Positions 1 to 64,000 of a stretch of DNA of 64,000 bases are shown here, in pieces (positions within the stretch are counted from its first letter, which is position 1; each line of letters starts with the position of its first letter). Below the pieces are notes generated by a model. That model did no database searches. It was not told where the DNA came from and saw only the letters and a program-made list of their open reading frames with translations. This DNA is from Ensifer aridi (GTDB taxonomy: Bacteria; Pseudomonadota; Alphaproteobacteria; Rhizobiales; Rhizobiaceae): contig NZ_LUAV01000038.1 in the NCBI RefSeq assembly GCF_002078505.1, positions 310,001 through 374,000 of the forward strand. The letters are read 5' to 3'. The position numbers were made by a program, and so were the translations under genes.

Positions 1-209
1 CGCAGGTGCGCATGCACCAGGCGCGCCAGTGGCTCGCCCGCGACCGCATGCGCATCTCGGTCGTGGCGCGGCGCCTCGGTTACGATTCCGAGGCCTCCTT
101 CAGCCGCGCCTTCAAGCGCGTCATCGGCGCGCCGCCAAGCCACTATCGCGGTGCCGAGACGCCGGGCGCGCAGACATTCGGAGACGAGGTCTTAGAGCAC
201 CGGCGTTGA
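1..209 (+). CDS. AraC-family transcriptional regulator, C-terminal end (5' truncated by window)
   Basis: Only the last ~68 codons are present, because the reading frame is open at the left edge. The segment with ISVVARRLGYDSEASFSRAF and the following FKRVIGAPPSHYR is the second helix-turn-helix of the AraC/XylS DNA-binding domain, with the usual conserved Gly-Tyr and F-R-FK positions. The sensory domain lies outside the window, so neither ligand nor target can be given. The protein ends about 35 residues after the helix-turn-helix, as is normal for the family. Confidence 0.85.
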   Translation, partial: QVRMHQARQWLARDRMRISVVARRLGYDSEASFSRAFKRVIGAPPSHYRGAETPGAQTFGDEVLEHRR

Positions 210-314
210 TTGCTGTTAGATCACGATGATTTCAGGTCGGATCGACCTGAAATATCGTGATCGATTCCAGCAAGTTAGCGCGGGATGCGGGCGAAAAACC
301 GCTCACACTTTTCC

Positions 315-1376
315 TCATCCCACGCTAGGCAGCTGGCCACCCGCCACGACGAATGACAGATGATGTTGCGCTGCCAAGGCGTCCAGATAGTCGCGGGCAT
401 CAAAAACGGCACCCGGGGCCTGAGCTCCACTCAGCCGCGCCTTGCCGTCAAGCATGCGCTGTACGGCTTCACAGATGAGTGGCGCGGAGAAGGCGTAGAT
501 GTCTTGCCCCTGGGCGGCGATCCGCCGGACATGCTCGCCGTTTCGCACGGTCGCCTCGACCAGAAAGGTCTGCGCGGACCGGCCGTTTTCATCCGCAGGC
601 TCCGGCGGTGGCGTCGCCGGGTCCCGAACGTCACCGAGGGCGGTACGATTGAGATAGGTGCGGAGCTCGGATGACCGCGTGTGTCGCGCAATCACGACGA
701 TCTCTGAAAAGGGGAGCTCGACGACCTTCTGCCGCGCAAACGGCTCCGGGAAATCCCAATCCATCTCGGCGGCTGGCTGAAGCACCGGCGTAAGCCTTCC
801 GTTCGCAACTATCATGCGCCGCGCGGTGTTCTTCTTGCCGGTTACTCGAGTGCCTCGCGTGGGATGCCAACTGTCGAGCGCGATCCCTACCCTGATCTCG
901 TCGGCGAAATGCCAGTCACCCATGACGGTTGTCACGAGCAGGTCGGCAAAGCCGCCGTAAAAGCCCATGGCCGGAATGACGAGCACGCCGGCATCGCGCG
1001 CCGCCTTGTCGAATTTGTCATAGGTCGCCTGTGCGCTCGGCTGCTCGGCCGTCACATCGAGATAGTGGATTCCCGCGCGAAGGGCAGCGGAAGCCACGGC
1101 ATCGGCGGTGTCGAGAAAGGGACCGGCACAGTTGATGACCGCGGCCGCGCCCTCGAATGCGCGATCGAGCGAGCCCGGGTTCTCTACCGAAGCACCCCGC
1201 ACCTCGATGCCAAGATCCGCGAACCCCGCCAGCTTCGCCGCGTCCCGCGCGACAGCAATCGGGGTCATGCCTCGACGCACGAGTTCTAAGACGACGAAAC
1301 GCCCCGTATGCCCGGCAGCGCCGAACACGGCGACAGCCCGATCCTGCTTCGCAGCTCTTGTTGTGTAAACAGCCAT
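315..1376 (-). CDS. Saccharopine dehydrogenase-like NAD(P)-binding oxidoreductase
   Basis: A 353-residue protein with an N-terminal Rossmann fold (GAAGHTG, about residues 19-25, preceded by the hydrophobic strand VAVF). The following segments (INCAGPFLDTADAV, HYLDVTAEQP) are typical of saccharopine-dehydrogenase/trans-acting enoyl-reductase-like proteins. The substrate is unknown. I start at the ATG at 1376 because GGAGGAATCG lies directly before it; a further in-frame start 16 codons upstream has no such site. The gene diverges from a TetR gene, and the shared 100-bp region contains two palindromic operators, so the TetR protein probably represses this gene. Confidence 0.85.
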   Translation of the reverse strand: MAVYTTRAAKQDRAVAVFGAAGHTGRFVVLELVRRGMTPIAVARDAAKLAGFADLGIEVRGASVENPGSLDRAFEGAAAVINCAGPFLDTADAVASAALRAGIHYLDVTAEQPSAQATYDKFDKAARDAGVLVIPAMGFYGGFADLLVTTVMGDWHFADEIRVGIALDSWHPTRGTRVTGKKNTARRMIVANGRLTPVLQPAAEMDWDFPEPFARQKVVELPFSEIVVIARHTRSSELRTYLNRTALGDVRDPATPPPEPADENGRSAQTFLVEATVRNGEHVRRIAAQGQDIYAFSAPLICEAVQRMLDGKARLSGAQAPGAVFDARDYLDALAAQHHLSFVVAGGQLPSVG

Positions 1377-1385
1377 CGATTCCTC

Positions 1386-1436
1386 CACGCTACAGACCTG
1401 TTTGTTTGATACAGCTACAAACAAGTCTGTAGCGTG
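1386..1436. promoter_or_regulatory. Tandem TetR-type operators between divergent genes
   Basis: Two 14-bp imperfect palindromes, ACAGACctGTTTGT (1392-1405) and ACAAACaaGTCTGT (1417-1430), are inverted copies of each other. They form a larger inverted repeat with 20-bp arms, 19 of 20 matching, around an 11-bp spacer. They lie between the oxidoreductase start (1376, minus) and the TetR start (1479, plus). Location and symmetry fit dimeric TetR binding and autoregulation; this is inference. Confidence 0.75.
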
Positions 1437-1478
1437 TCAAGCATGCTTGTGCTAAGTTCCTGACATTGGAGGTGAGTG

Positions 1479-2072
1479 ATGACGAAAAGCGCGGCCAAAG
1501 CGAACGACCACGATACTGTAGATGTGAGGGACAGGATCCTCGAAACCGCATCGACACTCTTCTATGAACGAGGCGTGCGCGCTGTGGGGGTTGACCTCGT
1601 GGTCGCGGAGGCAGGGGTCGCCAAGACCAGTCTCTATCGGCATTTCGGCACGAAGGACGACCTCATCGCCGCCTTTCTCGCCCGGGAGGACGAGGATTTC
1701 TGGGGCACATGGGACGGTGTGGCTGAAAAACACAAGGACGACGCTCAGGCGGAACTCGACGCGCACCTGGAATGGATCGGCGAGCGGGTCGGGCGACCGA
1801 ACTACCGCGGTTGCCCGCAGATCAATGTCGCCGCGGAGTTCCCGGAAGCCGACCACCCCGCGCGCAAAGTCGCGGCTGCTCACAAGCGTGAAATGCGGCG
1901 TCGGCTGAAGGGGATCGCGGAGCGGCTGAGTGTTCGCCGTCCGGACGAACTTGCCGGTCAGCTCGCATTGCTCATCAACGGCGCATTCGTCAGTTCGCAG
2001 GTTCTTGAAGCGGGCGAAGCCATTCCGCTCCTGCGGCAAACCGCGCACGCGCTGATTGCCGCCGGCCGCTAA
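1479..2072 (+). CDS. TetR/AcrR-family transcriptional regulator
   Basis: 197 residues. The N-terminal helix-turn-helix covers about residues 30-60 (VVAEAGVAKTSLYRHFGTKD, the classical TetR recognition helix with YRHF). A C-terminal ligand domain follows, with the motif RGCPQINVAAEF found in many uncharacterised TetR proteins. The ATG at 1479 lies 6 nt after GGAGG (1468-1472), so I prefer it to the GTG just before it. The gene diverges from the saccharopine-dehydrogenase-like gene across two palindromes, which suggests that it represses that gene and itself. Confidence 0.9.
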   Translation: MTKSAAKANDHDTVDVRDRILETASTLFYERGVRAVGVDLVVAEAGVAKTSLYRHFGTKDDLIAAFLAREDEDFWGTWDGVAEKHKDDAQAELDAHLEWIGERVGRPNYRGCPQINVAAEFPEADHPARKVAAAHKREMRRRLKGIAERLSVRRPDELAGQLALLINGAFVSSQVLEAGEAIPLLRQTAHALIAAGR

Positions 2073-2113
2073 CGCAAAATCGGAATTCCTCTCTCTGCGG
2101 CCGCCCCGTTCCG

Positions 2114-2133
2114 TGCAGCGCCGTGCGTCTTCA
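2114..2133. repeat. Partial dispersed repeat (GCAGCGCCGTGCGTCTTC)
   Basis: A short fragment matching the left half of the palindromic repeats at 13051-13080 and 41573-41600. The right half of the hairpin is absent here. It lies 3' of the TetR gene. Confidence 0.5.
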
Positions 2134-2176
2134 TCTCGACGCGTCGCCTTGCCATCATCATTGCTCCTGCATCCAC

Positions 2177-2238
2177 ATACGTGACGTATATGGATTGACA
2201 TACGTCGCGTATGTACGCTATTCACATACGTGGCGTAT
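2177..2238. promoter_or_regulatory. Three 13-bp palindromes ATACG-N3-CGTAT around a promoter
   Basis: ATACGtgaCGTAT (2177-2189), ATACGtcgCGTAT (2200-2212) and ATACGtggCGTAT (2226-2238) have perfect 5-bp arms and starts 23 and 26 bp apart. A TTGACA box (2195-2200) sits between copies 1 and 2, and a weak -10 (TATTCA, 2219-2224) lies just before copy 3. Bound protein would therefore cover the promoter of the downstream RidA gene. The motif differs from the operators of the TetR protein at 1479, so the cognate regulator is unknown. Confidence 0.65.
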
Positions 2239-2327
2239 ATTTGATGATGCAGCAGCGTGTGAAGCTCCCGAAGCTTGGCGCTTCACTCATTGAGCGCCAC
2301 TCCGCGACGATGAAAAGGAAGCAAAAA

Positions 2328-2726
2328 ATGGCGCAGCGCGAACCGATTTTTCCTGCCAACAGGCATGCACTCTATGAGGCCCATGGCTATTCGGCCGCGA
2401 TCCGCTCCGGCGACCTCCTATTCGTCTCCGGGCAGGTCGGCAGCCGTTCCGATGGCACTCCCGAACCCGATTTCGGGCGCCAGGTCCAGCTGGCTTTCGA
2501 CAATCTCCGGGCCACACTGCAAGCGGCGGGCTGCAGCTTCGACGATATCGTCGATGTGACCACGTTCCACACAGATCCTGAAAACCAGTTCGAGACCATT
2601 ATGGCGGTCAAGAACCGGATCTTCCCTAACCCGCCCTATCCCAACTGGACCGCAATCGGTGTGAACTGGCTCGCCGGTTTCGATTTCGAGATCAAGGTCA
2701 TCGCTCGTGTTCCTGAAGAGGCGTAG
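2328..2726 (+). CDS. RidA/YjgF/YER057c/UK114-family protein
   Basis: 132 residues, the usual size for the family. SGDLLFVSGQVG, FDNLRATLQAAG and the C-terminal FEIKVIARVP are the Rid-family core; such trimeric proteins often deaminate reactive enamines/imines. The canonical RidA arginine segment (RxxV near residue 105 in E. coli) is not evident, so this may be a divergent Rid subgroup and the substrate is open. The ATG at 2328 follows AAGGAA (2315-2320); upstream in-frame starts would run through the operator region. Three palindromes upstream suggest tight repression by an unidentified regulator. Confidence 0.85.
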   Translation: MAQREPIFPANRHALYEAHGYSAAIRSGDLLFVSGQVGSRSDGTPEPDFGRQVQLAFDNLRATLQAAGCSFDDIVDVTTFHTDPENQFETIMAVKNRIFPNPPYPNWTAIGVNWLAGFDFEIKVIARVPEEA

Positions 2727-2750
2727 ACCTATCCGCAAGGCATCCTGCGA

Positions 2751-3287
2751 TCAGAGTGAGTCGCGCTCGGTGCGCAGATTGGAGACGACGCGCCGGTTCT
2801 GCACCTTGCAGGAGCGGTCCGTGCAGTCACGGACCTCGCGGTCGTTGCCGTAACCCTTGGCCCACATGCGGTTGGCATCTACGCCCTTTGAGACGAGATA
2901 GGCCATTGCCGCGTCAGCGCGTTTCTGCGACAGCGTTCCCATGTCTGACGCGGACCCGGAATCGTCGGCAAATCCCTGCAGCTTGACCAGCCAGCGCGGG
3001 TTGCTGTTGAGCCAGATGGCCTGCTTATCCAACGTTGCCATGGCGACTGAATCGAGTGTAGCCGAGTCCTTCGTGAAGTAGGTCCGTCGGCCGACATTCA
3101 GGATGAAATCCTCTTCGCTGCCGGCCGTGACATTCTCGAAACCAGGCGCCGGATCGTTGGTTTGTCCGGTCATCGGCGTGGCGGCCGGCTCTTCCAACGC
3201 CGCGATTTCAGTGGTGTTGCAGGCGGCGAGTGTCAGGAGCATGGCCACGCCAACAAGCAGCCTCGTATATCCGGTCAAAGCAGACAT
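2751..3287 (-). CDS. OmpA-family peptidoglycan-associated lipoprotein
   Basis: 178 residues. The N-terminus has a hydrophobic signal ending in the lipobox LAAC, with Cys23 as the probable lipidated residue. After a Pro/Thr-rich linker comes an OmpA-like domain (about residues 60-172) with FADDSGSASDMGTLSQKRAD and the C-terminal NRRVVSNL stretch that contacts peptidoglycan. It is smaller and more divergent than Pal. It lies 14 nt downstream of an L,D-transpeptidase gene on the same strand, so both probably serve envelope maintenance from one transcript. Confidence 0.88.
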   Translation of the reverse strand: MSALTGYTRLLVGVAMLLTLAACNTTEIAALEEPAATPMTGQTNDPAPGFENVTAGSEEDFILNVGRRTYFTKDSATLDSVAMATLDKQAIWLNSNPRWLVKLQGFADDSGSASDMGTLSQKRADAAMAYLVSKGVDANRMWAKGYGNDREVRDCTDRSCKVQNRRVVSNLRTERDSL

Positions 3288-3301
3288 CAGGGTGATATTC
3301 C

Positions 3302-3976
3302 TTATTCGACCGGGGTTGCTTGACTGACCTGAGCGGCACTTTCAGCCTGATCGGCAATGTGCGGCAGTACTTGCACCGCGGTGCCGATGGGGCAACGCTG
3401 ATAAAGATCAATCGCATCTTCATTGAACATGCGGATGCAACCGCTAGAGGCGTCCTTACCGATGCTGCCCGGCTCCAGCGTACCGTGCAAGCGGTAGCCG
3501 GTATCCACACCATCGCGAAGCAGGTACATGGCGCGCGGGCCAAGCGGGTTCTTCGGCGAACCTCCCTCGACCGATTGAGGCAGTTCGGGGTGGCGCTCGC
3601 GCATCTCCGGCGGCGGCGTCCAGCGTGGCCAGAGCGATTTCCGGTCGATCGTGGCGCGGCCATACCATTTGAAGCCCTCGCGGCCGACACCGACGCCATA
3701 GCGGATGGCAGTCTTGTTCTCCATGATCAGGTAGAGAAAATGGTGCCTGGTGTCGACTACGACGGTGCCAATCGGCTCGCTGCTAAAATATTTGACAACT
3801 TGGCGGCGCCACTTCTTGTCGATCTTGGCAAAGTTGGTGCTGCGGAACATTACGCCATTGTCGACGGCGGTGCCGGAAAAATAGGAAGACGCCGCTGCGA
3901 GTGTGGGTTTCTGGACCGCCACGGTGCCAAATGACGCTAAACCACCAAGCACAATACCCCTGCGCGTCCACCCCAT
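3302..3976 (-). CDS. L,D-transpeptidase (YkuD/ErfK-YbiS family), exported
   Basis: 224 residues from the preferred start. The N-terminus MGWTRRGIVLGGLASFG is a twin-arginine-like signal. The catalytic region has HGT followed by SSGCIRM, with the nucleophilic Cys near residue 180. A preceding segment, GVGVGREGF, belongs to the YkuD fold. The family makes 3-3 peptidoglycan cross-links or anchors proteins to the wall in the periplasm. I chose the ATG at 3976 because GGGGGA lies 8 nt upstream. A GTG at 4039 would add 21 residues before the signal and has no ribosome site. The following gene is an OmpA-like lipoprotein. Confidence 0.88.
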   Translation of the reverse strand: MGWTRRGIVLGGLASFGTVAVQKPTLAAASSYFSGTAVDNGVMFRSTNFAKIDKKWRRQVVKYFSSEPIGTVVVDTRHHFLYLIMENKTAIRYGVGVGREGFKWYGRATIDRKSLWPRWTPPPEMRERHPELPQSVEGGSPKNPLGPRAMYLLRDGVDTGYRLHGTLEPGSIGKDASSGCIRMFNEDAIDLYQRCPIGTAVQVLPHIADQAESAAQVSQATPVE

Positions 3977-4281
3977 CGGCAATATCCCCCGAAAAGCCAA
4001 GTAGCGAAGCGGCAGTAAATCAGATTTTTCATTTGCCACAACACAAAACTTTCAGCGTTCTCAAGTAGAACGCTATTTGGTCTCTCTCGGGATAGCGTGC
4101 GCTCTACCGCTCAACCGTCGGAGCCATTTTGGCTTAGGTAAATTACCAAAAAGATTGATCGCTGTGTCATGGCCACAATGGGCCGGTTCCAGCCGCAAGC
4201 GCCCGGGATGCCGAGCAAGCCCATCCCTGCAAGTAGTCTTGCCACCTGTCGGTGGTGAACCTTGGCCGACCTCCGGCTGAT

Positions 4282-5367
4282 CTACCGCAGGCGCCGGCCG
4301 TCCTTGGCGAAGAAGCGCCTGCGCTCCTCGGGCGCGGCGAAGGAAAGCTTCTCCCCCGCCTGCCAATCCGGACCGTCGCGCTGTTCGACGACGAGGCTCT
4401 GGCCGTCCTCGAGCTGGCAATAAAGATAGCGGGTGCCGCCGAGATATTCCGAAAACTCGACCTGCGCCGTGATGTGTTCGGGCCCCGGGTCCGCAACCGC
4501 GATGTGCTCCGGCCTGATCCCGAGGAGCAGGTGCTCGCCGGCGGTCAGACCGCTGCCGTCGATTGCGGTGCGCATCGCCGCATTGCCGACCCGGATCATC
4601 CCCTCGCCCAGCCATTCGGCTTCGAGGAAATTCATGCGCGGCGAGCCGATGAAGCCTGCGACGAAGATATTAGCCGGGTCCTCGTAGACGTCGCGGGGGC
4701 TGCCCGCCTGCTCGATCCGCCCGTCCCGGAGCACGACGATCTGATCGGCAAGCGTCATCGCCTCCGTCTGGTCGTGGGTGACATAGATCATGGTGTTGCC
4801 GAGCTCGCGATGCAGGCGGGCAATCTCGATGCGCATCGAGACGCGAAGCTCCGCGTCGAGATTGGAGAGCGGCTCGTCGAACAGGAAGACGTCCGGCTCG
4901 CGCACGATCGCGCGGCCGATCGCCACGCGCTGCCGCTGGCCGCCCGAAAGCTGGCCCGGCCGGCGGTCGAGCAGATGGTCGATCTTGAGGATCGCGGACG
5001 CTTGCGCGACGCGTCGCTCGATATCGGCCGCAGCCGTGCGCGCCATCTTCAGCCCGAAGGCGAGATTTTCTCGCACGCTCATATGCGGGTAGAGCGCATA
5101 GGACTGGAAGACCATGGCAATGCCGCGCTCGGAAGGGTCGAGGTCGGTCACGTCCCTGCCCTTGATGGCGATCTCGCCTTCGGTCACCTCTTCGAGTCCC
5201 GCGATCATCCGGAGAAGCGTCGATTTCCCGCAGCCGGACGGGCCGACGAAGACGACGAAATCGCCCTCCTCGATCGTCAGGTCGATGCCATGGATCACCT
5301 GCAGGCCGCCATAGCTCTTGCGCACGTCGCTGAGCACGACGCTCTTGTTACTGCTACCGTTCGCCAT
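4282..5367 (-). CDS. Sugar ABC transporter ATP-binding protein (MalK/UgpC type)
   Basis: 361 residues. The Walker A motif is GPSGCGKST (residues 42-50), the Q-loop Gln is at about 88, the signature LSGGQRQR at 140-147, and Walker B VFLFDEP at 160-166. A C-terminal TOBE-type regulatory domain follows (about 240-355). This architecture is that of the CUT1 carbohydrate importer ATPases, which work as cytoplasmic dimers. It is the last gene of the LacI-led operon and starts 12 nt after the GH127 gene, so it should energise the two permeases upstream. Confidence 0.93.
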   Translation of the reverse strand: MANGSSNKSVVLSDVRKSYGGLQVIHGIDLTIEEGDFVVFVGPSGCGKSTLLRMIAGLEEVTEGEIAIKGRDVTDLDPSERGIAMVFQSYALYPHMSVRENLAFGLKMARTAAADIERRVAQASAILKIDHLLDRRPGQLSGGQRQRVAIGRAIVREPDVFLFDEPLSNLDAELRVSMRIEIARLHRELGNTMIYVTHDQTEAMTLADQIVVLRDGRIEQAGSPRDVYEDPANIFVAGFIGSPRMNFLEAEWLGEGMIRVGNAAMRTAIDGSGLTAGEHLLLGIRPEHIAVADPGPEHITAQVEFSEYLGGTRYLYCQLEDGQSLVVEQRDGPDWQAGEKLSFAAPEERRRFFAKDGRRLR

Positions 5368-5379
5368 CCTCGAGATCGC

Positions 5380-7302
5380 CTACTTGTCCGACTGCACCCA
5401 GACGAGCATTTCGCCCGGCGCACGGTTGTCCCAGAGATGATAGGGCACGAAGCGCGCCCTGGCAGGCCGGCGCTTGGCCGGTTCCTTGCGGTAGAGCGCC
5501 TTGCCCCAGTTCTCCGTCTCCTCGCGCTCGACCGCGACGTCTATGGCAACGGCGTCGTTCAGGTCCTTCAGCACCGTCGTCTCCGCAGCCGGGAGCTCGC
5601 GGGGAAGAACGATCGCGTTCAGATCTTCGCCACTGTCCGTCGCCTCGACGCAATAGACGAGCGGTCCGCGCATCAGCGCGACACGGCCGGCATCCTGCCT
5701 GACCTTCGGATTGGCATATTGCGGACGAAGCTCGAGCGGCAGGTCGAGCTCGACGCGGTCGCCGTCCGCCCATTCGCGCTCGATGCGGGCATAGCCGTCG
5801 GAGACAACGGTCGAAAGATCGATCATCGTTCCGTTGACACTCAAGATCGCCCCATCCGCCCATTCCGGTATGCGCAGCGACAGCGCGAATTTCGCCGGCC
5901 GCTCGAGCTTCGCCGTGAAGGCGATCGCGCCTTCCCAGGGATAGTTGCTCGTCTGCCTGAGCTCGACATTGGCGCCGTTCGCGAGCTTCAGACGCGCCGT
6001 GCTTTCCCCATAGAGATGCACGGCGATCTCGTCCTCGGCGACCGCATACATGTAGGAACCGATCGAGGTGACGAGGCGGGCGATGTTGGGCGGGCAGCAG
6101 GGGCAATGGTGCCATTTCCAGCGATGGTGCTTGCCGGAGCTTTCGAGCGGATTGTCGTAGAAGAAGGTCCTGCCGTCGATGGAAAGGCCCGGCAGCGCGC
6201 CGTTATAGAGTGCCTGTTCCATGATGTCGGCGTAGCGGCGATCCGGACCGCGGCCGAGCATGCGGCTCGCCCAGAAGACGAGGCCGACGGAGGCGCAGGT
6301 CTCGGCGTAGGCCGTGTCGTTCGGCAGGTCGTAGTAGTCGGTGAAGCCCTCGTTCGAGGCGGACGGCCCGATGCCGCCGGTGATGTACATCTGCTTCGCG
6401 GTGAGGTCGTCCCACAGCGTTTCGAGCGCCGCCGTCAGGCTGTCGTCGTTGTATTCCGTGGCGATGTCGGCCATGCCGGAATAGAGATACATGGCGCGCA
6501 CGGCGTGGCCGACGACTTGTCTCTGCTCGCGCACCGGCTGGTGCGCCTGGCCGTATTCATAGGTCTTCTGGATGAAATTCTCCGGATCGCGGCCGTCGCG
6601 TTTCGCTTCCTCGGTGAAGAAATGCGGCTCGGTCCCGCGCTCATCGATGAAGAATTTCGAGAGATCAAGATACTTCTTCTCGCCGGTGACGCGGGCGAGC
6701 TTGACGAGCGCGAGCTCGATTTCCTCATGGCCGCAATAGCCCGGAATCTGTCCCTCGCCGTGGCCGAAGACGGTGACCATGTAGTCGGCGTAGCGGCACA
6801 TGATGTCGAGCAGCTTGCGCTTGCCGGTTGCCTGGTAATAGGCAACCGCGGCTTCGATCAGATGGCCGGCGCAATAGAGTTCGTGATGGTCGCGCAGGTT
6901 CGTCCAGCGGCGCTCGGGCTGCACGCGCTGGAACCAGGCGTTCAAATAACCGTCCTTGTCCTGCAGCTTCTCATACATGTCGATGATCCGGTCAGCGCGC
7001 GCTTCGAGTTCCGGATTGGGGCGGCGGTAGAGCGAATAGGCGATCGTCTCGATCGACTTGCCGAGGTCGGAATCCCAAAACATCTGCGTCGTGCCGCCCC
7101 AGGGCTGGATCGGAATGACGATGCCGGGGCTCGGCTGGGCGATATCAATCGCCTTCAGCATGCCCGCTTCGACGCAGCGGTCGAGCAAGGTTTCGGCGGT
7201 GGATTGGCAGACGGCATCCTGCCATTTGCCCCAGAAGCCGCCGAGTTCGACGTCGGGAACGGCAACGGGGCGGAACTGGCGATCTTTTCTGGTCCTGGTC
7301 AT
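5380..7302 (-). CDS. Glycoside hydrolase family 127, beta-L-arabinofuranosidase-like (DUF1680)
   Basis: 640 residues without a signal peptide, so cytoplasmic. In the characterised bifidobacterial member HypBA1, a Glu, a Cys and an adjacent Cys-Cys pair bind zinc, and one Cys is the nucleophile. Corresponding residues are visible here as Glu334-Thr-Cys336 (YAETCA) and Cys402-Cys403 in HHCPCCPPN. The GH127 call is strong; beta-L-arabinofuranosidase activity is inferred from the family. The gene lies between transporter genes in a LacI-controlled operon, so imported short arabinosides, for example from plant hydroxyproline-rich glycoproteins, are plausible substrates. Confidence 0.9.
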   Translation of the reverse strand: MTRTRKDRQFRPVAVPDVELGGFWGKWQDAVCQSTAETLLDRCVEAGMLKAIDIAQPSPGIVIPIQPWGGTTQMFWDSDLGKSIETIAYSLYRRPNPELEARADRIIDMYEKLQDKDGYLNAWFQRVQPERRWTNLRDHHELYCAGHLIEAAVAYYQATGKRKLLDIMCRYADYMVTVFGHGEGQIPGYCGHEEIELALVKLARVTGEKKYLDLSKFFIDERGTEPHFFTEEAKRDGRDPENFIQKTYEYGQAHQPVREQRQVVGHAVRAMYLYSGMADIATEYNDDSLTAALETLWDDLTAKQMYITGGIGPSASNEGFTDYYDLPNDTAYAETCASVGLVFWASRMLGRGPDRRYADIMEQALYNGALPGLSIDGRTFFYDNPLESSGKHHRWKWHHCPCCPPNIARLVTSIGSYMYAVAEDEIAVHLYGESTARLKLANGANVELRQTSNYPWEGAIAFTAKLERPAKFALSLRIPEWADGAILSVNGTMIDLSTVVSDGYARIEREWADGDRVELDLPLELRPQYANPKVRQDAGRVALMRGPLVYCVEATDSGEDLNAIVLPRELPAAETTVLKDLNDAVAIDVAVEREETENWGKALYRKEPAKRRPARARFVPYHLWDNRAPGEMLVWVQSDK

Positions 7303-7326
7303 GGGATCACTTTCGCTCTCTTGAGA

Positions 7327-8190
7327 TCATTTCACCGCGCCGGCCATCAGCCCGCGCATGTAGTAGCGTTGCAGAAGAAGGAAGACGAAGAGGCAGGGCA
7401 CCACCATCACCGCGACACCGGCCTGCACCGCGCCCCAATTGATCGCGCCGAGGCGGCCGGCGCGCACGGCGGTCATCAGCACCGGCAGCGTGTAGTTGTC
7501 GTTGCTCGACAGCAGGACGAGAGCGGCGAAGAACTCGTTCCAGGCATTGAGGAAGGCGAAGATCGACACCGTCGCGATGCCCGGCATGACGAGCGGCAGC
7601 AGCACCCGGACGAGCAGCTTCAGATCACGCGCGCCGTCGATGCGGGCGGCCTCCTCGATCTCCTTCGGCACCGCGTCGAAGGCGTTGCGCATCATGAAAA
7701 CCGAGAAGGGAAGCTGCAGCGTCACATAGACGAGCATCAGTCCGACGAGCGAATTGTTGAGGCCCAGCCGCGCCAGGATGATGAAGAGCGGCGTCAGGAT
7801 CGACTGGAACGGGATCATCAGCGTGGCGATGATCAGCACGAAGAGCACGTTCTTGAACGGGAAGCGGTAGCGCGAGAAGCCATAGCCGGCGAGCACGCTG
7901 ACGGCGACCGTCAGGATGACCGTCCCCACGGACACGACAAGCGAGTTGAACATATGCTGCCAGATGCCGGCGCCGAATGCATCGAGCGCGCGATAGGCAT
8001 CAAAGCTTACCCCCGAGCTCGGCCATGGCGGCAGCGGCGGCGAGCCGGATTCGCTGTTCGGCCGGAAGGAGGCGAGCAAGGTGACGACAAAGGGCGCCAG
8101 GAAGAAGAAGGCCGTGCCGAGGCCGATGCCGTGATAGGTGATCTTGTCCCGGAGCGTCTTGCGGGCGCGGATCTCGCGGCGCGTCCTCAT
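7327..8190 (-). CDS. Sugar ABC transporter permease (MalG type)
   Basis: 287 residues with about six membrane segments. The cytoplasmic EAA loop (EEAARIDGARDLKLLVRVLL) is the contact site for the ATPase. The short N-terminal cytoplasmic tail and a C-terminus ending near the last helix are typical of the MalG-type partner in CUT1 importers. Its start overlaps the stop of the preceding permease by 4 nt (ATGA), implying translational coupling and 1:1 assembly. Confidence 0.93.
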   Translation of the reverse strand: MRTRREIRARKTLRDKITYHGIGLGTAFFFLAPFVVTLLASFRPNSESGSPPLPPWPSSGVSFDAYRALDAFGAGIWQHMFNSLVVSVGTVILTVAVSVLAGYGFSRYRFPFKNVLFVLIIATLMIPFQSILTPLFIILARLGLNNSLVGLMLVYVTLQLPFSVFMMRNAFDAVPKEIEEAARIDGARDLKLLVRVLLPLVMPGIATVSIFAFLNAWNEFFAALVLLSSNDNYTLPVLMTAVRAGRLGAINWGAVQAGVAVMVVPCLFVFLLLQRYYMRGLMAGAVK

Positions 8191-9104
8191 GGGCGTTCAT
8201 CCCCCACCTTGAGCAGCCAGAGCTGGAGCACGCTCAGCGTGACCAGGATTACGAGAAGCGCGATCGACAGCGCCGCGCCATAGCCGAGATTGAAGGACAC
8301 GAAGGACTGGTTGAAGATGTAGTAGACGACCGAGATCATCTTGTTCTGCGGTCCGCCGCTGGTCATGATGTAGAACTGATCGAAGGCGAGGATCGAGCCG
8401 GTCACGGAGAGGATCAGCGCGAGCGCCATCGTCCGCCGCATCAAGGGCAGCGTCAGGTGCCGGAAGCGCTGCCAGCGCCCGGCGCCATCGATACGGGCAG
8501 CCTCGGTCAGTTCCGTCGGGATCGCCTGCAGGCCGGTCAAGAGGATGATCATGGTGAAGCCGGCGATCTTCCACACCACCATGACGATGATCGTCAGAAA
8601 GGCCGTGTCGAACTTTGCAAGCAGGTTGATCCGCCCGGAGGTCAAGCCGAGCATCTGGAAAAGCGGTGAGAAGAGTCCGCTGTCGACATTGGCAAGCCAG
8701 ACCCAAAGCAGCGAGGCGGAAGCGAGCCCCACCACGACCGGCAGGAAGATGATGGTGCGATAGGCCGAGACGAGCGGCCTCTGCTTCTCGACGAAGATCG
8801 CCAGCGGGAAGGCGACCGCGAAAATGGCGATGGTGACGACGAGCGTATAATGCGCGGTGAAACCAAGGGTGTTGAGGAACCGCGCGTCGGTGAACATGCG
8901 TGTGTAATTGCCGAGGCCTATCCAGGCCGGTGCGCCGAGCAGCGGCCATTTGTGCAGACTCATCCATACCGTGAAGAGCACGGGCAGCACGAAGAAGAGG
9001 CTGACGAGCGCCATGGCCGGCGCGATATAGAGCAGTCCGCGCCATCCGGATTGCCGTCTAGGGCGGCGCCGGTGCGGGGTCGATGTGAGGCCTGCCGTCG
9101 TCAT
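8187..9104 (-). CDS. Sugar ABC transporter permease (MalF type)
   Basis: 305 residues with six predicted membrane segments after a basic N-terminus. The EAA loop reads TEAARIDGAGRWQRFRHLTL. It pairs with the overlapping downstream permease. A hairpin in the 77-nt gap before this gene (9138-9161) may lower its expression relative to the abundant binding protein encoded just upstream. Confidence 0.93.
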   Translation of the reverse strand: MTTAGLTSTPHRRRPRRQSGWRGLLYIAPAMALVSLFFVLPVLFTVWMSLHKWPLLGAPAWIGLGNYTRMFTDARFLNTLGFTAHYTLVVTIAIFAVAFPLAIFVEKQRPLVSAYRTIIFLPVVVGLASASLLWVWLANVDSGLFSPLFQMLGLTSGRINLLAKFDTAFLTIIVMVVWKIAGFTMIILLTGLQAIPTELTEAARIDGAGRWQRFRHLTLPLMRRTMALALILSVTGSILAFDQFYIMTSGGPQNKMISVVYYIFNQSFVSFNLGYGAALSIALLVILVTLSVLQLWLLKVGDERP

Positions 9105-9137
9105 GGATGCACTTTTTCACGCAGTTCGGGGACGCTG

Positions 9138-9161
9138 CCGGGAGGACGCCTGCCCTCCCGG
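9138..9161 (-). terminator. Intercistronic hairpin between binding protein and permease
   Basis: Perfect 8-bp arms CCGGGAGG/CCTCCCGG around an 8-nt loop, without a T tract. Such hairpins after ABC binding-protein genes commonly stabilise or attenuate the transcript so that binding protein exceeds permease. Function here is inferred. Confidence 0.55.
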
Positions 9162-9181
9162 TCATTCGGATCGGCTGGGTC

Positions 9182-10417
9182 TTACTGCCCAGCATCGATG
9201 ATGGACTGCATCTCCGCCTGCGCATTGGAGAAGGCACCATCCACATCATCGCCATAGATCGCAGCATTGGTGAAGGTCGCCCACGGGCCGTTGGCGCTGT
9301 TGATCAGGTCGTTGAACTGCAACGTGTAGGGGGTCTTGGCGACGGCGATCGCGTCGATGCCGACCTTCAGGCGCGGGTCGAGACCTTCGAGCACCTCATT
9401 GGCGATATCGCCGCGCGTCGGCAGGCTGCCGTATTTCGCCATGATCTTCTGGCCTTCCATCGAATAGGTATATTCGAGGAACTCCTTGACCTCCGCCAGC
9501 TTCGGCGTGCCCTTGGTGACGACGAAGTTGTCGCCGCCGGCAAAGGATGAGGGCTTGCCGTCGACGCCCGGGATCAGCGTCACGCCAAAATTGATCTCGG
9601 GATGCTGGGTCACCAGCGTGCCTATGGCGAAGGCGCCGATGCTCTGCTGGCCGATCTTGCCGTTGGTGAAGCTCAGGAAATTCACCCCGTTGTCGCTCGC
9701 GGCACCCGCGGGCACCAGGTCCTTCTTGACCATGTTGCGATAGATGTCGACGGCCTTGCGCATCTCGGGCGTGTCGAGCGTCGCGGTCTTGCTGTCGGCC
9801 GAGAGAATATCGGCGCCGGCGCCCCAGACGAGGGGGGTGAAGGTGAAGATCATGCAGCCGCCGCAGCCGCCGCCCGAGAAATAGAAGCCGTAGGTATCAC
9901 CGCCGAGCGCCCGGATCTTCTCGGCATTGGCCGTGATCTCCTCCCAGGTCTTAGGCGCCTTTTCCGGATCGAGACCGGCCTTTTTATAGAGGTCCTTGTT
10001 CCAAGCGAAGATCGAGGTCTCGACCGAAAGCGGCAGGCCGTAGATCTTGTCCTGATAGGTGCCGAGCTTCACATGCGACGGCGAGAGCGAATTGAAATAG
10101 GGCAGCGCCTTCGCCCAGTCGCTCAGGTCCTCGAGCTGCCCGGCGGCTGCGAAAGCGGGCGTGTAGATGAGATCGAGCGACAGCGCATCCGGCGCCTGAC
10201 CGCCGGCAATGGCGGTAGCATATTTCTGCACGAGCTCGGCGAAGGGCACTTCAGTCAGTTCGACCTTGTTCTCGTGGCCGGCATTGTAGGCCTTCACCAC
10301 TTCCTTGGAGGAGTCGCCGATGCCCGAGCGCACCCACATGGTGATCGTCTCGGCCGAAGCGGTCGAGATCATGCCGGCCGATATGAGAGCCGTCGCAGCC
10401 ATTAGCTTCTTCAACAT
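9182..10417 (-). CDS. Sugar ABC transporter periplasmic substrate-binding protein
   Basis: 411 residues with a classical signal peptide (LMAATALISAGMISTASA, cleavage near residue 22). The body is a cluster B/family 1 extracellular solute-binding protein: YATAIAGGQAPDALSLDL near residue 70 and a FAGGDNFVV segment near 300 are characteristic. GGGAGGAATGCGAA precedes the ATG. It is the first structural gene of the importer, 50 nt after the LacI gene with no separate operator visible between them, so it probably shares the LacI promoter. Confidence 0.93.
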   Translation of the reverse strand: MLKKLMAATALISAGMISTASAETITMWVRSGIGDSSKEVVKAYNAGHENKVELTEVPFAELVQKYATAIAGGQAPDALSLDLIYTPAFAAAGQLEDLSDWAKALPYFNSLSPSHVKLGTYQDKIYGLPLSVETSIFAWNKDLYKKAGLDPEKAPKTWEEITANAEKIRALGGDTYGFYFSGGGCGGCMIFTFTPLVWGAGADILSADSKTATLDTPEMRKAVDIYRNMVKKDLVPAGAASDNGVNFLSFTNGKIGQQSIGAFAIGTLVTQHPEINFGVTLIPGVDGKPSSFAGGDNFVVTKGTPKLAEVKEFLEYTYSMEGQKIMAKYGSLPTRGDIANEVLEGLDPRLKVGIDAIAVAKTPYTLQFNDLINSANGPWATFTNAAIYGDDVDGAFSNAQAEMQSIIDAGQ

Positions 10418-10467
10418 TTCGCATTCCTCCCAAAATGCGGGGCCACCGGCGGTGTGCCCCCTCCTCT

Positions 10468-11517
10468 TCAGTTCCTACGATCCGTGCCTCCGCAGGATTC
10501 CCTTACGACGAGCTTGCAGGGCAGCTTGCGCAGCCCCGGTTCGATTGCGCGTCCCTCCGCAAGCGCGAGCACCATCAGCCCGGCCTCCCGGCCGAGCTCC
10601 TTGAGATTCATGTCGACGGTCGTAAGCGGCGGCCGCGTCTGCGCCGCCATGATCTCCCAATTGTCGAAACCGATGACGGAGACATCGTCCGGCACTTTCA
10701 CGCCGCGCTCGCGCAAAGCGTCGACGACGCCGCGGGCGATCTGGTCGTTGCCGCAGAAGATGCCGTCGGGCTTCTCGTCACCCTCGTTCCAGATCCGCTC
10801 GATCGCTTCGTGGCCCCAGGCCTCGGACCAGACGCCGTGCAGAACCGGCGCATCGCGGCCCGCCGCCTCCCGAAACGCCTCGGCGCGTTCGACGGCGGAG
10901 ACGAAATCCTTGGGCCCGCTGATGTGCAACAGCCGCTTGCGGCCGATTTCCTTGAGCCATTTCGTCGCGAGTGTGGCACCATGGCGATCATCCGCGGTCA
11001 GCGTCACGCTTCCGGGTTCCCCCTTGGTGAAGGCATAGACCACAGGCACCGGCAGACGAGCGAGATCGACTGGGAGAGACCTGTCGACCCGCTTGCCTGT
11101 CGCGATGATGCCGTCCACCTGCTTGTCCAGCATGGCGTCGACATGGACTTTTCCGAGCGCCGGATCGTCTTCGATGGCGCAGAGGAAGACCGATACGCCA
11201 TGGTCCACCAGCGCCTCGGAAATGCCGGCCATGACCGGCAGGGTGAAGCGGCCATAGGTGTCGTTGGTCAAAAGGCCGACGGTGAAGCTGCGGTTGCTGA
11301 GGAGCCCCCGCGCCAGCGCATTCGGCCGAAAGCCGATCTCCGCCGCCATCCTCTTGATCCGCTCACGCGTGTCATCCGCCATGCGGCCATTGCCGTTGAG
11401 CGCCTTCGACACGGTCGAAACGCTCACGCCGGCGACCCTCGCCAGATCGTGAATGGTGACACGATGCCCCTTGCTGCGCTGCGAGCTCAGTTTGGCCTCC
11501 TCCCAGAAACTAGTCAT
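10468..11517 (-). CDS. LacI-family transcriptional regulator of the sugar operon
   Basis: 349 residues from the chosen start. The helix-turn-helix VTIHDLARVAGVSVSTVSKA lies near residues 21-40, followed by the hinge helix and a periplasmic-binding-protein-like sugar domain. The ATG at 11517 is 7 nt after AAAAGG, which is itself part of operator 11516-11535. Two further in-frame ATGs upstream fall inside the operators. It is the first gene of its own operon, so it would repress itself and the transport/GH127 genes together. Confidence 0.9.
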   Translation of the reverse strand: MTSFWEEAKLSSQRSKGHRVTIHDLARVAGVSVSTVSKALNGNGRMADDTRERIKRMAAEIGFRPNALARGLLSNRSFTVGLLTNDTYGRFTLPVMAGISEALVDHGVSVFLCAIEDDPALGKVHVDAMLDKQVDGIIATGKRVDRSLPVDLARLPVPVVYAFTKGEPGSVTLTADDRHGATLATKWLKEIGRKRLLHISGPKDFVSAVERAEAFREAAGRDAPVLHGVWSEAWGHEAIERIWNEGDEKPDGIFCGNDQIARGVVDALRERGVKVPDDVSVIGFDNWEIMAAQTRPPLTTVDMNLKELGREAGLMVLALAEGRAIEPGLRKLPCKLVVRESCGGTDRRN

Positions 11518-11568
11518 GAGAAAACCTTTTCTCATTTGACGAGTCAATAAGAGAAAAGGTTTTCTCAT
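11516..11568. promoter_or_regulatory. Paired LacI operators overlapping the regulator start
   Basis: Operator 1 (11516-11535) is ATGAGAAAA-CC-TTTTCTCAT with perfect 9-bp arms. Operator 2 (11549-11568) is AAGAGAAAA-GG-TTTTCTCAT with one arm mismatch. Centres are 33 bp apart, about three helical turns. The CC/GG centre and A/T-rich arms are somewhat unusual for LacI sites, but perfect symmetry and position at the operon head support the assignment. Confidence 0.8.
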
Positions 11569-11571
11569 GAA

Positions 11572-11894
11572 AAAATATGATTATTGCTCCGGCGAGTGAA
11601 GCGACGAGGAGGGAACTGGCAGGTCACCGCGAGTCTCCCTCGCCCCGCTTGCGGGGAGAAGGTGGCCGGCAGGCCGGATGAGGGGCGGCCCCACCCAGGC
11701 CGAAACTCGCCGTCGACGAAGAGCAGTCACGTATAAACACCATTGATGAATTTCATTCACAGGCGTTGCGACCGGCGACGTGCTTATCATCGCGCCCGGC
11801 CGCCAACATATTGCACCGCGGAAAACGTCAACACCATCGCCAACGTCTTGAGCCCGCTTCGCATCGCGAACCCGCGGGCGGAAACGGATTTGTC
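11572..11894. other. Gene-free 323 bp with a rhizobial palindromic repeat
   Basis: No gene is supported between the LacI start and the MFS start. 11634-11692 holds a repeat unit (CCTCGCCCCGCTTGCGGGGA with AGGTGGCCGGCAGGCCGGAT) of a kind widely scattered in rhizobial intergenic DNA. The remainder contains the operon promoter and the MFS leader. Confidence 0.6.
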
Positions 11895-13094
11895 ATGCCC
11901 CTCGCCATATTTGCATTGACGATCGCGGCCTATGCGATCGGAACCACCGAATTCGTCATCGTCGGCCTTCTGCCGACGGTCGCTGCGGACCTCGACATCA
12001 CGCTGCCGCTCGCCGGCCTCATCGTCAGCGTCTACGCGCTCGGCGTCACCTTCGGCGCTCCGACCCTGACGGCGCTGACCGGCCGGATCGAACGCAAGCC
12101 GCTGCTCCTCGGGCTGATGGCGCTGTTCGCCGTCGGCAACACGGCGGCGGCACTGTCGCCGAGCTACGAGGTGCTGCTCGTCGCCCGCGTGCTTTCCGCC
12201 TTCGCCCACGGCGTCTTCTTCTCCGTCGGCTCGACGATTGCCGCCGATCTCGTGCCGGAGAACCGCCGAGCCTCGGCCATCGCCATGATGTTCATGGGGC
12301 TCACCGTCGCGATCGTCACCGGCGTGCCGATCGGCACCTATATCGGCCAGGTCTTCGGCTGGCGCGCCACCTTCTGGGCGGTTGCCGCGCTCGGCGTGGT
12401 CGCCTTCGCCGGCATCGCGACGCTGCTTCCCGGCACGCTTTCCAAGGCCGCCCCGGCTGGCCTCCTCGACCAGGTTCGCGTGCTCGGCTCCGGCCGCCTC
12501 CTCATCGTCTTCGCCATGACCGCGCTCGGCTATGGCGGCACCTTCGTCGCCTTCACCTTTCTCGCGCCGATCCTGCAAGAGATCACCGGCTTCTCCGAGG
12601 AGAGCGTCAGCCTGATCCTCGTGCTCTATGGCGTGGCCATCGCCATCGGCAACGTCGCCGGCGGCAAGATCGCCAACCACAATCCTGTCAAAGCCCTGGT
12701 TGGCCTCTTCCTCCTCCAGGCGCTGGTGCTCGCCATCTTTTCCTTCACCGCCGCCTCGCCGGTTCTGACGCTGGTCACGCTTGCCGCGCTCGGCTTCCTG
12801 TCCTTCGCCAATGTTCCGGGCCTGCAGCTCTATGTCGTGCAGCTTGCCAAGGAGCATCGTCCCGGTGCCGTCGACGTCGCCTCGGCGCTCAACATCGCCG
12901 CCTTCAACCTCGGCATCGCGCTCGGCGCCTGGCTCGGCGGCACCATCGTCGACTCCTCGCTCGGCCTCGCCGCGACCCCCTGGGTCGGCGCCATCCTCGT
13001 CGCCGTCGCCCTGCTGCTCACGCTTTGGAGCGGCGCCCTCGACCGGCGCACTGCAGCGCCGTGCGTCTTTTCAGACGCACGAAGGTCGGTGTAG
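11895..13094 (+). CDS. MFS transporter, sugar/drug efflux (AraJ/YdhP-like, DHA1)
   Basis: 399 residues with twelve membrane segments. The N-terminus AIFALTIAAYAIGTTEFVIVGLLP is diagnostic in style for the AraJ/YdhP/PbuE group of DHA1 exporters (quoted here only to position 24 of the protein by name). The cytoplasmic loop 2-3 holds TGRIERKPLL. I start at the ATG at 11895 because the family begins right before TM1. The last ~14 codons, including the stop, lie inside a dispersed palindromic repeat, so the C-terminal tail is repeat-encoded. Confidence 0.85.
   Translation: MPLAIFALTIAAYAIGTTEFVIVGLLPTVAADLDITLPLAGLIVSVYALGVTFGAPTLTALTGRIERKPLLLGLMALFAVGNTAAALSPSYEVLLVARVLSAFAHGVFFSVGSTIAADLVPENRRASAIAMMFMGLTVAIVTGVPIGTYIGQVFGWRATFWAVAALGVVAFAGIATLLPGTLSKAAPAGLLDQVRVLGSGRLLIVFAMTALGYGGTFVAFTFLAPILQEITGFSEESVSLILVLYGVAIAIGNVAGGKIANHNPVKALVGLFLLQALVLAIFSFTAASPVLTLVTLAALGFLSFANVPGLQLYVVQLAKEHRPGAVDVASALNIAAFNLGIALGAWLGGTIVDSSLGLAATPWVGAILVAVALLLTLWSGALDRRTAAPCVFSDARRSV
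13051..13094. repeat. Dispersed palindromic repeat overlapping the MFS 3' end
   Basis: CTGCAGCGCC is followed by the hairpin GTGCGTCT-TTTC-AGACGCAC (13061-13080) and then GTAGCACTTT. The same unit recurs at 41573-41600, and related GCGCGTCT hairpins occur at 24660-24690 and 61711-61750. It supplies the stop codon of the MFS gene. Confidence 0.75.
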
Positions 13095-13122
13095 CACTTT
13101 TGAAACCGCAGGCGGCCTGACG

Positions 13123-13150
13123 AAAAAAGGCCCGGCAAGGGCCGGGCCTT
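13123..13150 (-). terminator. Rho-independent terminator for the dodecin gene
   Basis: On the minus strand AAGGCCCGGC-CCTT-GCCGGGCCTT is followed by TTTT (six T in total). The stem is perfect over 10 bp. It lies 48 bp after the dodecin stop. Confidence 0.85.
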
Positions 13151-13197
13151 ACCCTTGCAAATCCGTTGGAGCTTCGGCTCCGAGGCGCTGCCGCGCC

Positions 13198-13407
13198 TCA
13201 TTCCTCGATCCGGAAACCGACCTTCATCACCACCTGATAATGCGCCACCTTGCCATTGGCGATCTGTCCGCGAATCTCGTCGACTTCGAACCAATCGAGA
13301 TTCCGCATGGTCTTCGAGGCGCGCGAAATGGCAGTCTCTATGGCTTCGTTCACCGAGACCGGCGAACTTCCGATCAGTTCCACCTTCTTGTAGACGTGTC
13401 CGCTCAC
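13198..13407 (-). CDS. Dodecin (flavin-sequestering protein)
   Basis: 69 residues, full length for the family. HVYKKVELIGSSPVS, RASKTMRNLDWFEV and VAHYQVVMKVGFR match the dodecin fold. The Trp in LDWFEV is the residue that stacks on the bound isoalloxazine ring. Dodecins form hollow dodecamers that store or buffer riboflavin/FMN/FAD. A strong terminator follows and the gene stands alone. AGGAGGAAAATC lies before the ATG. Confidence 0.93.
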   Translation of the reverse strand: MSGHVYKKVELIGSSPVSVNEAIETAISRASKTMRNLDWFEVDEIRGQIANGKVAHYQVVMKVGFRIEE

Positions 13408-13714
13408 GATTTTCCTCCTGAAGGGTTTCTTTGATCCTTGCGCCTCGCCGGCTTAGGGGGGCGAAGCCGTCGCAGTTAGCGGCAAACATCACCGCTGCCG
13501 ACGATCATGCGCCCGTCGGGCGGGAACTGCCAGCGGGGCTGCGCGAAATCCGGCAATCACCGACCGGGTGGCAGAGAAAATCCCTGTTCCGGCGGCACAG
13601 ATGTCTTATCCTTCAGGTCGCGCTAAATGCCGCCGCGCGCTCAGCGGCACCGGGCGAGCGCTGTCGAGCGGCGACCGCAAGCGCGTGAGTGAGCCCGATG
13701 AGAAGGAGGCTATC
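13408..13714. other. Divergent intergenic region, 307 bp
   Basis: Holds the leaders of dodecin (minus) and of the dioxygenase gene (plus). A ribosome site AAGGAGG at 13703-13709 belongs to the latter. I see no convincing promoter pair or gene in it. Confidence 0.4.
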
Positions 13715-14287
13715 ATGCTGCCAACCCGACGTTCGCTGTTGACCGCCTTTCTAGCCCTGCCCGCCCTGCCCCTCGCCGAGCGCGCCGCGGCCCAAAGGCT
13801 GCCTTTGACGCCCGCCTGCGGCGACGACCACGACCTGACGCCCGCGTTGACGGCAGGCCCTTTCTACAAGCCCAATGCGCCGCTCAGGCACGAGCTCTTC
13901 GGTGATGCTCCCCGTGGCGAGCGCATCACCCTTGCCGGCTACGTGCTCGATACCCGTTGCCGCCCGCTCGCCGGCAGTCTCGTGGAGATCTGGCATGCGG
14001 ACGAAACCGGCGCCTACGACACGCGCGGCTTCAACCTGCGGGGCCACCAAATGACCGACGAGCGCGGCCGCTGGTGGTTCAGCACGATTGTCCCGGCTCG
14101 CTATCCGGGTCGCACCCGCCACTATCACTTCAGGGTGCGCCGCCCAACTGCTGCGATTTTGACGACCCAGCTCTTCTTCCCGAACGAGCCGCAGAACGCC
14201 CGCGACCGCCTGTATATGCCGGAATTGCTCATGGAACTTCGCGACACCGCTGACGGCAAATTCGGGCGCTTCGACTTCGTCGTTTGA
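13715..14287 (+). CDS. Exported intradiol ring-cleavage dioxygenase-like protein
   Basis: 190 residues. The N-terminus RRSLLTAFLALPALPL resembles a twin-arginine signal, so the enzyme is probably periplasmic or surface-bound. The intradiol dioxygenase fold is shown by LTAGPFYKPNAPLR, VEIWHADETGAYD and YPGRTRHYHF. Two Tyr and two His of these segments are the expected non-haem Fe(III) ligands. Secreted members are smaller than catechol dioxygenases and their substrates are poorly known. The ATG at 13715 follows AAGGAGG; an upstream extension lacks a signal and a ribosome site. Confidence 0.85.
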   Translation: MLPTRRSLLTAFLALPALPLAERAAAQRLPLTPACGDDHDLTPALTAGPFYKPNAPLRHELFGDAPRGERITLAGYVLDTRCRPLAGSLVEIWHADETGAYDTRGFNLRGHQMTDERGRWWFSTIVPARYPGRTRHYHFRVRRPTAAILTTQLFFPNEPQNARDRLYMPELLMELRDTADGKFGRFDFVV

Positions 14288-14376
14288 GCTTGCTAGCCTG
14301 CCGGGAAACATTTCGGAGACGCCCGAGTTTGGCATCAGGAAGGAACGGGGCCTGCCCTGCGGCCCCGCGCGACGCC

Positions 14377-15309
14377 ATGAGCACTCCCATGATCCTGTCG
14401 CTTGGCAGCATCAACTCCGACCTCGAATTCCGCGGCGTCGCTTCTCTCGGCGGCGGCACCGTCCGCACGGCGGGCTTCACCGAGCGGGCCGGGGGCAAAG
14501 CCGCCAATGTCGCCGTTTTCACCCACCGGCTTGGCATTGCGACGCGGCTCCTCGGCCGCATCGGCAACGATTACTACGCCAAGGTCGCCACCGACCCGCT
14601 TCGCAAGGCGGGCGTCGATCTCAACGGCGTGACCTCCACCGACAAGGCTCAGACGGGCATTGCCATCGTCATCGTTCAGAAGAACGGCGACAAGACGATG
14701 CTGAATGCCTCCAATGCCAACATGGAATGGGGGAGCGAGGCGACCGCACTCGCTCGTGACATGATCGAGGCGGCACCGGAGAATTCCCTTCTCGTGGCCG
14801 ACTTCGAAGTCCCGAGGAACGTCCTGGAAATCGCCTTTTCGAGTGCCGAGCGCCGCCGCCTGAAAATATTGGTCGACCCGACCTTCCCCGAGGAAGTCGA
14901 ACTGCCGCTTCTCGAACGCTTCCATGCGATTACGCCGAACGAGCAGGAAGCCGAAGGACTCCTGAAGCGCGAGATCCGAACCGAGGACGACGCCGCCGAG
15001 GCGGCGCGCGCCCTCAACGAGCGCGGCGTCGAAATCGCCTGCGTCAAACTTCGGCAGGGCGGTTGCGCCGTGTGCTGCAAGGGTCAGGTCTCGATGCTTG
15101 CCGCACCGGACGTCGAGGTGGTGGACAAGACCGGCGCAGGCGACGCCTTCATGGGCGCCTTCGCAGCCGCACTGGCCGAGGGTCGACCGCCTCTGGAGGC
15201 GGCCCGTTGGGGTGTTGCAGCCTCCTCCTTCTCGGTGGGCAGAGCGGGTGCTCAGGCATCCTATCCCACCCGCGAGGAATTCCTGCGTTTCCTCGACAGC
15301 ATCCGCTGA
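14377..15309 (+). CDS. PfkB-family carbohydrate kinase (ribokinase-like)
   Basis: 310 residues from the ATG at 14377. GGKAANVAVFTHRLG near residue 35 is the PfkB signature 1 region. DKTGAGDAFMGAFAAAL near residue 250 is signature 2, with the catalytic Asp and the ATP-site anion hole. The sugar specificity cannot be read from sequence. No strong ribosome site precedes this ATG; the ATG at 14389 and a TTG at 14329 are alternatives. The gene follows the dioxygenase gene by 89 nt and may be cotranscribed. Confidence 0.85.
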   Translation: MSTPMILSLGSINSDLEFRGVASLGGGTVRTAGFTERAGGKAANVAVFTHRLGIATRLLGRIGNDYYAKVATDPLRKAGVDLNGVTSTDKAQTGIAIVIVQKNGDKTMLNASNANMEWGSEATALARDMIEAAPENSLLVADFEVPRNVLEIAFSSAERRRLKILVDPTFPEEVELPLLERFHAITPNEQEAEGLLKREIRTEDDAAEAARALNERGVEIACVKLRQGGCAVCCKGQVSMLAAPDVEVVDKTGAGDAFMGAFAAALAEGRPPLEAARWGVAASSFSVGRAGAQASYPTREEFLRFLDSIR

Positions 15310-15409
15310 GTTGGCCGGCGCAGTTTCGGCTGGAACCCGGAACAGATCACACCCATGCCGGTTCTTGGGAGACACTCTGCAGGTTTTCAAAAAAGACGAG
15401 GTCCAATCG

Positions 15410-15859
15410 ATGAAGCAAAAACTCCTGGCGGAAGATGCGGGCGAGCGCACCTTCATCCTGGTTCTCGAGGAAGGCGACGAAGCCTTTTCGGCGATCTCGG
15501 CGTTCGCGGCGCAAGAGAACATCGCGGGCGCGTCGCTGACGGCGATCGGCGCGTTCAGCCGCGCCACGGTCGGGTTCTTCAGGATCGAAGGCAAAAACTA
15601 CAGCAAGATTCCCGTCGCGGAACAGTCAGAGGTCCTGAGCGCGATCGGCGACATCGGCCGCGATGATGCCGGCAAACCGAGCTTACATTTGCATGCGGTG
15701 CTGGGCCTCGAGGACGGCTCGACACGCGGCGGGCATCTTCTGGAAGGCTACGTGCGCCCGACGCTGGAGGTGATCATTCGAGAAAGCCCGACGGCGTTGC
15801 GCCGGCGCAAGCGACCGGACCTCGGCATAGCGCTCATCGATCTCGACGCCGCCAGCTGA
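15410..15859 (+). CDS. PPC/DUF296-domain protein
   Basis: 149 residues forming a single PPC domain: ERTFILVLEEGDEAF at the N-terminus, GASLTAIGAFSRATVGFF in the middle, and SLHLHAVLG, whose His residues bind metal in solved bacterial members, near residue 88. In plants the domain accompanies AT-hooks; bacterial stand-alone members are trimers of unknown role. GAGGT lies 8 nt before the ATG. It lies about 100 nt after the PfkB kinase and may share its transcript. Confidence 0.85.
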   Translation: MKQKLLAEDAGERTFILVLEEGDEAFSAISAFAAQENIAGASLTAIGAFSRATVGFFRIEGKNYSKIPVAEQSEVLSAIGDIGRDDAGKPSLHLHAVLGLEDGSTRGGHLLEGYVRPTLEVIIRESPTALRRRKRPDLGIALIDLDAAS

Positions 15860-15862
15860 CGT

Positions 15863-16048
15863 TCACGTTTTCGCACTCGAATTCGGATTGCGCTTGTCGT
15901 CTTTGGTCACCGAGCCCTTCGACGCCTTTGAGCCGCCGCCCCATTCCTGGGCCTTGCGCGCCTCATCGCCGCCGACGTGGCCCGGCTGGTTTTTCTTCGC
16001 GGTACCGCTTTCGCCCTTGCTTTTGGGACGATCCGACTTGTTTTGCAT
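15863..16048 (-). CDS. Small charged hypothetical protein, stress-type
   Basis: 61 residues, highly polar (Lys, Gly, Ser, Asn) and predicted to be disordered, with GHVGGDEARKAQEWGGGSK in the centre. Lys/Gly-rich small proteins of this kind are common among general-stress genes, but I do not recognise a family. GGAG precedes the ATG by 6 nt. A near-consensus EcfG-type promoter lies at 16127-16151, supporting stress induction. Confidence 0.65.
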   Translation of the reverse strand: MQNKSDRPKSKGESGTAKKNQPGHVGGDEARKAQEWGGGSKASKGSVTKDDKRNPNSSAKT

Positions 16049-16126
16049 CTGGAGCTCCATCCGTTCTGCCGGCAGGTGCCGCGGCGTCGATAACGACGGT
16101 CAGGCACATCCTGCCGGTGTGTCCCG

Positions 16127-16151
16127 AACAATCGAGTGGGCGATCGGTTCC
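16127..16151 (-). promoter_or_regulatory. Putative EcfG/RpoE2 promoter
   Basis: Read on the minus strand: GGAAC, 16 nt, TGTT. The RpoE2/EcfG consensus is GGAAC-N16/17-CGTT, so one position differs. It is about 80 nt before the start of the small gene ending at 15863. Confidence 0.55.
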
Positions 16152-16206
16152 TGATGCGCGCTCAGGTTCTCGCCGGCTCTGTGCGAGCCGGCACAATGAG
16201 ACCTTG

Positions 16207-16614
16207 CTACCAGGCCCGCCAGCCGCTTGACCAATAATGGTCCTTCAGATCACTCAGCCGATCTTCGATATCGGAGATCATGTCCTCGATCCGTGAGGAG
16301 CGCCGCGTGTACCAGCGCGAGCGGCCCGAGCTCGCGACGATGAGGCCGATGAGACCGAGCAAGGCGAGGGTCGTCCAGGCGGGATGTTCCCTTGCCATAT
16401 CGCCAGCTCTGCGGCCCGTATCTCTGACCGTGCTCGCAACGGCTCTGCCTGACGAAATACCCAGTTCGGAAATCGACGCACTCAGCGCACTGACCTGCTC
16501 GCGCAGCGATCTGATCTGCTCTTCGACGGCCTCGTTCGCCGCGCCGACTGTACCCTTGCTTGTATCGACGACCCCGCGCGGTACGGCGGAACCGAGCGGC
16601 CTTTCCTGTGCCAT
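16207..16614 (-). CDS. DUF883-like (ElaB/YqjD-type) membrane-anchored protein
   Basis: 135 residues. A helical region with EQIRSLREQVSALSASISEL is followed by AREHPAWTTLALLGLIGLIV, a single membrane segment near residues 80-100, then the basic SSGRSRWYTRR and a short acidic C-terminal helix. ElaB/YqjD proteins are inner-membrane, stationary-phase-induced and ribosome-associated in E. coli. This protein shares the layout, but the extra C-terminal helix is unusual. AGGAGG lies 9 nt before the ATG at 16614. A full-consensus EcfG promoter lies upstream. Confidence 0.75.
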   Translation of the reverse strand: MAQERPLGSAVPRGVVDTSKGTVGAANEAVEEQIRSLREQVSALSASISELGISSGRAVASTVRDTGRRAGDMAREHPAWTTLALLGLIGLIVASSGRSRWYTRRSSRIEDMISDIEDRLSDLKDHYWSSGWRAW

Positions 16615-16664
16615 GTCCAGATCCTCCTCTCTTGTCCAATTCGTCACAGACATCACACCATGGA

Positions 16665-16689
16665 AACGGCGGCCGGGGCCCAGAGTTCC
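16665..16689 (-). promoter_or_regulatory. EcfG/RpoE2 general-stress promoter, exact consensus
   Basis: Read on the minus strand: GGAAC, 16 nt, CGTT. It ends about 50 nt upstream of the DUF883-like start. This is a full match to the alphaproteobacterial general stress sigma factor motif. Confidence 0.8.
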
Positions 16690-17015
16690 TTGTCGCCGGA
16701 AATAGGCGTCAGTGGCGCCAAATCGCGCAGTCGGTGGCTATTTTCTCGCGATGTCGAGCGCATTACCGCTGAACGGTTTTACTTCGGTGAGCACGAAGGT
16801 CTTCTGCATCTCCTTGATCCACTCCAAATCACAACGTGATCGCAAACCGCCGGCTCTTCTTACACGCCTGCCATGATCAGCATCAGTAATTATCGGCGCA
16901 CCACATTCGCTTTGCCCGGATGGGCTCATCCAGCGGGCTCCTTTTCCTGTCATCGCACGTCTGGTTATTCCGCTGCTAGATCAGCAGCTTCCGGCTGCTC
17001 TTCATTGTTCTTACT

Positions 17016-17040
17016 GGAACTTAAATCCGCCGTGGCGGTT
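17016..17040 (+). promoter_or_regulatory. Putative EcfG/RpoE2 promoter
   Basis: GGAAC (17016-17020), 16 nt, GGTT (17037-17040). One mismatch to the consensus -10. The predicted start site near 17047 leaves a 27-nt leader with AAGGAG before the ATG at 17074. Confidence 0.65.
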
Positions 17041-17073
17041 TCTTGAAGAGCATGAATATGAAGGAGAACTTTA

Positions 17074-17343
17074 ATGGCTGATAGAGGACCAACAGTCGTC
17101 AATACTGGCGGAAGCGGGGGTGGCTGGGCCATCGCGATAATCCTGGTGCTGGTAATCGTTGGAGCGTTGTTCCTGTTTGGTGGCGATCTCCTGGATGGCG
17201 CCGGCGGTCGCGGTGGAGGTACCGACGTCGACGTGAACGTGCCGAACGTCGAAGCGCCGCAGGCACCTTCAGGCGGACAGGGGACACAGCAGGCGCCTTC
17301 GGGCGGCGCACAACCAGCCCCTTCGGGTGGCGCACAACAATAG
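17074..17343 (+). CDS. Small single-pass membrane protein with QAPSGG repeats
   Basis: 89 residues. A Gly-rich N-terminus leads into one membrane segment (AIAIILVLVIVGALFLFGG, residues 19-37). The C-terminal half is Gly/Pro/Gln-rich and ends in three QAPSGG/PAPSGG-type repeats. No enzymatic feature is visible. AAGGAG lies at 17060-17065. A near-consensus EcfG promoter precedes it, so an envelope stress role is plausible. Confidence 0.75.
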   Translation: MADRGPTVVNTGGSGGGWAIAIILVLVIVGALFLFGGDLLDGAGGRGGGTDVDVNVPNVEAPQAPSGGQGTQQAPSGGAQPAPSGGAQQ

Positions 17344-17471
17344 TGTTGAACGACCTCGGTCGAGAGCGGCGGCTCCTCGGCCGGGGCGCGGCCTTGTGCC
17401 GGCGGTGGCCTCATTTAAGCCGTTTGCTTCGGTTCGTGTTCAGGAACGATTCGAAACGACACGCGTCTCCG

Positions 17472-17701
17472 ATGCGCTTTGGCTTTCGCCGGCTGTGCAG
17501 GAAGCGCACTGGCCGATCCCTGGAAATACGAAAGCGGCCACGGGCGCTGGCGCGGCTATGACTATGAGCCGCGTTACCGCGTTCAAGGAAGAATATCGTA
17601 GAGGCCGCTGCAAGATCGAGCGCAAATGGGATGACGACGAGTATAAGGAGGAGATCAAGTGCAAGCGCGGCCGCCCCGTCTATGGCTACTACCGTTACTG
17701 A
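17472..17701 (+). pseudogene. Frameshifted small secreted basic protein
   Basis: Three frames together spell a protein type common in rhizobia. A start ATG at 17472 is out of frame with a signal-like LAFAGCAGSALADPWKYES (about 17479-17535), which continues to RWRGYDYEPRYR. The characteristic C-terminus, EEYRRGRCKIERKW and YKEEIKCKRG, is in another frame from about 17582 to the stop at 17701. Two single-base shifts would restore an intact secreted protein of about 76 residues. Either the gene is broken or the sequence has errors here. Confidence 0.5.
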
Positions 17702-17756
17702 ACCTCCGGATGAGCCGTTAGGCGTGCCTCCAGCATAAGCCTCCGCTCTCCTGCCG

Positions 17757-17963
17757 TCAGGCCGCCTTTGCCATCTTTTGCAGAAGCCTCTTCTCGCGTA
17801 CGCCGGTCTGGTAGAGGAAGATCAGTCTCTTAGCCAGGTTTTCCGCCTCCTCCGAATCGCTCGAAAGATGTTTGTCGGCGAGCATCTGCTTGAGAACCTC
17901 GTCAAGCATGGCGACCCCATCAGGCAAAATGGCGTCGGATGAAAAATCGTCGGATGGACACAT
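17757..17963 (-). CDS. Small hypothetical protein
   Basis: 68 residues, acidic N-terminus and helical C-terminus (EEAENLAKRLIFLYQTGV, REKRLLQKMAKA). The layout resembles small rhizobial proteins of unknown role. The ATG at 17963 lies 7 nt after GGAGG; a start 6 codons upstream has no site. It is in the run of small genes that includes the stress-promoter genes, but I see no EcfG motif before it. Confidence 0.6.
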   Translation of the reverse strand: MCPSDDFSSDAILPDGVAMLDEVLKQMLADKHLSSDSEEAENLAKRLIFLYQTGVREKRLLQKMAKAA

Positions 17964-18181
17964 GTCGCGACCTCCTCGCATTTGGGCGAAAGCGCGTTAC
18001 ATCTTCCAGTCGGAGACGCCCGTTTCTTCTGCCACCGACAGCGGGCAGCCTAGACCTTGAATGTGTCATTTATGATGTCGATGCCGTGTCACGGGAAGCC
18101 CCAGAGCGACCGTGCCCAGAAGGGACGATCATTGGGGCGTCGCCCCGGGGCCCCCGCGCGGATCCGTGGCGGCAGCGGCGG

Positions 18182-18568
18182 CTAGCCGCCACGGACCCGC
18201 GATCTCTTGCTTCGGCAGCGCTCGGCCAACGAGTTCCTGTCCAGTTGCCGCGCTCCGCTTGTAAACTTCAGCCTCCAACCGTTGCCGCTGACCTGCCAAT
18301 CGCCGGCGGAGGAGATTTGCCCGATCGAACCGGAACGATCCATGTCGCGTGCTCTGGTTTTCGCGAACAGTTCCGGTGGATCGGCAATCAGCACCGATAG
18401 GAACACGATCGGCACGAGGATGTATGCCGGGACACCCGTCGACACGCCGGCAAAAGCAGCAATCGAAACGGCAAGCACAATGTAGATCAGATTTGAGAGC
18501 GGGTGGGATATCGTCCTGAAACAGGCTTCGGAAAGAGTATTCTTTCGTCCGTTGTCTGACACTGCCAT
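18182..18568 (-). CDS. Small putative membrane protein
   Basis: 128 residues with two closely spaced hydrophobic segments (NLIYIVLAVSIAAFAGV and AYILVPIVFLSVLIA, about residues 26-60) followed by a polar tail. No family recognised. GGGA lies 8 nt before the ATG. Coding confidence is moderate because the polar tail is not distinctive; the paired membrane segments support it. Confidence 0.45.
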   Translation of the reverse strand: MAVSDNGRKNTLSEACFRTISHPLSNLIYIVLAVSIAAFAGVSTGVPAYILVPIVFLSVLIADPPELFAKTRARDMDRSGSIGQISSAGDWQVSGNGWRLKFTSGARQLDRNSLAERCRSKRSRVRGG

Positions 18569-18574
18569 AGGCAA

Positions 18575-18921
18575 GATCCCGTTCGACTGTTTTGGCTGGT
18601 CGCTCGTCGGCGTGATTGCTTTGATATGTGTCGAGAGAAGCGTTCCGCAACCGGCCTAGGACCTTTGCCGTACCGCATCGGACCAAGGTCTTATGGATCG
18701 ATCCTCGTGATCGGTTCTCGAAGAGGTCAGCTCGGGATTCGGGCGGAAAACAATGCGCTCGGCAAAATGCGAGTGCCCGCGCAGGGAACGACGCGGGCAC
18801 TGCAACAGGTTTGAAACCTGAATGTCGCTGGGGGACAGAAGCGACCTCAGTTAATTCATGAGATGCTAATTTGTTCCGTTCGCATCCGGCGATGCCGCCG
18901 CCCGACACGCGCCTTCTGCGA
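18575..18921. other. Gene-free region, 347 bp, with a hairpin after the EF-G-like gene
   Basis: A perfect 10-bp stem AGTGCCCGCG/CGCGGGCACT (18772-18801, 10-nt loop) lies about 120 nt beyond the stop of the minus-strand EF-G-like gene. On that strand a GCATTTTGCC follows it, so it may terminate the gene. The rest shows no gene. Confidence 0.5.
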
Positions 18922-20883
18922 TCACTGACCGTTCTGATGCGTTCCATGCGCGGAGACGATCGCCTGCGCCTCCTTGCCGTAAAGCTCCTCGAAATGATCG
19001 AAGCTCTTGGAAAAATAGCCGATGCCCTGGGTCGCCGATCTGAGCGATCGCGCCAGCTCGTCGAGTGCGGCTCCGGGGATGAGGGCGCGGAAGATGTCCC
19101 AGCCCTTTGCCGCCTCGTCGCGGTCGAAGCCGAGGACCTGGCCCTTCAGCGAGGCGACGATCGGCACGAGGTTTCCGGAATAGTTCGAAGGGAGATGGAT
19201 CTCCACCCGAAAGATCGGCTGCATCAACACCGCTGCCGCCTGCGACAGGGCTTGGCGCACGCCCATCTTCCCCGCAGTTCGGAAAGCATATTCCGAACTG
19301 TCGACGGAGTGATGCTGGCCGTCGGTCAAAAGCACGCCGACGTCGATGACCTTGAAACCGAGCGGCCCCTTGTCCATCGCCTCGCGGGCCCCCGCCTCCA
19401 CCGCCGGAATGAAGTTGCGCGGCACCGCGCCGCCCTTGACGGTTTCGGCAAAGGAAAAGCCTTCACCCCGGCCGTTGGGGTGAACGCTGAGCTTCACGTC
19501 CGCGAATTGCCCGGCGCCGCCGGTCTGCTTGCGATGGCGGTAATGGACTTCCGAGGATTTCGATATGGTCTCGCGGTAGATCGGGCTCGGCGGGCGCTCG
19601 CTCACCTCGACATGGAAGACTTCCGACAGCGTCCTTGAGAGTTCGCGCAGGTGCACCGGCCCCTGGGCACAAACGAGCTGCGCGCCCGTCCCCTCCTCCT
19701 GCATGACCTTCAGGCCGCGATCGGCTTCGGCGAGTTTCGCCAGCGTTTCGGAGAGCTTGGTCTCGTCGCGCTCGCTCGCCGGCACCAGGATGCGCTCGAG
19801 CATCGGCGTCGGCGGTGTCGTCCACTCGGGCGGAGCAAGCGGCGCATTGGCGGTAAGCAAGGCCGGCACGGGCAGGTGGTCGGATTTGACCGCGGCGAAG
19901 ATCTGTCCGGCCTCGGTCACGCCCGAGGCAATCGCCCGGCCGCTCGCGGGATCCTGCAGCGAGCCGAGGCCGGCGCCGCCGAGCGTGGCCCCCTGTTTCA
20001 CGCCGTTCTGCAGGGCGCGGCCGAGAACCGTCTTGCCGATGCTCTGGCGGAAATGGGCGTGGAAGCTGACGGCGGCAAGCGAAGCGGCGTCGGTCCCGGC
20101 TGCGGTCGCGAGGCGCTTCCTCAGTACCTCGACGCGCGGCGCCTCATGACGGAGCGCCTTCATCAGCCGCATGATGCCGTTGCTGTGGCTTGCCGAGCCG
20201 AGGAGCACCGGGATGATCCTGTTCTCGCTCAAGACCCGGGTCGAGATCGCATAGATTGCGTCGCTCGCCGGCTCGCGGTCCTCGATGAGCTCCTCCAGCA
20301 GCCAGTCGTCGAATTCCGAAAGATGCTCCAGAAGCTCCGCACGCGCCTCGTGCTCGCGTTCGACCGCGCTCTCCGGAATCTCGAACAGGGACGAGGGCTG
20401 CCCCTCGCGGTAGCGCCAGGCGCGCTCTGAAATCAGATCGCAACTGCCGATTATCTTGTCGCCGTCGCGGATCGGAATCTGCCTGAGGATAAGCGGGCGG
20501 CTGCAATAGTCCTGAAGTGCGGCGACGACATCTCGCAAGCGACCCCGCGGCTCGTCCATACGGTTGACGAAGAGGATGCAGGGCGTGCCGGATGCCTCGA
20601 TCACGCGCAGATAGGGCGCAGCGAGAACGGCCTCGTCGACCACCGGCGAGACGCAGAGCACACAGGCATCGCTCGCGAGAAGCGCGTGCTGCGCATGCAC
20701 GAAGGACTCGTTGTTGCCGGGAACATCGAGTGCGCACCAGGACTCACCGCCGAACTCGAATTCGGTGATGCCTAATCCATACGGAGAAACTGATTTTTTC
20801 GGCTCGCCTCCCAGCGAGCCCAACCTTTCCACGAGCGTGGTTTTTCCGATCTGCGAAGGACCGAGTACAGTGAAGCAGCGCAT
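18922..20883 (-). CDS. Elongation factor G-like protein with degenerate GTPase motifs
   Basis: 653 residues. The five-domain EF-G plan is recognisable: a G domain (1-~250), domain II, and the C-terminal domains IV-V (YRHRKQTGGAGQFADVKL, FRVEIHLPSNYSGNLVPIV). The G motifs are altered: the P-loop is GPSQIGKT (8-15), the G3 motif is DVPGNN (53-58) with Asn57 where EF-G has its catalytic His, and G4 is NRMD. Switch I is not recognisable. Such paralogues occur in alphaproteobacteria beside normal FusA and have no settled role. The ATG at 20883 follows GGGAGGAACGCCG. The gene is monocistronic. Confidence 0.85.
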   Translation of the reverse strand: MRCFTVLGPSQIGKTTLVERLGSLGGEPKKSVSPYGLGITEFEFGGESWCALDVPGNNESFVHAQHALLASDACVLCVSPVVDEAVLAAPYLRVIEASGTPCILFVNRMDEPRGRLRDVVAALQDYCSRPLILRQIPIRDGDKIIGSCDLISERAWRYREGQPSSLFEIPESAVEREHEARAELLEHLSEFDDWLLEELIEDREPASDAIYAISTRVLSENRIIPVLLGSASHSNGIMRLMKALRHEAPRVEVLRKRLATAAGTDAASLAAVSFHAHFRQSIGKTVLGRALQNGVKQGATLGGAGLGSLQDPASGRAIASGVTEAGQIFAAVKSDHLPVPALLTANAPLAPPEWTTPPTPMLERILVPASERDETKLSETLAKLAEADRGLKVMQEEGTGAQLVCAQGPVHLRELSRTLSEVFHVEVSERPPSPIYRETISKSSEVHYRHRKQTGGAGQFADVKLSVHPNGRGEGFSFAETVKGGAVPRNFIPAVEAGAREAMDKGPLGFKVIDVGVLLTDGQHHSVDSSEYAFRTAGKMGVRQALSQAAAVLMQPIFRVEIHLPSNYSGNLVPIVASLKGQVLGFDRDEAAKGWDIFRALIPGAALDELARSLRSATQGIGYFSKSFDHFEELYGKEAQAIVSAHGTHQNGQ

Positions 20884-21103
20884 CGGCGTTCCTCCCTCTG
20901 CCAAGACGACCATGACAGGATGCCCCTCGAAGAGGCAAAGCGCCAGAGATTGCTGCATTTTTGTTGCAGCGACGACGACTTTGCGCGCTTATTTGCCCTC
21001 TCATCCGAATTGCCGGCCACCTTCTTGGGTGTTGAATCTCCCGCATGATGGCCGGCGCTGCGGGCCGTCATCCCGCGTCTCCACTCCGTAAGGGCAAAGG
21101 AAC

Positions 21104-21811
21104 CTAACCCGCCGCGCTTGGCGCGAACTCGGCGATGAGTTCGTGGCGATCGCCCGGATAGGTGAGCCTGACGCTCGTCACCGGCGCGCCGCCGCTCCAG
21201 GTTCGCCGCTCGATGACGAGGCAGGGCGCACCGGTCGCGATCCCGAGCGCTTGCGCCGCTTGGCGGCTTGCCGCCACCGCCTTGATGCGATGCTCCGCCG
21301 TGCTCCAGGGCACCTTGCCGAGCAGCCAAGACCCGGGAGCGACGGTATCGAAGCTCTCCATTTCGGCCTCCGGCACGGCGATAAGATTGATCAGGCGCTC
21401 TTCGAGGCAGAAGACGCGGCCGCCGGCGAAATGGCGGCAGGTGATATCGAGCAGCCGGGAAGCTGCCGGCAGGTCGATGCGCCCGGCATCGGCGGCATTC
21501 ATCTTGCGCAGCTTTCTCTCGTCGAGGCGGTAGGCGTAATCTAGCCCGAGTGCCTGAACCTCGCGCTTGACGTCGTGGATCTCCATCACCGCCGACTGGA
21601 CCTGAGGAAAGCTGACATAGCTTCCGGACTTGCGCCGCCGCTCGATCAAGCCGCGCTTGACGAGCTCGGAAAGCGCCTTGTTCACGGTCATCCGCGAGCA
21701 GCCGTATTGATCCGTGAGTTCATGCTCGAAGGGTATGCGGTATCCCGGCGGCCACTCGCCGGACAGGATACGCCCCTCGACCTCGCTTAGAATTCGCTGA
21801 TGCAGCGACAT
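21104..21811 (-). CDS. hutC: HutC-type GntR regulator (histidine utilisation repressor)
   Basis: 235 residues. The N-terminal winged helix (YGCSRMTVNKALSELVKRG, about 35-53) and the C-terminal UTRA ligand domain match HutC; SYVSFPQVQSAVMEIHDV and RHFAGGRVFCLEERLIN are typical of HutC, which senses urocanate. No hut catabolic genes (hutU, hutH, hutI, hutF) lie beside it in this window, which is unusual. It could instead regulate at a distance, or be a UTRA paralogue. Confidence 0.8.
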   Translation of the reverse strand: MSLHQRILSEVEGRILSGEWPPGYRIPFEHELTDQYGCSRMTVNKALSELVKRGLIERRRKSGSYVSFPQVQSAVMEIHDVKREVQALGLDYAYRLDERKLRKMNAADAGRIDLPAASRLLDITCRHFAGGRVFCLEERLINLIAVPEAEMESFDTVAPGSWLLGKVPWSTAEHRIKAVAASRQAAQALGIATGAPCLVIERRTWSGGAPVTSVRLTYPGDRHELIAEFAPSAAG

Positions 21812-21913
21812 CGGCGGTTCCTGAGGCGGCTCCTGGCGGTTTTGCTCGTCGGAAGGATGCTTGTTGGAAATGGCGTGATCCTCATTCCTGCAGGTTTCCT
21901 TAAATCCTAGCCG

Positions 21914-21967
21914 ATTTAAGGATAAAACATGCAGCAGTTCAAAGTGCTACAGCGACCTTTGCACGCC
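21914..21967. repeat. Dispersed intergenic mosaic repeat, copy A
   Basis: Contains TTTAAGGATAAAACATGCAG then TTCAAAGTGCTACAGCGACC. The same blocks occur at 24613-24690 and, inverted, at 61751-61788. It lies in the hutC upstream region. Sinorhizobium genomes carry many such intergenic mosaic elements. Confidence 0.75.
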
Positions 21968-22060
21968 TCATTGAATTCGATTGAACACAACGCGCTTTAG
22001 GAGATCGGGGTGGCCCTCCCCACACGATACCACTCATAGGGAGGGGCCTTTGGCCGCGCC

Positions 22061-22540
22061 TTACTCTTTAACGGTTGCGGTGACCGCCTCGATGACCTGC
22101 GATGCCATGGCGAATTGGCGCTCCCGACTCGAAATTCGATGCCGCTTTGCGATCCAGCCGAAGTCGGTGTAGGCGGCGTAGACGGATCCGTCCTTCGCCT
22201 GATAGACGAGGACCCGGACGGGCCAGTCGAGTCCGGCGAGAGGATTGGCGGTGATAAAAGTCGTGCCGAGTGCCGGATTGCCGAACATCACCAGGCGCGA
22301 CGGACGCACCTCGTTGCCAGCGGCGTTGCCGAGCTTGGCCTGGTCGATGACGCCGAAGAGGGTGATCCCCTTATCCTCGACGCTGCGCTTGATGCGGTCC
22401 ACTGTCTCGCTCACCGAATAGCGGCTCTTGACCGTGACGATGCCGTCCCTGTCTGCCGCTTCAGCCATCGAAACTTGAGCCAGTGCCGTCATTGTGGTGA
22501 GCAAGGCTGCCGATAGTATCGCATTGCTGATCTTCATCAT
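22061..22540 (-). CDS. Exported DUF302-domain protein
   Basis: 159 residues. A signal peptide (ISNAILSAALLTTMTALAQV, cleavage near residue 29) leads into one DUF302 domain: TVDRIKRSVEDKGITLFGVI, the conserved LVMFGNP and a C-terminal polar helix. DUF302 proteins are small alpha/beta proteins of uncertain role, often near redox or metal genes. GGAG lies 7 nt before the ATG at 22540. The gene is 36 nt after the MFS gene and is probably the third gene of the cupin-MFS-DUF302 unit. Confidence 0.85.
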   Translation of the reverse strand: MMKISNAILSAALLTTMTALAQVSMAEAADRDGIVTVKSRYSVSETVDRIKRSVEDKGITLFGVIDQAKLGNAAGNEVRPSRLVMFGNPALGTTFITANPLAGLDWPVRVLVYQAKDGSVYAAYTDFGWIAKRHRISSRERQFAMASQVIEAVTATVKE

Positions 22541-22576
22541 TTCAAAGCTCCTCTCTATAGCCCCCGATGGGCTCAT

Positions 22577-23839
22577 TCAAGGATGCGGCTCGCCATCGCG
22601 ATTTGATAATGCCGTCTCTTGTCCATTTCGATAACCGGACCTCATGGCGCGCAGCGGCACGGCAAAGAACATGGCGAGCACCACCATTGCGACGAGCATC
22701 AGCACTGAAGTGCTCCATCCGAAACGATCGTAGATCTGGCCGATCACCAGGCTGCCGAAGAGCCCGCCCGTGTAATAGGAGGCGAGGTAGGCGCCGCTTG
22801 CTGTTGCCTTCTCCGTCTCGGCGATGTGGCCGACCTGGCTGGTTGCAAGCGCCTGCGCGAGAAACGTGCCGACGGCGACCATGGCGAGGCCGGCAAGCAC
22901 AACGGCGAGGCTACTGCTCAGAAGGGCGACGAGCCCGAGCGCAGCGCATAGGAGCGTCAGCACAATGCCGGCCCCGGCGCCGAGGCGACGCGCGATATAC
23001 CCGCCGAGCGGCGTCGTGAACAGCGATGGCAGGAATACCAGATAGACGAGGCCGAGCTGCATCGGCGACAGCCCGAGCTCGACCAGCCGGAAGTTGACAT
23101 AAGTGAATGTCCCTATGAAGACGAAGAGGATCAGGAAGCCGATGGCGAGCACGCTCTGCAGGCGTCGATTGCCGAGCACCGAGCGCCAGTTTCCGCTCCT
23201 GCTTCGCCTGGCCCGGTCCGACATCATGCGTTCCGTCCGCTTCAACGTGGTCCAGACGAGGGCCGCGCCCGCCAGGTTGAGCAACGCGAAAGTCTGGAAG
23301 TTGATGGACAATCCGCCGAGGTCGGCAACTGCCGCCGAGAGAATGCGACCGAAGAGGTTGCTCGCGACATTGCCGGTGACATAGGCCGCAAGCGCGCCCG
23401 TGGCCCGCTCGGCTGGGAAACGCTCCGAAAGATAGGCCATGGTGAGCGTGAAGGCGGTCGCCATGCACAGGCCCTGCGCCACGCGCAGGCCGGCAAAGGT
23501 CGCAATCTCCCGGGTCGTCGAGAGCAACACGGTCGGCACGGCAAGCAGTGCGAGACTGATCCAGATGCCGTTTCGCCGATCCAGGTTGCGCCCGAAGATA
23601 CCGACGGCAAGACCAGCGGCCGCCATGCCGAAGGTGCTGGCATTGACCGCGAGGCCCATTGTAGCGCGGCTCACCCCGAACTCTCGCTGCAGCGATGGCA
23701 GGATCGCCTGGGCGGCGAAGAGGTCGACGAGGGTCAGGAATGCGATGAGCGCAATGATGCCGAAATGCCAGCGGTCGGCTACGGGGTTTGCCAGAACGGA
23801 GATGGACGCCGGCGGCGAGGCATGGTCGAGGTTCGCCAT
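22577..23839 (-). CDS. MFS transporter (DHA1, YnfM-like)
   Basis: 420 residues and twelve membrane segments. The first helix has ALIAFLTLVDLFAAQAILPS, and GIFGRNLDRRNGIW is the loop 2-3 signature. It resembles YnfM-type exporters that take over from cupin/quinone-type stress genes only by context. The ATG at 23839 follows AGGAGGACAAGCG; an upstream frame extension has no ribosome site. It lies between a cupin gene and a DUF302 gene on the same strand. Confidence 0.88.
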   Translation of the reverse strand: MANLDHASPPASISVLANPVADRWHFGIIALIAFLTLVDLFAAQAILPSLQREFGVSRATMGLAVNASTFGMAAAGLAVGIFGRNLDRRNGIWISLALLAVPTVLLSTTREIATFAGLRVAQGLCMATAFTLTMAYLSERFPAERATGALAAYVTGNVASNLFGRILSAAVADLGGLSINFQTFALLNLAGAALVWTTLKRTERMMSDRARRSRSGNWRSVLGNRRLQSVLAIGFLILFVFIGTFTYVNFRLVELGLSPMQLGLVYLVFLPSLFTTPLGGYIARRLGAGAGIVLTLLCAALGLVALLSSSLAVVLAGLAMVAVGTFLAQALATSQVGHIAETEKATASGAYLASYYTGGLFGSLVIGQIYDRFGWSTSVLMLVAMVVLAMFFAVPLRAMRSGYRNGQETALSNRDGEPHP

Positions 23840-23921
23840 CGCTTGTCCTCCTATGAATGTGGACGTTTCCCGCCAGCGGCCGGAAACGTCCGCGATGGTT
23901 GCGGTGCTGTCGCCTTGCGGC

Positions 23922-24413
23922 TCACATGGCGTGATCGTCTTTCGACATCGGCGGCAGGATATCGGCCGAGTAGAGCACGGCCGGCTTGGAGCCGTTGTTC
24001 TTCCACCAGTGGGCAAGCTCGCCGAACTCGGCGGTGACTTCGCCCGCCTTGTGCTCGATCGGAACCTTGCAGTTGCTGCGATATTCGGTGATCGTGCCTT
24101 CGAGGATCAGGATGTTGGCGGGACGTGCTTCATGCGAATGCCACGGCACGACGCCGCCCGGCTGGACGACGAGCTTGCGAAAACGCAGCGCGCTTCCTTT
24201 CCAGTCGCCGCCCCTGGAGGAGAGATCGATCGAGGCGAGGACGTCATCGGTGACGCCGTCCGGTGCGGTTGCGCCCGGCGCCATGGCGCCTGCCGCCACC
24301 TGATCGGCCGGGCATTCCCCGGCAAGAGCGGGCACGGTGGCCAAGGTGGAGGCAAAAAGGCCGAGCGTTGCAAGGGCGAGCGGCAGGCGGCCCGCAGTGA
24401 ACTTCTGAGGCAT
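23922..24413 (-). CDS. Exported cupin-domain protein
   Basis: 163 residues. A signal peptide (LPLALATLGLFASTLATVPA) is followed by a short linker with one Cys and a cupin barrel: VVPWHSHEARPANILILEG (two metal-ligand His and the Glu-Gly turn) and the second motif GELAHWWKNNGSKPA. It is probably periplasmic, and the substrate is unknown. AAGGAG lies before the ATG at 24413. It heads the cupin-MFS-DUF302 unit, whose upstream region has a perfect LysR-type palindrome. Confidence 0.85.
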   Translation of the reverse strand: MPQKFTAGRLPLALATLGLFASTLATVPALAGECPADQVAAGAMAPGATAPDGVTDDVLASIDLSSRGGDWKGSALRFRKLVVQPGGVVPWHSHEARPANILILEGTITEYRSNCKVPIEHKAGEVTAEFGELAHWWKNNGSKPAVLYSADILPPMSKDDHAM

Positions 24414-24514
24414 GTCGGGTTCTCCTTCGTCGGTAACGCCGGAGAAATTCCGGCGGCACAAGGAGATTGCGGGAGATTCCGCCGACAAAGAAATGCCGCC
24501 TGCTTTTGAATTCC

Positions 24515-24529
24515 ATAGCTCAGAGCTAT
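24515..24529. promoter_or_regulatory. Candidate LysR-type operator (ATAGCTC-A-GAGCTAT)
   Basis: A perfect 15-bp palindrome containing T-N11-A, about 100 bp upstream of the cupin start. The flanking GAATTCcATAGC also occurs, with one base less, in the region before the SDR gene at 25785-25795. A LysR gene lies between the two. Confidence 0.55.
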
Positions 24530-24612
24530 TGCGGGCGAGAGGACGCGCGGCCGCGGCCGTAGCCGTCGGGACCCGCCGTGCGCGCTACTGCATGTCTCCC
24601 TGAATCGACCTC

Positions 24613-24690
24613 GATTTAAGGACAAAGACATGCAGCAATTCAAAGTGCCTCAGCGACTTTGCGTGTCTGATAAGACGCGCGGCGCTGCAA
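24613..24690. repeat. Dispersed intergenic mosaic repeat, copy B
   Basis: Blocks in order: TTTAAGGACAAAGACATGCA, CAATTCAAAGTGC, CAGCGACTTTGC, then the hairpin GTGTCT-GATA-AGACGC. This is the fullest copy in the window together with the inverted copy at 61711-61788. It lies 3' of the LysR gene. Confidence 0.8.
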
Positions 24691-24696
24691 GCAGGC

Positions 24697-25608
24697 TCAG
24701 GCTATGCGCCGCATGTCTATTCCTGAATGCGGGGCGGCCCAGCCATAGGATTTCACGGCGCTGACGAATGTCGCCATGGCGGGCGAAAACCGCCTGCCGG
24801 CGACGGTCACGAGACAGACCTCCCGGCTCACTTCCGGATCGGTGACGGGACGCACCTGGAGGCCCGGGATCACGGCGCTGTATTCGGGCAGGAAGCAGAT
24901 GCCGAGGCCGCCGGCGACCATGTTCTGGATCCAGTCCTCCCGCTCGCTCGAATAGGAATCCTGGGTGCGCACTCCGCAGGCATCGCAGACATCGGAAAGA
25001 TAGTCGTTGAATTCGCAGTTGACCCGCCTGAGATAGACTTCGCCGTCGATAGCCGAGATGGGGATTGCCTCATACTGGCTCAAGCGGTGCCCGGCTGGGA
25101 AGGCCAGCATGAACCGCTCGCGAAACAGCGGCGTGACATCGAAACGCTCGGGGAACTGGTCGCTGCTTGCCATGATCGCCACATCGATCTCGCCTGCCTC
25201 CAGCAGTTCGGAAAGACCGAGAGGCACGCCTTCGACGAGCTGAAGCTGAATGCCGCGATGACGCATGTTGAAGTCGGTGAGCAGGCCGGTGAAACGGCGC
25301 GGTCCGATGGTGCACATGATGCCGACCTTCACATGCGCATCCTCGAGACAAAGAAAGCGCGACGCCTCCTGCCGGACGCCCGACAACTCGTCGACGATCG
25401 ACTGGAAGCGCGGCCTCAGCAGGTTTCCGAGGTCGGTCAGATGAGTGAGGTTGCGCTCGCGCCGGAACAACAGGCCGCCGACCTCGTCCTCGAGTTGCTG
25501 GATTGCGCGGCTCAATGCCGGCTGCGTTACATTGCATTTCTCGGCGGCGCGCGTGAAGTTGCGCGTTTCGCAGACCGCCAGGAAATAGCGAACGTGGTGA
25601 ATGTCCAT
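24697..25608 (-). CDS. LysR-family transcriptional regulator
   Basis: 303 residues. The N-terminal winged helix (FTRAAEKCNVTQPALSRAIQ, residues 18-37) is followed by a linker helix and a periplasmic-binding-protein-like effector domain. It is divergent from the SDR/patatin pair at 25881 and upstream of the cupin unit, and both neighbouring promoters have T-N11-A palindromes. Its natural targets are therefore probably both units. The effector is unknown. Confidence 0.9.
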   Translation of the reverse strand: MDIHHVRYFLAVCETRNFTRAAEKCNVTQPALSRAIQQLEDEVGGLLFRRERNLTHLTDLGNLLRPRFQSIVDELSGVRQEASRFLCLEDAHVKVGIMCTIGPRRFTGLLTDFNMRHRGIQLQLVEGVPLGLSELLEAGEIDVAIMASSDQFPERFDVTPLFRERFMLAFPAGHRLSQYEAIPISAIDGEVYLRRVNCEFNDYLSDVCDACGVRTQDSYSSEREDWIQNMVAGGLGICFLPEYSAVIPGLQVRPVTDPEVSREVCLVTVAGRRFSPAMATFVSAVKSYGWAAPHSGIDMRRIA

Positions 25609-25647
25609 ACCTGCCCCCCGGGAAGGCTTCTACGGCATATTGCTTCG

Positions 25648-25795
25648 GATCGGATCCGATCTAGAAATCAATCATTTCAAAGTGCTATAGAGACCCACCA
25701 TGGGTCCTGGCCGACGCGCAGCGCCGAAGTCGAGGCGATGAACTTCCTATGTGCGCGCCGCCTTCGCCAATGCAATTCACCTATCGAATTCATAG
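25648..25795. promoter_or_regulatory. Divergent LysR/SDR promoter region with palindromes
   Basis: A perfect 14-bp palindrome GATCGGATCCGATC lies at 25648-25661. A partial mosaic repeat (TTTCAAAGTGCTATAGAG) starts near 25673. CTAT-cgaattc-ATAG (25781-25795) has T-N11-A geometry and shares GAATTC-ATAGC with the cupin upstream site. Any of these could be the LysR operator; the last is the best candidate. Confidence 0.45.
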
Positions 25796-25880
25796 CACAG
25801 TGGCATTTCAGTTGAAATGAATAGAGCGCCATTCTCTTCCCGGAAAAGGCCCTTCGGCCCAAACGTGAGGAGACGCGGAC

Positions 25881-26711
25881 ATGCTCAAAAGTACCGACGC
25901 TGAAATCGACGCGATGTTCGGACGCAGGGCGCTCGAGGGGCGCAGCGCCATCGTCACCGGTTCCACCAGCGGCATTGGTCTCGGCATCGCCCAGGCGCTG
26001 GCCAAGGCGGGCGCGGCAGTGATGCTCAACGGTTTTGGCGATCCGGCCGAAATCGAGCGGCAGCGGGCCGAAATGGCGGATGAGAACGACGTCGACGTCG
26101 CCTATGACAGCGCCGACATGTCGAGCCCGGAGGCGATCCGGATGATGGTCGAGCGCGCCGGCGCCCGCTTCGGACAGATCGACATCGTCGTGAACAATGC
26201 GGGAATCCAGTATGTTGCGCCGATCGCCGAATTCCCTGAGGCCAAATGGGACGCGATCCTCGGCATCAATCTTTCTGCTGCGTTTCACCTCGTTCGGGCG
26301 ACCTACGGGCAGATGCGCGCTCGCGGTTACGGACGCGTCATCAACGTCGCCTCGGCTCACGGTCTCGTCGCCTCGCCCTTCAAGTCCGCTTACGTGGCCG
26401 CCAAACATGGGCTTGTCGGGCTCACCAAGGTCGTGGCGCTCGAAGGCGCGGAATTCGGCATTACGGCCAATGCGATCTGCCCGGGCTATGTCTGGACGCC
26501 GCTGGTGGAGGCGCAGATCGACGGCCAGGCCAAGTCGCGCGGGATCGCCCGCGACGCGGTTATCCGCGACGTGTTCCTGAAGAACCAGCCGACCAAGCGC
26601 TTCGCGACGGTCGAGGAGATGGGGGCGCTAAGCGTCTTCCTGTGCAGCAGCGCGGCCGCTTCGATCACCGGCGCGGCCATTCCCGTCGATGGCGGGTGGA
26701 CGGCCCATTGA
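25881..26711 (+). CDS. SDR oxidoreductase, 3-hydroxybutyrate dehydrogenase-like
   Basis: 276 residues. The NAD-binding motif TGSTSGIGLGIA (about 28-39), NNAGIQYVAPIAEFP, the catalytic Ser region NVASAHGL and YVAAKHG (Tyr-x3-Lys) are all present. NNAGIQ-x-VAPI and ICPGYVWTPLV are characteristic of D-3-hydroxybutyrate dehydrogenases. The N-terminus is about 15 residues longer than in classical BdhA. It would oxidise 3-hydroxybutyrate to acetoacetate in polyhydroxybutyrate turnover. GAGGAG precedes the ATG, and a patatin gene follows after 17 nt. Confidence 0.85.
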   Translation: MLKSTDAEIDAMFGRRALEGRSAIVTGSTSGIGLGIAQALAKAGAAVMLNGFGDPAEIERQRAEMADENDVDVAYDSADMSSPEAIRMMVERAGARFGQIDIVVNNAGIQYVAPIAEFPEAKWDAILGINLSAAFHLVRATYGQMRARGYGRVINVASAHGLVASPFKSAYVAAKHGLVGLTKVVALEGAEFGITANAICPGYVWTPLVEAQIDGQAKSRGIARDAVIRDVFLKNQPTKRFATVEEMGALSVFLCSSAAASITGAAIPVDGGWTAH

Positions 26712-26728
26712 TCGAGAGGAGCAGAGCC

Positions 26729-27814
26729 ATGAACAAGCACACCCACATGGGCCAGCCGGTGCCCGAGCACCAGGTGCGGCGCTCCGGGGCCGACATGCGT
26801 CCGCCGCGAACGATAAACCTCGCGCTTCAGGGCGGCGGTGCGCACGGCGCATTCACCTGGGGCGTGCTTGACCGGCTGCTCGACGAGGCGAACCTTTCCT
26901 TCGAAGGCATCGTTGCGACCAGTGCCGGCGCGATGAACGCCGCCGTCCTGGCCTATGGGCTTGCGGAGGGCGGACGCAGCGGCGCGCAAAGGGCTCTCGC
27001 CAATTTCTGGCGCCGCATCAGCCATGCGGCAGCCTTCGGTCCGCTGCAGCCGAGTTTGCTCGACCGCCTGACCGGGTCGAAATCCTTGGAGTATTCGCCG
27101 GCCTTCGTCGTCTTCGACATGGTGACGCGGCTGCTATCGCCCTACCAGTTCAACCCATTGAACTACAATCCGCTGCGCCAGGTCCTGGAACAATCGATCG
27201 ATCTCGATGCGATCCGCATGTCCCGTTGTCCCGTGAAGCTGAACATCTGCGCCACCAACGTGCGCTCCGGCAAGGTCAAGGTGTTTTCCAATGACGAGAT
27301 CTCGATCGACGCCGTAATGGCCTCGGCCTGCCTGCCTTTCCTGTTTCAGGCTGTCGAGATCGACGGTGAGGCCTATTGGGACGGAGGCTACATGGGGAAC
27401 CCCGCCATTTTCCCGCTGATCTATGGCTGCGACACGCCGGATGTGCTGGTGGTGCATATCAATCCGCTGGAGCGAACTGAACTGCCGCGCACTGCGGCCG
27501 AAATCCTCAACAGGATCAACGAAATCAGCTTCAACTCGTCTCTATTGAGGGAGATGCGGGCAATCGCCTTCGTGACGCACCTGATCGATTCCGAGGCCGG
27601 CAATTCTCTTGGCCTCAAACGCATCTTCGTACATGGCATCTCCGACGACGAGACGATGAGAAACCTCAGCGTCTCGAGCAAGCTCAATGCCGAGTGGGGA
27701 GCCCTCGTAGACCTCCGTGACCGCGGTCGACAGTGCGCGGAGGACTGGCTGATGGCGAACTATGACGCGATAGGGAAGCGTTCGAGCGTCGATATCAGTA
27801 CGCGTTACCTTTAG
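26729..27814 (+). CDS. Patatin-like phospholipase/acyl hydrolase
   Basis: 361 residues. The oxyanion loop [11 protein letters not shown] (about residues 36-46), the nucleophile elbow ATSAGA (Ser about 66; the first residue is Ala instead of Gly) and the catalytic Asp in DGGYMGNP (about 215) form the Ser-Asp dyad. There is no signal peptide, so it is cytoplasmic. Linkage to a 3-hydroxybutyrate dehydrogenase suggests a role in polyhydroxybutyrate granule or lipid turnover; this is inference. GAGAGGAGC lies before the ATG. A strong terminator follows. Confidence 0.88.
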
Positions 27815-27900
27815 ACGGCTCAGCGCTTCCCGACCAATCACGGCGCGTCGCCACCGGCCGAGCGCACCTCCCTTGCCATCTCCCTCCCGATGGCAGTCCT

Positions 27901-27945
27901 GCCCCCCGATACGGCCCGATCGGCCCGACTCCGGGGGGCTTTTTT
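27901..27945 (+). terminator. Rho-independent terminator after the patatin gene
   Basis: GCCCCCCG (27901-27908) pairs with CGGGGGGC (27932-27939), with a smaller GGCCCGATCGGCCC-type stem inside, followed by six T (27940-27945). It separates the patatin unit from the bufferin operon. Confidence 0.85.
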
Positions 27946-28092
27946 CGTCTCAGGTGCACCCGTCGCCGGCGGATAGTTCGGCCTATCGAAACCATGCCTG
28001 AACAGCATTTCAAAGAGCGCGAGCGGTCTGCGAAGCTTGTCAGTATCAGGCCGATACCCGGTCTGAACAACGTCAGATCCAGGAGATGTTCA

Positions 28093-28362
28093 ATGATCAA
28101 CACTCGTACGCTCATCAGTTCGGCGCTTGCCGCGATCGCCTCCGTCTCGGCGTCGACCGCATCGGCAGGACCGGCCGCCCAGCCCGAGTTCTCGTTCGAG
28201 AAGTGCTACGGCATCGTCAAGGCCGGGCAGAACGACTGCCAGACAGCCACCCATTCCTGCGCGGGCACCTCGACGATGGACGACCAGGCCGACGCCTGGA
28301 TCTACGTGCCTGCCGGCACCTGCGGAAAGATCGCCGGCGGCAGCAACGCCCCCAAGGCCTGA
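28093..28362 (+). CDS. bufA1: DUF2282 bufferin-type precursor peptide (BufA1 family)
   Basis: 89 residues: a Sec signal peptide ([15 protein letters not shown], cleavage near residue 25) and a mature part with four Cys at 38, 49, 56 and 77 in [21 protein letters not shown] and PAGTCGK. This is the DUF2282/BufA1 pattern. In Caulobacter such precursors have Cys residues converted to thiooxazoles by an MNIO enzyme and bind copper in the periplasm. The next genes are the matching MNIO enzyme and DUF2063 partner, so the same maturation is likely. AGGAG lies 7 nt before the ATG. Confidence 0.9.
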
Positions 28363-28397
28363 CGGCCTCCAACTACAAGCGAAAAGGGAGTAGACCG

Positions 28398-29429
28398 ATG
28401 CCCAAGACGTTTCCAACCCACCCGGTGCCGTGCGCTGCGGGCATCGGCCTCCGTTCGATACACATTGCCGAGATGCTTTCCCGCAGGCCCGCTGCGGGTT
28501 GGCTGGAAGTCCATGCCGAAAACTACATGGGCCAATCAGCGGCCGTGAAGGCGCTCGAGAAGCTGCGCGAGGTTTATCCGCTTTCGGTGCACGGCGTCGG
28601 ACTGTCGCTCGGCAGCGCCTCAGGTCTCGACCGAGCGCATCTGGAGCGGCTGCGTCTCGTCTGTGAGCGCTTCCAGCCGGCGATCGTCTCGGAGCACCTT
28701 GCCTGGAGCGTCGCCGACGGCGCCTACCTCAACGACCTCCTGCCGCTCCGTTACGACGACGAGGCGCTCGCCATCGTTTCCGGGAACATCGGCCGGCTGC
28801 AGGACACGCTCAAGCGTCAGGTCTTCATCGAAAACCTCTCCGCCTATCTGGCCTTCGCGGAATCGAGCATGACCGAGGCCGAGTTCCTGAGCGAGCTCGT
28901 CAACCGGACCGGTTGCGGCTTGCTGCTGGACGTCAACAACGTCCATGTCTCCGCAAGCAACCTCGACTACGATGCATTGGCCTTCATCGACGCTCTGCCT
29001 GCCGAAGCGATCGGCGAAATCCACCTTGCCGGCCACGCAGTCAACGAAGTCGACGGCGACGTCATTCTCATCGACGACCATGGGTCGCGCGTGCCGCCGG
29101 CCGTCTGGTCGCTGTATGCCCACGCTCTCCGCAGGATCGGCCCGCGACCGACACTGATCGAATGGGACACGGATGTGCCGCCGCTCGAGGTCTTGTTGGG
29201 CGAAGCCATGTGGGCGGACATGCTCGCCCGCAGTATCGCCTTCGACGAGCGCCCGGAGGAGCCGCCGGTCACCGTGCCGGACAGCCGTTTCGAGACCATG
29301 AAGCTGCCCGGCCGCGACGACACAAGTGGCATTCGTTTCCCGGCGCTTGCCGCAATCGCGGCAGTCAAAGCCGCTTGCGGCAAGTGCGCAGCGGACCATT
29401 GCAGGAGGGACGGCCATGTCCTCCATTGA
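28398..29429 (+). CDS. bufB: MNIO (DUF692) multinuclear non-haem iron peptide-modifying enzyme, BufB-like
   Basis: 343 residues. The TIM-barrel metal ligands of the family can be seen in order: HAENY (about 40), VHGVGLSLG (about 65), SEHLAWS (about 95), ENLSAYL (about 150), LLLDVNNVHVSA (about 180), EIHLAGH (about 215), DDHGS and LIEWD. These enzymes oxidise Cys in ribosomal peptides. The protein is about 50 residues longer than usual and ends in a Cys/His-rich tail (ACGKCAADHCRRDGH), whose role is unknown. It starts 35 nt after the precursor gene. Confidence 0.92.
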   Translation: MPKTFPTHPVPCAAGIGLRSIHIAEMLSRRPAAGWLEVHAENYMGQSAAVKALEKLREVYPLSVHGVGLSLGSASGLDRAHLERLRLVCERFQPAIVSEHLAWSVADGAYLNDLLPLRYDDEALAIVSGNIGRLQDTLKRQVFIENLSAYLAFAESSMTEAEFLSELVNRTGCGLLLDVNNVHVSASNLDYDALAFIDALPAEAIGEIHLAGHAVNEVDGDVILIDDHGSRVPPAVWSLYAHALRRIGPRPTLIEWDTDVPPLEVLLGEAMWADMLARSIAFDERPEEPPVTVPDSRFETMKLPGRDDTSGIRFPALAAIAAVKAACGKCAADHCRRDGHVLH

Positions 29430-30216
29430 AACCCTGCAGAGCGTGGTCGCGCGTGCGGTTCTGACGACCGGGCCCGCAGATGTCCTGCCGCTCCTCGAGC
29501 GGGGTCGTTTCGATCCCGCAAGGCGGCTCAATATCTACCGCAACAATACGCTGGTCTCGCTCACGACGACATTGAAGGCCGTGTTTCCCGTGACGGTGCG
29601 GCTGCTCGACGAGCGCTACTTCAGTTATGTGGCCGGCTGCTTCATCCGCAACAGCCCGCCACAAGAGCCGCGCCTTTCACATTACGGCGCAGGATTTGCG
29701 CCATTCCTCGCGCGCTTCGAGGGAACCGCCGACATGCCATTCGTTTCCGAGGTGGCGCGCCTGGAGTGGAAGATCGCCGAAGCGCTCGACGCGCCGCTGG
29801 AGCGGCCAAGCACACTAATCGAGCTCTACGAGGGGCTTTCGAGCGGGTCCTTCGCGCTCTTCCTACAGCCTTCGCTGCGACTTGTTCTGTGCCGCTGGCC
29901 CGCCCTCAGCATATGGGCGGCGCACCAGCAGGGAGGCGATCCCGAAAGGCTCGCCCATCTCAAACGCGAACCGGAGCGCGTCGCGCTGTGGAGACATGCC
30001 GACACCGTTCGCTTCCTGCGCCTCGACGCCGCGGAGTTTGCGTTCTGGCACATGTTGATGCGGGGCAGCGGACTCGAGGCTGCGGTCGCTCGCGCCTGCC
30101 GCCATTCGCCTGAGTTCGATATCGCTCGAGCGCTGACGGGCCTTTTCGTCAGCGAGCTCGTCATCGGCATCCATCGCATGAAGGGGTCTTCCAACCAGCA
30201 GGAGAGAGTGTCATGA
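29416..30216 (+). CDS. bufC: DUF2063 protein, MNIO partner (BufC-like)
   Basis: 266 residues. The N-terminal DUF2063 domain is marked by RLNIYRNNTLVSLTTTLKAV and the segment FPVTVRLLDERYFSYVAGCF, typical of partners that present the precursor to MNIO enzymes. The C-terminal domain carries HMLMRGSGLEAAV. The gene overlaps bufB by 14 nt, indicating translational coupling and complex formation. Confidence 0.9.
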   Translation: MSSIETLQSVVARAVLTTGPADVLPLLERGRFDPARRLNIYRNNTLVSLTTTLKAVFPVTVRLLDERYFSYVAGCFIRNSPPQEPRLSHYGAGFAPFLARFEGTADMPFVSEVARLEWKIAEALDAPLERPSTLIELYEGLSSGSFALFLQPSLRLVLCRWPALSIWAAHQQGGDPERLAHLKREPERVALWRHADTVRFLRLDAAEFAFWHMLMRGSGLEAAVARACRHSPEFDIARALTGLFVSELVIGIHRMKGSSNQQERVS

Positions 30217-30686
30217 CCACAATGCGCGCAACACCGATCAGTATTCCCAGAACGATATACAGGCTCCACCACACTGTCGTGGAGTGGGCGACCGCCCTGC
30301 CGCTATCGATCGTGCAATTGGCGTCCCGCGTGGCGATCGCGGAGGTTTTCTGGCAATCCGCCCAGACGAAGCTCGCATCCTGGCCGGTAACGCTCCAGCT
30401 GTTCGCCTTCGAATATCGCGTGCCGCTGCTCGATCCCGAACTGGCCGCCGTCATGGCGACGACGGCGGAACTCAGTGGCGCGGCGATGCTCGCCCTGGGA
30501 CTGCTCGCGCGGCTCGCGTCGCTGATGCTGCTCGGCGTCGTCGCCACCATCCAGATCTTCGTCTACCCGGATCATTGGGTCGAGCATCTGATGTGGACGA
30601 GCCTGCTCCTGCTCATCCTGTCGCGCGGCGCCGGAGTCATTTCCGTCGATCATCTGGTCGCCCGACGCATCCGTGCCGGAGGCTGA
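30213..30686 (+). CDS. DoxX-family membrane protein of the bufferin operon
   Basis: 157 residues with four membrane segments. The DoxX pattern RVAIAEVFWQSAQTKLASWP in helix 1 and the loop TAELSGAAMLALGLLARLAS in the middle are evident. DoxX genes regularly close bufferin-type operons; the function is unresolved, perhaps electron transfer or membrane redox control. It overlaps bufC by 4 nt (ATGA). Confidence 0.88.
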   Translation: MTTMRATPISIPRTIYRLHHTVVEWATALPLSIVQLASRVAIAEVFWQSAQTKLASWPVTLQLFAFEYRVPLLDPELAAVMATTAELSGAAMLALGLLARLASLMLLGVVATIQIFVYPDHWVEHLMWTSLLLLILSRGAGVISVDHLVARRIRAGG

Positions 30687-30689
30687 GCA

Positions 30690-32006
30690 ATGCCGGTGAC
30701 GCCTGTTCAGAGCGGCTCCGCGCCGGGCAAGATCGCGGCCGGCGCGGAGCAGACAAGGCACCGGCCGCGCGTGGTCATTCTCGGTGCGGGCTTCGGCGGC
30801 CTGAACGCGGCATTGGCGCTTCGCCGCGCGCCGGTCGAAGTCACCGTCATCGACCGACGAAACTATCACCTGTTCCAGCCTCTGCTTTATCAGGTGGCGA
30901 CCGCGGGGCTCTCACCGGCGCAGATTGCCATGCCCATCCGCCGCATTCTTTCGCGGCAGTCGAATGCCACGGTCCTGATGGACAAGATCGAGGCGGTCGA
31001 TACCGCCGCGCGATGCGTCGTGACCGGCAGCCGGCGCATCCCCTATGACTACCTGATCGTCGCGACCGGCGCCCGCCACACTTATTTCGGCAACGATACT
31101 TGGGCGGACCACGCCCCGGGCCTGAAGACAATCACGGATGCGACGGCGATCCGCGCGCGTATCCTCTCCGCCTTCGAACGGGCGGAGGTGACCGATGAGC
31201 CGCATCTGCGTCAGGCGCTCTTGACCTTCGTTGTCGTCGGCGGCGGGCCGACCGGTGTCGAACTGGCCGGCGCCATCGCCGAGCTCTCGCGAAGGACGAT
31301 CGTCCGTGATTTCCGGCGCATCGATTCGTCCTCCGCCCGGGTCGTGCTCGTCGAGGCGGGTGAGCGGATACTGCCGGCGATGCCGCCCTGCCTTTCGAGG
31401 AAAGCCCAGAGACAACTCGAAAGGCTTGGCGTCGAGGTCCTGCTCGGCAATGCGGTCGCCGGCTGCGACGACAGCGGAGTGCGGCTGGCCGACGGAACTG
31501 AAATCGGCTCCGCCTGCATTCTCTGGGCCGCAGGCGTCATGGCTTCGCGCGCCGCCAAGTGGATCGGCGCGCCGGCCGACCGTGCCGGACGGGTCCTGGT
31601 CGACGGGTGTCTAAATCCGCCGGGGCACGAGGAAATATTCGTCATCGGTGACACGGCCTCGGTGACCGATGCGGCCGGACGTCCTGTACCCGGCGTGGCG
31701 CCGGCAGCCAAGCAGATGGGTCGCTACGCGGCGCGCGCCATTCTCGACGACGTGGCGGGACGGCAATCGGCGCCCTTCCGTTACCGCGACTACGGCAATC
31801 TCGCGACCATCGGCCGCAAGGCAGCGGTTGCGGATTTCGGCAAGGCCAGGCTCTCCGGCTATCCCGCATGGCTCGTCTGGAACTTCGCCCATCTCTGGTT
31901 CCTCGTCGGCTTCCGTAATCGCCTCGTGGTCTTTCTCGACTGGGCGGTCGCCTACGTCCGCAACGATCGCGCCGCGCGGCTGATCACCGGCCGACACGAG
32001 GCCTAG
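30690..32006 (+). CDS. ndh: Type II NADH dehydrogenase-like FAD oxidoreductase
   Basis: 438 residues. The FAD-binding motif is VVILGAGFGGLNAALAL (about 28-44) and the NADH motif VVVGGGPTGVELAGAIAEL (about 178-196). NYHLFQPLLYQVATAGLSP and FVIGDTASV are NDH-2 signatures, and the hydrophobic C-terminus (WNFAHLWFLVGF) should anchor it peripherally to the inner membrane. It would pass electrons from NADH to quinone without pumping. It lies 3 nt after the DoxX gene, a coupling that suggests redox support for the bufferin pathway. Confidence 0.88.
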   Translation: MPVTPVQSGSAPGKIAAGAEQTRHRPRVVILGAGFGGLNAALALRRAPVEVTVIDRRNYHLFQPLLYQVATAGLSPAQIAMPIRRILSRQSNATVLMDKIEAVDTAARCVVTGSRRIPYDYLIVATGARHTYFGNDTWADHAPGLKTITDATAIRARILSAFERAEVTDEPHLRQALLTFVVVGGGPTGVELAGAIAELSRRTIVRDFRRIDSSSARVVLVEAGERILPAMPPCLSRKAQRQLERLGVEVLLGNAVAGCDDSGVRLADGTEIGSACILWAAGVMASRAAKWIGAPADRAGRVLVDGCLNPPGHEEIFVIGDTASVTDAAGRPVPGVAPAAKQMGRYAARAILDDVAGRQSAPFRYRDYGNLATIGRKAAVADFGKARLSGYPAWLVWNFAHLWFLVGFRNRLVVFLDWAVAYVRNDRAARLITGRHEA

Positions 32007-32008
32007 CG

Positions 32009-33931
32009 ATGTATCGCCCGAAGCTCGCCCAGGTCATCATCGTCATCCTCATGCTGGCGGTGCTCTCCACCGCCGCGTTGATCCATCTCATCTGGCAGCG
32101 CGCAGCCGGCGAGAACATCGAGGAGATCGTCGCCAGTCTCGATGCCCAGACGGCGGGATCCGTCAGGAACGACCTGTCCCGAACGCTGGCGCTCGTGACG
32201 AGCACCGCCGAAGTTGTCCGCTCCATCTTCTTCCAGGGTGCGATCGGCGCCGATGACGAGGTCAAGCGCGAGTTCCTGTTCCTGTCGCTGCTGCGCGAGC
32301 AGCCGGCGATCGCCTGGATCGGCTTCGGCTTTCCGGACGGGCGCTTTTTCGGATCGCATGCGACCGCCGACGGTCGGATCGAAATGGTCGAAATCGGCGC
32401 TGCGAAAGCCGGCGAGCTCCGTCCGCTGCGGCGCGATCTCTACCGGCCGATCCCGGGCGACATCTTTTTCGAGGAGCGCATCAAGGCGGAGAGCGCCTAT
32501 GTGGCACTCGGCGCCCCCTGGTATCGATTGGGCAAGGAAACCGGAGAGCCCGTCTGGACGGTCACCAATGTGCTGCCGAACGGTTTCGAGCCGGCCATAG
32601 TGCTGTCGAAGCGTGTCGTGACTTTCGGGAAGTTTACCGGCGTGGTGATGGTGGCCGTGAGCCTCCGGCGCCTTTCCGAGGCGCTGCAGGCGCTCGAACT
32701 ACCAGCGCTCGGCAAAGCCTTCGTTCTTGACGAGCGCGGGCGGGTGCTTGCGACGTCGCAACCCTCCGACGGCGTGATGGCGGCGCATTTTTCCGACTTT
32801 CCGGCCTCCGATGCCGTGGCGACGGCCGCCGCCGAGGCCGTTGCGACGAATAAGGTCGACGCCTTCCGCGCCGTAGTGCTAAACGCTTCGCTAGGCCCCG
32901 TCTTCGTGTCGTCGTCGCGCTTGCCATTCGAGAACTGGCGCCTTGTTACCGCCACCCCGCGCTCGACCTTCGCAAGCGGTATCGACAAGAATATCCGGCG
33001 CATAGCCATAGTCGTGCTCGCCATGGCCGCGCTTGCCGCAGCAACTGCCGTCGGTTTTGCAAATTTTCTCTTCGCCCGGCCGCTCGCCCGGCTGGCGGAG
33101 CAATTGCGTGCGGTCGAGCGCTTCTCTCTGGAAAGCATCCGCCATCACCCGACCTTTCTCGCCGAGCTCAACGACTTGTCTCAGGCGTTGAAGCGGATGG
33201 CGGTCGGGCTTTCGGCCTTCGCCCGCTATATGCCGCTCGACGTCGTGCGACCGCTGGTCGAGGGTGGCATCGAGCCGAAGCCCGGCGGCTCGCTCTGCGA
33301 AGTGACGGTCATGTTCGCCGACCTGCCGGGTTTCACCGAGCTGACGGAAAGGCTCGGGCCTGGCGTCGAGCCGCATCTGACGCGTTTCCTGACGATTGCC
33401 GTTACCGCGATTCACGCCGAGGGAGGCACCGTCGACAAGTTCATCGGGGATGCCGTTATGGCGATCTGGAACGCGCCGGGCAAACAGGCGGATCATGCAG
33501 CCCGCGCCTGCCGCGCGGCTGTCGCGATCCGGACGGCAATGCATGACGAGCCGCCAATTGCGGCCGGCGAGAATGCGATCCGCGTGCGCATCGGTATTAA
33601 CAGCGGCACGGCGCTGATCGGCAATATCGGCTCCGCCGAGCGGCTGAGCTACACCGCCATCGGCGACACGGTCAATCTCGCGAGCCGGCTGGTGAATGTG
33701 GCCAAGGAGCGCGGCGTCGAAATCGTGCTCAGCGATGCAACGATGCGGGAACTCGGGGCAGAGCCGATGACGAGACCGCTCGGGCTTACGGCCGTCCGCG
33801 GCAAGGCCAGGCCCGTCGGCGTGCATACGATTGACCAGCTAAACGCTCGATCCGCGGGAGGAAGCGATGGAAATGGCGATTACGACGGTGGCGATGCTCG
33901 CTTGCATGCAGCTCAAGCACTTCGTCGCTGA
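32009..33931 (+). CDS. Membrane-bound class III adenylate/guanylate cyclase
   Basis: 640 residues. One N-terminal membrane helix (residues 7-27), an extracytoplasmic sensor of Cache-like size (about 28-325), a second helix (AIVVLAMAALAAATAVGFAN, about 332-351), a HAMP-like linker and a C-terminal cyclase domain (about 425-610). Both metal-binding Asp are present, in FADLPGF (about 437) and GDAVMAIW (about 480). It probably makes cAMP in response to a periplasmic signal. It starts 2 nt after the ndh stop, so the sensor is cotranscribed with the bufferin genes. Confidence 0.88.
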   Translation: MYRPKLAQVIIVILMLAVLSTAALIHLIWQRAAGENIEEIVASLDAQTAGSVRNDLSRTLALVTSTAEVVRSIFFQGAIGADDEVKREFLFLSLLREQPAIAWIGFGFPDGRFFGSHATADGRIEMVEIGAAKAGELRPLRRDLYRPIPGDIFFEERIKAESAYVALGAPWYRLGKETGEPVWTVTNVLPNGFEPAIVLSKRVVTFGKFTGVVMVAVSLRRLSEALQALELPALGKAFVLDERGRVLATSQPSDGVMAAHFSDFPASDAVATAAAEAVATNKVDAFRAVVLNASLGPVFVSSSRLPFENWRLVTATPRSTFASGIDKNIRRIAIVVLAMAALAAATAVGFANFLFARPLARLAEQLRAVERFSLESIRHHPTFLAELNDLSQALKRMAVGLSAFARYMPLDVVRPLVEGGIEPKPGGSLCEVTVMFADLPGFTELTERLGPGVEPHLTRFLTIAVTAIHAEGGTVDKFIGDAVMAIWNAPGKQADHAARACRAAVAIRTAMHDEPPIAAGENAIRVRIGINSGTALIGNIGSAERLSYTAIGDTVNLASRLVNVAKERGVEIVLSDATMRELGAEPMTRPLGLTAVRGKARPVGVHTIDQLNARSAGGSDGNGDYDGGDARLHAAQALRR

Positions 33932-34244
33932 TTATGTGCTGCAGCCTGCCTGGATCCTGCGCGGCAAAGGAAATTTCCGCATGATCGGCGGCTATGTCCA
34001 TGCCGGCGGGCACGCGCTCGGAACCCTGCCGGCACTGATGCTCGCCGGCGCTGGAATGACGCGCGTCGCCATTCTCGTGCTCGCCGAATTCGTAGCGCAC
34101 TATCTCATCGACTATGGCAAGGCACTGCTGTCGCGGCATAGCCGCGCCGATGCGACGACCCGGACCTACTGGGCGATGCACGGAGCCGATCAATTGATGC
34201 ACCAGCTCACCTATGCGGCGCTGATCCTTGCCGCACTGGCGTAG
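33867..34244 (+). CDS. DUF3307 membrane protein
   Basis: 125 residues with about four hydrophobic segments. LKHFVADYVLQPAWI at the N-terminus and EFVAHYLIDYGKALL in the third quarter are the DUF3307 motifs, and a DQLMH follows near the C-terminus. The function is unknown. GGAGGAAGCG precedes the ATG. The gene overlaps the cyclase gene by 65 nt in another frame, an unusually long overlap for this operon. Confidence 0.85.
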   Translation: MEMAITTVAMLACMQLKHFVADYVLQPAWILRGKGNFRMIGGYVHAGGHALGTLPALMLAGAGMTRVAILVLAEFVAHYLIDYGKALLSRHSRADATTRTYWAMHGADQLMHQLTYAALILAALA

Positions 34245-34583
34245 GTACTTTCATGCCTAGCGGCAAAACATTCGCCGCCGGGCCGAGTTCATCGGAATCC
34301 CGTCAAGCTCGTCGCTCTCGCCATTCGATATCCAGTCCTAACCTCCCACGACCGCCATTCAGCACGTCGCGTCGAGAGCGGTGCTCGCGACCAGGCAACG
34401 GGCGACAAACCTGCGCGAAGTAGCGGGTGTGTGTCTCCACTGCCGTCGGGCCTTATGTCGCTAGAGCCTTAAAGCTCGCGGTGGAGGTTGAGCATCTTTA
34501 ATATTTCCATGATATTTTGCTGAGCTTTGATAGTATCAGGCCGGAAAACAGCGGAACGCTGTTAGGAGTTGTGCGGCTGTCCG
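34245..34583. other. Intergenic region, 339 bp, before the YcaO/TfuA cluster
   Basis: The right part (34490-34560) is clearly AT-richer than its surroundings and probably holds the cluster promoter. AGGAG at 34564-34568 is too far from the chosen ATG to be certain. A 56-codon frame from 34253 has no good ribosome site or protein-like composition and I do not call it. Confidence 0.45.
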
Positions 34584-37500
34584 ATGGCTACCGGGGGAAC
34601 ACAAGCACAAGTTGGTGCACTTTCGGGAGAGCGCAGGCAGGTGACCGCGCTCTTCTACGACGTAGTTGGCTCAACTGCCTTGTTGCAACAACTCGATCCC
34701 GAAGTCTTCGGTGTCGTGTTGCGGACCCTCCACAATGAGGCGAGCGCCCTCATCAGCAGCTATGGCGGTCACCTTGAGCGAGCTCAAGGAGATGGCGGCT
34801 GTGCCTACTTTGGGGTCCCGGAGGCGAGGGAGGACGCCGCCGAATGTGCGGTTGCGGCGGCGATTGAGGTGGTTGAACGCTGCCAGCGGCTGGCACAACA
34901 GTTCGGAGTGAGTCTGAAGGTCAGAGTTGGCGTCGCCACCAGCCTTGTCGTAATTGCCGACGGCTCGACGGCAGATTTTCCGAGCTACACAGAAGTCATC
35001 GGAATCGCGCCGGCGCTCGCTGCCCGCATTCAGTCCGAAGCTGCACCGAATACCGTTGCGGTGGCGGAAGCCACTTATCGGCTGACCACGGGAGTGTTCG
35101 AATTTGAGGAGATCGGGGTTCGGGAGCTCAAGGGCTTCGTCGAACCAGTTCGCTTGTGGCGGCCAGTGGCCCGCCGGCCGCAATCCGATCGCTTCACGGC
35201 CTACCGGCGTGTGTCGACGCCCTTCGTCGGCCGCGACGACGAGCTTGAGCTTTGCCGAAGGCGCTGGGCCCGTGCCATAAACGGCAACGGCCAGCTCATT
35301 TTTTTGCATGGCGACGCAGGGATGGGCAAATCGCGGCTGGTTGCGGAGTTCCGTCGTGATCTCGCAGGGAGAGGCGTGGACTGCCTTGTGTTTCAGTGTC
35401 AACCTCGCGGCAATACTGAACCGCTGCATCCGTTTCTGCGGCCGATCAGGCAGGCCGCCGCGGAGGCCACCGGAGAGTCCGAGCCGGATCGGGATGCCGT
35501 CATTCGCTTTCTGCGGTCGCTCGGCTCCGAAGTTAGCGAGCTGCACGCCGAGATCGTCGCGTTCCTGCTGGTCGACAAGCCGCAGGAACTTTCAAGCGAA
35601 GCCTGGCAAGTCGATCTCTCGGACCAGGAGATCCGGAGGCGCGCTGTCGAGGCCACGCTGGCGGTTCTGACATCGTACTCCGCAACAAGACCAGTCCTCA
35701 TCGTGATCGAGGACGTGCATTGGGCTGACACGCTCACAAAAGCCCTTATCGCCGGGCTGGCCGAATGGATCGAGTCGAGACCGGTTCTTGCCATTGCAAC
35801 GTCGCGTTTGGCCACCGACTCTGACTGTCTGGGTGATCCGAACGTGCTCGACATTGCGTTGCCGCGGCTTACAGATCAAGCGACCTCGCAGCTGGTCGGC
35901 CGAATTTGGGAGACGACGCCTCCGGATGGGCTCGCTGCCTTTGTCTACGAGAAGAGCGACGGTGTCCCACTCTTCGCCGAACAGCTCGCGCTGCTGCTGA
36001 AGGAACGCGCCGGGCCAGACGTTCGGGATCAGGCCGGATGGGAAACGCTGCTTCGCGAGGGCCGCATTCTCAATCTGCAAGACCTTATCGCAGCCCGTCT
36101 TGCTGGCCTGGGACGGCTGAGGCGCGTGGCGCAGATCGCAAGTGTCATCGGGCGGGAGTTCCGACTGAAGCTCCTCGTCGCCGTATTGGAACCTGAGCCT
36201 CTTCCTGTTCCCCTAGATGAAGCGATCGAGACGCTCGCCCAGGCCGGGATCGTGCGTCGAACTTCCGCGGGCGCGGCGATCCGATTTCGTCACGTCCTCA
36301 TTCAGGAGGCGGCCTACGACAGTCTCCTGAAGTCCGAGCGGCGGGAAATACACCGACGCATTGTGCGCCTTGTACAGTCGGACTCAGTTCCGCCTCTGCC
36401 CGATGAGGCGATGGCATGGCATTGCGAACAGGCCGGTGAGCCGCTCGCGGCGGCGCGCCACGCAATTCAGGCGGCGGAGGCGTGCGGCGCTCGCTCTGCC
36501 CTGCACGAGGCCGACCGCCTGTTGGATTTCGCCGAGAAGCAGCTGGCGGGAGTTGGAGAGGGTGGCGAGGCGAACGATCTGCTGCTTCGCCTGCTCGCGG
36601 TGCGCGGACCGGTTGCTGCCGCGCTCCACGGGAGGGGAGGGGCGCGAGCGCGCTCGATCTATGAGCATGGAGTGTGGCTTTGCGCGGAACGCAAGAATCA
36701 GGATCGCGCGAAATGGTTTCCGCTCTATTGGGGCTGGTGGTTCACTGCCCCGGACTTCGCGACGCAGCGAGTGCGGTCGGACATCCTTTTGCGCGACCTT
36801 GAGGGCTCGGCCGATCCGGAGGTCCGGCTCCAGTCCCTCCATTGCGCATGGGCCACGAACGAAGATGCCGGACTGCACGTACACTGTTTGCAGTGCGTCG
36901 AGGAGGGTTTGAAGCTCTATGACGAGGACCGAGCCCGATTCAGCCGCGGTCGCTACGGTGGCCATGATGCGAAGGTCTGCGCACTGGGCGAACGAGCCTT
37001 CTCTCTTTGGTTCATGGGCGACAACGCCGGATCGTCGGAGAGTATCGACGCGGCGAAGCAGTGGGCTGAGCACATCAATCATCTCCCCAGCGTGCTTCAT
37101 GCGCTGGAGTTCGAGATCGAGCTGGAACGATATCGCAATGATCATGCGGGCGTTATCGCGGTCGCTGACAGGATCGCTGAGCTCGCGCAGGACGTGCCGG
37201 GCGTGGTTGCAAAGGCGGCGCTTTTTCGGGCTTGGGCGCACGGCATGAGCGGGGATGCAGCCGCCGGCTTGGCAGAATTCGAAGCCGGGCTGGCGCGCCA
37301 GCGGGAAATCGCCACGTCTGAAGGCATGCCCATCTATGCGGGCATGCGTGCAGAGCTGTTCGAGCGTGCGGGACGCAACGACGAAGCCCTGTCAATCCTC
37401 GACGGCGCAATCGCGGCCTCGACCGGGAGTGGGCAGGTTTTCTGGCTAGCGGAGTTGCTTCGCCAGCGGGCTCTCCTTCGGCATGCACGCCACGAACCGG

Positions 37501-37631
37501 AGGAAGCTGTTGCGTCGGACCTTCACCGCGCGCTCGAAGTCGCCACCGAACAGCAAGCCTCGACGCTTGCTTCGCGTGTGCGCCTGGATCTGGAGCGGCT
37601 CGGGCTTCGCGCTCAGACCGGGGATGCATGA
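34584..37631 (+). CDS. Cyclase-domain/AAA ATPase/TPR signalling protein of the YcaO cluster
   Basis: 1015 residues. A class III cyclase homology domain (about 15-190) begins with ERRQVTALFYDVVGSTALLQ and contains GDGGCAYFG, so both metal Asp appear present. FVGRDDELELCRRRW opens an STAND/AAA-type ATPase, with Walker A GDAGMGKS near 244 and Walker B VLIVIEDVHWAD near 375. The C-terminal 400 residues are TPR-like helical repeats. No DNA-binding domain is visible. Such proteins are signal-integrating regulators. The stop overlaps the YcaO start (ATGA), so it belongs to the cluster. The ATG at 34584 is preferred to a TTG at 34569. Confidence 0.85.
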   Translation: MATGGTQAQVGALSGERRQVTALFYDVVGSTALLQQLDPEVFGVVLRTLHNEASALISSYGGHLERAQGDGGCAYFGVPEAREDAAECAVAAAIEVVERCQRLAQQFGVSLKVRVGVATSLVVIADGSTADFPSYTEVIGIAPALAARIQSEAAPNTVAVAEATYRLTTGVFEFEEIGVRELKGFVEPVRLWRPVARRPQSDRFTAYRRVSTPFVGRDDELELCRRRWARAINGNGQLIFLHGDAGMGKSRLVAEFRRDLAGRGVDCLVFQCQPRGNTEPLHPFLRPIRQAAAEATGESEPDRDAVIRFLRSLGSEVSELHAEIVAFLLVDKPQELSSEAWQVDLSDQEIRRRAVEATLAVLTSYSATRPVLIVIEDVHWADTLTKALIAGLAEWIESRPVLAIATSRLATDSDCLGDPNVLDIALPRLTDQATSQLVGRIWETTPPDGLAAFVYEKSDGVPLFAEQLALLLKERAGPDVRDQAGWETLLREGRILNLQDLIAARLAGLGRLRRVAQIASVIGREFRLKLLVAVLEPEPLPVPLDEAIETLAQAGIVRRTSAGAAIRFRHVLIQEAAYDSLLKSERREIHRRIVRLVQSDSVPPLPDEAMAWHCEQAGEPLAAARHAIQAAEACGARSALHEADRLLDFAEKQLAGVGEGGEANDLLLRLLAVRGPVAAALHGRGGARARSIYEHGVWLCAERKNQDRAKWFPLYWGWWFTAPDFATQRVRSDILLRDLEGSADPEVRLQSLHCAWATNEDAGLHVHCLQCVEEGLKLYDEDRARFSRGRYGGHDAKVCALGERAFSLWFMGDNAGSSESIDAAKQWAEHINHLPSVLHALEFEIELERYRNDHAGVIAVADRIAELAQDVPGVVAKAALFRAWAHGMSGDAAAGLAEFEAGLARQREIATSEGMPIYAGMRAELFERAGRNDEALSILDGAIAASTGSGQVFWLAELLRQRALLRHARHEPEEAVASDLHRALEVATEQQASTLASRVRLDLERLGLRAQTGDA

Positions 37632-38842
37632 ACGAAACGCACGCGGCAACAGCGGCTGAACTGGGCGCACAACTCGAGCGAGAACTATCCACCTGCCGCG
37701 ATTTCCGGGGCAGGAAGCCTAAAGCCACCGAAGAGCTCGTCCGCGCACTCTTCTCCAAACGGAGTCGCTTTGGCATAACGCGCGTTGGATCGCTGACCCG
37801 ACTTGATCGGGCTGGAGTAGCGGTCGTCCAGGTGGTCCGGCCGCTGTCGCTGTCCAACGCGGTGTCCCAAGGCAAGGGCCCCAATGTCATGGAGGCAGCG
37901 GCCTCGGGCCTTATGGAAAGCCTGGAATGCTGGGCGGCGGAGCGGATTGCGCCTGAGCGGATCAAGGTTGCGAGCGCGCGCCAACTGGGGGATGAGATAC
38001 GCGATCTCTATGCTGGTTGTCGCGTGCACGGTTTCGACGCAGGGTGGGATCAATTGCGGCTTGGCTGGACGGACGGCTACGACCTCTTCACCGCGCGCGT
38101 GCGGCCGGTTCCTGTCGCGATGGTCGATACGATCTACACGCTTCCTTCGCCGCACCCCATTGCGTTTCCGCGATCGACACGGGGCCTCGCCGCGAGCCCG
38201 ACAATGCTTGCTGCGATCATCCATGCAGCACTTGAAATCTTGGAACGGGCGAGCGTCGCTGGGGCGGAGCGATATCCGCGTTCCTACCCGGAGCTTCGGA
38301 TCGATCCGGCCCGCGTCGCCGGACCTCTCTCATCCGGCATGTTGGCCCGCCTCGAGGCTGCGGATCTTGCTGCGGGTATCTGGCTGGTTCCGGGCGATCA
38401 CGATATGCCCGTCTTTCGCTGCCAGGTCATGGAGACGCAGCGCCATCGGGAAATCGCACCGATGCCGGGCGAGGGATTCGCCTGCGATTTCACCTATGAC
38501 CGCGCTCTGGCAAGAGCCCTCATGGAGGCAGCACAGGCGCGGGTCACCGCGCTCGCCGGGGCCCGCGAGGACATTACCCGAGCTGTCTACCCTGAGCGCT
38601 ACGACCGCGAGCACCTTGATGCGTGCCGGCAAGCGTTCCTGTCGCCGAGCGGGACGACCGCGCTTCCTGCCGACCGCGACGAACCCGCCTCCGCAACCAC
38701 AGCGCTGACAGCCGTGCTCGGCGCGATCAAGGCCGCTGGAGGGCAAGCGGCCCTGGTCGTGCCTCTCTACAGCAGCAAGGACCTCGACCTGAACGTAGTC
38801 CGCCTTGTCGTCCCGCCGCTCAGGGACCTCGTCAGGGAGTAG
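37628..38842 (+). CDS. YcaO-domain protein (thioamide/azoline-type backbone activating enzyme)
   Basis: 404 residues. The ATP-binding signature is seen at residues 80-103: SQGKG, then EAAASGLMESLECWAAE with the conserved Glu residues. YcaO enzymes activate backbone amides with ATP; with a TfuA partner they install thioamides (archaeal methyl-CoM reductase, thiovarsolin-type peptides), and TfuA is also known from trifolitoxin. The C-terminus (VVRLVVPPLRDLVRE) lacks the PxPxP tail of azoline cyclodehydratases, consistent with the TfuA-paired class. No E1-like or dehydrogenase partner is present. Confidence 0.92.
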   Translation: MNETHAATAAELGAQLERELSTCRDFRGRKPKATEELVRALFSKRSRFGITRVGSLTRLDRAGVAVVQVVRPLSLSNAVSQGKGPNVMEAAASGLMESLECWAAERIAPERIKVASARQLGDEIRDLYAGCRVHGFDAGWDQLRLGWTDGYDLFTARVRPVPVAMVDTIYTLPSPHPIAFPRSTRGLAASPTMLAAIIHAALEILERASVAGAERYPRSYPELRIDPARVAGPLSSGMLARLEAADLAAGIWLVPGDHDMPVFRCQVMETQRHREIAPMPGEGFACDFTYDRALARALMEAAQARVTALAGAREDITRAVYPERYDREHLDACRQAFLSPSGTTALPADRDEPASATTALTAVLGAIKAAGGQAALVVPLYSSKDLDLNVVRLVVPPLRDLVRE

Positions 38843-38846
38843 CGCG

Positions 38847-39632
38847 ATGGTGAGCGAACTGGTCGTCTTCCTCGGTCCGACACTGTCGCGTGCCGAAGCT
38901 GCCGGAATCCTCGACGCAACTTATCTGCCGCCGGCCGAGCAAGGATCGGTCGTGCGTGCGGTGCGGCAATATTCGCCTCGGGCGCTCGTCCTGATCGATG
39001 GCTCGTTCGGACGGGTGCCGGCGGTGCGTCACAAGGAGGTCCTCTGGGCGCTTGCGAAAGGCATCCCGGTATTCGGGGCGGCAAGCATGGGCGCGCTCCG
39101 GGCGGCTGAACTCTCCGCTTTCGGCATGCAGGGCTACGGCTTCATCTATCGGTGGTACTCGATGACGCCCCTCGCTGACGACGACGAGGTTGCAGTAGCG
39201 ATGAGTCCTCCTGAGCTTGGCACTGCTCCACTGAGCGAAGCACTCATCAATATCCGCCTCACTCTGCGCCGCGCAATGCACGCTGGCATCGTGACTGCCG
39301 ACGTGCGGAGGAAGCTCGAAACGCTGGCACGCGACACGCACTTCGTCGAACGCAGCTATCCCCGCCTCCTCGCCGATGCGCGGTCTACCTTTTCCGAAGC
39401 ATCGGCAGTCGCTATGGATCGCCTCGCGGACTGGCTGCCGTCAGGGGCACTCGACCGCAAGCGTGAGGACGCGATAGGACTGTTGACGAAGCTTGCCCGC
39501 GGCTCGGGATTTGTTGGAAGACCCCTGAACGCTCCGCCCTTCCGCCTGACCGAAGCATGGGCATACGATCTCGACGCGGCAGGGCTCTGGAGCGATGATA
39601 TCAAATTAATTCTTTCGGATGAGGGAAGTTGA
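38847..39632 (+). CDS. tfuA: TfuA-like protein
   Basis: 261 residues. LVVFLGPTLSRAEA at the N-terminus, LIDGSFGRVPAVRHKEVLWA and the conserved FGAASMGALRAAELSAFGM near residues 75-95 define the TfuA domain. TfuA proteins pair with YcaO in thioamide formation and are thought to deliver or activate the sulfur donor. GGGAG lies 7 nt before the ATG, which is 4 nt after the YcaO stop. An upstream in-frame extension would overlap YcaO and is less likely. Confidence 0.93.
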   Translation: MVSELVVFLGPTLSRAEAAGILDATYLPPAEQGSVVRAVRQYSPRALVLIDGSFGRVPAVRHKEVLWALAKGIPVFGAASMGALRAAELSAFGMQGYGFIYRWYSMTPLADDDEVAVAMSPPELGTAPLSEALINIRLTLRRAMHAGIVTADVRRKLETLARDTHFVERSYPRLLADARSTFSEASAVAMDRLADWLPSGALDRKREDAIGLLTKLARGSGFVGRPLNAPPFRLTEAWAYDLDAAGLWSDDIKLILSDEGS

Positions 39633-39710
39633 CTTAAGAAAGACCTCGCGTCATCTTCCTCAACTTGGGGAAGACTTTACATCATCCTAAAAGCGAGGGG
39701 AGCCGCCTGG

Positions 39711-40907
39711 ATGGACGCGTCCGGACAATGGCCGTCAGAGTTGAATTCGACGGCTTCGCGTCTTGGAACACGCTTTCTCGTTTTCCCGCAGCCTCCGTTC
39801 ATTCCAGGCTATGAGCGGCCGGAGACGATATGGGTTTCCACGCCTCCAAACCGAATCGGCCCCGGGCCGGCCGACAGCCGAATGTATGTGATCGACCCGA
39901 TGGTCGACAAACAACCCTATCAGTTTCCCTATCTGCCCCCCTACGCCGGCGCGTCGAAGCCGCCCGCCGTGGCGGGTCCGGACGGTCACTTCGACCACAT
40001 CCAAATCGGTACGCCGGAATTCGAGGCGGCGCATGTCTACGCCTGCGTCCGCCGCACGCTCGACATTTGCGAGAGTTATCTGGGGCGGGATATCCCCTGG
40101 TTCTTTGAACCGACTTACGGCCGTCTCGAAATTGTGCCGCGGCTGCGCTGGGACAACGCGCAGTCAGGCTACGGTTTTCTGGAGATGGGGGAGGACGAGT
40201 CGCGGGGCGAGCCGCACCCCTTCGCGCTCAACTTCGATGCTGTCGCGCATGAGGTTGGGCACCTGATCATCTTCGGCGTGATGGGCGCGCCCCAGTTTGA
40301 CCCGCCGCATGAATACTTCGCCTACCATGAAGCGGCCGCTGATTTCATCGCGCTCATCGGCCTCTTACACTTTGACACGGCGCTCGACCTGCTTCTGCGC
40401 CGGACGCGCGGCAATCTCCTGATCACCAACGAACTCGACCGCTTCGGAGAGCTTTGCGACGAAAAGCAGGTGCGCCTGTTCAGCCATTCGCTGAGGATGA
40501 GGGACGTCTGCGCCGAGGTGCACGACCTCTCCAAACCCTTCGCAGGCGCGCTGTTCGACGTCCTGGTCGAGATCTACCAGGTGCTGCTTTTCGAGCGTGG
40601 GCTTTCCGATCTCGATCCGCGCGACTTCCGCGACCTCAGGAGCGAGCTTTCGGACGAGGAAATGGAGGAACTGTTTTCCGCCTCGCTCGGCGTCAATGAC
40701 GACCGGGTGTTCGCCTTGAAATCGGCGCTGGAAGAGGCGCGCGATTTCGTGGGCGAAATCCTGGTGCGCTCATGGGATGAGCTGGAGCCGCAAACGCTCG
40801 ACTACCGCGGAGCGGCGGAGGCAATGATCCAGGCCGCCGAAACCGGGCGCGCGAACCGCTTTGTCCACAGCATCGCCGACAACTTTACCTGGCGCGAGAT
40901 CCTGTGA
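39711..40907 (+). CDS. Gluzincin zinc metalloprotease-like protein of the YcaO/TfuA cluster
   Basis: 398 residues. HEVGHLI near residue 182 is the HExxH zinc motif and YHEAAADFIAL about 25 residues further supplies the third ligand Glu in an ExxxD context, as in thermolysin-type (M4/M36) proteases. No signal peptide or propeptide is evident, so it is probably cytoplasmic, unlike secreted thermolysins. In this setting it could remove a leader peptide or process the modified substrate; that is inference. It starts 78 nt after tfuA behind an AGGGGAG. Confidence 0.82.
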   Translation: MDASGQWPSELNSTASRLGTRFLVFPQPPFIPGYERPETIWVSTPPNRIGPGPADSRMYVIDPMVDKQPYQFPYLPPYAGASKPPAVAGPDGHFDHIQIGTPEFEAAHVYACVRRTLDICESYLGRDIPWFFEPTYGRLEIVPRLRWDNAQSGYGFLEMGEDESRGEPHPFALNFDAVAHEVGHLIIFGVMGAPQFDPPHEYFAYHEAAADFIALIGLLHFDTALDLLLRRTRGNLLITNELDRFGELCDEKQVRLFSHSLRMRDVCAEVHDLSKPFAGALFDVLVEIYQVLLFERGLSDLDPRDFRDLRSELSDEEMEELFSASLGVNDDRVFALKSALEEARDFVGEILVRSWDELEPQTLDYRGAAEAMIQAAETGRANRFVHSIADNFTWREIL

Positions 40908-41044
40908 GTAACGGCGCATGGCGAAGAAGACATCGCCAACGTCAACGCAAGTTCTGCGGCCAGAAAATCGGGCTCGCAGGTCCGGTCAGCCGCCGGAAAA
41001 ATCGGGACAGCGTCAACCACGAACCGGTTCAAGGGGAGAATTAA
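40904..41044 (+). CDS. Candidate 46-residue small ORF bridging protease and unknown gene
   Basis: A GTG start overlaps the protease stop (GTGA), and its TAA ends 1 nt before the ATG of the next gene. The peptide is very basic at the N-terminus (WRRRHRQRQRKFCGQ) with a central KIGLAGPVSRR and an acidic end. It has one Cys. The tight fit is what one expects of a translated small gene, for example a precursor peptide, but codon use is not distinctive and no family is recognised. A competing frame from 40918 runs into the next gene. Confidence 0.3.
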   Translation: MSNGAWRRRHRQRQRKFCGQKIGLAGPVSRRKNRDSVNHEPVQGEN

Positions 41045-41045
41045 T

Positions 41046-41543
41046 ATGCAGTATGAAACTAATCCAGCGCCGCCGAATCCGCGGAGTTATCGGCCGGATC
41101 AGATCACGCTTTACGGCGTAAGACTTAACGTCGAAAATGACGCTGCATATCTGCCGTTGGACGGCAATAGGCTTAAGCTGGCTGTTGTGCCTTTTGGTTC
41201 AGACGTTGCTGTAGATCCACAGGAGATGGAGATTGCTGTGATCTATGGATATGCGTACGAGGGATACTGCTATCGTTTCGATAAGCCGAAACTCTTCGTG
41301 TTCTCCCCAAACACGACCAAGGCGCCCGCGAAAGGATGCGGTTACGAAAACAGTGGATATTTCATGTGGCAGATTACGAAAAAGACTCAGATGATGGAGC
41401 TTTCGACAAGTGCCGACCTGGCTGAGGAGCTCGTCTTGAACGCAAATCTTCCGGGAAATCGCAGCCCTAACACTTACGGCAATAGCATGGCTCTGGCCCA
41501 TCGGAGCGGTCGGCTGAGTCGCGGCGGTGGAACTCAAGGCTAA
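41046..41543 (+). CDS. Hypothetical protein, last gene of the YcaO/TfuA cluster
   Basis: 165 residues with no signal peptide. The N-terminus is Pro-rich (YETNPAPPNPRSYRPDQ), the middle is beta-like and aromatic-rich (VIYGYAYEGYCYRFDK, KGCGYENSGYFMWQ), and the tail is Ser/Gly/Arg-rich (SGRLSRGGGTQG). AGGGGAG precedes the ATG, a strong site. Base and codon use are AT-richer than the genes before it, suggesting recent acquisition. It could be the protein substrate of YcaO/TfuA; no family is recognised. Confidence 0.7.
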   Translation: MQYETNPAPPNPRSYRPDQITLYGVRLNVENDAAYLPLDGNRLKLAVVPFGSDVAVDPQEMEIAVIYGYAYEGYCYRFDKPKLFVFSPNTTKAPAKGCGYENSGYFMWQITKKTQMMELSTSADLAEELVLNANLPGNRSPNTYGNSMALAHRSGRLSRGGGTQG

Positions 41544-41572
41544 GCGGTTTATGCTCCGGGAAGTCGTTTCGC

Positions 41573-41600
41573 TACAGCGCCGTGTGTCTTTCAGACGCAC
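41573..41600. repeat. Dispersed palindromic repeat
   Basis: CTACAGCGCC is followed by GTGTGTCT-TTC-AGACGCAC (41582-41600, one arm mismatch). It is a copy of the unit at 13051-13080. It lies between convergent genes and may serve both as a terminator. Confidence 0.75.
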
Positions 41601-41630
41601 AACGGACGCTCCCTGCCCTTAACTATATTA

Positions 41631-41912
41631 TCAGCTTGCATGCGGCGGGAGTTTTGAATCGTCAATCGGATATAGTTGCCCCTTGCGTACTATCATTCGA
41701 GAGTTATGAATGCCGTAGTCGGAACCGTTCCTGCTAACTTCGATTTTTACTTCACCAGTTTGCCCATCGAACGTTGAAACGGAAACCTCAAACGGTGGTT
41801 CTCCGGCCTCAGCCCGCTGAAGCTTAATCTCGGGTTCCGCAGCGTCGTTTAGATTATCGGTGACTTTCAGATATTTGTCCGTACCGGTTGCTGTGAATCT
41901 TACGATCGCCAT
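41631..41912 (-). CDS. Small hypothetical protein
   Basis: 93 residues, predicted mostly beta (MAIVRFTATGTDKYLKV, FEVSVSTFDGQTGEVKIEVS). No signal or membrane segment; no family recognised. GGAGGGAGACAC precedes the ATG, which supports it as a real gene. The composition is AT-richer than average, like the neighbouring 41046 gene, so both may belong to one acquired patch. Confidence 0.65.
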   Translation of the reverse strand: MAIVRFTATGTDKYLKVTDNLNDAAEPEIKLQRAEAGEPPFEVSVSTFDGQTGEVKIEVSRNGSDYGIHNSRMIVRKGQLYPIDDSKLPPHAS

Positions 41913-42241
41913 GTGTCTCCCTCCAGAGCGCCATTCGCACTTCTAAACTTCCATAGCACTGTTTAGAGTGCAGCTACTTCGAGCCCGTTGTAAAGAAGCG
42001 CTACTAGAGAAAGTGCAGACTGTCGGCTGCGTTCAACACACCAAGTCAAGCGTAATAATCGCCAGAAAGCGATTGGCGGCGGTTCGTTTACTACCTTGCC
42101 TCAGCCTGGTCGTTTCAAGAAACCTTCGCAGCGCGCAACGAAGGGCAGCAAAGCGCGCTTTCTACTCGTTCCGTCGCCGCAAGGGACGGCAAAATCCCCC
42201 CACCGGGCCCTTCGGCGTGCCTGCTTCTGCTGTTACCAGAA
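41913..42241. other. Intergenic region, 329 bp
   Basis: No gene is supported. Base composition is mixed and reading frames across it are short or overlap the TetR gene end without ribosome sites. It lies between the upstream region of the 93-residue protein and the 3' end of the TetR gene. Confidence 0.4.
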
Positions 42242-42856
42242 TCAGCGATGGCTTCTGGCGATCATCGCGAGGATCGTCTCGAAAAGCTCGTCCTCTGCTT
42301 GTCGGGCTGTAATCTCGCCGGTAGCGGCGGCATGGGACAGGGCGTCGGCGGCTCCGAGCATGGCCCAGAAGCCCGCTTGTGGAACGCCTCGTGGGCCGAT
42401 GAAAGAGGCCAACGCCTTTCGACACTTGTCGATGAAGACAAGTTGATAATCCCGCTTGACCGCTTCCAGCTCGGGTGAACCGGCCAGGGCGGCCAGCACG
42501 CCGGGTATCTCGCGCCCTTGCGCGAGAACGCATTCGACATAGGCCGCGGCGAGGACCCTCGCCGTCCCTTCCAGTGTTGGCTCGCGTGCCTCGAGCGCCG
42601 CGTCGATGATTGCCGTCTGTCGCGCGTCAAAATCCTTGTAGAGCGCGATCAGCAAACCATTGCGCGTGCCGAAATGGTCATAGACGACCGGCTTGGTGAT
42701 ATCGGCTTCTTCCGAAAGCCTCGGGAGCGTCAAGGCATCCGTGCCTTCCTCCCGCACCAGCCGCCACGACACGTCCAGGAGCTGGCGGAGCCGCTCTTCG
42801 CGGCTGAGGCGAAGGCGCTTCGGCGCATGCCGGTCTTTTTCCGATGTGCTTGACAT
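42242..42856 (-). CDS. TetR-family regulator of the DHA2 efflux gene
   Basis: 204 residues. The helix-turn-helix is LPRLSEEADITKPVVYDHFG (about 43-62). The C-terminal domain has the segment VLAALAGSPELEAVKRDY. The ATG at 42856 is preferred because upstream codons run through the operator. It is divergent from a DHA2 transporter gene, and the shared region has an inverted repeat, so the usual drug-responsive repressor/pump arrangement applies. Confidence 0.88.
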   Translation of the reverse strand: MSSTSEKDRHAPKRLRLSREERLRQLLDVSWRLVREEGTDALTLPRLSEEADITKPVVYDHFGTRNGLLIALYKDFDARQTAIIDAALEAREPTLEGTARVLAAAYVECVLAQGREIPGVLAALAGSPELEAVKRDYQLVFIDKCRKALASFIGPRGVPQAGFWAMLGAADALSHAAATGEITARQAEDELFETILAMIARSHR

Positions 42857-42858
42857 GT

Positions 42859-42893
42859 CTATATACCAAAAGTAACTTACCTTAAGTATATAG
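42859..42893. promoter_or_regulatory. TetR operator/promoter between divergent regulator and pump
   Basis: CTATATAC (42859-42866) and GTATATAG (42886-42893) are perfect 8-bp inverted arms. Inside lies AAGTAACTTACCTT, itself roughly symmetrical. The arms are also AT-rich enough to serve as -10 elements. The site abuts the TetR start codon. Confidence 0.7.
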
Positions 42894-42988
42894 GAGCCAC
42901 CCCTTAACCGCAACCACTCCGCCGGTCTCGTTGCCGGCGGCTGAAGCGGCGTGCCTCGCGCCCGCCGTCGATGGAGGATTTTTGCCAA

Positions 42989-44455
42989 ATGACCGATGCT
43001 TCCCTTTCCCGCCCCGTTGACCAGAAGGCATGGCTAGGCCTCATGGCGGTGCTGCCACTGGTCCTGATCGTGGCTATGGACGGTTCCATTCTCTACCTTG
43101 CGATGCCGCGCGTGACCTCCGCGCTCACACCCACCGCCGACCAGGCTCTGTGGATTCTCGACATCTATGGATTCGTGGTCGGATCGCTGCTGATCACCTT
43201 CGGCAATATCGGCGACCGTTACGGCCGGCTGAAGTTGATCATGGTCGGTGCCGTCGTCTTCGGCGTCGGGTCCCTCGGCGCTGCCTATGCGCAGGCGCCT
43301 GAAACCCTGATCGCGTTCCGCGCCCTGATGGGCCTCGGCGGCGCCACGCTGCTGCCCTCGGGCCTTGCGATCGTCAGCGCCCTGTTTCCCGATCCTCGGC
43401 TGCGCGCGCAAGTCATCGGTATCTTCGCCGCCACTTTCTCGGCCGGCTTCGCAATCGGCCCGGTCGTCGGCGGTCTTCTGCTCCAGCATTATACGTGGGG
43501 GAGCGTGTTTGTGATCAACGTCCCGGTCGTCATCGCCTTCCTGATCGCCGCGCCGATCCTGCTGCGGGAAGTGCGCTACACGCATTACGGGCGCATCGAT
43601 CTCCCGAGCCTGCTGCTGTCCTTCGTGGGCATCCTGTTGTTCACGTGGTCGGTCAAGGCCGCTGCCGCCTATGGGTTTACAGTGGCGCAAGCAATCGCCG
43701 GGATCGTCGGCATCGTCGTGCTCGCCCTCTTCCTGCACAGACAGACGAGGATCGAATATCCGCTGCTCGATCTCAGCCTGTTCCGCGACCGCATCTTCTC
43801 CATTGCGATCCTGACCGGCCTTTTGTCGCTGGTCGTCTGGGCCGCCGCGGGATATCTCTCGGGCATCTATCTGCAATCGGTCCTGGGCTTCGACGTCCTT
43901 TCGGCCGCGCTACTGACCCTGCCAGGCGCAATCGTGCTGACGGCGGTCTGCGTGGGTGCAGCTCGGATCGTCGAACGCATCGGCCGCAAGCCCGCGCTGG
44001 TCGCCACGCATCTTCTCATCAGTGCAGGCGTCTTCCTGCTGCTGTTCACAAGCACCGAAGCCGGTATCGCGGTCTTCATCGCCTCGACCACGATTGCCGG
44101 CATCGGTTATGGCCTGTCGTTCAGCCTAGTGGCCGAGGTCGCGGTTTCGGCGGTGCCGGCAGAGCGCGCCGGCGCGGCAGCCTCTATTGCAGAGACCAGC
44201 AACGAGCTGGGCAACGCACTGGGGATTTCGCTGCTCGGCTCTCTGGCGGCACTCGGCTTCCGGCTGCTCGGGCCTGATGTGGCCGGCACGCTTAACGAGA
44301 CTCTGGATCAGCCGGCGCTTACCGCCGAGACGGTGCTCCATGCGAAGCAGGCCTTCCTGACGGGCCTGCATGTGGCCGTCTCTGTCGGCGGCCTGCTTAC
44401 GCTCGCGGTCGGTATCATCGCGTGGCTCTGGTTGCCGAGGAACCTACCGGAATAA
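42989..44455 (+). CDS. MFS multidrug transporter, DHA2/14-TMS (SmvA/QacA-like)
   Basis: 488 residues with fourteen membrane segments. LVLIVAMDGSILYLAMPRV in helix 1 with the conserved Asp, GNIGDRYGRLKLI in loop 2-3, and the antiporter motif GPVVGGLLL in helix 5 place it in DHA2. It should export cationic or amphipathic compounds by proton antiport. GGAGG lies 10 nt before the ATG at 42989. Confidence 0.92.
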   Translation: MTDASLSRPVDQKAWLGLMAVLPLVLIVAMDGSILYLAMPRVTSALTPTADQALWILDIYGFVVGSLLITFGNIGDRYGRLKLIMVGAVVFGVGSLGAAYAQAPETLIAFRALMGLGGATLLPSGLAIVSALFPDPRLRAQVIGIFAATFSAGFAIGPVVGGLLLQHYTWGSVFVINVPVVIAFLIAAPILLREVRYTHYGRIDLPSLLLSFVGILLFTWSVKAAAAYGFTVAQAIAGIVGIVVLALFLHRQTRIEYPLLDLSLFRDRIFSIAILTGLLSLVVWAAAGYLSGIYLQSVLGFDVLSAALLTLPGAIVLTAVCVGAARIVERIGRKPALVATHLLISAGVFLLLFTSTEAGIAVFIASTTIAGIGYGLSFSLVAEVAVSAVPAERAGAAASIAETSNELGNALGISLLGSLAALGFRLLGPDVAGTLNETLDQPALTAETVLHAKQAFLTGLHVAVSVGGLLTLAVGIIAWLWLPRNLPE

Positions 44456-44743
44456 CGAATGTCCTCTTATCGCGGTGAATACTATCGGGGAGAGACTCCG
44501 AGCGCGGCTTTGGCAACGACGGGCTCCGGCACGCCAGGCAAGGCCATTGCGTTGACCCTCGTCAGAGCCGGAGAGTAGCGCTTGGAGCCTTCGGCTGCCT
44601 GACGCAAGAAACTAGCTGATGCCGAACGGTCACACTCAGAGCTTTCCTCGAAGCTGAAGAAGTACGCTTGTCTTCTCTCGCCGCACGTTCGTCAAATTCC
44701 TCCCGACTGTTTTGTGACAGTTTCATGACAGGGAGCGAAAGCG

Positions 44744-45529
44744 ATGAGCCGCGAGAATGTTGCGTTTGTCTGTTCGGTAGCCGCCATCGTAGCTTTGCTC
44801 TTCACCATCGGTCTTTCGCGGCCGGATTTGCTGGTCGAGGATAACCTCGTGGAAAGTGCGGGCGCCTTGGGTTTTGCCACAGCATCTCTGCTCGCATTAG
44901 CAACTGCCATCCAAAGGTGCGCATCCTTGTCCGCAATTGAGAGGAGCCTCCTCGTAGGCACGAGCGGATTGTGTCTGATACTGTTCCTCAGCGAGATCAG
45001 TTTCGGCGCCCGCATATTTGGACTGCAGATGCCAAGAATGCGTGGCGGAGGCGAGTTCGACGGTGGCCATGACATCGTCATCCTGGCCTTACGGCTTTTG
45101 CGTGATGCCGGCCCCACCGGCTACCTTGCTGCGGCAATAGGGGCGTTGCTATTCCTGACCTTGACGGCTGTGCTTCTCCACATGTTCCGACAGGAGGTTT
45201 GGGCGATCCTGCGTCGAATTCTCGCAAGGCCGTTTGAATGCCGCTTGGCCCTGGCTTTGGCTATGCTCGCGAGTGCCGTAACGCTGGATCTCATCACATC
45301 ATACAAGGCGGCGATCCTGGAGGAGGTCCTCGAGTTCAGCGCTAGCGGCGTATTGATCCTCGCCATTATCGCCTTGCGGCGCGAAACGGGAAGCAAGATG
45401 GTCGAACACGCGCCGGACTCCTCCCTCACCCATGACAAACATGCTCTGTCGGCGCGGATTTTCGGCAAGCCGACCGCCTCTCCGGCACTCGCTGAGGTTG
45501 GACGGCGCTCACGCCAGCGCGCCAAGTGA
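44744..45529 (+). CDS. Polytopic membrane protein of unknown function
   Basis: 261 residues with about six membrane segments. Two motifs stand out: a loop EDNLVESAGALGF after helix 1 and FLSEISFGARIFGLQMP after helix 3, both with conserved-looking acidic residues at the membrane edge. Similar pairs occur in uncharacterised bacterial membrane proteins. The polar C-terminal tail is cytoplasmic. GGGAGCGAAAGCG precedes the ATG. It stands alone, with 288 gene-free bases before it. Confidence 0.75.
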   Translation: MSRENVAFVCSVAAIVALLFTIGLSRPDLLVEDNLVESAGALGFATASLLALATAIQRCASLSAIERSLLVGTSGLCLILFLSEISFGARIFGLQMPRMRGGGEFDGGHDIVILALRLLRDAGPTGYLAAAIGALLFLTLTAVLLHMFRQEVWAILRRILARPFECRLALALAMLASAVTLDLITSYKAAILEEVLEFSASGVLILAIIALRRETGSKMVEHAPDSSLTHDKHALSARIFGKPTASPALAEVGRRSRQRAK

Positions 45530-45560
45530 AGGACGCTACCCCATTGATGCACGTCAGTCG

Positions 45561-46226
45561 TTAAGCACCGGCTTCGGCGATGCGAGCAAAGGCGGCAAGC
45601 ACCGTGCGTTCGGAGCGGGCGAGATAGGCTTCAAGCGCGGCTGCAGCCTCGGCCATCTTTCCTGCCTCCACCTGCGAGAGAATGGCTGCGTTCATATCGA
45701 CATAGGGAGCGTGCAGGAATTCGACGTCCTCCAGCAGTCCGAAGCTCAGGCGCAGTTCGGCAGCGATCTGACCGTAGAATGCGTTCAGTCGAGCGCTGTC
45801 GGCGAGATCGACGATCGCCGCATGGAAGGCCATGTTGGCGCTGCCGACCCCGACCCAGTCGTTCGCCGCGCGGTATTCGAGCGCCTTGTCGACCGCAAGG
45901 TGCATGCGGGCGACGGCCGGGTGCTGCGGATAGGCCTGCTCCAGTGCCCGGCACTCGATCACCCGGCGAACACGGTAAATGTCGATGATAGAGGCGATAC
46001 TCGGGGTTGCCACGAATACGCCCCTGTTCGGCTCGTGTCGCAGCAGCCCTTCCTTGGTCAACAGCCGAAACGCCTCACGCAGCGAGTTGCGTGACACGTC
46101 GAGATCGGAACTCAGACTCGCCTCCGACAAGCGCTGGCCGGGCTTCAATTCTCCGGCGATAAGCTTGTTGCGGATCTGCTCTGCCAGCCGCGGCGCCAAC
46201 GTGAGTGTTGTGTCCTGCTTGGTCAT
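45561..46226 (-). CDS. GntR-family regulator (FadR/FCD type) of the 5-oxoprolinase operon
   Basis: 221 residues. The winged helix contains LSSDLDVSRNSLREAFRLLT (about 38-57). The all-helical FCD domain contains the metal-ligand pattern with NMAFHAAIVDLA. The ATG at 46226 lies 4 nt after GAGGAG. It diverges from pxpA, and two copies of a FadR-type operator (TNGTNNNACNA) lie in the shared region, so it probably controls the operon and itself in response to 5-oxoproline or a related metabolite. Confidence 0.88.
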   Translation of the reverse strand: MTKQDTTLTLAPRLAEQIRNKLIAGELKPGQRLSEASLSSDLDVSRNSLREAFRLLTKEGLLRHEPNRGVFVATPSIASIIDIYRVRRVIECRALEQAYPQHPAVARMHLAVDKALEYRAANDWVGVGSANMAFHAAIVDLADSARLNAFYGQIAAELRLSFGLLEDVEFLHAPYVDMNAAILSQVEAGKMAEAAAALEAYLARSERTVLAAFARIAEAGA

Positions 46227-46344
46227 AAATCTCCTCGGCACGCGTGAGTTTTCCGCGCCCGGTGCACGGGGCGCACTTCGCGGCTCGTGATCTTATGTTG
46301 ATAACGGCGCCCTGCAGCCGGTGGATTCGCGACGCGGCTGGAAT

Positions 46345-46357
46345 ATCGTTGAACAAT
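46345..46357. promoter_or_regulatory. FadR-type GntR operator 1
   Basis: ATCGTTGAACAAT contains TCGTTGAACAA, an exact fit to TNGTNNNACNA. It is about 120 bp upstream of the GntR start and suits autoregulation. Confidence 0.7.
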
Positions 46358-46447
46358 GCGTCGCAAGCAAGCACATGTGCGTCTCGGCTACCTCTTTGCC
46401 CATGTTCGGGGCGGTCAACGGCCGCTCCCTCCGTATTTGCACCAATA

Positions 46448-46486
46448 TTGCAGATGTAGAACGAAAATATATAATCGTTGAACAAT
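46448..46486 (+). promoter_or_regulatory. pxpA promoter with GntR operator 2
   Basis: TTGCAG (46448-46453), 16 nt, TATAAT (46470-46475). The same 13-bp palindrome ATCGTTGAACAAT (46474-46486) overlaps the -10 and the start site. It is identical to operator 1, 129 bp away. Binding would block transcription of pxpA. Confidence 0.7.
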
Positions 46487-46639
46487 GTTGACAGAACTGT
46501 GAAACGTGAAGAAGCTGATGTGGTGGATCAGCCCAACTCACCTGGATGATGTTCCGGTCAAAGGGAGGATGGTACATGGGCTATAAATCGGTTGGGCCTA
46601 TCTTCTTGCTCATCAACCCGTAGGAGGGAGGCAAGGACC

Positions 46640-47413
46640 ATGACGGCGATCGATCTCAACAGCGATCTCGGCGAAAGCTACGGCGCCTGGCGCATGGGCG
46701 ACGACGAGGCGATGCTTTGCATCGTTTCCAGCGCGAATGTCGCATGCGGTTTTCACGCGGGCGACCCGGCCGGCATTCTGAAGACGGTGAAGGCAGCGGC
46801 AGAACGCGGCGTCTCGATCGGCGCCCACGTCTCCTATCCCGACCGCGTAGGCTTCGGCCGGCGCGACATCGACGTGACGAGCCCCGAGCTCGTCGCAGAC
46901 GTCGTCTACCAGATCGGCGCGCTCAAGGGCATCGCAGCCGCAGCCGGCACGCAGGTCCGCTATGTCAAGCCGCACGGAGCACTCTATAACCGCATCGCGA
47001 CCGACGCCAAGCAAGGTGCAGCCGTCATAGAGGCGGTCAAGGCGGTCGATCCCTCGCTGGTGCTGATGGGCCTCGCAAACGCGCCGATCCTCGATCTCGC
47101 AGGCAAGGCGGGCCTCGACGTGGTCGCCGAAGCCTTCGCCGACCGTGCCTATACGCCGGAGGGACACCTGGTTTCCCGCCGTGAACCGGGTGCCGTGCTG
47201 CACGACCCCGCGGCCATCGCACAACGAATGTTGCGGCTGGCGAAGGACGGCACGATCGAGGCGATCGACGGCAGCGTCATCCGTATCGATGCGAAATCCA
47301 TCTGCGTGCACGGCGACAGCCCCGACGCCGTGGCGATCGCCCGCGAAATCCGCCGGACCTTCGAGGCGGAAGGCATCGCTATACGATCCTTCCTTGCACC
47401 AAGCGCCGCATGA
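46640..47413 (+). CDS. pxpA: 5-oxoprolinase subunit A (LamB/YcsF family)
   Basis: 257 residues. [14 protein letters not shown] at the N-terminus, [12 protein letters not shown] near residue 35, [15 protein letters not shown] near 65 and VKPHGALYN near 110 are the PxpA/YcsF hallmarks, with His and Asp metal/catalytic residues. PxpA with PxpBC hydrolyses 5-oxoproline to glutamate with ATP. GGAGGGAGGCAAGGACC precedes the ATG. It is the first gene of the operon. Confidence 0.93.
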
Positions 47414-47423
47414 GGAGGATCGA

Positions 47424-47699
47424 ATGCACGCGAAAGACGCTCTTGGCCACCTCGATGCTGCGGCGGCGCGCAATGCGCGCGGCCGTTATCGTGCCGGCGC
47501 GGTAGGGCCGACCTCGGGATGTGGCAAAGCCGGACTTCGGCGCTCCGGTGCGCATCGAGGCGGGCGAGGTCCCCGTCTTCTGGGCCTGCGGGGTCACGCC
47601 GTAGGCGGCGGTTATGGCCCCCGTGTTCCTTTCGCGATCACCCACGCGCCGGGGCACATGTTCATCACCGACGTCCCCGATTCCGCCTATTACGTCTGA
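47424..47699 (+). pseudogene. Remnant of a DUF1445 (D-glutamate cyclase-like) gene
   Basis: The start with GGAGG and an N-terminal fragment ending [12 protein letters not shown] (to about 47517) is joined to a C-terminal fragment in another frame, [12 protein letters not shown][12 protein letters not shown]. That fragment then meets a TAG at 47602-47604 where the family has Gln, and another shift restores PFAITHAPGHMF to the stop at 47699. The full family is about 260 residues, so about 170 residues have been deleted. Intact DUF1445 genes commonly sit beside pxpABC. The remnant keeps the position and the coupling to pxpB. Confidence 0.8.
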
Positions 47700-47706
47700 G
47701 GTCACG

Positions 47707-49332
47707 ATGCGCTTCCTTCCCGTCAACCTGACGACGCTTCTGGTGGAGCTCGCCGACCTGGACGAGACACTGGCGCTCTTCGCCTCGCTCTCAGCCGATT
47801 CCATCGACGGCGTCGAGGAAATGGTGCCGGCCGCACGCACGCTGATGATCCGCTTCCGGTCGGAACGCCTATCGGCGGAAGAGATCGCGGGGGCTATCGC
47901 CGACCGCGATCTCTCCGCCCGCGTCGCTCCATCCAAGCGGCTCGTGGAAATCCCCGTGCATTATGACGGCGAGGACCTGGAAGAAGTCGCCCGGTTGACG
48001 GGACTGAGCGTCGAGGAGGTGATCCGTCGCCACACGCAAAGCGAGTTCACCGTTGCTTTCTGCGGCTTTGCCCCGGGATTCGGCTATCTCGTCGGCGGCG
48101 ATCCGGCCCTGCACGTGCCTCGCCGGCAGGCGCCGCGCACGCGCATTGCAGCCGGCTCCGTCGCGCTCGCCGGCGCCTTCAGCGGTGTCTATCCGCAGGC
48201 GAGCCCCGGCGGTTGGCAGATCATCGGCGTGACGCCGCTGAAAATGTGGGACCTGACGCGGGATCCGCCGGCGCTTCTTGAGCCCGGCACTCGTGTGCGT
48301 TTCTACGACCTATCCAAGCGCCCCATGCCGGCGCCATCCGCCTCTGAGCTTGTGCCGCGAAGAGATGTGACCGAGGGAACGGCTGATGGGAGCGGGAACC
48401 GCTTGACGGTGCTCGCCGCCCCGATGCCCGCGTTGTTCCAGGATCTCGGCCGCTTCGGCCTAACGGGCCAGGGCGTCTCCGCCTCGGGCGCGCTCGACCG
48501 GGGAGCACTGAAGTCCGCAAACCGGATCGTCGGCAATCCCGACGGCTTCGCCTGTCTCGAGGTCACGCTCGGCGGCTTTTCCTTCGAAATTTCCGGCCGT
48601 GCGGTGATCGCGCTCGCCGGGGCCCCTTGCCCGATTACAGTGCGGGACCTTTCTGGGGCAAGCTTCGAAGCCGCCGCCGGCCAGGCGATAGCGCTCGAAC
48701 CGGGGGATGTCGTGACGCTCGGTCATCCGCCGAAGGGCGTACGCTCCTACCTCTCGGTTCGCGGCGGCTTCGACGTGAAGAGAGTTCTCGGCAGCGCCGC
48801 CACCGACACGCTCGCTGTCGTCGGTCCTGAACCGGTCTCGGCCGGCGCCGTCCTGCCGTTGCGACCACCGGTCCCGCCCATGGAAAGCGTATCGCTTTCG
48901 GAAGTCCCGGCCGAAAACTTGCCGGCCGCCGGCGACACGGTCACACTCGACGTGATCATGGGCCCGCGCACCGACTGGTTCACCGCGGCCGCCATCACCC
49001 GTTTCTCTGAGCAGGATTGGCTGGTCACGCCGCAGTCCAACCGCGTCGGTCTCCGGCTTTCAGGCGAAGTGCCGCTGGAGCGCCTCGACAAGGCGGAATT
49101 GCCAAGCGAGGGCACCGCGACCGGCGCAATCCAGGTGCCGCACAACGGTCAGCCGGTGCTCTTCCTCGCCGACCACCCGCTGACAGGCGGTTACCCCGTC
49201 ATCGGCACGGTTGCCGAGTACCATCTCGATCTAGCCGGCCAGATTCCGGTCAATGCAAAAATAAGGTTCCGGCCCGTCACGCGCTTCGCCGAAATCCGGC
49301 CGATGCGGCGTGCTGCGCGCGGGAGGGAGTGA
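47707..49332 (+). CDS. pxpBC: Fused 5-oxoprolinase subunits B and C
   Basis: 541 residues. Residues 1-~210 are PxpB ([42 protein letters not shown]). After a linker, residues ~235-541 are PxpC ([36 protein letters not shown]). In most bacteria these are two proteins, KipI-like and KipA-like; a fusion fixes their 1:1 ratio. The start ATG lies 7 nt after the remnant gene's stop with GAGGT overlapping it. Confidence 0.93.
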
Positions 49333-49342
49333 GGAGACATCG

Positions 49343-51073
49343 ATGAAAAAAGTGCTGATCGCCAATCGCGGCGAGATCGCCGTGCGCATCATCCGCGCTT
49401 GCCGCGACTACGGCGTTGGCTCCGTCGCCGTCTATGCGGACCCGGACGTGGACGCCGTCTTCGTGCGGCTTGCGGACGAGGCCTACGGTCTTTCGGCCAG
49501 CCGGCCGGCCGAGACCTATCTCGACATCGCAAAACTCATCGACGCAGCACGTCGCTCCGGCGCGGATGCCCTTCATCCGGGCTACGGGTTCCTGTCCGAA
49601 AGGGCGGAGTTCGCGCGCGCGGTCATCGACGCCGGCCTGACCTGGATCGGACCGGACCCGCAGGTGATCGAGGCGCTCGGGGACAAAGTCCAAGCCCGGC
49701 GTATTGCCGAAAGCGTCGGAGCGCCTCTCGTTGCCGGCAGCGACGGCCCGGTGGGAAGTGCGGCGGAGGTTATCGCCTTCGCCGAAAAGCACGACCTTCC
49801 GCTTGCAATCAAGGCGGCGCACGGCGGGGGCGGACGGGGCATGAAGGTCGCCCGGCGCCTTGAGGAAATCTCCGAGCTTTACGCATCCGCCGTCCGCGAG
49901 GCGACGGCGGCCTTCGGACGGGGTGAATGTTTCGTCGAGCGCTTCCTGGACCGTCCGCGCCACATCGAGGCGCAGGTGCTTGCCGATCGCCATGGCAGCG
50001 TGCTCGTGCTCGGTACCCGCGATTGCTCGCTGCAGAGACGCAATCAAAAGCTCGTCGAGGAGGCCCCTGCCCCGTTCCTGACAGACGGTCAACGGACTGC
50101 TATCCACGATGCCGCAAGGGCGATTTGCGCCGCCGCAGGCTATACGGGAGCCGGAACGGTCGAATTTCTGCTGGGTGCTGACGGCACCATCTCTTTCCTC
50201 GAGGTCAACACCCGTCTGCAGGTAGAGCACCCAGTGACCGAGGAGACGACCGGCATCGATCTCGTCGTCGAGCAGTTCCGCATTGCCGACGGATTTCCGC
50301 TCGGGATCACCGAAACGCCGGCGCCGCGGGGGCACGCAATCGAGTTCCGCATCAACGCCGAAGACCCCGGCCGCGGTTTCTTGCCGACGCCCGGCCGGAT
50401 CACCGTGTTCGAACCCCCCTCAGGCCCCGGCGTCCGGCTGGACAGCGGCGTCGTGGCCGGTTCGGCCGTTCCCGGCGTCTTCGATTCGCTTGTGGCAAAG
50501 CTGATCGTTACCGGGGCGACCCGCGAGGAGGCGCTGAGACGCGCCCGCAGGGCGCTTGCGGAATTCCGCATCGAGGGGTTGGCGACCGTCCTGCCCTTCC
50601 ATCGCGCCGCCATAGACAGCGAAGATTTCATCGGGACGAGCGGCTTCAGGGTTCATACGCGCTGGATTGAAACCGAGTTCGCGGACATGCCCCAGGCCGC
50701 AAGCAGGCCGGAGCGCGCCCCGGACCCCTCGCTGTTGCGCACCCATATCGAAATCGACGGCCGGAGGCATGAACTCGCCATTCCTTTCACCCTCCTGTCA
50801 GGCTTTGCCGCGCCTTCCCAAAGCAGCGGCAGCATTCCGGCCGCCAGCACGACGTCCGACCCGGGCGACCTCGTGGCGCCCATCGCCGGCATGCTGCAGG
50901 CCTGGAAAGTCCCCGACGGTGACGGGGTTCGGCAAGGCGACCTGGTTGCGGTCATGGAAGCGATGAAGATGGAAACGCCGATAACTGCACCCCGCGACGG
51001 CACCTTCCGCATCATCATCCCCGAAGGCAGCTACGTCCAGGCCGGAGCGATCCTCGGACGCATCGATGACTAG
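49343..51073 (+). CDS. Biotin carboxylase fused to a biotin carboxyl carrier domain
   Basis: 576 residues. The biotin carboxylase part (1-~445) contains [15 protein letters not shown], the ATP-grasp loop [11 protein letters not shown] (about 155), [14 protein letters not shown] (about 288) and RINAEDP. A C-terminal carrier domain has EAMKMET with biotinyl-Lys542. It resembles the alpha subunits of acyl-CoA or urea-type carboxylases, but no carboxyltransferase gene is in the operon. In other bacteria accB/accC-like genes accompany pxpABC; their link to oxoproline use is unexplained. The start is 10 nt after pxpBC. Confidence 0.9.
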
Positions 51074-51366
51074 TATACGGCAGTCGCGAGCGGCTCATTC
51101 TGGTGAGGATTAGTTTCCGATCCTCCGAGGCACAACAACTCTGCGCCCTCGGCGGAGATGATGGCGGTGGAGGGCGGATGCTATTTTGCGCGATGCCGCG
51201 TAGAGTTTCGAGCCGCAGCTGGCCGCCGTGCGGGGCTTCGGATAACTCCCCTCGTCACGTCGACTGTTTGTCAGTCGAACATTCGCCTCCGGCCGTTCGG
51301 TCGTGGCAGGCGTTCTTTGCAAGCTCAAGCGTCAGAATGCGCGTCCCGAATAATACGCGTTTAGTA

Positions 51367-51570
51367 TGATGAATCCTCAGACCCCTTATTTTTTATTGTT
51401 TCTATAAGACTTTCGGATAATATCCTTTCTGCAACGACACATCTTCCCGAATTGCCCTTAGAGCTTGCTGTTTCGGCGAGGGAAGAAGCATTGCCGTGTC
51501 GATGCTTAATATTGCAATAGATAAAGTTAGAACATGATTTGAGCCCGGATCGTCACGATCCGGGCTTCTT
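51367..51570 (+). ncRNA. Candidate small RNA ending at an orphan terminator
   Basis: A strong hairpin at 51542-51566 (AGCCCGGATC/GATCCGGGCT, then TTCTTT) has no plus-strand gene within 450 bp upstream. The AT-rich stretch before it could hold a promoter, so a short untranslated transcript is a reasonable explanation. The 5' end given is only a guess. Confidence 0.25.
51542..51570 (+). terminator. Orphan rho-independent terminator
   Basis: AGCCCGGATC-GTCAC-GATCCGGGCT followed by TCTTT. The stem is perfect over at least 10 bp. It could end read-through from the oxoprolinase operon or a small RNA. Confidence 0.7.
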
Positions 51571-51702
51571 TCGAATATGCGCGTGACGTCATGTGAGCAT
51601 TGCTTGCGGTGCCACGCGCCGAGCCCATTCGACTCCATCAAAAGACTCGCCATGCCGTTCAGCCCCTGTTCGGGGCCGCGCTCGAGGTGTTTTCTGGAGT
51701 TA

Positions 51703-51718
51703 TTTAGAATAGTTCTAA
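51703..51718. promoter_or_regulatory. Iron control element (Irr-type) upstream of bacterioferritin
   Basis: TTTAGAATAGTTCTAA contains the perfect palindrome TTAGAA-TAG-TTCTAA and fits the alphaproteobacterial ICE motif bound by Irr. It is 70-85 bp upstream of the bfr start. Irr would repress storage of iron when iron is scarce. Confidence 0.8.
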
Positions 51719-51787
51719 CAAACCTCGACATATACAGCCCGCAGGGATTAAAGTTGCGCATCGACAACTCGCGCGGAGGAGCGTCCG

Positions 51788-52273
51788 ATGAGAGGGGATC
51801 CGAAGGTAATTGAGCGTCTGAACGAAGCGTTGTTTCTCGAGCTGGGGGCGGTAAACCAATTCTGGCTGCATTATCGCCTCGTCGAAAATTGGGGCTACAC
51901 GAAGCTCGCCAAGAGAGAGCGCGAGGAGTCGATCGAAGAAATGCACCACGCGGACAAGCTTGTGGTCCGCATCATCTTCCTTGAAGGCCATCCCAACCTC
52001 CAGGCGGTTGCGCCGCTGCGCATAGGTCAAAACGTCAAGGAAGTCCTGGAAGCCGATCTTGCCGGCGAGTACGACGCCCGGAACTCCTACATGGCCTCCC
52101 GTGATGTCTGTCGACAGGCCGGAGACTACGTCTCGATGAAATTGTTCGAAGAGCTGCTAAGCGACGAAGAAGGTCATATCGACTTTCTCGAAACGCAGCT
52201 CGACCTGCTCTCGCAAATCGGCGACAAGAAATACGGCCTCCTCAACGCGGACTCGGCCGACGAAGCCGATTAG
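51788..52273 (+). CDS. bfr: Bacterioferritin
   Basis: 161 residues, the standard length. Ferroxidase ligands are seen in [10 protein letters not shown] (Glu18), IEEMHHADK (Glu51, His54), the EYDARNSY helix and [10 protein letters not shown] (Glu127, His130). Met52 is the axial haem ligand. The 24-mer stores iron and detoxifies Fe(II). Upstream is an ICE element. No bfd gene is adjacent. The GCGCGGAGGAGCGTCCG leader gives a good ribosome site. Confidence 0.96.
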
Positions 52274-52288
52274 TTCAGCAAAGATGGG

Positions 52289-52561
52289 AATGGATGCAGG
52301 CCGGCGGATGGCGGCCGTGTCCAAAATCGATCTCAGATGCGCACCACGGGCTGCGACGACAGCCTCTGTATGCTCGATGGCGCGTCTCGCCATCCGGAAC
52401 ACTTCGCTGACAATGCCGGTCAATAATACCGCACAGCCGAAGGCGACCCAGTCGGCAGCGTCTGGCGTCGACGCGCTCCCCGCCCGCTGACGATAAGTTG
52501 CCGCAATAGCCGAAAGCCCCGCTGCGAATGCCACCGGTCTTATACCGCCGAATGGCGCCAA
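52289..52561 (-). pseudogene. Remnant of a fixL-like sensor kinase (N-terminal part)
   Basis: The frame encodes a membrane-helix-like WVAFGCAVLLTGIVSEVF, then a helical linker RRAIEHTEAVVAARGAHLRS followed by ILDT. FixL/PAS kinases have just this linker, ending HLRSILDT before the haem PAS domain. Here the similarity stops at once (AAIRRPAS), and the frame continues antisense into bfr. Only the last transmembrane helix and linker survive, so it is a fragment, not a functional oxygen sensor. Confidence 0.5.
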
Positions 52562-52856
52562 CAGCCGCTTCCCTCTGCGGCGGGGTGCTTGTTGCGGTTC
52601 TGTTCACCGTGCACGGCAGCGAGAACAGCCACCCCGGCCACTGACGATCGAACAGTTACCAGAATGTATTTTGTCAATTCTTCAATTAGGAACTAATAAA
52701 CGTCTTGCGTGCAGTATAGCGCAGATGCAACAAACCGTATTGATTAAGATTCCATTACCGACGATCGACAATCCCGGACCATTTCTCAACGACGTCTCAG
52801 AAAATAGCCGAGATATGTCGAACTGAGCTACCTCGAGTTAGAGTGCGGAGGAAGAC

Positions 52857-53162
52857 ATGACTCACGAGGGCAACGTTCAGCGCGTCTCTTCGCGCACCCG
52901 GACGAGTATCACCGGCAATGTCAGCTGCAAGACCGGATCGAGCAACGGTATAGTCAGAGACCTTTCGGAAGAGGGCATCTGTTTCCAGCTCCTCTTCGAC
53001 ATCGGCGCCCAAACCGGACAAGAAGTCACGATACGCAGCGAGGAGCTCGGCTTTCTGACCGGGATCGTTCGTTGGACTAGGGGGGACAGGATAGGAATAA
53101 AGCTCAAACTGTCGTCCAACACCGCAACGCAGATTGCCTCGTATTTCAAATTTTTCCGCTAG
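52857..53162 (+). CDS. PilZ-domain protein
   Basis: 101 residues consisting of a single PilZ domain. The c-di-GMP-binding Arg pair is RVSSR (residues 9-13) and the second motif is DLSEEGICF (about 36), close to the (D/N)xSxxG consensus with Glu before Gly. Beta strands VTIRSEELGFLTGIVRW and IGIKLKLSS complete the barrel. GGAGGAAGAC precedes the ATG. It may control motility or exopolysaccharide through a partner protein. Confidence 0.88.
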   Translation: MTHEGNVQRVSSRTRTSITGNVSCKTGSSNGIVRDLSEEGICFQLLFDIGAQTGQEVTIRSEELGFLTGIVRWTRGDRIGIKLKLSSNTATQIASYFKFFR

Positions 53163-53221
53163 CCGGAGTTTTCGAGCCGTGGCGTAGGCGATGCATGTCA
53201 AGCACGTTCTGAGTTGGTGAG

Positions 53222-53557
53222 ATGAGCGAGTTCCAAAACAAAGCTGTGCGACTCATGGCGGCGCGCAGTGGAGAAGCGTCGGTGAGCGACCTCGCAGAGC
53301 GCCAGAGAAACCTCCTCTTCGCGACGCTCGAGCTCTACCGTGCGCTTGGGGGGTCGTTTGAGCAACTTGAGGCAAGCATAATGGAGGATGCGACGGGTGC
53401 TCCTCGGCGCGTTGACGTGATCATCGGCGATCTGATGCACGAGCTGGCGGCCATCAGTCACATTCATGACATGGACCTCATGCAGGCCGCTCACAACACA
53501 CTCGACATTCGCCTAAGAGAAATCAGAGCTGTTCTGGCAACCGGTGGGGCGCCCTAA
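53222..53557 (+). CDS. Small hypothetical protein, helical
   Basis: 111 residues, mostly helical (SVSDLAERQRNLLFATLELY, IIGDLMHELAAISHIHDMD). The pattern of His/Asp/Glu in the second helix pair is reminiscent of small nucleotide hydrolases but too weak to assign. The ATG is preceded by TTGGTGAG, a poor site. It lies 59 nt after the PilZ gene. Confidence 0.6.
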   Translation: MSEFQNKAVRLMAARSGEASVSDLAERQRNLLFATLELYRALGGSFEQLEASIMEDATGAPRRVDVIIGDLMHELAAISHIHDMDLMQAAHNTLDIRLREIRAVLATGGAP

Positions 53558-53974
53558 TGCATGTCGCCCGGCAAGAGCTCTGGCGGCAGCTTTTTTGTGT
53601 ACCGAGCGGGTGAACCGCACCTTCCCGTATCGCCCATGGTCCGGGATCACCGCATCTTCAACGCTGTCAGGCAGTCGCACAAGCTAGAGCATTTGGCAGT
53701 CAGGTGGAATCACCTGACGTAGCACAAGTGCGGCAAATACAAAGGGATAGCGGCGGCGCGAACGCATATGAGCGCATCCCGCTCTAGTCACGCCCACCTT
53801 CGGCCAGTACGCGAGGCCGGGCCGATCGCGGATGATGAGCTTCTGGCGGCCCTCGATGACGCTGGCGGTCATGACGCGCGCAAGCCGCGGCCTCACGGGC
53901 CCATCCGCTGAATCGAGCACGTTTATGACCAATGCACGTCGCCCAAAGTGTGCAGCGGAACAGGTCCGCGACGG
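53558..53974. other. Gene-free region, 417 bp, with a repeat and a possible gene remnant
   Basis: 53682-53788 is an inverted-repeat-bounded element. To its right, on the minus strand (53930 to 53790), a frame ends SVIEGRQKLIIRDRPGLAYW then PKVGVTRA, which has the look of the C-terminus of a lost gene, but I cannot identify it. Confidence 0.4.
53682..53788. repeat. Inverted-repeat-bounded intergenic element (MITE-like)
   Basis: The ends are CTAGAGC (left) and GCTCTAG (right). Inside is the hairpin CAGTCAGGTG-GAAT-CACCTGAC. Overall about 107 bp. Elements with CTAGAGC ends are common between rhizobial genes. Confidence 0.6.
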
Positions 53975-54472
53975 CTATCTCGACAGGCGGCTCTCGTCAT
54001 CGATCAGCGTGAGACGGCATGGGGCGGCGTCACCCCATTTCCAGAGCACAAGATTGAGGTCATCCAGGCTTGCCGCAGGCGCGAAGCTCCTGACCATGAG
54101 GCCATGATAGCCGGCCGCGATTAGTCGCCGGGCGAAGGACTGCGTCCTGGCCTCTCCGCTGGTCTTCATCTGGTCACGCCATGTGGCGTCGCCGAGCGCC
54201 GCAGCATCCATGGCCTCGTCGGCAAGCGCCGCTTCCTCCCGGCTATCGAAGACACGCTCGATCTCGGCGTCGTAGCAGACAAGCGTCGTTGGCTGGAGGT
54301 TGCCCACCTGGGTCGCCTCCCTCAACGCCGTCATCACCGACAGCGAGCAATAGAGCGCCGGAACGCCCTTCGGATTGAAGCGGCCGCCATGGAGTTCAGC
54401 GCCGCGGCCCGAGAGCGGCTCACGCGCATAGATGGGATTGAGCGCTCGATAGAGCTTTCCTTCATAACGCAT
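53975..54472 (-). CDS. RES-domain toxin
   Basis: 165 residues. GKLYRALNP, GAELHGGRFNPKGVPALYCS and LREATQ supply the conserved Arg, Tyr and Glu region of the RES fold, and the C-terminal SFARRLIAAGYHGLMVRS is typical. RES toxins resemble ADP-ribosyl transferases and deplete NAD+ or modify PRPP synthetase (ParT). It is 9 nt after the antitoxin gene on the same strand. Confidence 0.9.
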   Translation of the reverse strand: MRYEGKLYRALNPIYAREPLSGRGAELHGGRFNPKGVPALYCSLSVMTALREATQVGNLQPTTLVCYDAEIERVFDSREEAALADEAMDAAALGDATWRDQMKTSGEARTQSFARRLIAAGYHGLMVRSFAPAASLDDLNLVLWKWGDAAPCRLTLIDDESRLSR

Positions 54473-54481
54473 CGCACGGGG

Positions 54482-54856
54482 TCAAGCGTGCACGCCGGCA
54501 TCAACCGCGTCGATGTAGTCGAGCACCTCTTCGCCCCGGCCGCTGCGGACGAGCTGCATGGCCGTCTGGCCGGAGAAGCCGGGAAGCGGCTCGGACCGGT
54601 ACCAGGCATAGGCCATCAAAGCCGAGCCAAATCGGGGCTCGACCTTGTTGACGACCTCGATCATCTCGCGCAGCCGCCGCTGCGTCTTATCCGACCGGAC
54701 GCGGTCCTTCCGCTGGATCGCATCCTTTCCGAGACCCACCGTGCGCGCGACCTCCTCGCTCGTCGTTCGAAAGGCCTCGGCGATCTTGCGCGGGGCGAAA
54801 ACTCCGTCCTCCGAATACTGCGCGAGACCCATGACATTCACCTTTGCCGATTTCAT
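54482..54856 (-). CDS. Xre/MbcA/ParS-type antitoxin (DUF2384)
   Basis: 124 residues. The N-terminal helix-turn-helix-like part (FAPRKIAEAFRTTSEEVART) is followed by the C-terminal DUF2384 domain with EPRFGSALMAYAWYRSEPLP and GQTAMQLVRSGRGEEVLDYI that binds the RES toxin. It autorepresses in known pairs. The start codon directly follows a palindrome and the -10, so translation is probably leaderless. Confidence 0.9.
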   Translation of the reverse strand: MKSAKVNVMGLAQYSEDGVFAPRKIAEAFRTTSEEVARTVGLGKDAIQRKDRVRSDKTQRRLREMIEVVNKVEPRFGSALMAYAWYRSEPLPGFSGQTAMQLVRSGRGEEVLDYIDAVDAGVHA

Positions 54857-54891
54857 TGACGCAATATAGCGTCAGAAACACTGGGCTTCAA
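54857..54891 (-). promoter_or_regulatory. Toxin-antitoxin promoter and operator, apparently leaderless
   Basis: On the minus strand: -35 TTGAAG (54891-54886), 17 nt, -10 TATATT (54868-54863). A palindrome TGACGC-N6-GCGTCA (54857-54874) wraps the -10, and the ATG begins at 54856, only 6 nt after the -10. Antitoxin binding there would block polymerase. Confidence 0.75.
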
Positions 54892-55029
54892 GCATCAAGG
54901 CCAATGGACGGCATCGGTTTCTCGGCTCCCGAGGACGACCTTGCAACGCCCTCCGAGAATCGCTGGGTGTTGCCCGCACGCGTGCATCATGCTCAACTAC
55001 CGCAACCATATTTAGACGAGGTTGCGACG

Positions 55030-55596
55030 ATGGCGACAGTGATCCTCTTGCATTCCGTCCGTGGCTTGCGCTCGCTCGAGCGCGACGCTGCCGAACGTCT
55101 CCGGGCGGCAGGGCACGACGTCTCCGCCCCCGATCTCTACGACGGCCGCGTCGCCACCTCGATCGAAGAGGGCTTCGCATTGAAGGACGAGATCGGCTGG
55201 TCGAACCTTTGCGAGCGCGCGGAGCGGGCCGTCGCGGGGCTGCCCGCAACCGCTGTTCTCGGCGGTTTCTCGATGGGCGCCGCCGTGGCGGCGAGCCTCT
55301 GGGCGAAGCGGCCCGACACGGCCGGCATCGTCTTCCTCCACAGCATCGCCGAGATCCCGGCAAATGCGCGAAGCGGCCTGCCGGTCCAGGTCCATCTCGC
55401 CGATCCGGACCCCTTCGAGCCGGCAGACGAGGTCGCCGGCTGGCGCGCAGCGGCCGGACGATCGCCGATCGCTCTCGAAGTGTTCACCTATCCAGGCCCC
55501 GGCCATCTTTATACCGACGCCACGCTTCCCGACTACGATGCGGAAGCCGCTCGCCTCACCTGGAGCCGCGTCGAGCGCCTGCTCGCTGCGCTGTGA
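55030..55596 (+). CDS. Dienelactone hydrolase-family protein
   Basis: 188 residues. An alpha/beta hydrolase with the nucleophile elbow GGFSMGA, carrying Ser where classical dienelactone hydrolases have Cys, a catalytic Asp in HLADPDPFEP and the catalytic His in GPGHLYTD. LLHSVRGLRSLERDAAERLR at the N-terminus is family-typical. The GAGGTTGCGACG before the ATG is a fair ribosome site. The substrate is unknown. Confidence 0.85.
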   Translation: MATVILLHSVRGLRSLERDAAERLRAAGHDVSAPDLYDGRVATSIEEGFALKDEIGWSNLCERAERAVAGLPATAVLGGFSMGAAVAASLWAKRPDTAGIVFLHSIAEIPANARSGLPVQVHLADPDPFEPADEVAGWRAAAGRSPIALEVFTYPGPGHLYTDATLPDYDAEAARLTWSRVERLLAAL

Positions 55597-55653
55597 ACAG
55601 GAGCGCCTCTATTTTCACGCCGATAGCTGAACCGGAGCGGGACTAGAATCCGC

Positions 55654-56922
55654 TCAGTTCGCCGCGGCGGCAGCGCCCGTGCCGCTCTGCAAGGTCTCGC
55701 CGAGCTTCGGACGTTTCCTGCGCGACACCGGCTCTTCGAGGATTTTCACCGGCGCGGAGATGGTCGCGGCCGCCACGGTGCCGACATTCTTGGCCGTGCC
55801 GGCGACGACAGCGCTTATTCCGTCGCCGAGCGTGACCTGGGAATCGGTCAAGGTTTGCCCCTTGACGATGCGCTGGCCGATTAACTGCACGATCTCGGGG
55901 GTCTCGGCGAATTTGCCATGGTTTAGACGATCGCCGGACTGCACCTTCGTGAGGTCGATCGCGGTGATGCCGGCCCGCTCGAGCTGCGTGCGATAGGGCT
56001 CGGCCGTCGGATCGATCGCGCCCAATCGCGAGACGTCGCCCGAGATGAGGCGCGACACTGCCAGCGCCCGGTCGTCCTGCGACACGAATATCGTGAATTT
56101 CGGCCGCCGCTCGCCAAGCTCCACGAACTGCTTCGCAAAGACGTCAAGATCGATGTCCGGTGATGCCAGGATCACGTTCTTGATCTTGGGCGCGATCCCG
56201 CCGTCGCGGATACCCATCTGGCGAAGGGATTCCATCGTCAGCCAGGTTCCCATCGAATGGGCGAGGATCGTAACGTCCTTCACTTCAGGGGCGCGCGCCA
56301 GAGACCACAGGGCATCTTCGAGCGCGGTCCTCGAATAGTTCGTGCTCTCCTTGTCGTAGTTGTAGTCGAGCACGCGCGCACGCGACGGCCAGGTGAACAG
56401 CATCGGCGTCGCCTGGGCGCCGGAATCGTGCACGATCTGCGCCAGCCGGAAGACGGAATCCTCATAGGTGTTGTTGAAGCCGTGTACGAACAGGAGGACA
56501 TGACCGTCGGCAGTGTGCTCGCGAAACCAGTTCCGCGCCTCGTCGCGGGACGGCAGCTCACGCACGCGCGTCACGGCGAAATCGCTGTCGGGATTGGGCG
56601 GCAGCCGGCGCGGCCACTGCACCGTGCCGGGCTTGCGCCGCGAATCTGGTGGGATCGAGACCGCGACATCCGTCAGCGAGAGCGTCGGACTTCGTTCGCC
56701 GGAGAACAACGTGGCCGGGTCGCCCGAGGGCTGACGTGTCGTCGCGACAAGCATGTCGACCTGGGACGTCGTAGCCGGATTCGCCACAGCCACCGGCGTC
56801 ATCACGCCCTTCGCATGGCCGCCGCAGCCCGCCAGCAGCAAGAGCGTGACAAGCGCCGAGGCGGCGCGTCCCGGCCCCGCAAACCGACGCGTGCGGACGC
56901 GGAGATCCATCTTTTCAGGCAT
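55654..56922 (-). CDS. DUF900-type alpha/beta hydrolase lipoprotein
   Basis: 422 residues. The signal ends in the lipobox LAGC, so a membrane-anchored lipoprotein is predicted. VDMLVATTRQ opens the DUF900 region, HVLLFVHGFNNTYEDSVFRL gives the oxyanion and LAHSMGTWLTMESL the nucleophile Ser; the Asp is in ASPDIDLDVF. The C-terminal 90 residues are a Lys/Arg/Ala-rich tail. GAGGGG precedes the ATG at 56922. An in-frame extension further upstream covers the neighbouring intergenic DNA and is not coding-like. Confidence 0.88.
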   Translation of the reverse strand: MPEKMDLRVRTRRFAGPGRAASALVTLLLLAGCGGHAKGVMTPVAVANPATTSQVDMLVATTRQPSGDPATLFSGERSPTLSLTDVAVSIPPDSRRKPGTVQWPRRLPPNPDSDFAVTRVRELPSRDEARNWFREHTADGHVLLFVHGFNNTYEDSVFRLAQIVHDSGAQATPMLFTWPSRARVLDYNYDKESTNYSRTALEDALWSLARAPEVKDVTILAHSMGTWLTMESLRQMGIRDGGIAPKIKNVILASPDIDLDVFAKQFVELGERRPKFTIFVSQDDRALAVSRLISGDVSRLGAIDPTAEPYRTQLERAGITAIDLTKVQSGDRLNHGKFAETPEIVQLIGQRIVKGQTLTDSQVTLGDGISAVVAGTAKNVGTVAAATISAPVKILEEPVSRRKRPKLGETLQSGTGAAAAAN

Positions 56923-57210
56923 CGGCATTCCCCTCTGACGACCCCCGATACGGATCCGCGTCACCTGATCGCGGCCGCAGGAAGAACGATGACCTTGCGG
57001 ATATAGCCGCAATCCACCTTCGTTCTGAAGGCAGAAAATGGACTTTTCCAAGGGCGATGTCACCGGGCACTGACGATCGGGCTTCGGTGATCCGGGCTCG
57101 CCTCTGGCCGGGCGGCGCTGATTGTGCCAGATGGAAATGGGATGCGAGGTGGACTTCGCGAAATGGATTTGGCGAGATGCACTTGGAATGACAGTGCGGA
57201 GATTTGACGA

Positions 57211-57999
57211 GTGAAGCGGCAGGCACGGGCGGCGGGCAGGAATCGCGATCATGCGCATACCGGCGAGCGCGCCGGCAAACGCGTGACACTGCCGCGTGCC
57301 CTTTCCAAGCTCGGCTATTGCTCGAGAGCGCAGGCGGAGAAGCTGATCGCCGACGGTCGCGTCAGCGTCGGCGGCAGGAAGACGACCGATCTTTCCCATT
57401 GGGTCGACATCGATACGGACAGGATCGCCGTCGATGGTGTGCTGATCGCGGCACACGCGAAGATCTATCTGATGCTGAACAAGCCGCGCGGGCTCGTGAC
57501 GACGCGCGACGATCCCGAGGGACGGGCGACCGTCTTCAGTTGCCTCGAGGCGGTCGATGCACCATTCCTCTCGCCGGTCGGCAGGCTCGACAAGGCTAGC
57601 GAGGGGCTTCTCCTCTTCACCAACGACACCGTGCTGGCGCAGCGCCTGCTCGATCCGGCGACCCACCTCGGCAAGGTCTACCATGTCCAGGTGCGGGGCA
57701 TCTTCGACGAGGCCATGGCCGCGCGCATGATGGAAGGCGTCGCCGAGGGCGGCGAGTGGCTGAAGGCGAAGAGCGTCCGTCCTTTGAGAAGCGGCGACAG
57801 GAACAGCTGGATCGAAGTCGAGCTCGAGGAAGGGCGCAACCGGCAGATCCGTCGCATGCTCGACGTGCTCGGCTTCGAGTGCCTGCGCCTCATTCGCATC
57901 TCGATCGGTGAGATCCGGCTCGGCGATCTGCCGAAAGGCGCAAGCCGACCGCTGACGGAGGCGGAAATCCACTACCTCAAGCGTCGCACCGGTCTTTGA
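57211..57999 (+). CDS. Pseudouridine synthase (RsuA/RluB/RluE family)
   Basis: 262 residues. An N-terminal S4 RNA-binding domain (RALSKLGYCSRAQAEKLIAD, about 28-47) is followed by the catalytic domain with GRLDKASEGLLLFTND, where the Asp is the nucleophile, and the KxxR motif EEGRNRQIRRML. It modifies rRNA uridine. I keep the GTG at 57211 although it adds a basic tail of about 20 residues; no better start is near the S4 domain. Confidence 0.9.
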   Translation: MKRQARAAGRNRDHAHTGERAGKRVTLPRALSKLGYCSRAQAEKLIADGRVSVGGRKTTDLSHWVDIDTDRIAVDGVLIAAHAKIYLMLNKPRGLVTTRDDPEGRATVFSCLEAVDAPFLSPVGRLDKASEGLLLFTNDTVLAQRLLDPATHLGKVYHVQVRGIFDEAMAARMMEGVAEGGEWLKAKSVRPLRSGDRNSWIEVELEEGRNRQIRRMLDVLGFECLRLIRISIGEIRLGDLPKGASRPLTEAEIHYLKRRTGL

Positions 58000-58494
58000 C
58001 GAATGCCCTGGCGAGACGGAAGGCACGATCCGTGGACGGGCTCAACCCCTTCCACTCTGGTTTCAGCCCTCCCCTCCCCACAAGGGGGAGGGGCTCGGCG
58101 GCCGCGGCCCCGACCACTCCAACTCCACCCTTGAGGCTGGTGCAACAGTGCAAAAGGGAAGTGCGGGCGGACGCGGCACAGGCGCCCCCTCCCCCTTGTG
58201 GGAGGGTTGGGGAGGGGTTTATTTAGAAGGCATTCCCGCCGTCCCGCCCGTTGTATGCCCCGCTCCAGTCACCGGCCGGGCCTGCGTGCGATCGCCGATG
58301 TGTGGAAATCCACCCACTGCCTGGCGCTTTTGTTTCCGATTCCACCCATCTTTCGCCGCCGGACGCGGGAAATGCAGGAAACGACCTCGGGCGGCAGTTG
58401 TCTGTGGTAAAATCCCGTTTGCTAAATGGGTGAAGCCAGAACCGGTGCGGGAGGATCCATGCCGGCTGGTCGACAATTCATCCGGGAGGAAAAG
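58000..58494. repeat. Palindromic repeat element in a 495-bp gene-free stretch
   Basis: 58067-58094 (CCCTCCCCTCCCCACAAGGG and on) and 58184-58217 are imperfect inverted copies separated by about 90 bp, giving a 150-bp structure. The sequence CCCTCCCC..GGGGAGGGG recurs in many rhizobial intergenic regions. The rest holds the tctC leader; no gene is seen. Confidence 0.65.
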
Positions 58495-59472
58495 ATGAAG
58501 ATTCTGAACGCGCTTCTGGGCGCCGTCGCCGCCGTTTCCCTTTTTGCCGCCTCGGCCAACGCTCAAGGCTATCCGGAGCGCACGATTACGATGGTGGTGC
58601 CCTTCTCGGCCGGCGGTCCGACCGATACGGTCGCCCGTCTCGTGGCCGAGTCCATGTCGAAGGACCTCGGGCAGCAGATCATCGTCGAGAACGTCGGCGG
58701 TGCCGGCGGCACGCTCGGCGCCGGTCGCGTCGCTCAGGCGGATCCCGACGGCTACACGCTGCTTCTGCATCATATCGGCATGGCCACCAGCGCGACGCTC
58801 TATCGCAAGCTCGCCTATGACACCTTGAATGCCTTCGAATACGTCGGCCTCGTCACGGAAGTGCCGATGACGATCGTGGCGCGCAAGGATTTCGAGCCGA
58901 CCGACCTCAAGGGCCTGATCGACTACGCCAAGGCGAACAAGGACACGGTGACCGTCGCCAATGCCGGCATCGGCGCGGCATCGCATCTCTGCGGTATGAT
59001 GTTCATGAGCGCCATCGAAACGCAGCTCACGACCGTGCCCTACAAGGGCACCGGGCCGGCAATGACCGACCTGCTCGGCGGCCAGGTCGATATCATGTGC
59101 GATCAGACGACGAACACGACCAAGCAGATTCAAGGCGGCACGATCAAGGCCTATGCCGTGACCTCGCCCAAGCGGCTGAAAATCTTCCCGGACCTGCCGA
59201 CGGCTGAAGAAGCCGGTCTTCAGGGCTTCCAGGTTGGTATCTGGCACGGCATCTACGCGCCGAAGGGCACGCCGGCCGAAGTCACCGACCGCCTGTCGAA
59301 GTCGCTGCAGAAGGCTCTCAAGGACGAGAACGTCGCCGCTCGCTTCGGCGAGCTCGGCACCGAGCCGTCGAGCGAAGCGGACGCCACTCCGGCGGCGCTG
59401 AAGGCCAAGCTCGAAAGCGAGATCGCCCGCTGGAAGCCGGTGATCGAGGCCGCCGGCCAATACGCGGATTGA
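58495..59472 (+). CDS. tctC: Tripartite tricarboxylate transporter substrate-binding protein
   Basis: 325 residues. The signal peptide (LLGAVAAVSLFAASANA) is followed by YPERTITMVVPFSAGGPTDT, the hallmark TctC/Bug start. AGGTLGAGRVAQADPDGYTL and LLGGQVDIMCDQTTNT are typical. The ligand is a carboxylate, but TctC proteins vary too much to name it. GGGAGGAAAAG precedes the ATG. It heads the tctCBA operon. Confidence 0.92.
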   Translation: MKILNALLGAVAAVSLFAASANAQGYPERTITMVVPFSAGGPTDTVARLVAESMSKDLGQQIIVENVGGAGGTLGAGRVAQADPDGYTLLLHHIGMATSATLYRKLAYDTLNAFEYVGLVTEVPMTIVARKDFEPTDLKGLIDYAKANKDTVTVANAGIGAASHLCGMMFMSAIETQLTTVPYKGTGPAMTDLLGGQVDIMCDQTTNTTKQIQGGTIKAYAVTSPKRLKIFPDLPTAEEAGLQGFQVGIWHGIYAPKGTPAEVTDRLSKSLQKALKDENVAARFGELGTEPSSEADATPAALKAKLESEIARWKPVIEAAGQYAD

Positions 59473-59538
59473 TCTGCTCTGGCGACCCACTGCCGTTCTG
59501 TTCTCCGCCAGGAGGAGGGAACGGCAGCGGCATCGCGT

Positions 59539-59572
59539 CCGACCGGCCGCTTCGGGGGCAGCGGCCGGTCGG
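59539..59572 (+). terminator. Intercistronic hairpin between tctC and tctB
   Basis: Perfect 13-bp arms CCGACCGGCCGCT/AGCGGCCGGTCGG around an 8-nt loop with no T tract. A second small stem, GTTGAC-AGCC-GTCAAC, is at 59593-59608. Such structures favour high expression of the binding protein over the membrane subunits. Confidence 0.7.
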
Positions 59573-59707
59573 AAGAAATGATCGAGACCGCAGTTGACAG
59601 CCGTCAACTCGCGCAGGACGCTGCGAGCTTAGTCGGACAATAAAAGCGAGGACATTCGCGAAGATCGGTGCGTAGCGGCCGCGTCCGAGCAACAATATGG
59701 GGAACAG

Positions 59708-60169
59708 ATGAAAGCCATCTCCTTCGATACAACCAACGCGCTGTGCGGGAGTATCCTGACGGCCGTTGGCCTTTTCTTCGCCTGGCAATCCTTCAACCTC
59801 GAGCTCGGCACGGCCTTCCGCATGGGGCCGGGCTATTTCCCGCTGCTGCTTTCGGCGGTGCTGACGCTGCTCGGAATCATCATCCTGGTGCAATCGGCCC
59901 GCGTTCACGGCGAGCCGATGGGACCGATCGCGATCCGCGGCATCTTCTTCATCCTGCCGGCGCCGATCTTCTTCGGCCTGACGGTACGCGGGCTCGGCTT
60001 CGTTCCCGCGATTTTCTTCACGGCGCTGATCGCGTGTTTCGCCTCGCACCGCATGCGGCCGCTCTGGGCGGTGGCCCTTTCGCTGGCGCTGACCGTCTTC
60101 TCGGTCGCCGTCTTCAGCTACGGCCTCGGCCTGCCCTTCGAGCGCTTCGGCCCCTGGGTCCGGTTCTAG
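59708..60169 (+). CDS. tctB: Tripartite tricarboxylate transporter small membrane subunit
   Basis: 153 residues with four membrane segments. FRMGPGYFPLLLSAVLTLLG near residue 35 and the loop VRGLGFVPAIFF are family-typical. It forms the small membrane component with TctA. It starts 235 nt after tctC, with a hairpin in the gap, and is 10 nt before tctA. Confidence 0.92.
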   Translation: MKAISFDTTNALCGSILTAVGLFFAWQSFNLELGTAFRMGPGYFPLLLSAVLTLLGIIILVQSARVHGEPMGPIAIRGIFFILPAPIFFGLTVRGLGFVPAIFFTALIACFASHRMRPLWAVALSLALTVFSVAVFSYGLGLPFERFGPWVRF

Positions 60170-60179
60170 GAGGCGGACA

Positions 60180-61685
60180 ATGGATCTCATCAGCAACCTC
60201 GCTCTCGGCTTCTCCACCGCCGCTTCGCCGGCTAACCTTCTCTTCTGTCTGATCGGCGTCCTGCTCGGAACGCTGATCGGCGTGCTGCCCGGCATCGGCG
60301 CCACGGCAACCATCGCCATGCTCCTGCCGATCACCTTTCAGTTGGAGCCGGTCTCCTCGCTGATCATGCTCGCCGGCATCTACTACGGCGCCCAATATGG
60401 CGGTTCGACCACGGCGATCCTCATCAACATGCCGGGCGAATCCTCCTCCGCCGTCACGGCCATCGACGGCTACCAGATGGCCCGAAACGGCCGCGCCGGC
60501 ACGGCGCTTGCGATCGCGGCGCTCGGTTCCTTCTTCGCCGGCACCGTCTCCACCTTCCTCGTCGCGCTCTTCGCACCGCCTTTGACCGAGATCGCGCTGG
60601 AATTCGGAGCGGCCGAATATTTCTCGCTGATGATCGTCGGCCTCGTCTCCTCGGTCGCGCTTGCGCACGGGTCGGTGATCAAGGCGCTCGCCATGGTCGC
60701 GCTCGGGCTGCTTCTCGGCCTCGTCGGCACCGACATCTATACCGGCACACCGCGCTTCACCCTCGGCATCCGCGAATATGCCGATGGGCTCAATTTCGTG
60801 GCGGTCGCCGTCGGCGTCTTCGGCATTGCCGAAATCCTGCGCAACCTCGAAAGCGAGAAGACTCGCGAGGTGCTGATGGCAAGGGTCACCGACCTGATGC
60901 CGACCAAGGAGGACTTCAAGCGCATGTTCGCGCCGGTGATACGCGGCACGGTGATCGGCTCGGCGCTCGGCGTTCTGCCGGGCGGCGGCGCGATCCTCGC
61001 CGCCTTCGCCTCCTATACGGTGGAAAAGCGCCTCTCCGACCGGCCGGCGGAGTTCGGCCGCGGCGCGATCGCCGGCGTGGCAGGGCCGGAAAGCGCCAAC
61101 AACGCCGGCGCGCAGACCTCGTTCATTCCGTTGCTCACCCTCGGCATCCCGGCAAACCCGGTGATGGCGCTGATGATCGGCGCGATGATCATCCAGGGCA
61201 TCGTGCCCGGCCCGAACGTGGCCGTGGAGCAGCCGGCGCTCTTCTGGGGCATCATCGCTTCCATGTGGATCGGCAACCTGATGCTCGTCGTCCTGAACCT
61301 GCCCCTGATCGGGCTCTGGGTGAAGCTCCTGAAGATTCCCTATTTCGTGCTCTTCCCGATCATCATGGCCTTCTGCTCGATCGGGGTCTACAGCGTCAAT
61401 TCCAACGTCTACGACCTCTATGCCGTCGCCTTCTTCGGCCTCGTCGGCTACCTGCTCCTGAAACTGCGCTGCGAGCCGGCACCGCTGTTGCTCGGCTTCG
61501 TTCTCGGGCCGCTGCTCGAGGAGAACCTGAGGCGCGCCATGATCCTCTCGCGCGGCGACCCGACGACCTTCGTCACTCGGCCGATCAGCGCCGTCCTGCT
61601 CGCCATCGCCGCCGCGGTCCTCGTCATCGTCTTCCTGCCGGCCGTAAAGGCCAAGCGCGAGGAAGTCTTCGTCGAGGAGGATTGA
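60180..61685 (+). CDS. tctA: Tripartite tricarboxylate transporter large membrane subunit
   Basis: 501 residues with about eleven membrane segments. GVLLGTLIGVLPGIGATATI (the conserved Gly/Pro re-entrant motif) and AQYGGSTTAILINMPGESSS at residues 62-81, with a second GVLPGGGAILAAF near 262, are diagnostic of TctA. It forms the transport channel, driven by the ion gradient. AGGAGGCGGACA precedes the ATG. Confidence 0.95.
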   Translation: MDLISNLALGFSTAASPANLLFCLIGVLLGTLIGVLPGIGATATIAMLLPITFQLEPVSSLIMLAGIYYGAQYGGSTTAILINMPGESSSAVTAIDGYQMARNGRAGTALAIAALGSFFAGTVSTFLVALFAPPLTEIALEFGAAEYFSLMIVGLVSSVALAHGSVIKALAMVALGLLLGLVGTDIYTGTPRFTLGIREYADGLNFVAVAVGVFGIAEILRNLESEKTREVLMARVTDLMPTKEDFKRMFAPVIRGTVIGSALGVLPGGGAILAAFASYTVEKRLSDRPAEFGRGAIAGVAGPESANNAGAQTSFIPLLTLGIPANPVMALMIGAMIIQGIVPGPNVAVEQPALFWGIIASMWIGNLMLVVLNLPLIGLWVKLLKIPYFVLFPIIMAFCSIGVYSVNSNVYDLYAVAFFGLVGYLLLKLRCEPAPLLLGFVLGPLLEENLRRAMILSRGDPTTFVTRPISAVLLAIAAAVLVIVFLPAVKAKREEVFVEED

Positions 61686-61710
61686 GAGCGCTCTTCTTGT
61701 TGCCCCGCGC

Positions 61711-61788
61711 CTAGAGCGCCGCGCGTCTGATCAGACGCGCGGCGCTCTAGCACTTTGAATTGCTGCATGTTTTTAAGGAAACATGCAG
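61711..61788. repeat. Mosaic repeat with a perfect 40-bp palindrome
   Basis: 61711-61750 is a perfect palindrome beginning CTAGAGCGCCGCGCGTCTGA. It is followed by CACTTTGAATTGCTGCATG (inverted copy of the 24613-24690 unit) and the hairpin CTGCATGTTT-TTAAGG-AAACATGCAG (61763-61788). It lies between convergent tctA and the DUF899 unit and may terminate both. Confidence 0.85.
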
Positions 61789-61826
61789 TAGACGGCGCGG
61801 GGCGAGCGACTTTGCCGGCCGCCGGA

Positions 61827-62132
61827 TCAAGACCGGCCGACCTCGCTCCTTCGGCTCGAGACCAGCCTCAGCCACGGCGCCGAGTGGAAGACGGCCATCA
61901 GCAAGTACATCGCGGCCATTCCGGTCAGCGGCAGGGGCTCTTGCGCCGAAGAGCAGATCATATCCGCCCCACCGGTGACGGCCGTGAAAAGCACCATGAT
62001 CGCGAATGTCGGCGCGGCAGCGAGGGATAGCCAGTCGGCCATTCCCCGCGGCGCCGGACCTATACCTGCGGCACCGCGAGATCCGTTGCTGGCGCGCGAC
62101 GTGCCCGTTGGGTGGCTTGACCGGAACGGCAT
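61827..62132 (-). CDS. Small membrane protein downstream of DUF899 gene
   Basis: 101 residues, or 71 if it starts at the ATG at 62042. The conserved-looking part is MADWLSLAAAPTFAIMVLFT, a loop GGADMICSSAQ, then MAAMYLLMAVFHSAPWLRL, giving two membrane segments. A similar small protein often follows DUF899 genes in rhizobia. It begins 3 nt after the DUF899 stop, so the two are cotranscribed. Function unknown. Confidence 0.7.
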   Translation of the reverse strand: MPFRSSHPTGTSRASNGSRGAAGIGPAPRGMADWLSLAAAPTFAIMVLFTAVTGGADMICSSAQEPLPLTGMAAMYLLMAVFHSAPWLRLVSSRRSEVGRS

Positions 62133-62135
62133 CGG

Positions 62136-62927
62136 TCAGCCCTGACCATACCGGTCGTGGTGGCGCCACCAGACACCCGTCTCGTTGCGCCCTTTCGGGG
62201 CACGGTCGAGCCATTGGTACACGCCCCACAGGCCGTCCAGTCCGCGCGCATAGCTCGAATAGGTGTGGTAGACGATACCGTCCTCGAGCGTGAATGCGCT
62301 CACGCCCGGCCTGTCGCGCGTATATGTGGCGACGTCGGTTCCGGTCATGGCCGCAATCTCGGCGACCGGTCCTTCGTTGCCCCGCCATTCCTGAACGGTC
62401 TTGCCTGCGAGCGGCTCGCGTGCCGGCGGCTCGCGGCGATAGTTGTATTCTATGCCGCCCGCGCGCTGCTCATCCTCGGTGAACCAGACGCTGAAATCGT
62501 GGTTGAAGTCGCTGCCGAAGGAGGACGCCCAGGGGAAAGTCCATCCCATTCGCTGCTTGAACGCCTCGAGCTTTGCCGGCGGTGCGCGCGACACCGCCGA
62601 GAACGCGACATCATGGTTCTCGAGATGAACGACGATGCCGTTGAAGCCATCCGCGATCGAGGAGCAGGAAGGGCATCCGGCCGTATAGTCGGGTCCGAAC
62701 ATGAAGTGATAGACGAGGAGCTGCGAGCGGCCCCGGAAGAGGTCCTTGAGCGAGGCGCTCCCCTCTTCGGTTTCGAAGCGGTACTCCTTGTCGATCCTGA
62801 CCCAGGGCAAGGCCTGCCGTTGCTCGGCGAGTTCGTCGCTGCGCCGCGTCAGCTCCTTCTCCGCCGCGAGCAGTTCGAGCCGCGCCGTCAGCCAGTCTTC
62901 ACGTGTTCCAGTCAGATGTGCTGTCAT
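62136..62927 (-). CDS. DUF899 (thioredoxin-like) protein
   Basis: 263 residues. LPWVRIDKEYRFE, the loop GRSQLLVYHFMFGPDYTAGC then PSCSS (Cys-x-x-Cys, about residue 85-88) and the segment SAVSRAPPAKLEAFKQRMGW are the DUF899 hallmarks of a thioredoxin-like fold. AAGGAGAAGAAGG precedes the ATG. The redox partner is unknown. It diverges from the regulator starting at 63029. Confidence 0.88.
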   Translation of the reverse strand: MTAHLTGTREDWLTARLELLAAEKELTRRSDELAEQRQALPWVRIDKEYRFETEEGSASLKDLFRGRSQLLVYHFMFGPDYTAGCPSCSSIADGFNGIVVHLENHDVAFSAVSRAPPAKLEAFKQRMGWTFPWASSFGSDFNHDFSVWFTEDEQRAGGIEYNYRREPPAREPLAGKTVQEWRGNEGPVAEIAAMTGTDVATYTRDRPGVSAFTLEDGIVYHTYSSYARGLDGLWGVYQWLDRAPKGRNETGVWWRHHDRYGQG

Positions 62928-63028
62928 CCTTCTTCTCCTTTGCCTATTTGTTGTCGTAACTTGCCGGTCGTGAGCCAGACTAGAACCGGATATCGGATGG
63001 TGAGAGTGACAAGTGTGACGGGATTCCG

Positions 63029-64000
63029 ATGGACTCGATGATCACCGCCGCGGCGCGGGCGCTTGCGGCGGGTGATTCCCTCGGCGCCTTGAAACGGGTC
63101 GCGCTGCGTGACGACGCGCCCGCGCTCGCGCTCAGGGGCATAGCGATGGCACAGCTCGGCGACCTCGTTCGGGCGAAGGTTCTCCTCAAAAGTGCTGCCC
63201 GCGCCTTCGGACCGAAGGAGGCGGTGGCCCGCGCTCGCTGCGTCGTTGCCGAGGCCGAGATCGCGCTCGTGTCGCGCGATCTCTCCTGGCCCGCAAAGGC
63301 GCTCGATACGGCTTGGGCGACGCTCGAGGCGCATGGCGATCGCGTGAATGCCGCCCATGCGGGCAATCTCAAGGTGCGACGCCTGCTCTTGATCGGCCGG
63401 CTCGACGAGGCCGAGCGCACGCTTGCCGGCCTCGATCCGGCGCCGCTCCCGCCCGCCTCCACGACTGCCCGCGAACTGGCCATTGCGGGGATAGCCATCC
63501 GGCGTCTGAAGACGGAGGCAGCGCGTGCTGCGCTCACGCGGGCCGCGCACTCGGCGCGGCAAGCGAACATTCCCGCGCTGACGGCGGAGGTCGAGGCCGC
63601 TTCGCTCGCCTTGAAAACGCCGGCGGCGCGGCTGATTGCGCGCGGTGAGGGACGCTCCCTCTTGCTCGACGAGGTCGAGGCGCTTCTGGCGTCCGGCACG
63701 CTCGTCGTGGATGCCTGCCGTCATGCCGTGCGGCAAGGGAACGCAATGGTCTCGCTGTCGACCCGCCCGGTATTGTTTGCGCTTGCCCGGGCGCTCGCGG
63801 AGGACTGGCCGGGGGACGTGCCGAGAGGCACGCTCCTTCGGCGCGCCTTCCGGGCAAAGCACGCCGACGAATCGCACCGCGCCCGTTTGCGGGTCGAAAT
63901 CGGACGGCTGCGCGCGGAGCTCAAGGATCTGGCAGACGTGAGAGCGACGAAGCGCGGTTTCGCGCTTTCGCCGCAGGGTGGCCGCGAGATCGTCGTCCTG
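63029..64000 (+). CDS. Transcriptional regulator with helical repeats and C-terminal winged helix (3' truncated)
   Basis: The frame runs from an ATG at 63029 to the right window edge without a stop, 324 codons. The first ~220 residues are TPR-like helices (ALAAGDSLGALKRVALRD, LALRGIAMAQLGDLVRAKV). From about residue 240 there is an OmpR/PhoB-like winged helix (STRPVLFALARALAEDWPGD, LLRRAFRAKHADESHRARLR, RGFALSP). It probably regulates the divergent DUF899 unit. The gene continues beyond the window. Confidence 0.75.
   Translation, partial: MDSMITAAARALAAGDSLGALKRVALRDDAPALALRGIAMAQLGDLVRAKVLLKSAARAFGPKEAVARARCVVAEAEIALVSRDLSWPAKALDTAWATLEAHGDRVNAAHAGNLKVRRLLLIGRLDEAERTLAGLDPAPLPPASTTARELAIAGIAIRRLKTEAARAALTRAAHSARQANIPALTAEVEAASLALKTPAARLIARGEGRSLLLDEVEALLASGTLVVDACRHAVRQGNAMVSLSTRPVLFALARALAEDWPGDVPRGTLLRRAFRAKHADESHRARLRVEIGRLRAELKDLADVRATKRGFALSPQGGREIVVL

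Follow-up and report, generated by a model that had tools for sequence, protein, structure and literature searches.

Bufferins, copper-binding peptides recognised as a family only recently, are encoded in gene clusters with a core of precursor, MNIO, DUF2063 and DoxX genes, to which other conserved genes are added "in extremely low proportions", and they are reported to improve growth when copper is in excess (PMC12452194, accessible part). The role of DoxX in these clusters is described as unresolved (e.g. PMC12668002). The closest described arrangements are CC3254-CC3257 of Caulobacter (PMC3511200), in which precursor, MNIO and DUF2063 genes are followed by doxX in fourth place, and SMb20530-20527 of S. 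meliloti (PMC6180224), in which precursor, MNIO and DUF2063 genes stand in the same order. Both are described as four-gene Buf1 units controlled by ECF sigma factors (sigma-F in Caulobacter, RpoE7 in S. meliloti), whereas in the Ensifer aridi locus described here the same series is followed by ndh, cyc and DUF3307 genes and the linked regulator is of the LysR type. A more distant analogy is offered by rclABC of E. coli, where a flavin enzyme that oxidises NADH and can reduce Cu(II) is linked, in resistance to HOCl, with two further proteins, one small and predicted to be periplasmic, the other predicted to lie in the inner membrane (PMC7527725). That system differs in its regulator, RclR, and in having no RiPP enzymes, and the likeness is one of design only. 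To our knowledge RclA is not an NDH-2.

The window analysed is a stretch of 64,000 nucleotides of contig NZ_LUAV01000038.1, in which bufA1-bufB-bufC-doxX-ndh-cyc-DUF3307 form a compact set on the forward strand from 28093 to 34244 (Table 1). A sequence-only reading had described this order, with gaps of 3 nt between doxX and ndh and 2 nt between ndh and cyc and an overlapping DUF3307 gene, and all of these were confirmed; the overlaps amount to 65 nt between cyc and DUF3307 and 4 nt between bufC and doxX. The associated neighbourhood reaches beyond the operon of that reading, upstream to about 22.06 kb, and includes a lysR gene flanked on opposite sides by cupin-MFS and SDR-patatin gene pairs.

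Table 1. Features of the bufferin operon and the upstream island, in window coordinates.
Feature	Position	Strand	Basis
DUF302 protein; signal peptide by eye only	22061..22540	-	PF03625
MFS transporter	22577..23839	-	PF07690
Degenerate fourth motif copy ahead of DUF302 gene	22606..22633	-	12/14
Cupin with hydrophobic N-terminal segment	23922..24413	-	PF07883
Motif copy ahead of cupin-MFS	24490..24517	-	exact match
LysR-type regulator, proposed island regulator	24697..25608	-	HTH_1 + LysR_substrate
Motif copy ahead of SDR-patatin	25782..25809	+	exact match
SDR, 3-hydroxybutyrate dehydrogenase type	25881..26711	+	TIGR01963, 358 vs 307 bits
Patatin-like phospholipase	26729..27814	+	Pfam PF01734
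Intrinsic terminator between patatin and bufA1	27901..27945	+	-25.2 kcal/mol, z -2.25, then T6
Motif TATCGAA-N14-GCATTTC ahead of bufA1	27984..28011	+	exact match; includes dyad ATGC-N7-GCAT
Hairpin in bufA1 leader, 5' of Shine-Dalgarno	28046..28066	+	z -4.46 for 28040-28070
bufA1, DUF2282 bufferin precursor	28093..28362	+	Pfam PF10048, E 1.7e-25
bufB, MNIO (DUF692) maturase	28398..29429	+	NCBIfam MNIO_BufB, 362 vs cut-off 310 bits
bufC, DUF2063 partner protein (PME-type 1)	29416..30216	+	Pfam PF09836, 65.3 vs 27.2 bits
doxX	30213..30686	+	Pfam PF07681, 49.1 vs 23.6
ndh	30690..32006	+	Pyr_redox_2 + NDH2_C above cut-offs
cyc, membrane class III nucleotide cyclase	32009..33931	+	Guanylate_cyc, 70.6 vs 21.9
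DUF3307 protein, helical	33867..34244	+	Pfam PF11750

The first four genes have the composition of a Buf1 cluster: a DUF2282 precursor with four conserved cysteines, a BufB-type MNIO, a DUF2063 partner and DoxX. Cys 38, 49, 56 and 77 of BufA1 are invariant in all 12 aligned sequences, and its signal peptide was called by eye, the hydropathy cut-off not having flagged the N-terminus. BufB matches PDB entry 3bww with an E-value of 1.5e-37. The bufC and doxX products score below the NCBIfam equivalog cut-offs for HvfC and HvfX. The ndh product is a predicted NDH-2: it combines Pyr_redox_2 and NDH2_C domains and resembles an NDH-2 of solved structure over almost its whole length (9mqy, 'NADH:ubiquinone reductase (non-electrogenic)'; E 1.2e-107 for residues 24-433 of 438). 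For E. coli NDH-2 a Cu(II)-reductase activity has been described (PMC3817396), and copper reduction by NDH-2 has been called unspecific and quinol-dependent (PMC7558416).

The cyclase has hydrophobic segments at residues 1-30 and 328-356, and the region between them, probably periplasmic, may be a dCache-like sensor: it scores below the Pfam threshold for dCache_1 (35.8 against a cut-off of 45) and matches PctA weakly (E 9.4e-5). Residues Asp 438, Lys 477, Asp 481, Thr 549, Asn 556 and Arg 560 are invariant in 24 of 24 sequences; we take the two aspartates to bind metal, Lys 477 and Thr 549 to contact adenine, and Asn 556 and Arg 560 to stabilise the transition state; on this assignment the catalytic residues of a class III adenylate cyclase are intact. 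The adenylate cyclase CyaC of S. meliloti carries haem and an Fe-S cluster (PMC10463352), in contrast to the putative dCache-like domain of the present enzyme. The DUF3307 product is probably a membrane protein, although the hydropathy cut-off picks out no segment other than 53-77. His 18, Asp 22, His 45, His 49, Glu 74, His 78, Asp 82, His 105, Asp 108 and His 112 are invariant in 25 sequences; a search of the PDB with its AF2 model (mean pLDDT 87) gave no match at E<=0.001.

The cyc gene was found in 21 of the 33 sampled genomes of the genus, and in these doxX-ndh-cyc-DUF3307 occur in order, with bufA1-bufB-bufC upstream, as far as the contigs allow. The same order through cyc is present in six further genomes of the family, all seven genes are found on Rhizobium plasmids, and the operon also occurs in Mesorhizobium. 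No DUF3307 gene was found after cyc in genome G291, though the contig continues, and G168 has no cyc among the matches listed. The downstream ndh-cyc-DUF3307 block is not universal: genome G389 retains the LysR gene, the motif and bufABC-doxX without these genes after doxX, and contains only a 32% Pyr_redox_2 relative located after another SDR-patatin pair. A flavodoxin-like gene adjacent to doxX in that genome was rejected as a working replacement for ndh, since its 106-residue ORF matches the first part of the profile only. Also rejected was an operon joining the canonical bufferin locus to the second, housekeeping-like ndh: other genes, in part on the opposite strand, fill the roughly 4 kb between the two. 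Seventy-seven loci have a cyc relative; in 54 of them it is a distant one (27-47% over the best segment), and none of these 54 shows a bufferin gene in the stretch examined.

With start codons picked by script, the doxX-to-ndh distance lies between -62 and +33 nt in 35 of 35 loci compared and the ndh-to-cyc distance between -59 and +40 nt in all 34 readable loci; because this spacing is kept, the tight packing is not a matter of chance. The sequence-only reading had named a terminator or promoter separating doxX from ndh as a possible refutation, and neither was found when sought: terminator-like matches across 27600-34800 are at chance level (5 against 4.8 in shuffles), a scan of the same interval for promoters of the sigma-70 type gave none, and the doxX-ndh junction does not fold better than shuffled sequences (z 0.38). 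All seven genes are under purifying selection, with dN/dS of 0.04-0.36 in the pairwise comparisons having an amino-acid change. The extended operon is real and conserved, its order and spacing being kept in Sinorhizobium, Rhizobium and Mesorhizobium, and the earlier reading is supported in part; the coupling to copper and the cAMP output are features that we infer.

The bipartite motif has the consensus TATSGAA-N14-GCATTTC and lies about 80 nt ahead of bufA1, mostly 77-86 nt across loci. The 6.6-Mb genome contains exactly three sites with zero mismatches, all in the island, ahead of bufA1, SDR-patatin and cupin-MFS. A match with one mismatch was noted at C14:129034. The core precedes bufA1 in 45 of 45 loci (19 distinct sites; 14/14 positions in 40 and 13/14 in five), a set that excludes L066 and L096, which have no bufA1 in the stretch, and further loci with cyc relatives, most of them repeating a strain, and that contains four strains twice (L087/L058, L098/L053, L099/L067 and L101/L052). 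In the 43 loci with a cupin gene the motif always precedes it, by 69-93 nt (14/14 in 38, 13/14 in five), and in the 43 with both lysR and SDR the site between them ranks second or third of all positions, with scores of 3-21 bits; L056 and L091, whose stretches include neither lysR/SDR nor a cupin gene, are not among the 43. In other families, 25 loci, L262 being left out, contained 13 matches of at least 12/14, nine no more than 150 nt ahead of a module gene and four not ahead of one, compared with 0-5 in all for five Markov nulls. A hairpin and T run comparable to the terminator upstream of bufA1 are found in most, not all, aligned upstream regions. Comparison of 21 distinct copies of the leader hairpin gave a single compensatory pair, by a pattern that presupposes the hairpin and that L058, L067, L068, L080 and L089 did not fit.

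The lysR gene is present in the same 21 genomes of the genus as the operon, and also in G009, a fragmentary assembly with a bufB fragment; G017 and G029 keep it with the operon in spite of a rearrangement of the blocks. Because the exact copies of the motif in this genome precede only the bufferin, cupin-MFS and SDR-patatin units and the LysR gene co-occurs with the operon, the bufferin operon is probably one unit of a LysR regulon. The protein scores 114 bits against the NCBIfam OxyR model, below its cut-off of 329, and, set against the C199/C208 pair of OxyR, has a cysteine at 198 and not at 199. Although Cys 198 is kept in 11 of 11 sequences, Cys 208 is lost in seven of ten more distant LysR proteins, and an OxyR-type disulfide switch is therefore not supported.

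Other families of the Alphaproteobacteria encode DoxX and NDH-2 as a single fused protein. Ten proteins were scanned from the 12 loci returned, L250 and L253 being left out, and eight carry DoxX, Pyr_redox_2 and NDH2_C on one polypeptide, an arrangement found in Azospirillum as well (e.g. A. brasilense WP_137143213.1) and similar to the adjacent doxX and ndh genes described here. Some of these fusions lie within bufferin operons or downstream of the motif. Unlike the present operon, most occur where no bufferin gene was found: seven of the ten fusion ORFs are in stretches without a detected one, as are 13 of the 18 loci of the other-family survey, and the doxX-ndh link is therefore not specific to bufferins. 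Relatives of ndh on plasmids of Shinella, Paracoccus, Sphingomonas and Eleftheria and on Tistrella pTM3 have neither a bufferin nor a doxX match within 6 kb. No function for the fusions is described in the literature searched.

At the level of sequence, then, the unit structure, its conservation, the shared motif, the co-occurrence of LysR, the DoxX::NDH-2 fusions and the intact catalytic residues of the cyclase are established. We give a probability of roughly 0.55 to the reading that the seven genes form a genuine transcription unit, the bufferin arm of a LysR-controlled regulon, with the following mechanism. An oxidant, metal or metabolite signal would act on LysR, which would bind TATSGAA-N14-GCATTTC and switch on the bufferin, SDR-patatin and cupin-MFS-(DUF302) units. 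BufB and BufC would convert BufA1 cysteines into 5-thiooxazoles, and the modified peptide, once outside the cell membrane, would bind copper or a different thiophilic metal. Together, DoxX and NDH-2 would act as a single membrane unit that hands electrons to quinone from NADH, which 3-hydroxybutyrate dehydrogenase would supply in part; this flow may keep respiration running under stress, and the quinol supplied may reduce Cu(II) to Cu(I), the form bound by a thiol ligand. With its dCache-like domain the cyclase would sense a signal in the periplasm and report it as cAMP, and the DUF3307 protein would be an accessory membrane protein, possibly metal-binding.

The motif shared with cupin-MFS and SDR-patatin points to LysR, and the stimulus may therefore not be copper. 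It is quite possible, if not favoured, that through LysR the island responds to a signal from lipid, storage carbon or an electrophile: 3-hydroxybutyrate or lipid would be mobilised by SDR and patatin and the NADH oxidised by NDH-2, with the bufferin as a recruited thiol or redox peptide. In keeping with this, the SDR scores above the 3-hydroxybutyrate dehydrogenase cut-off, and in G696 and G757 stretches of 12.9 and 7 kb that show no bufferin gene carry lysR, SDR, patatin and ndh side by side with one another's loci. No ECF sigma or NrsF gene is found among those scanned from 22.06 to 37.6 kb, though the second bufferin locus of the E. aridi genome (L028) has one nearby; in Buf1 clusters such a gene may be present and is not obligatory. 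BufA1 and BufB are nevertheless typical of Buf1, whose family is tied to growth under copper stress (PMC12452194, accessible part). The motif itself, with its two parts, fixed 14-nt spacer and fairly constant distance to the start codon, would also suit a -35/-10 pair read by a dedicated sigma factor, or another regulator's site, with LysR a mere neighbour. That LysR and motif travel together in the genomes listed, and that the scanned island genes include no sigma gene, make this unlikely, as does the AT-N11-AT dyad typical of LysR boxes, which is present in two of the four copies and nearly so in one more.

The arrangement in G389 is what passive operon growth would produce, with ndh, cyc and DUF3307 as read-through passengers functionally unrelated to the bufferin; the order and spacing retained across three genera, the independent bufferin-doxX-ndh arrangements and fusions in other families, and the cyclase relatives that adjoin lysR at three of the other-family loci surveyed leave this a poor explanation. 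A separate ndh-cyc-DUF3307 unit transcribed from within doxX is very improbable in view of the 3-nt gap, the absence of any exact motif copy inside the operon and the negative promoter scan, which covers the sigma-70-like type only.

The sequence-only reading held that described bufferin operons end near DoxX. The reported rarity of extras agrees with this, but oxidored_molybd and ferric reductase extras are already known from small numbers of related EGKCG/oxazolin clusters, so that redox genes as neighbours have some precedent (PMC12452194, accessible part). The accessible main text of that paper contains no occurrence of NADH, oxidoreductase or DUF3307. In the literature searched, parts of which were accessible, we met no respiratory NADH enzyme or second-messenger partner of bufferins, no paper joining bufferin and MNIO with NADH dehydrogenase, and none joining any three of DUF302, patatin, LysR and 3-hydroxybutyrate dehydrogenase; nor was the linkage of a bufferin operon, an NDH and a signalling enzyme under one regulator found there.

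The hosts are soil bacteria related to legume symbionts, and in them some bufferins would move from metal-stress sigma-factor control to a regulon with storage-carbon and lipid enzymes; copper may therefore not be their sole job. More tentatively, a LysR regulon may extend across the Alphaproteobacteria. Within it, DoxX and NDH-2 would be a dedicated unit for electron transfer at the service of a RiPP metallophore, providing for instance Cu(I) or electrons for peptide chemistry, and a periplasm-sensing cyclase would convert the state of the system into cAMP. If true, this would give the DoxX of bufferin clusters its first defined partner, and the DoxX::NDH-2 fusions and the shared LysR motif open direct tests of DoxX-NDH-2 docking, of the need for NDH-2 and of the LysR signal.

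All seven genes of the operon proved to lie where the sequence-only reading had placed them and to belong to the families it had named, as judged by gene positions and profile searches. The bufferin genes bufA1 (bufferin precursor), bufB (MNIO maturase) and bufC (DUF2063 partner) are followed by doxX, ndh (NDH-2), a class III cyclase gene (cyc) and a DUF3307 gene, with overlaps of 14 nt (bufB/bufC), 4 nt (bufC/doxX) and 65 nt (cyc/DUF3307) and gaps of 3 nt (doxX-ndh) and 2 nt (ndh-cyc). No recognisable break before ndh-cyc-DUF3307 was found in the operon sequence, which together with the intrinsic terminator upstream indicates that the unit begins 3' of that terminator and reads into ndh-cyc-DUF3307. 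A comparable element occupies the same place in most but not all aligned relatives, being missing for example in loci L055 and L057. The bufA1 leader hairpin is kept in more than one genus; its 21 distinct copies include one compensatory G-C/A-U exchange, five upstreams fall outside the pattern, and the hairpin may serve translational control. The AAA ATPase fusion past the operon, which contains a second class III cyclase (TIGR03903, 321 vs 706 bits), was seen only in G001 among 20 genus relatives compared; a 34% relative lies close to bufferin genes at L271.

Positions of features at and around the operon, in window coordinates unless a locus is named
Feature	Position	Strand	Remark
Patatin gene, end	27814	+	upstream of operon
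Intrinsic terminator	27901-27945		-25.2 kcal/mol; six T at its end
bufA1 leader hairpin	28046-28066		5' of Shine-Dalgarno
bufA1-bufB-bufC-doxX-ndh-cyc-DUF3307	28093-34244	+	
Cyclase-AAA ATPase fusion	34584-37631		starts 340 nt past DUF3307
Housekeeping-like second NDH-2 gene and second bufferin locus, coordinates of locus L028 (contig C12 of own genome)	2256-3524 and 7741-10345		

We file the operon as a variant form of the known bufferin cluster type. NADH, DUF3307, LysR and quinone are absent as word starts from the main text of an MNIO cluster survey, which does note that a few related clusters contain oxidored_molybd and ferric-reductase genes (PMC12452194). Literature searches, in a library with limited coverage of subscription papers, found no paper on bufferin with NADH dehydrogenase and none on the island neighbour genes, and among the matches listed neither the operon arrangement nor DoxX::NDH-2 fusions are reported in titles or the starts of abstracts.

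The cyclase query matched 23 of 120 related genomes: two are distant, and 21 belong to the genus, of which 33 genomes were sampled (own genome counted). The genus copies keep the order doxX-ndh-cyc-DUF3307 as far as contigs allow, with bufA1-bufB-bufC upstream; in G027 the operon is divided between two contigs. In the family sample 15 of 394 genomes matched. Twelve did so at ≥57% identity, and the six among these twelve that are not of the genus keep bufC-doxX-ndh-cyc, with bufA1-bufB present where the contig reaches. DUF3307 is present in three of the six and two contigs stop too early; it was not found at the cyc locus of G291. Annotated plasmid records of R. etli IE4803, R. sophoriradicis, R. 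lentis and R. bangladeshense carry the operon, and plasmids of S. fredii NGR234 and S. meliloti GR4 match by DNA. A scan of the genome_contigs collection with the cyclase kept at least 77 loci, of which at least 19 have cyc together with ndh, doxX and bufferin genes, at least one breaks off within ndh where its contig ends, at least three hold partial cyclases without bufferin, and at least 54 hold distant cyclases with no bufferin gene seen. Intergenic spacing is kept among the compared loci, and dN/dS is well below 1 for every gene compared (seven pairs; six for patatin and DUF3307). Loci L060 (G016) and L061 (G011) are 92–100% identical to the window from bufA1 to ndh, falling to 81% in cyc and 75–76% in DUF3307, which suggests that recombination took place, with its breakpoint close to where ndh meets cyc; bufB of L061 is read in two overlapping frames (residues 1–123 and 122–343), from a frameshift or an assembly error.

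The cyclase has two hydrophobic segments (residues 1–30 and 328–356), matches dCache weakly and retains every catalytic residue of class III; among solved structures, bacterial adenylate cyclases are nearest to it in sequence. T549 is the mark of the class IIIb type. CyaC of S. meliloti, a membrane cyclase of the same group, is reported to be able to read the quinone redox state (PMC10463352). The DUF3307 protein has many invariant His and Asp residues; its structure is modelled with confidence as long helices, for which a fold search gave no match.

Residues 24–433 of the 438-residue ndh product match a solved NADH:ubiquinone reductase. On an Azospirillum brasilense plasmid DoxX, Pyr_redox_2 and NDH2_C form one 697-aa protein, most of which is matched by only two records of the plasmid collection, both A. 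brasilense. Against 385 alphaproteobacterial genomes this fusion matched 42 at E≤1e-125; of 10 proteins scanned for domains, drawn from the best 12 of the 42 loci, eight carry all three domains, in seven families. Eighteen loci, selected by ndh match and not by neighbour genes, were fetched: 10 contain a fusion ORF and five contain bufferin genes, the examined stretch of the other 13 having none. The five are bufA1-bufB-bufC-doxX followed by a DoxX-DoxX-NDH-2 fusion (G665) or by NDH-2 with one fused DoxX (G491); bufA1, fusion, SDR, patatin (G834); bufA1-x-doxX-ndh-bufB-bufC adjoining patatin-SDR, lysR and a cyc relative (G503); and bufA1-doxX-ndh beside bufB-bufC, lysR-cupin-MFS and SDR-patatin (G745). 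Relatives of cyc (38–41%) adjoin lysR in G503, G834 and G757. At L070 (G290) and L071 (G143), 38% cyclase relatives share a stretch with other bufferin genes, and the LysR motif is absent there.

The island LysR (E≤1e-85) occurs in 22 of the 33 genus genomes, namely the 21 with the operon and G009, a fragmented assembly with part of bufB; a relative at 50% is present in one genome of another genus. At ≥75% identity it occurs in 14 of the 394 family genomes: the 12 cyc-bearing ones, G168, where two motif copies and no SDR-patatin lie between lysR and bufA1, and G389, which keeps bufA1-bufB-bufC-doxX and lacks ndh-cyc-DUF3307 after doxX. Neither an adjoining bufferin nor a motif of ≥13/14 occurs at the loci of the LysRs of about 45–50% identity in G064, G169, G284 and G381 and of a second LysR in G143.

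Alignment of the bufA1 upstreams yielded one nearly invariant element. With a position weight matrix built on bufA1 sites (45 loci, 19 different sequences), a lysR/SDR intergenic site of identical internal spacing ranked second or third of all locus positions in 43/43 loci with both genes, scoring low (3–5 bits) in a few, and the next-best site lay before the cupin gene in most loci. The 6.6-Mb genome contains the motif TATSGAA-N14-GCATTTC without mismatch exactly three times, upstream of cupin, SDR and bufA1; the control, the motif read backward, gave no match even with one mismatch allowed. In a listing without G074, G078, G083, G009 and part of G005, every exact match in 13 operon-bearing genus genomes among the matches listed falls at the operon locus, the operon-lacking, fully listed G002, G007, G008, G012 and G018 have none, and one of nine listed other-family genomes (G079) has one. 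The rearranged G017 keeps three exact sites despite about 12 kb between lysR and bufA1. Across 25 loci of other families (17 of the 18 ndh-selected loci and eight others, mostly controls) 13 matches reached ≥12/14. Nine of them precede a module gene of their own strand by no more than 150 nt, and the other four lie elsewhere; the match totals in five Markov-shuffled sets were 0, 3, 2, 1 and 5. G558 has a perfect copy 5' of its fusion gene, at about 57–84 nt depending on start choice.

Canonical bufferin control differs from this LysR-motif locus: an ECF sigma factor and NrsF accompany the second bufferin locus of this genome, as described for Caulobacter (PMC3511200), and SMb20530-20527 of S. 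meliloti is reported to be controlled by RpoE7 (PMC6180224). In 20 genus genomes the second NDH-2 gene follows the other bufB, on its strand, at a distance of 4.8–6.8 kb; in G028 the distance is 9.3 kb. At L248 (Azotobacter plasmid pAcX50e) a canonical bufferin operon is followed by ECF sigma, zf-HC2 and msrP genes, which would tie bufferins there to methionine-sulfoxide repair.

Cu(II) reduction has been reported for NDH-2 of E. coli, together with a likely importance of the enzyme for growth under copper (PMC3817396), a reduction regarded elsewhere as unspecific and quinol-mediated (PMC7558416), and RclA, a flavin NADH-dependent Cu(II) reductase linked to small envelope proteins, offers a precedent (PMC7527725). 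What triggers the system could just as well be a signal from lipids, storage carbon or electrophiles. As to function, we infer from the sequence facts, and favour, a stress-responsive membrane unit in which electrons would pass from NADH through DoxX-NDH-2 to quinone, and quinol-dependent reduction of Cu(II) would supply the thiooxazole peptide.
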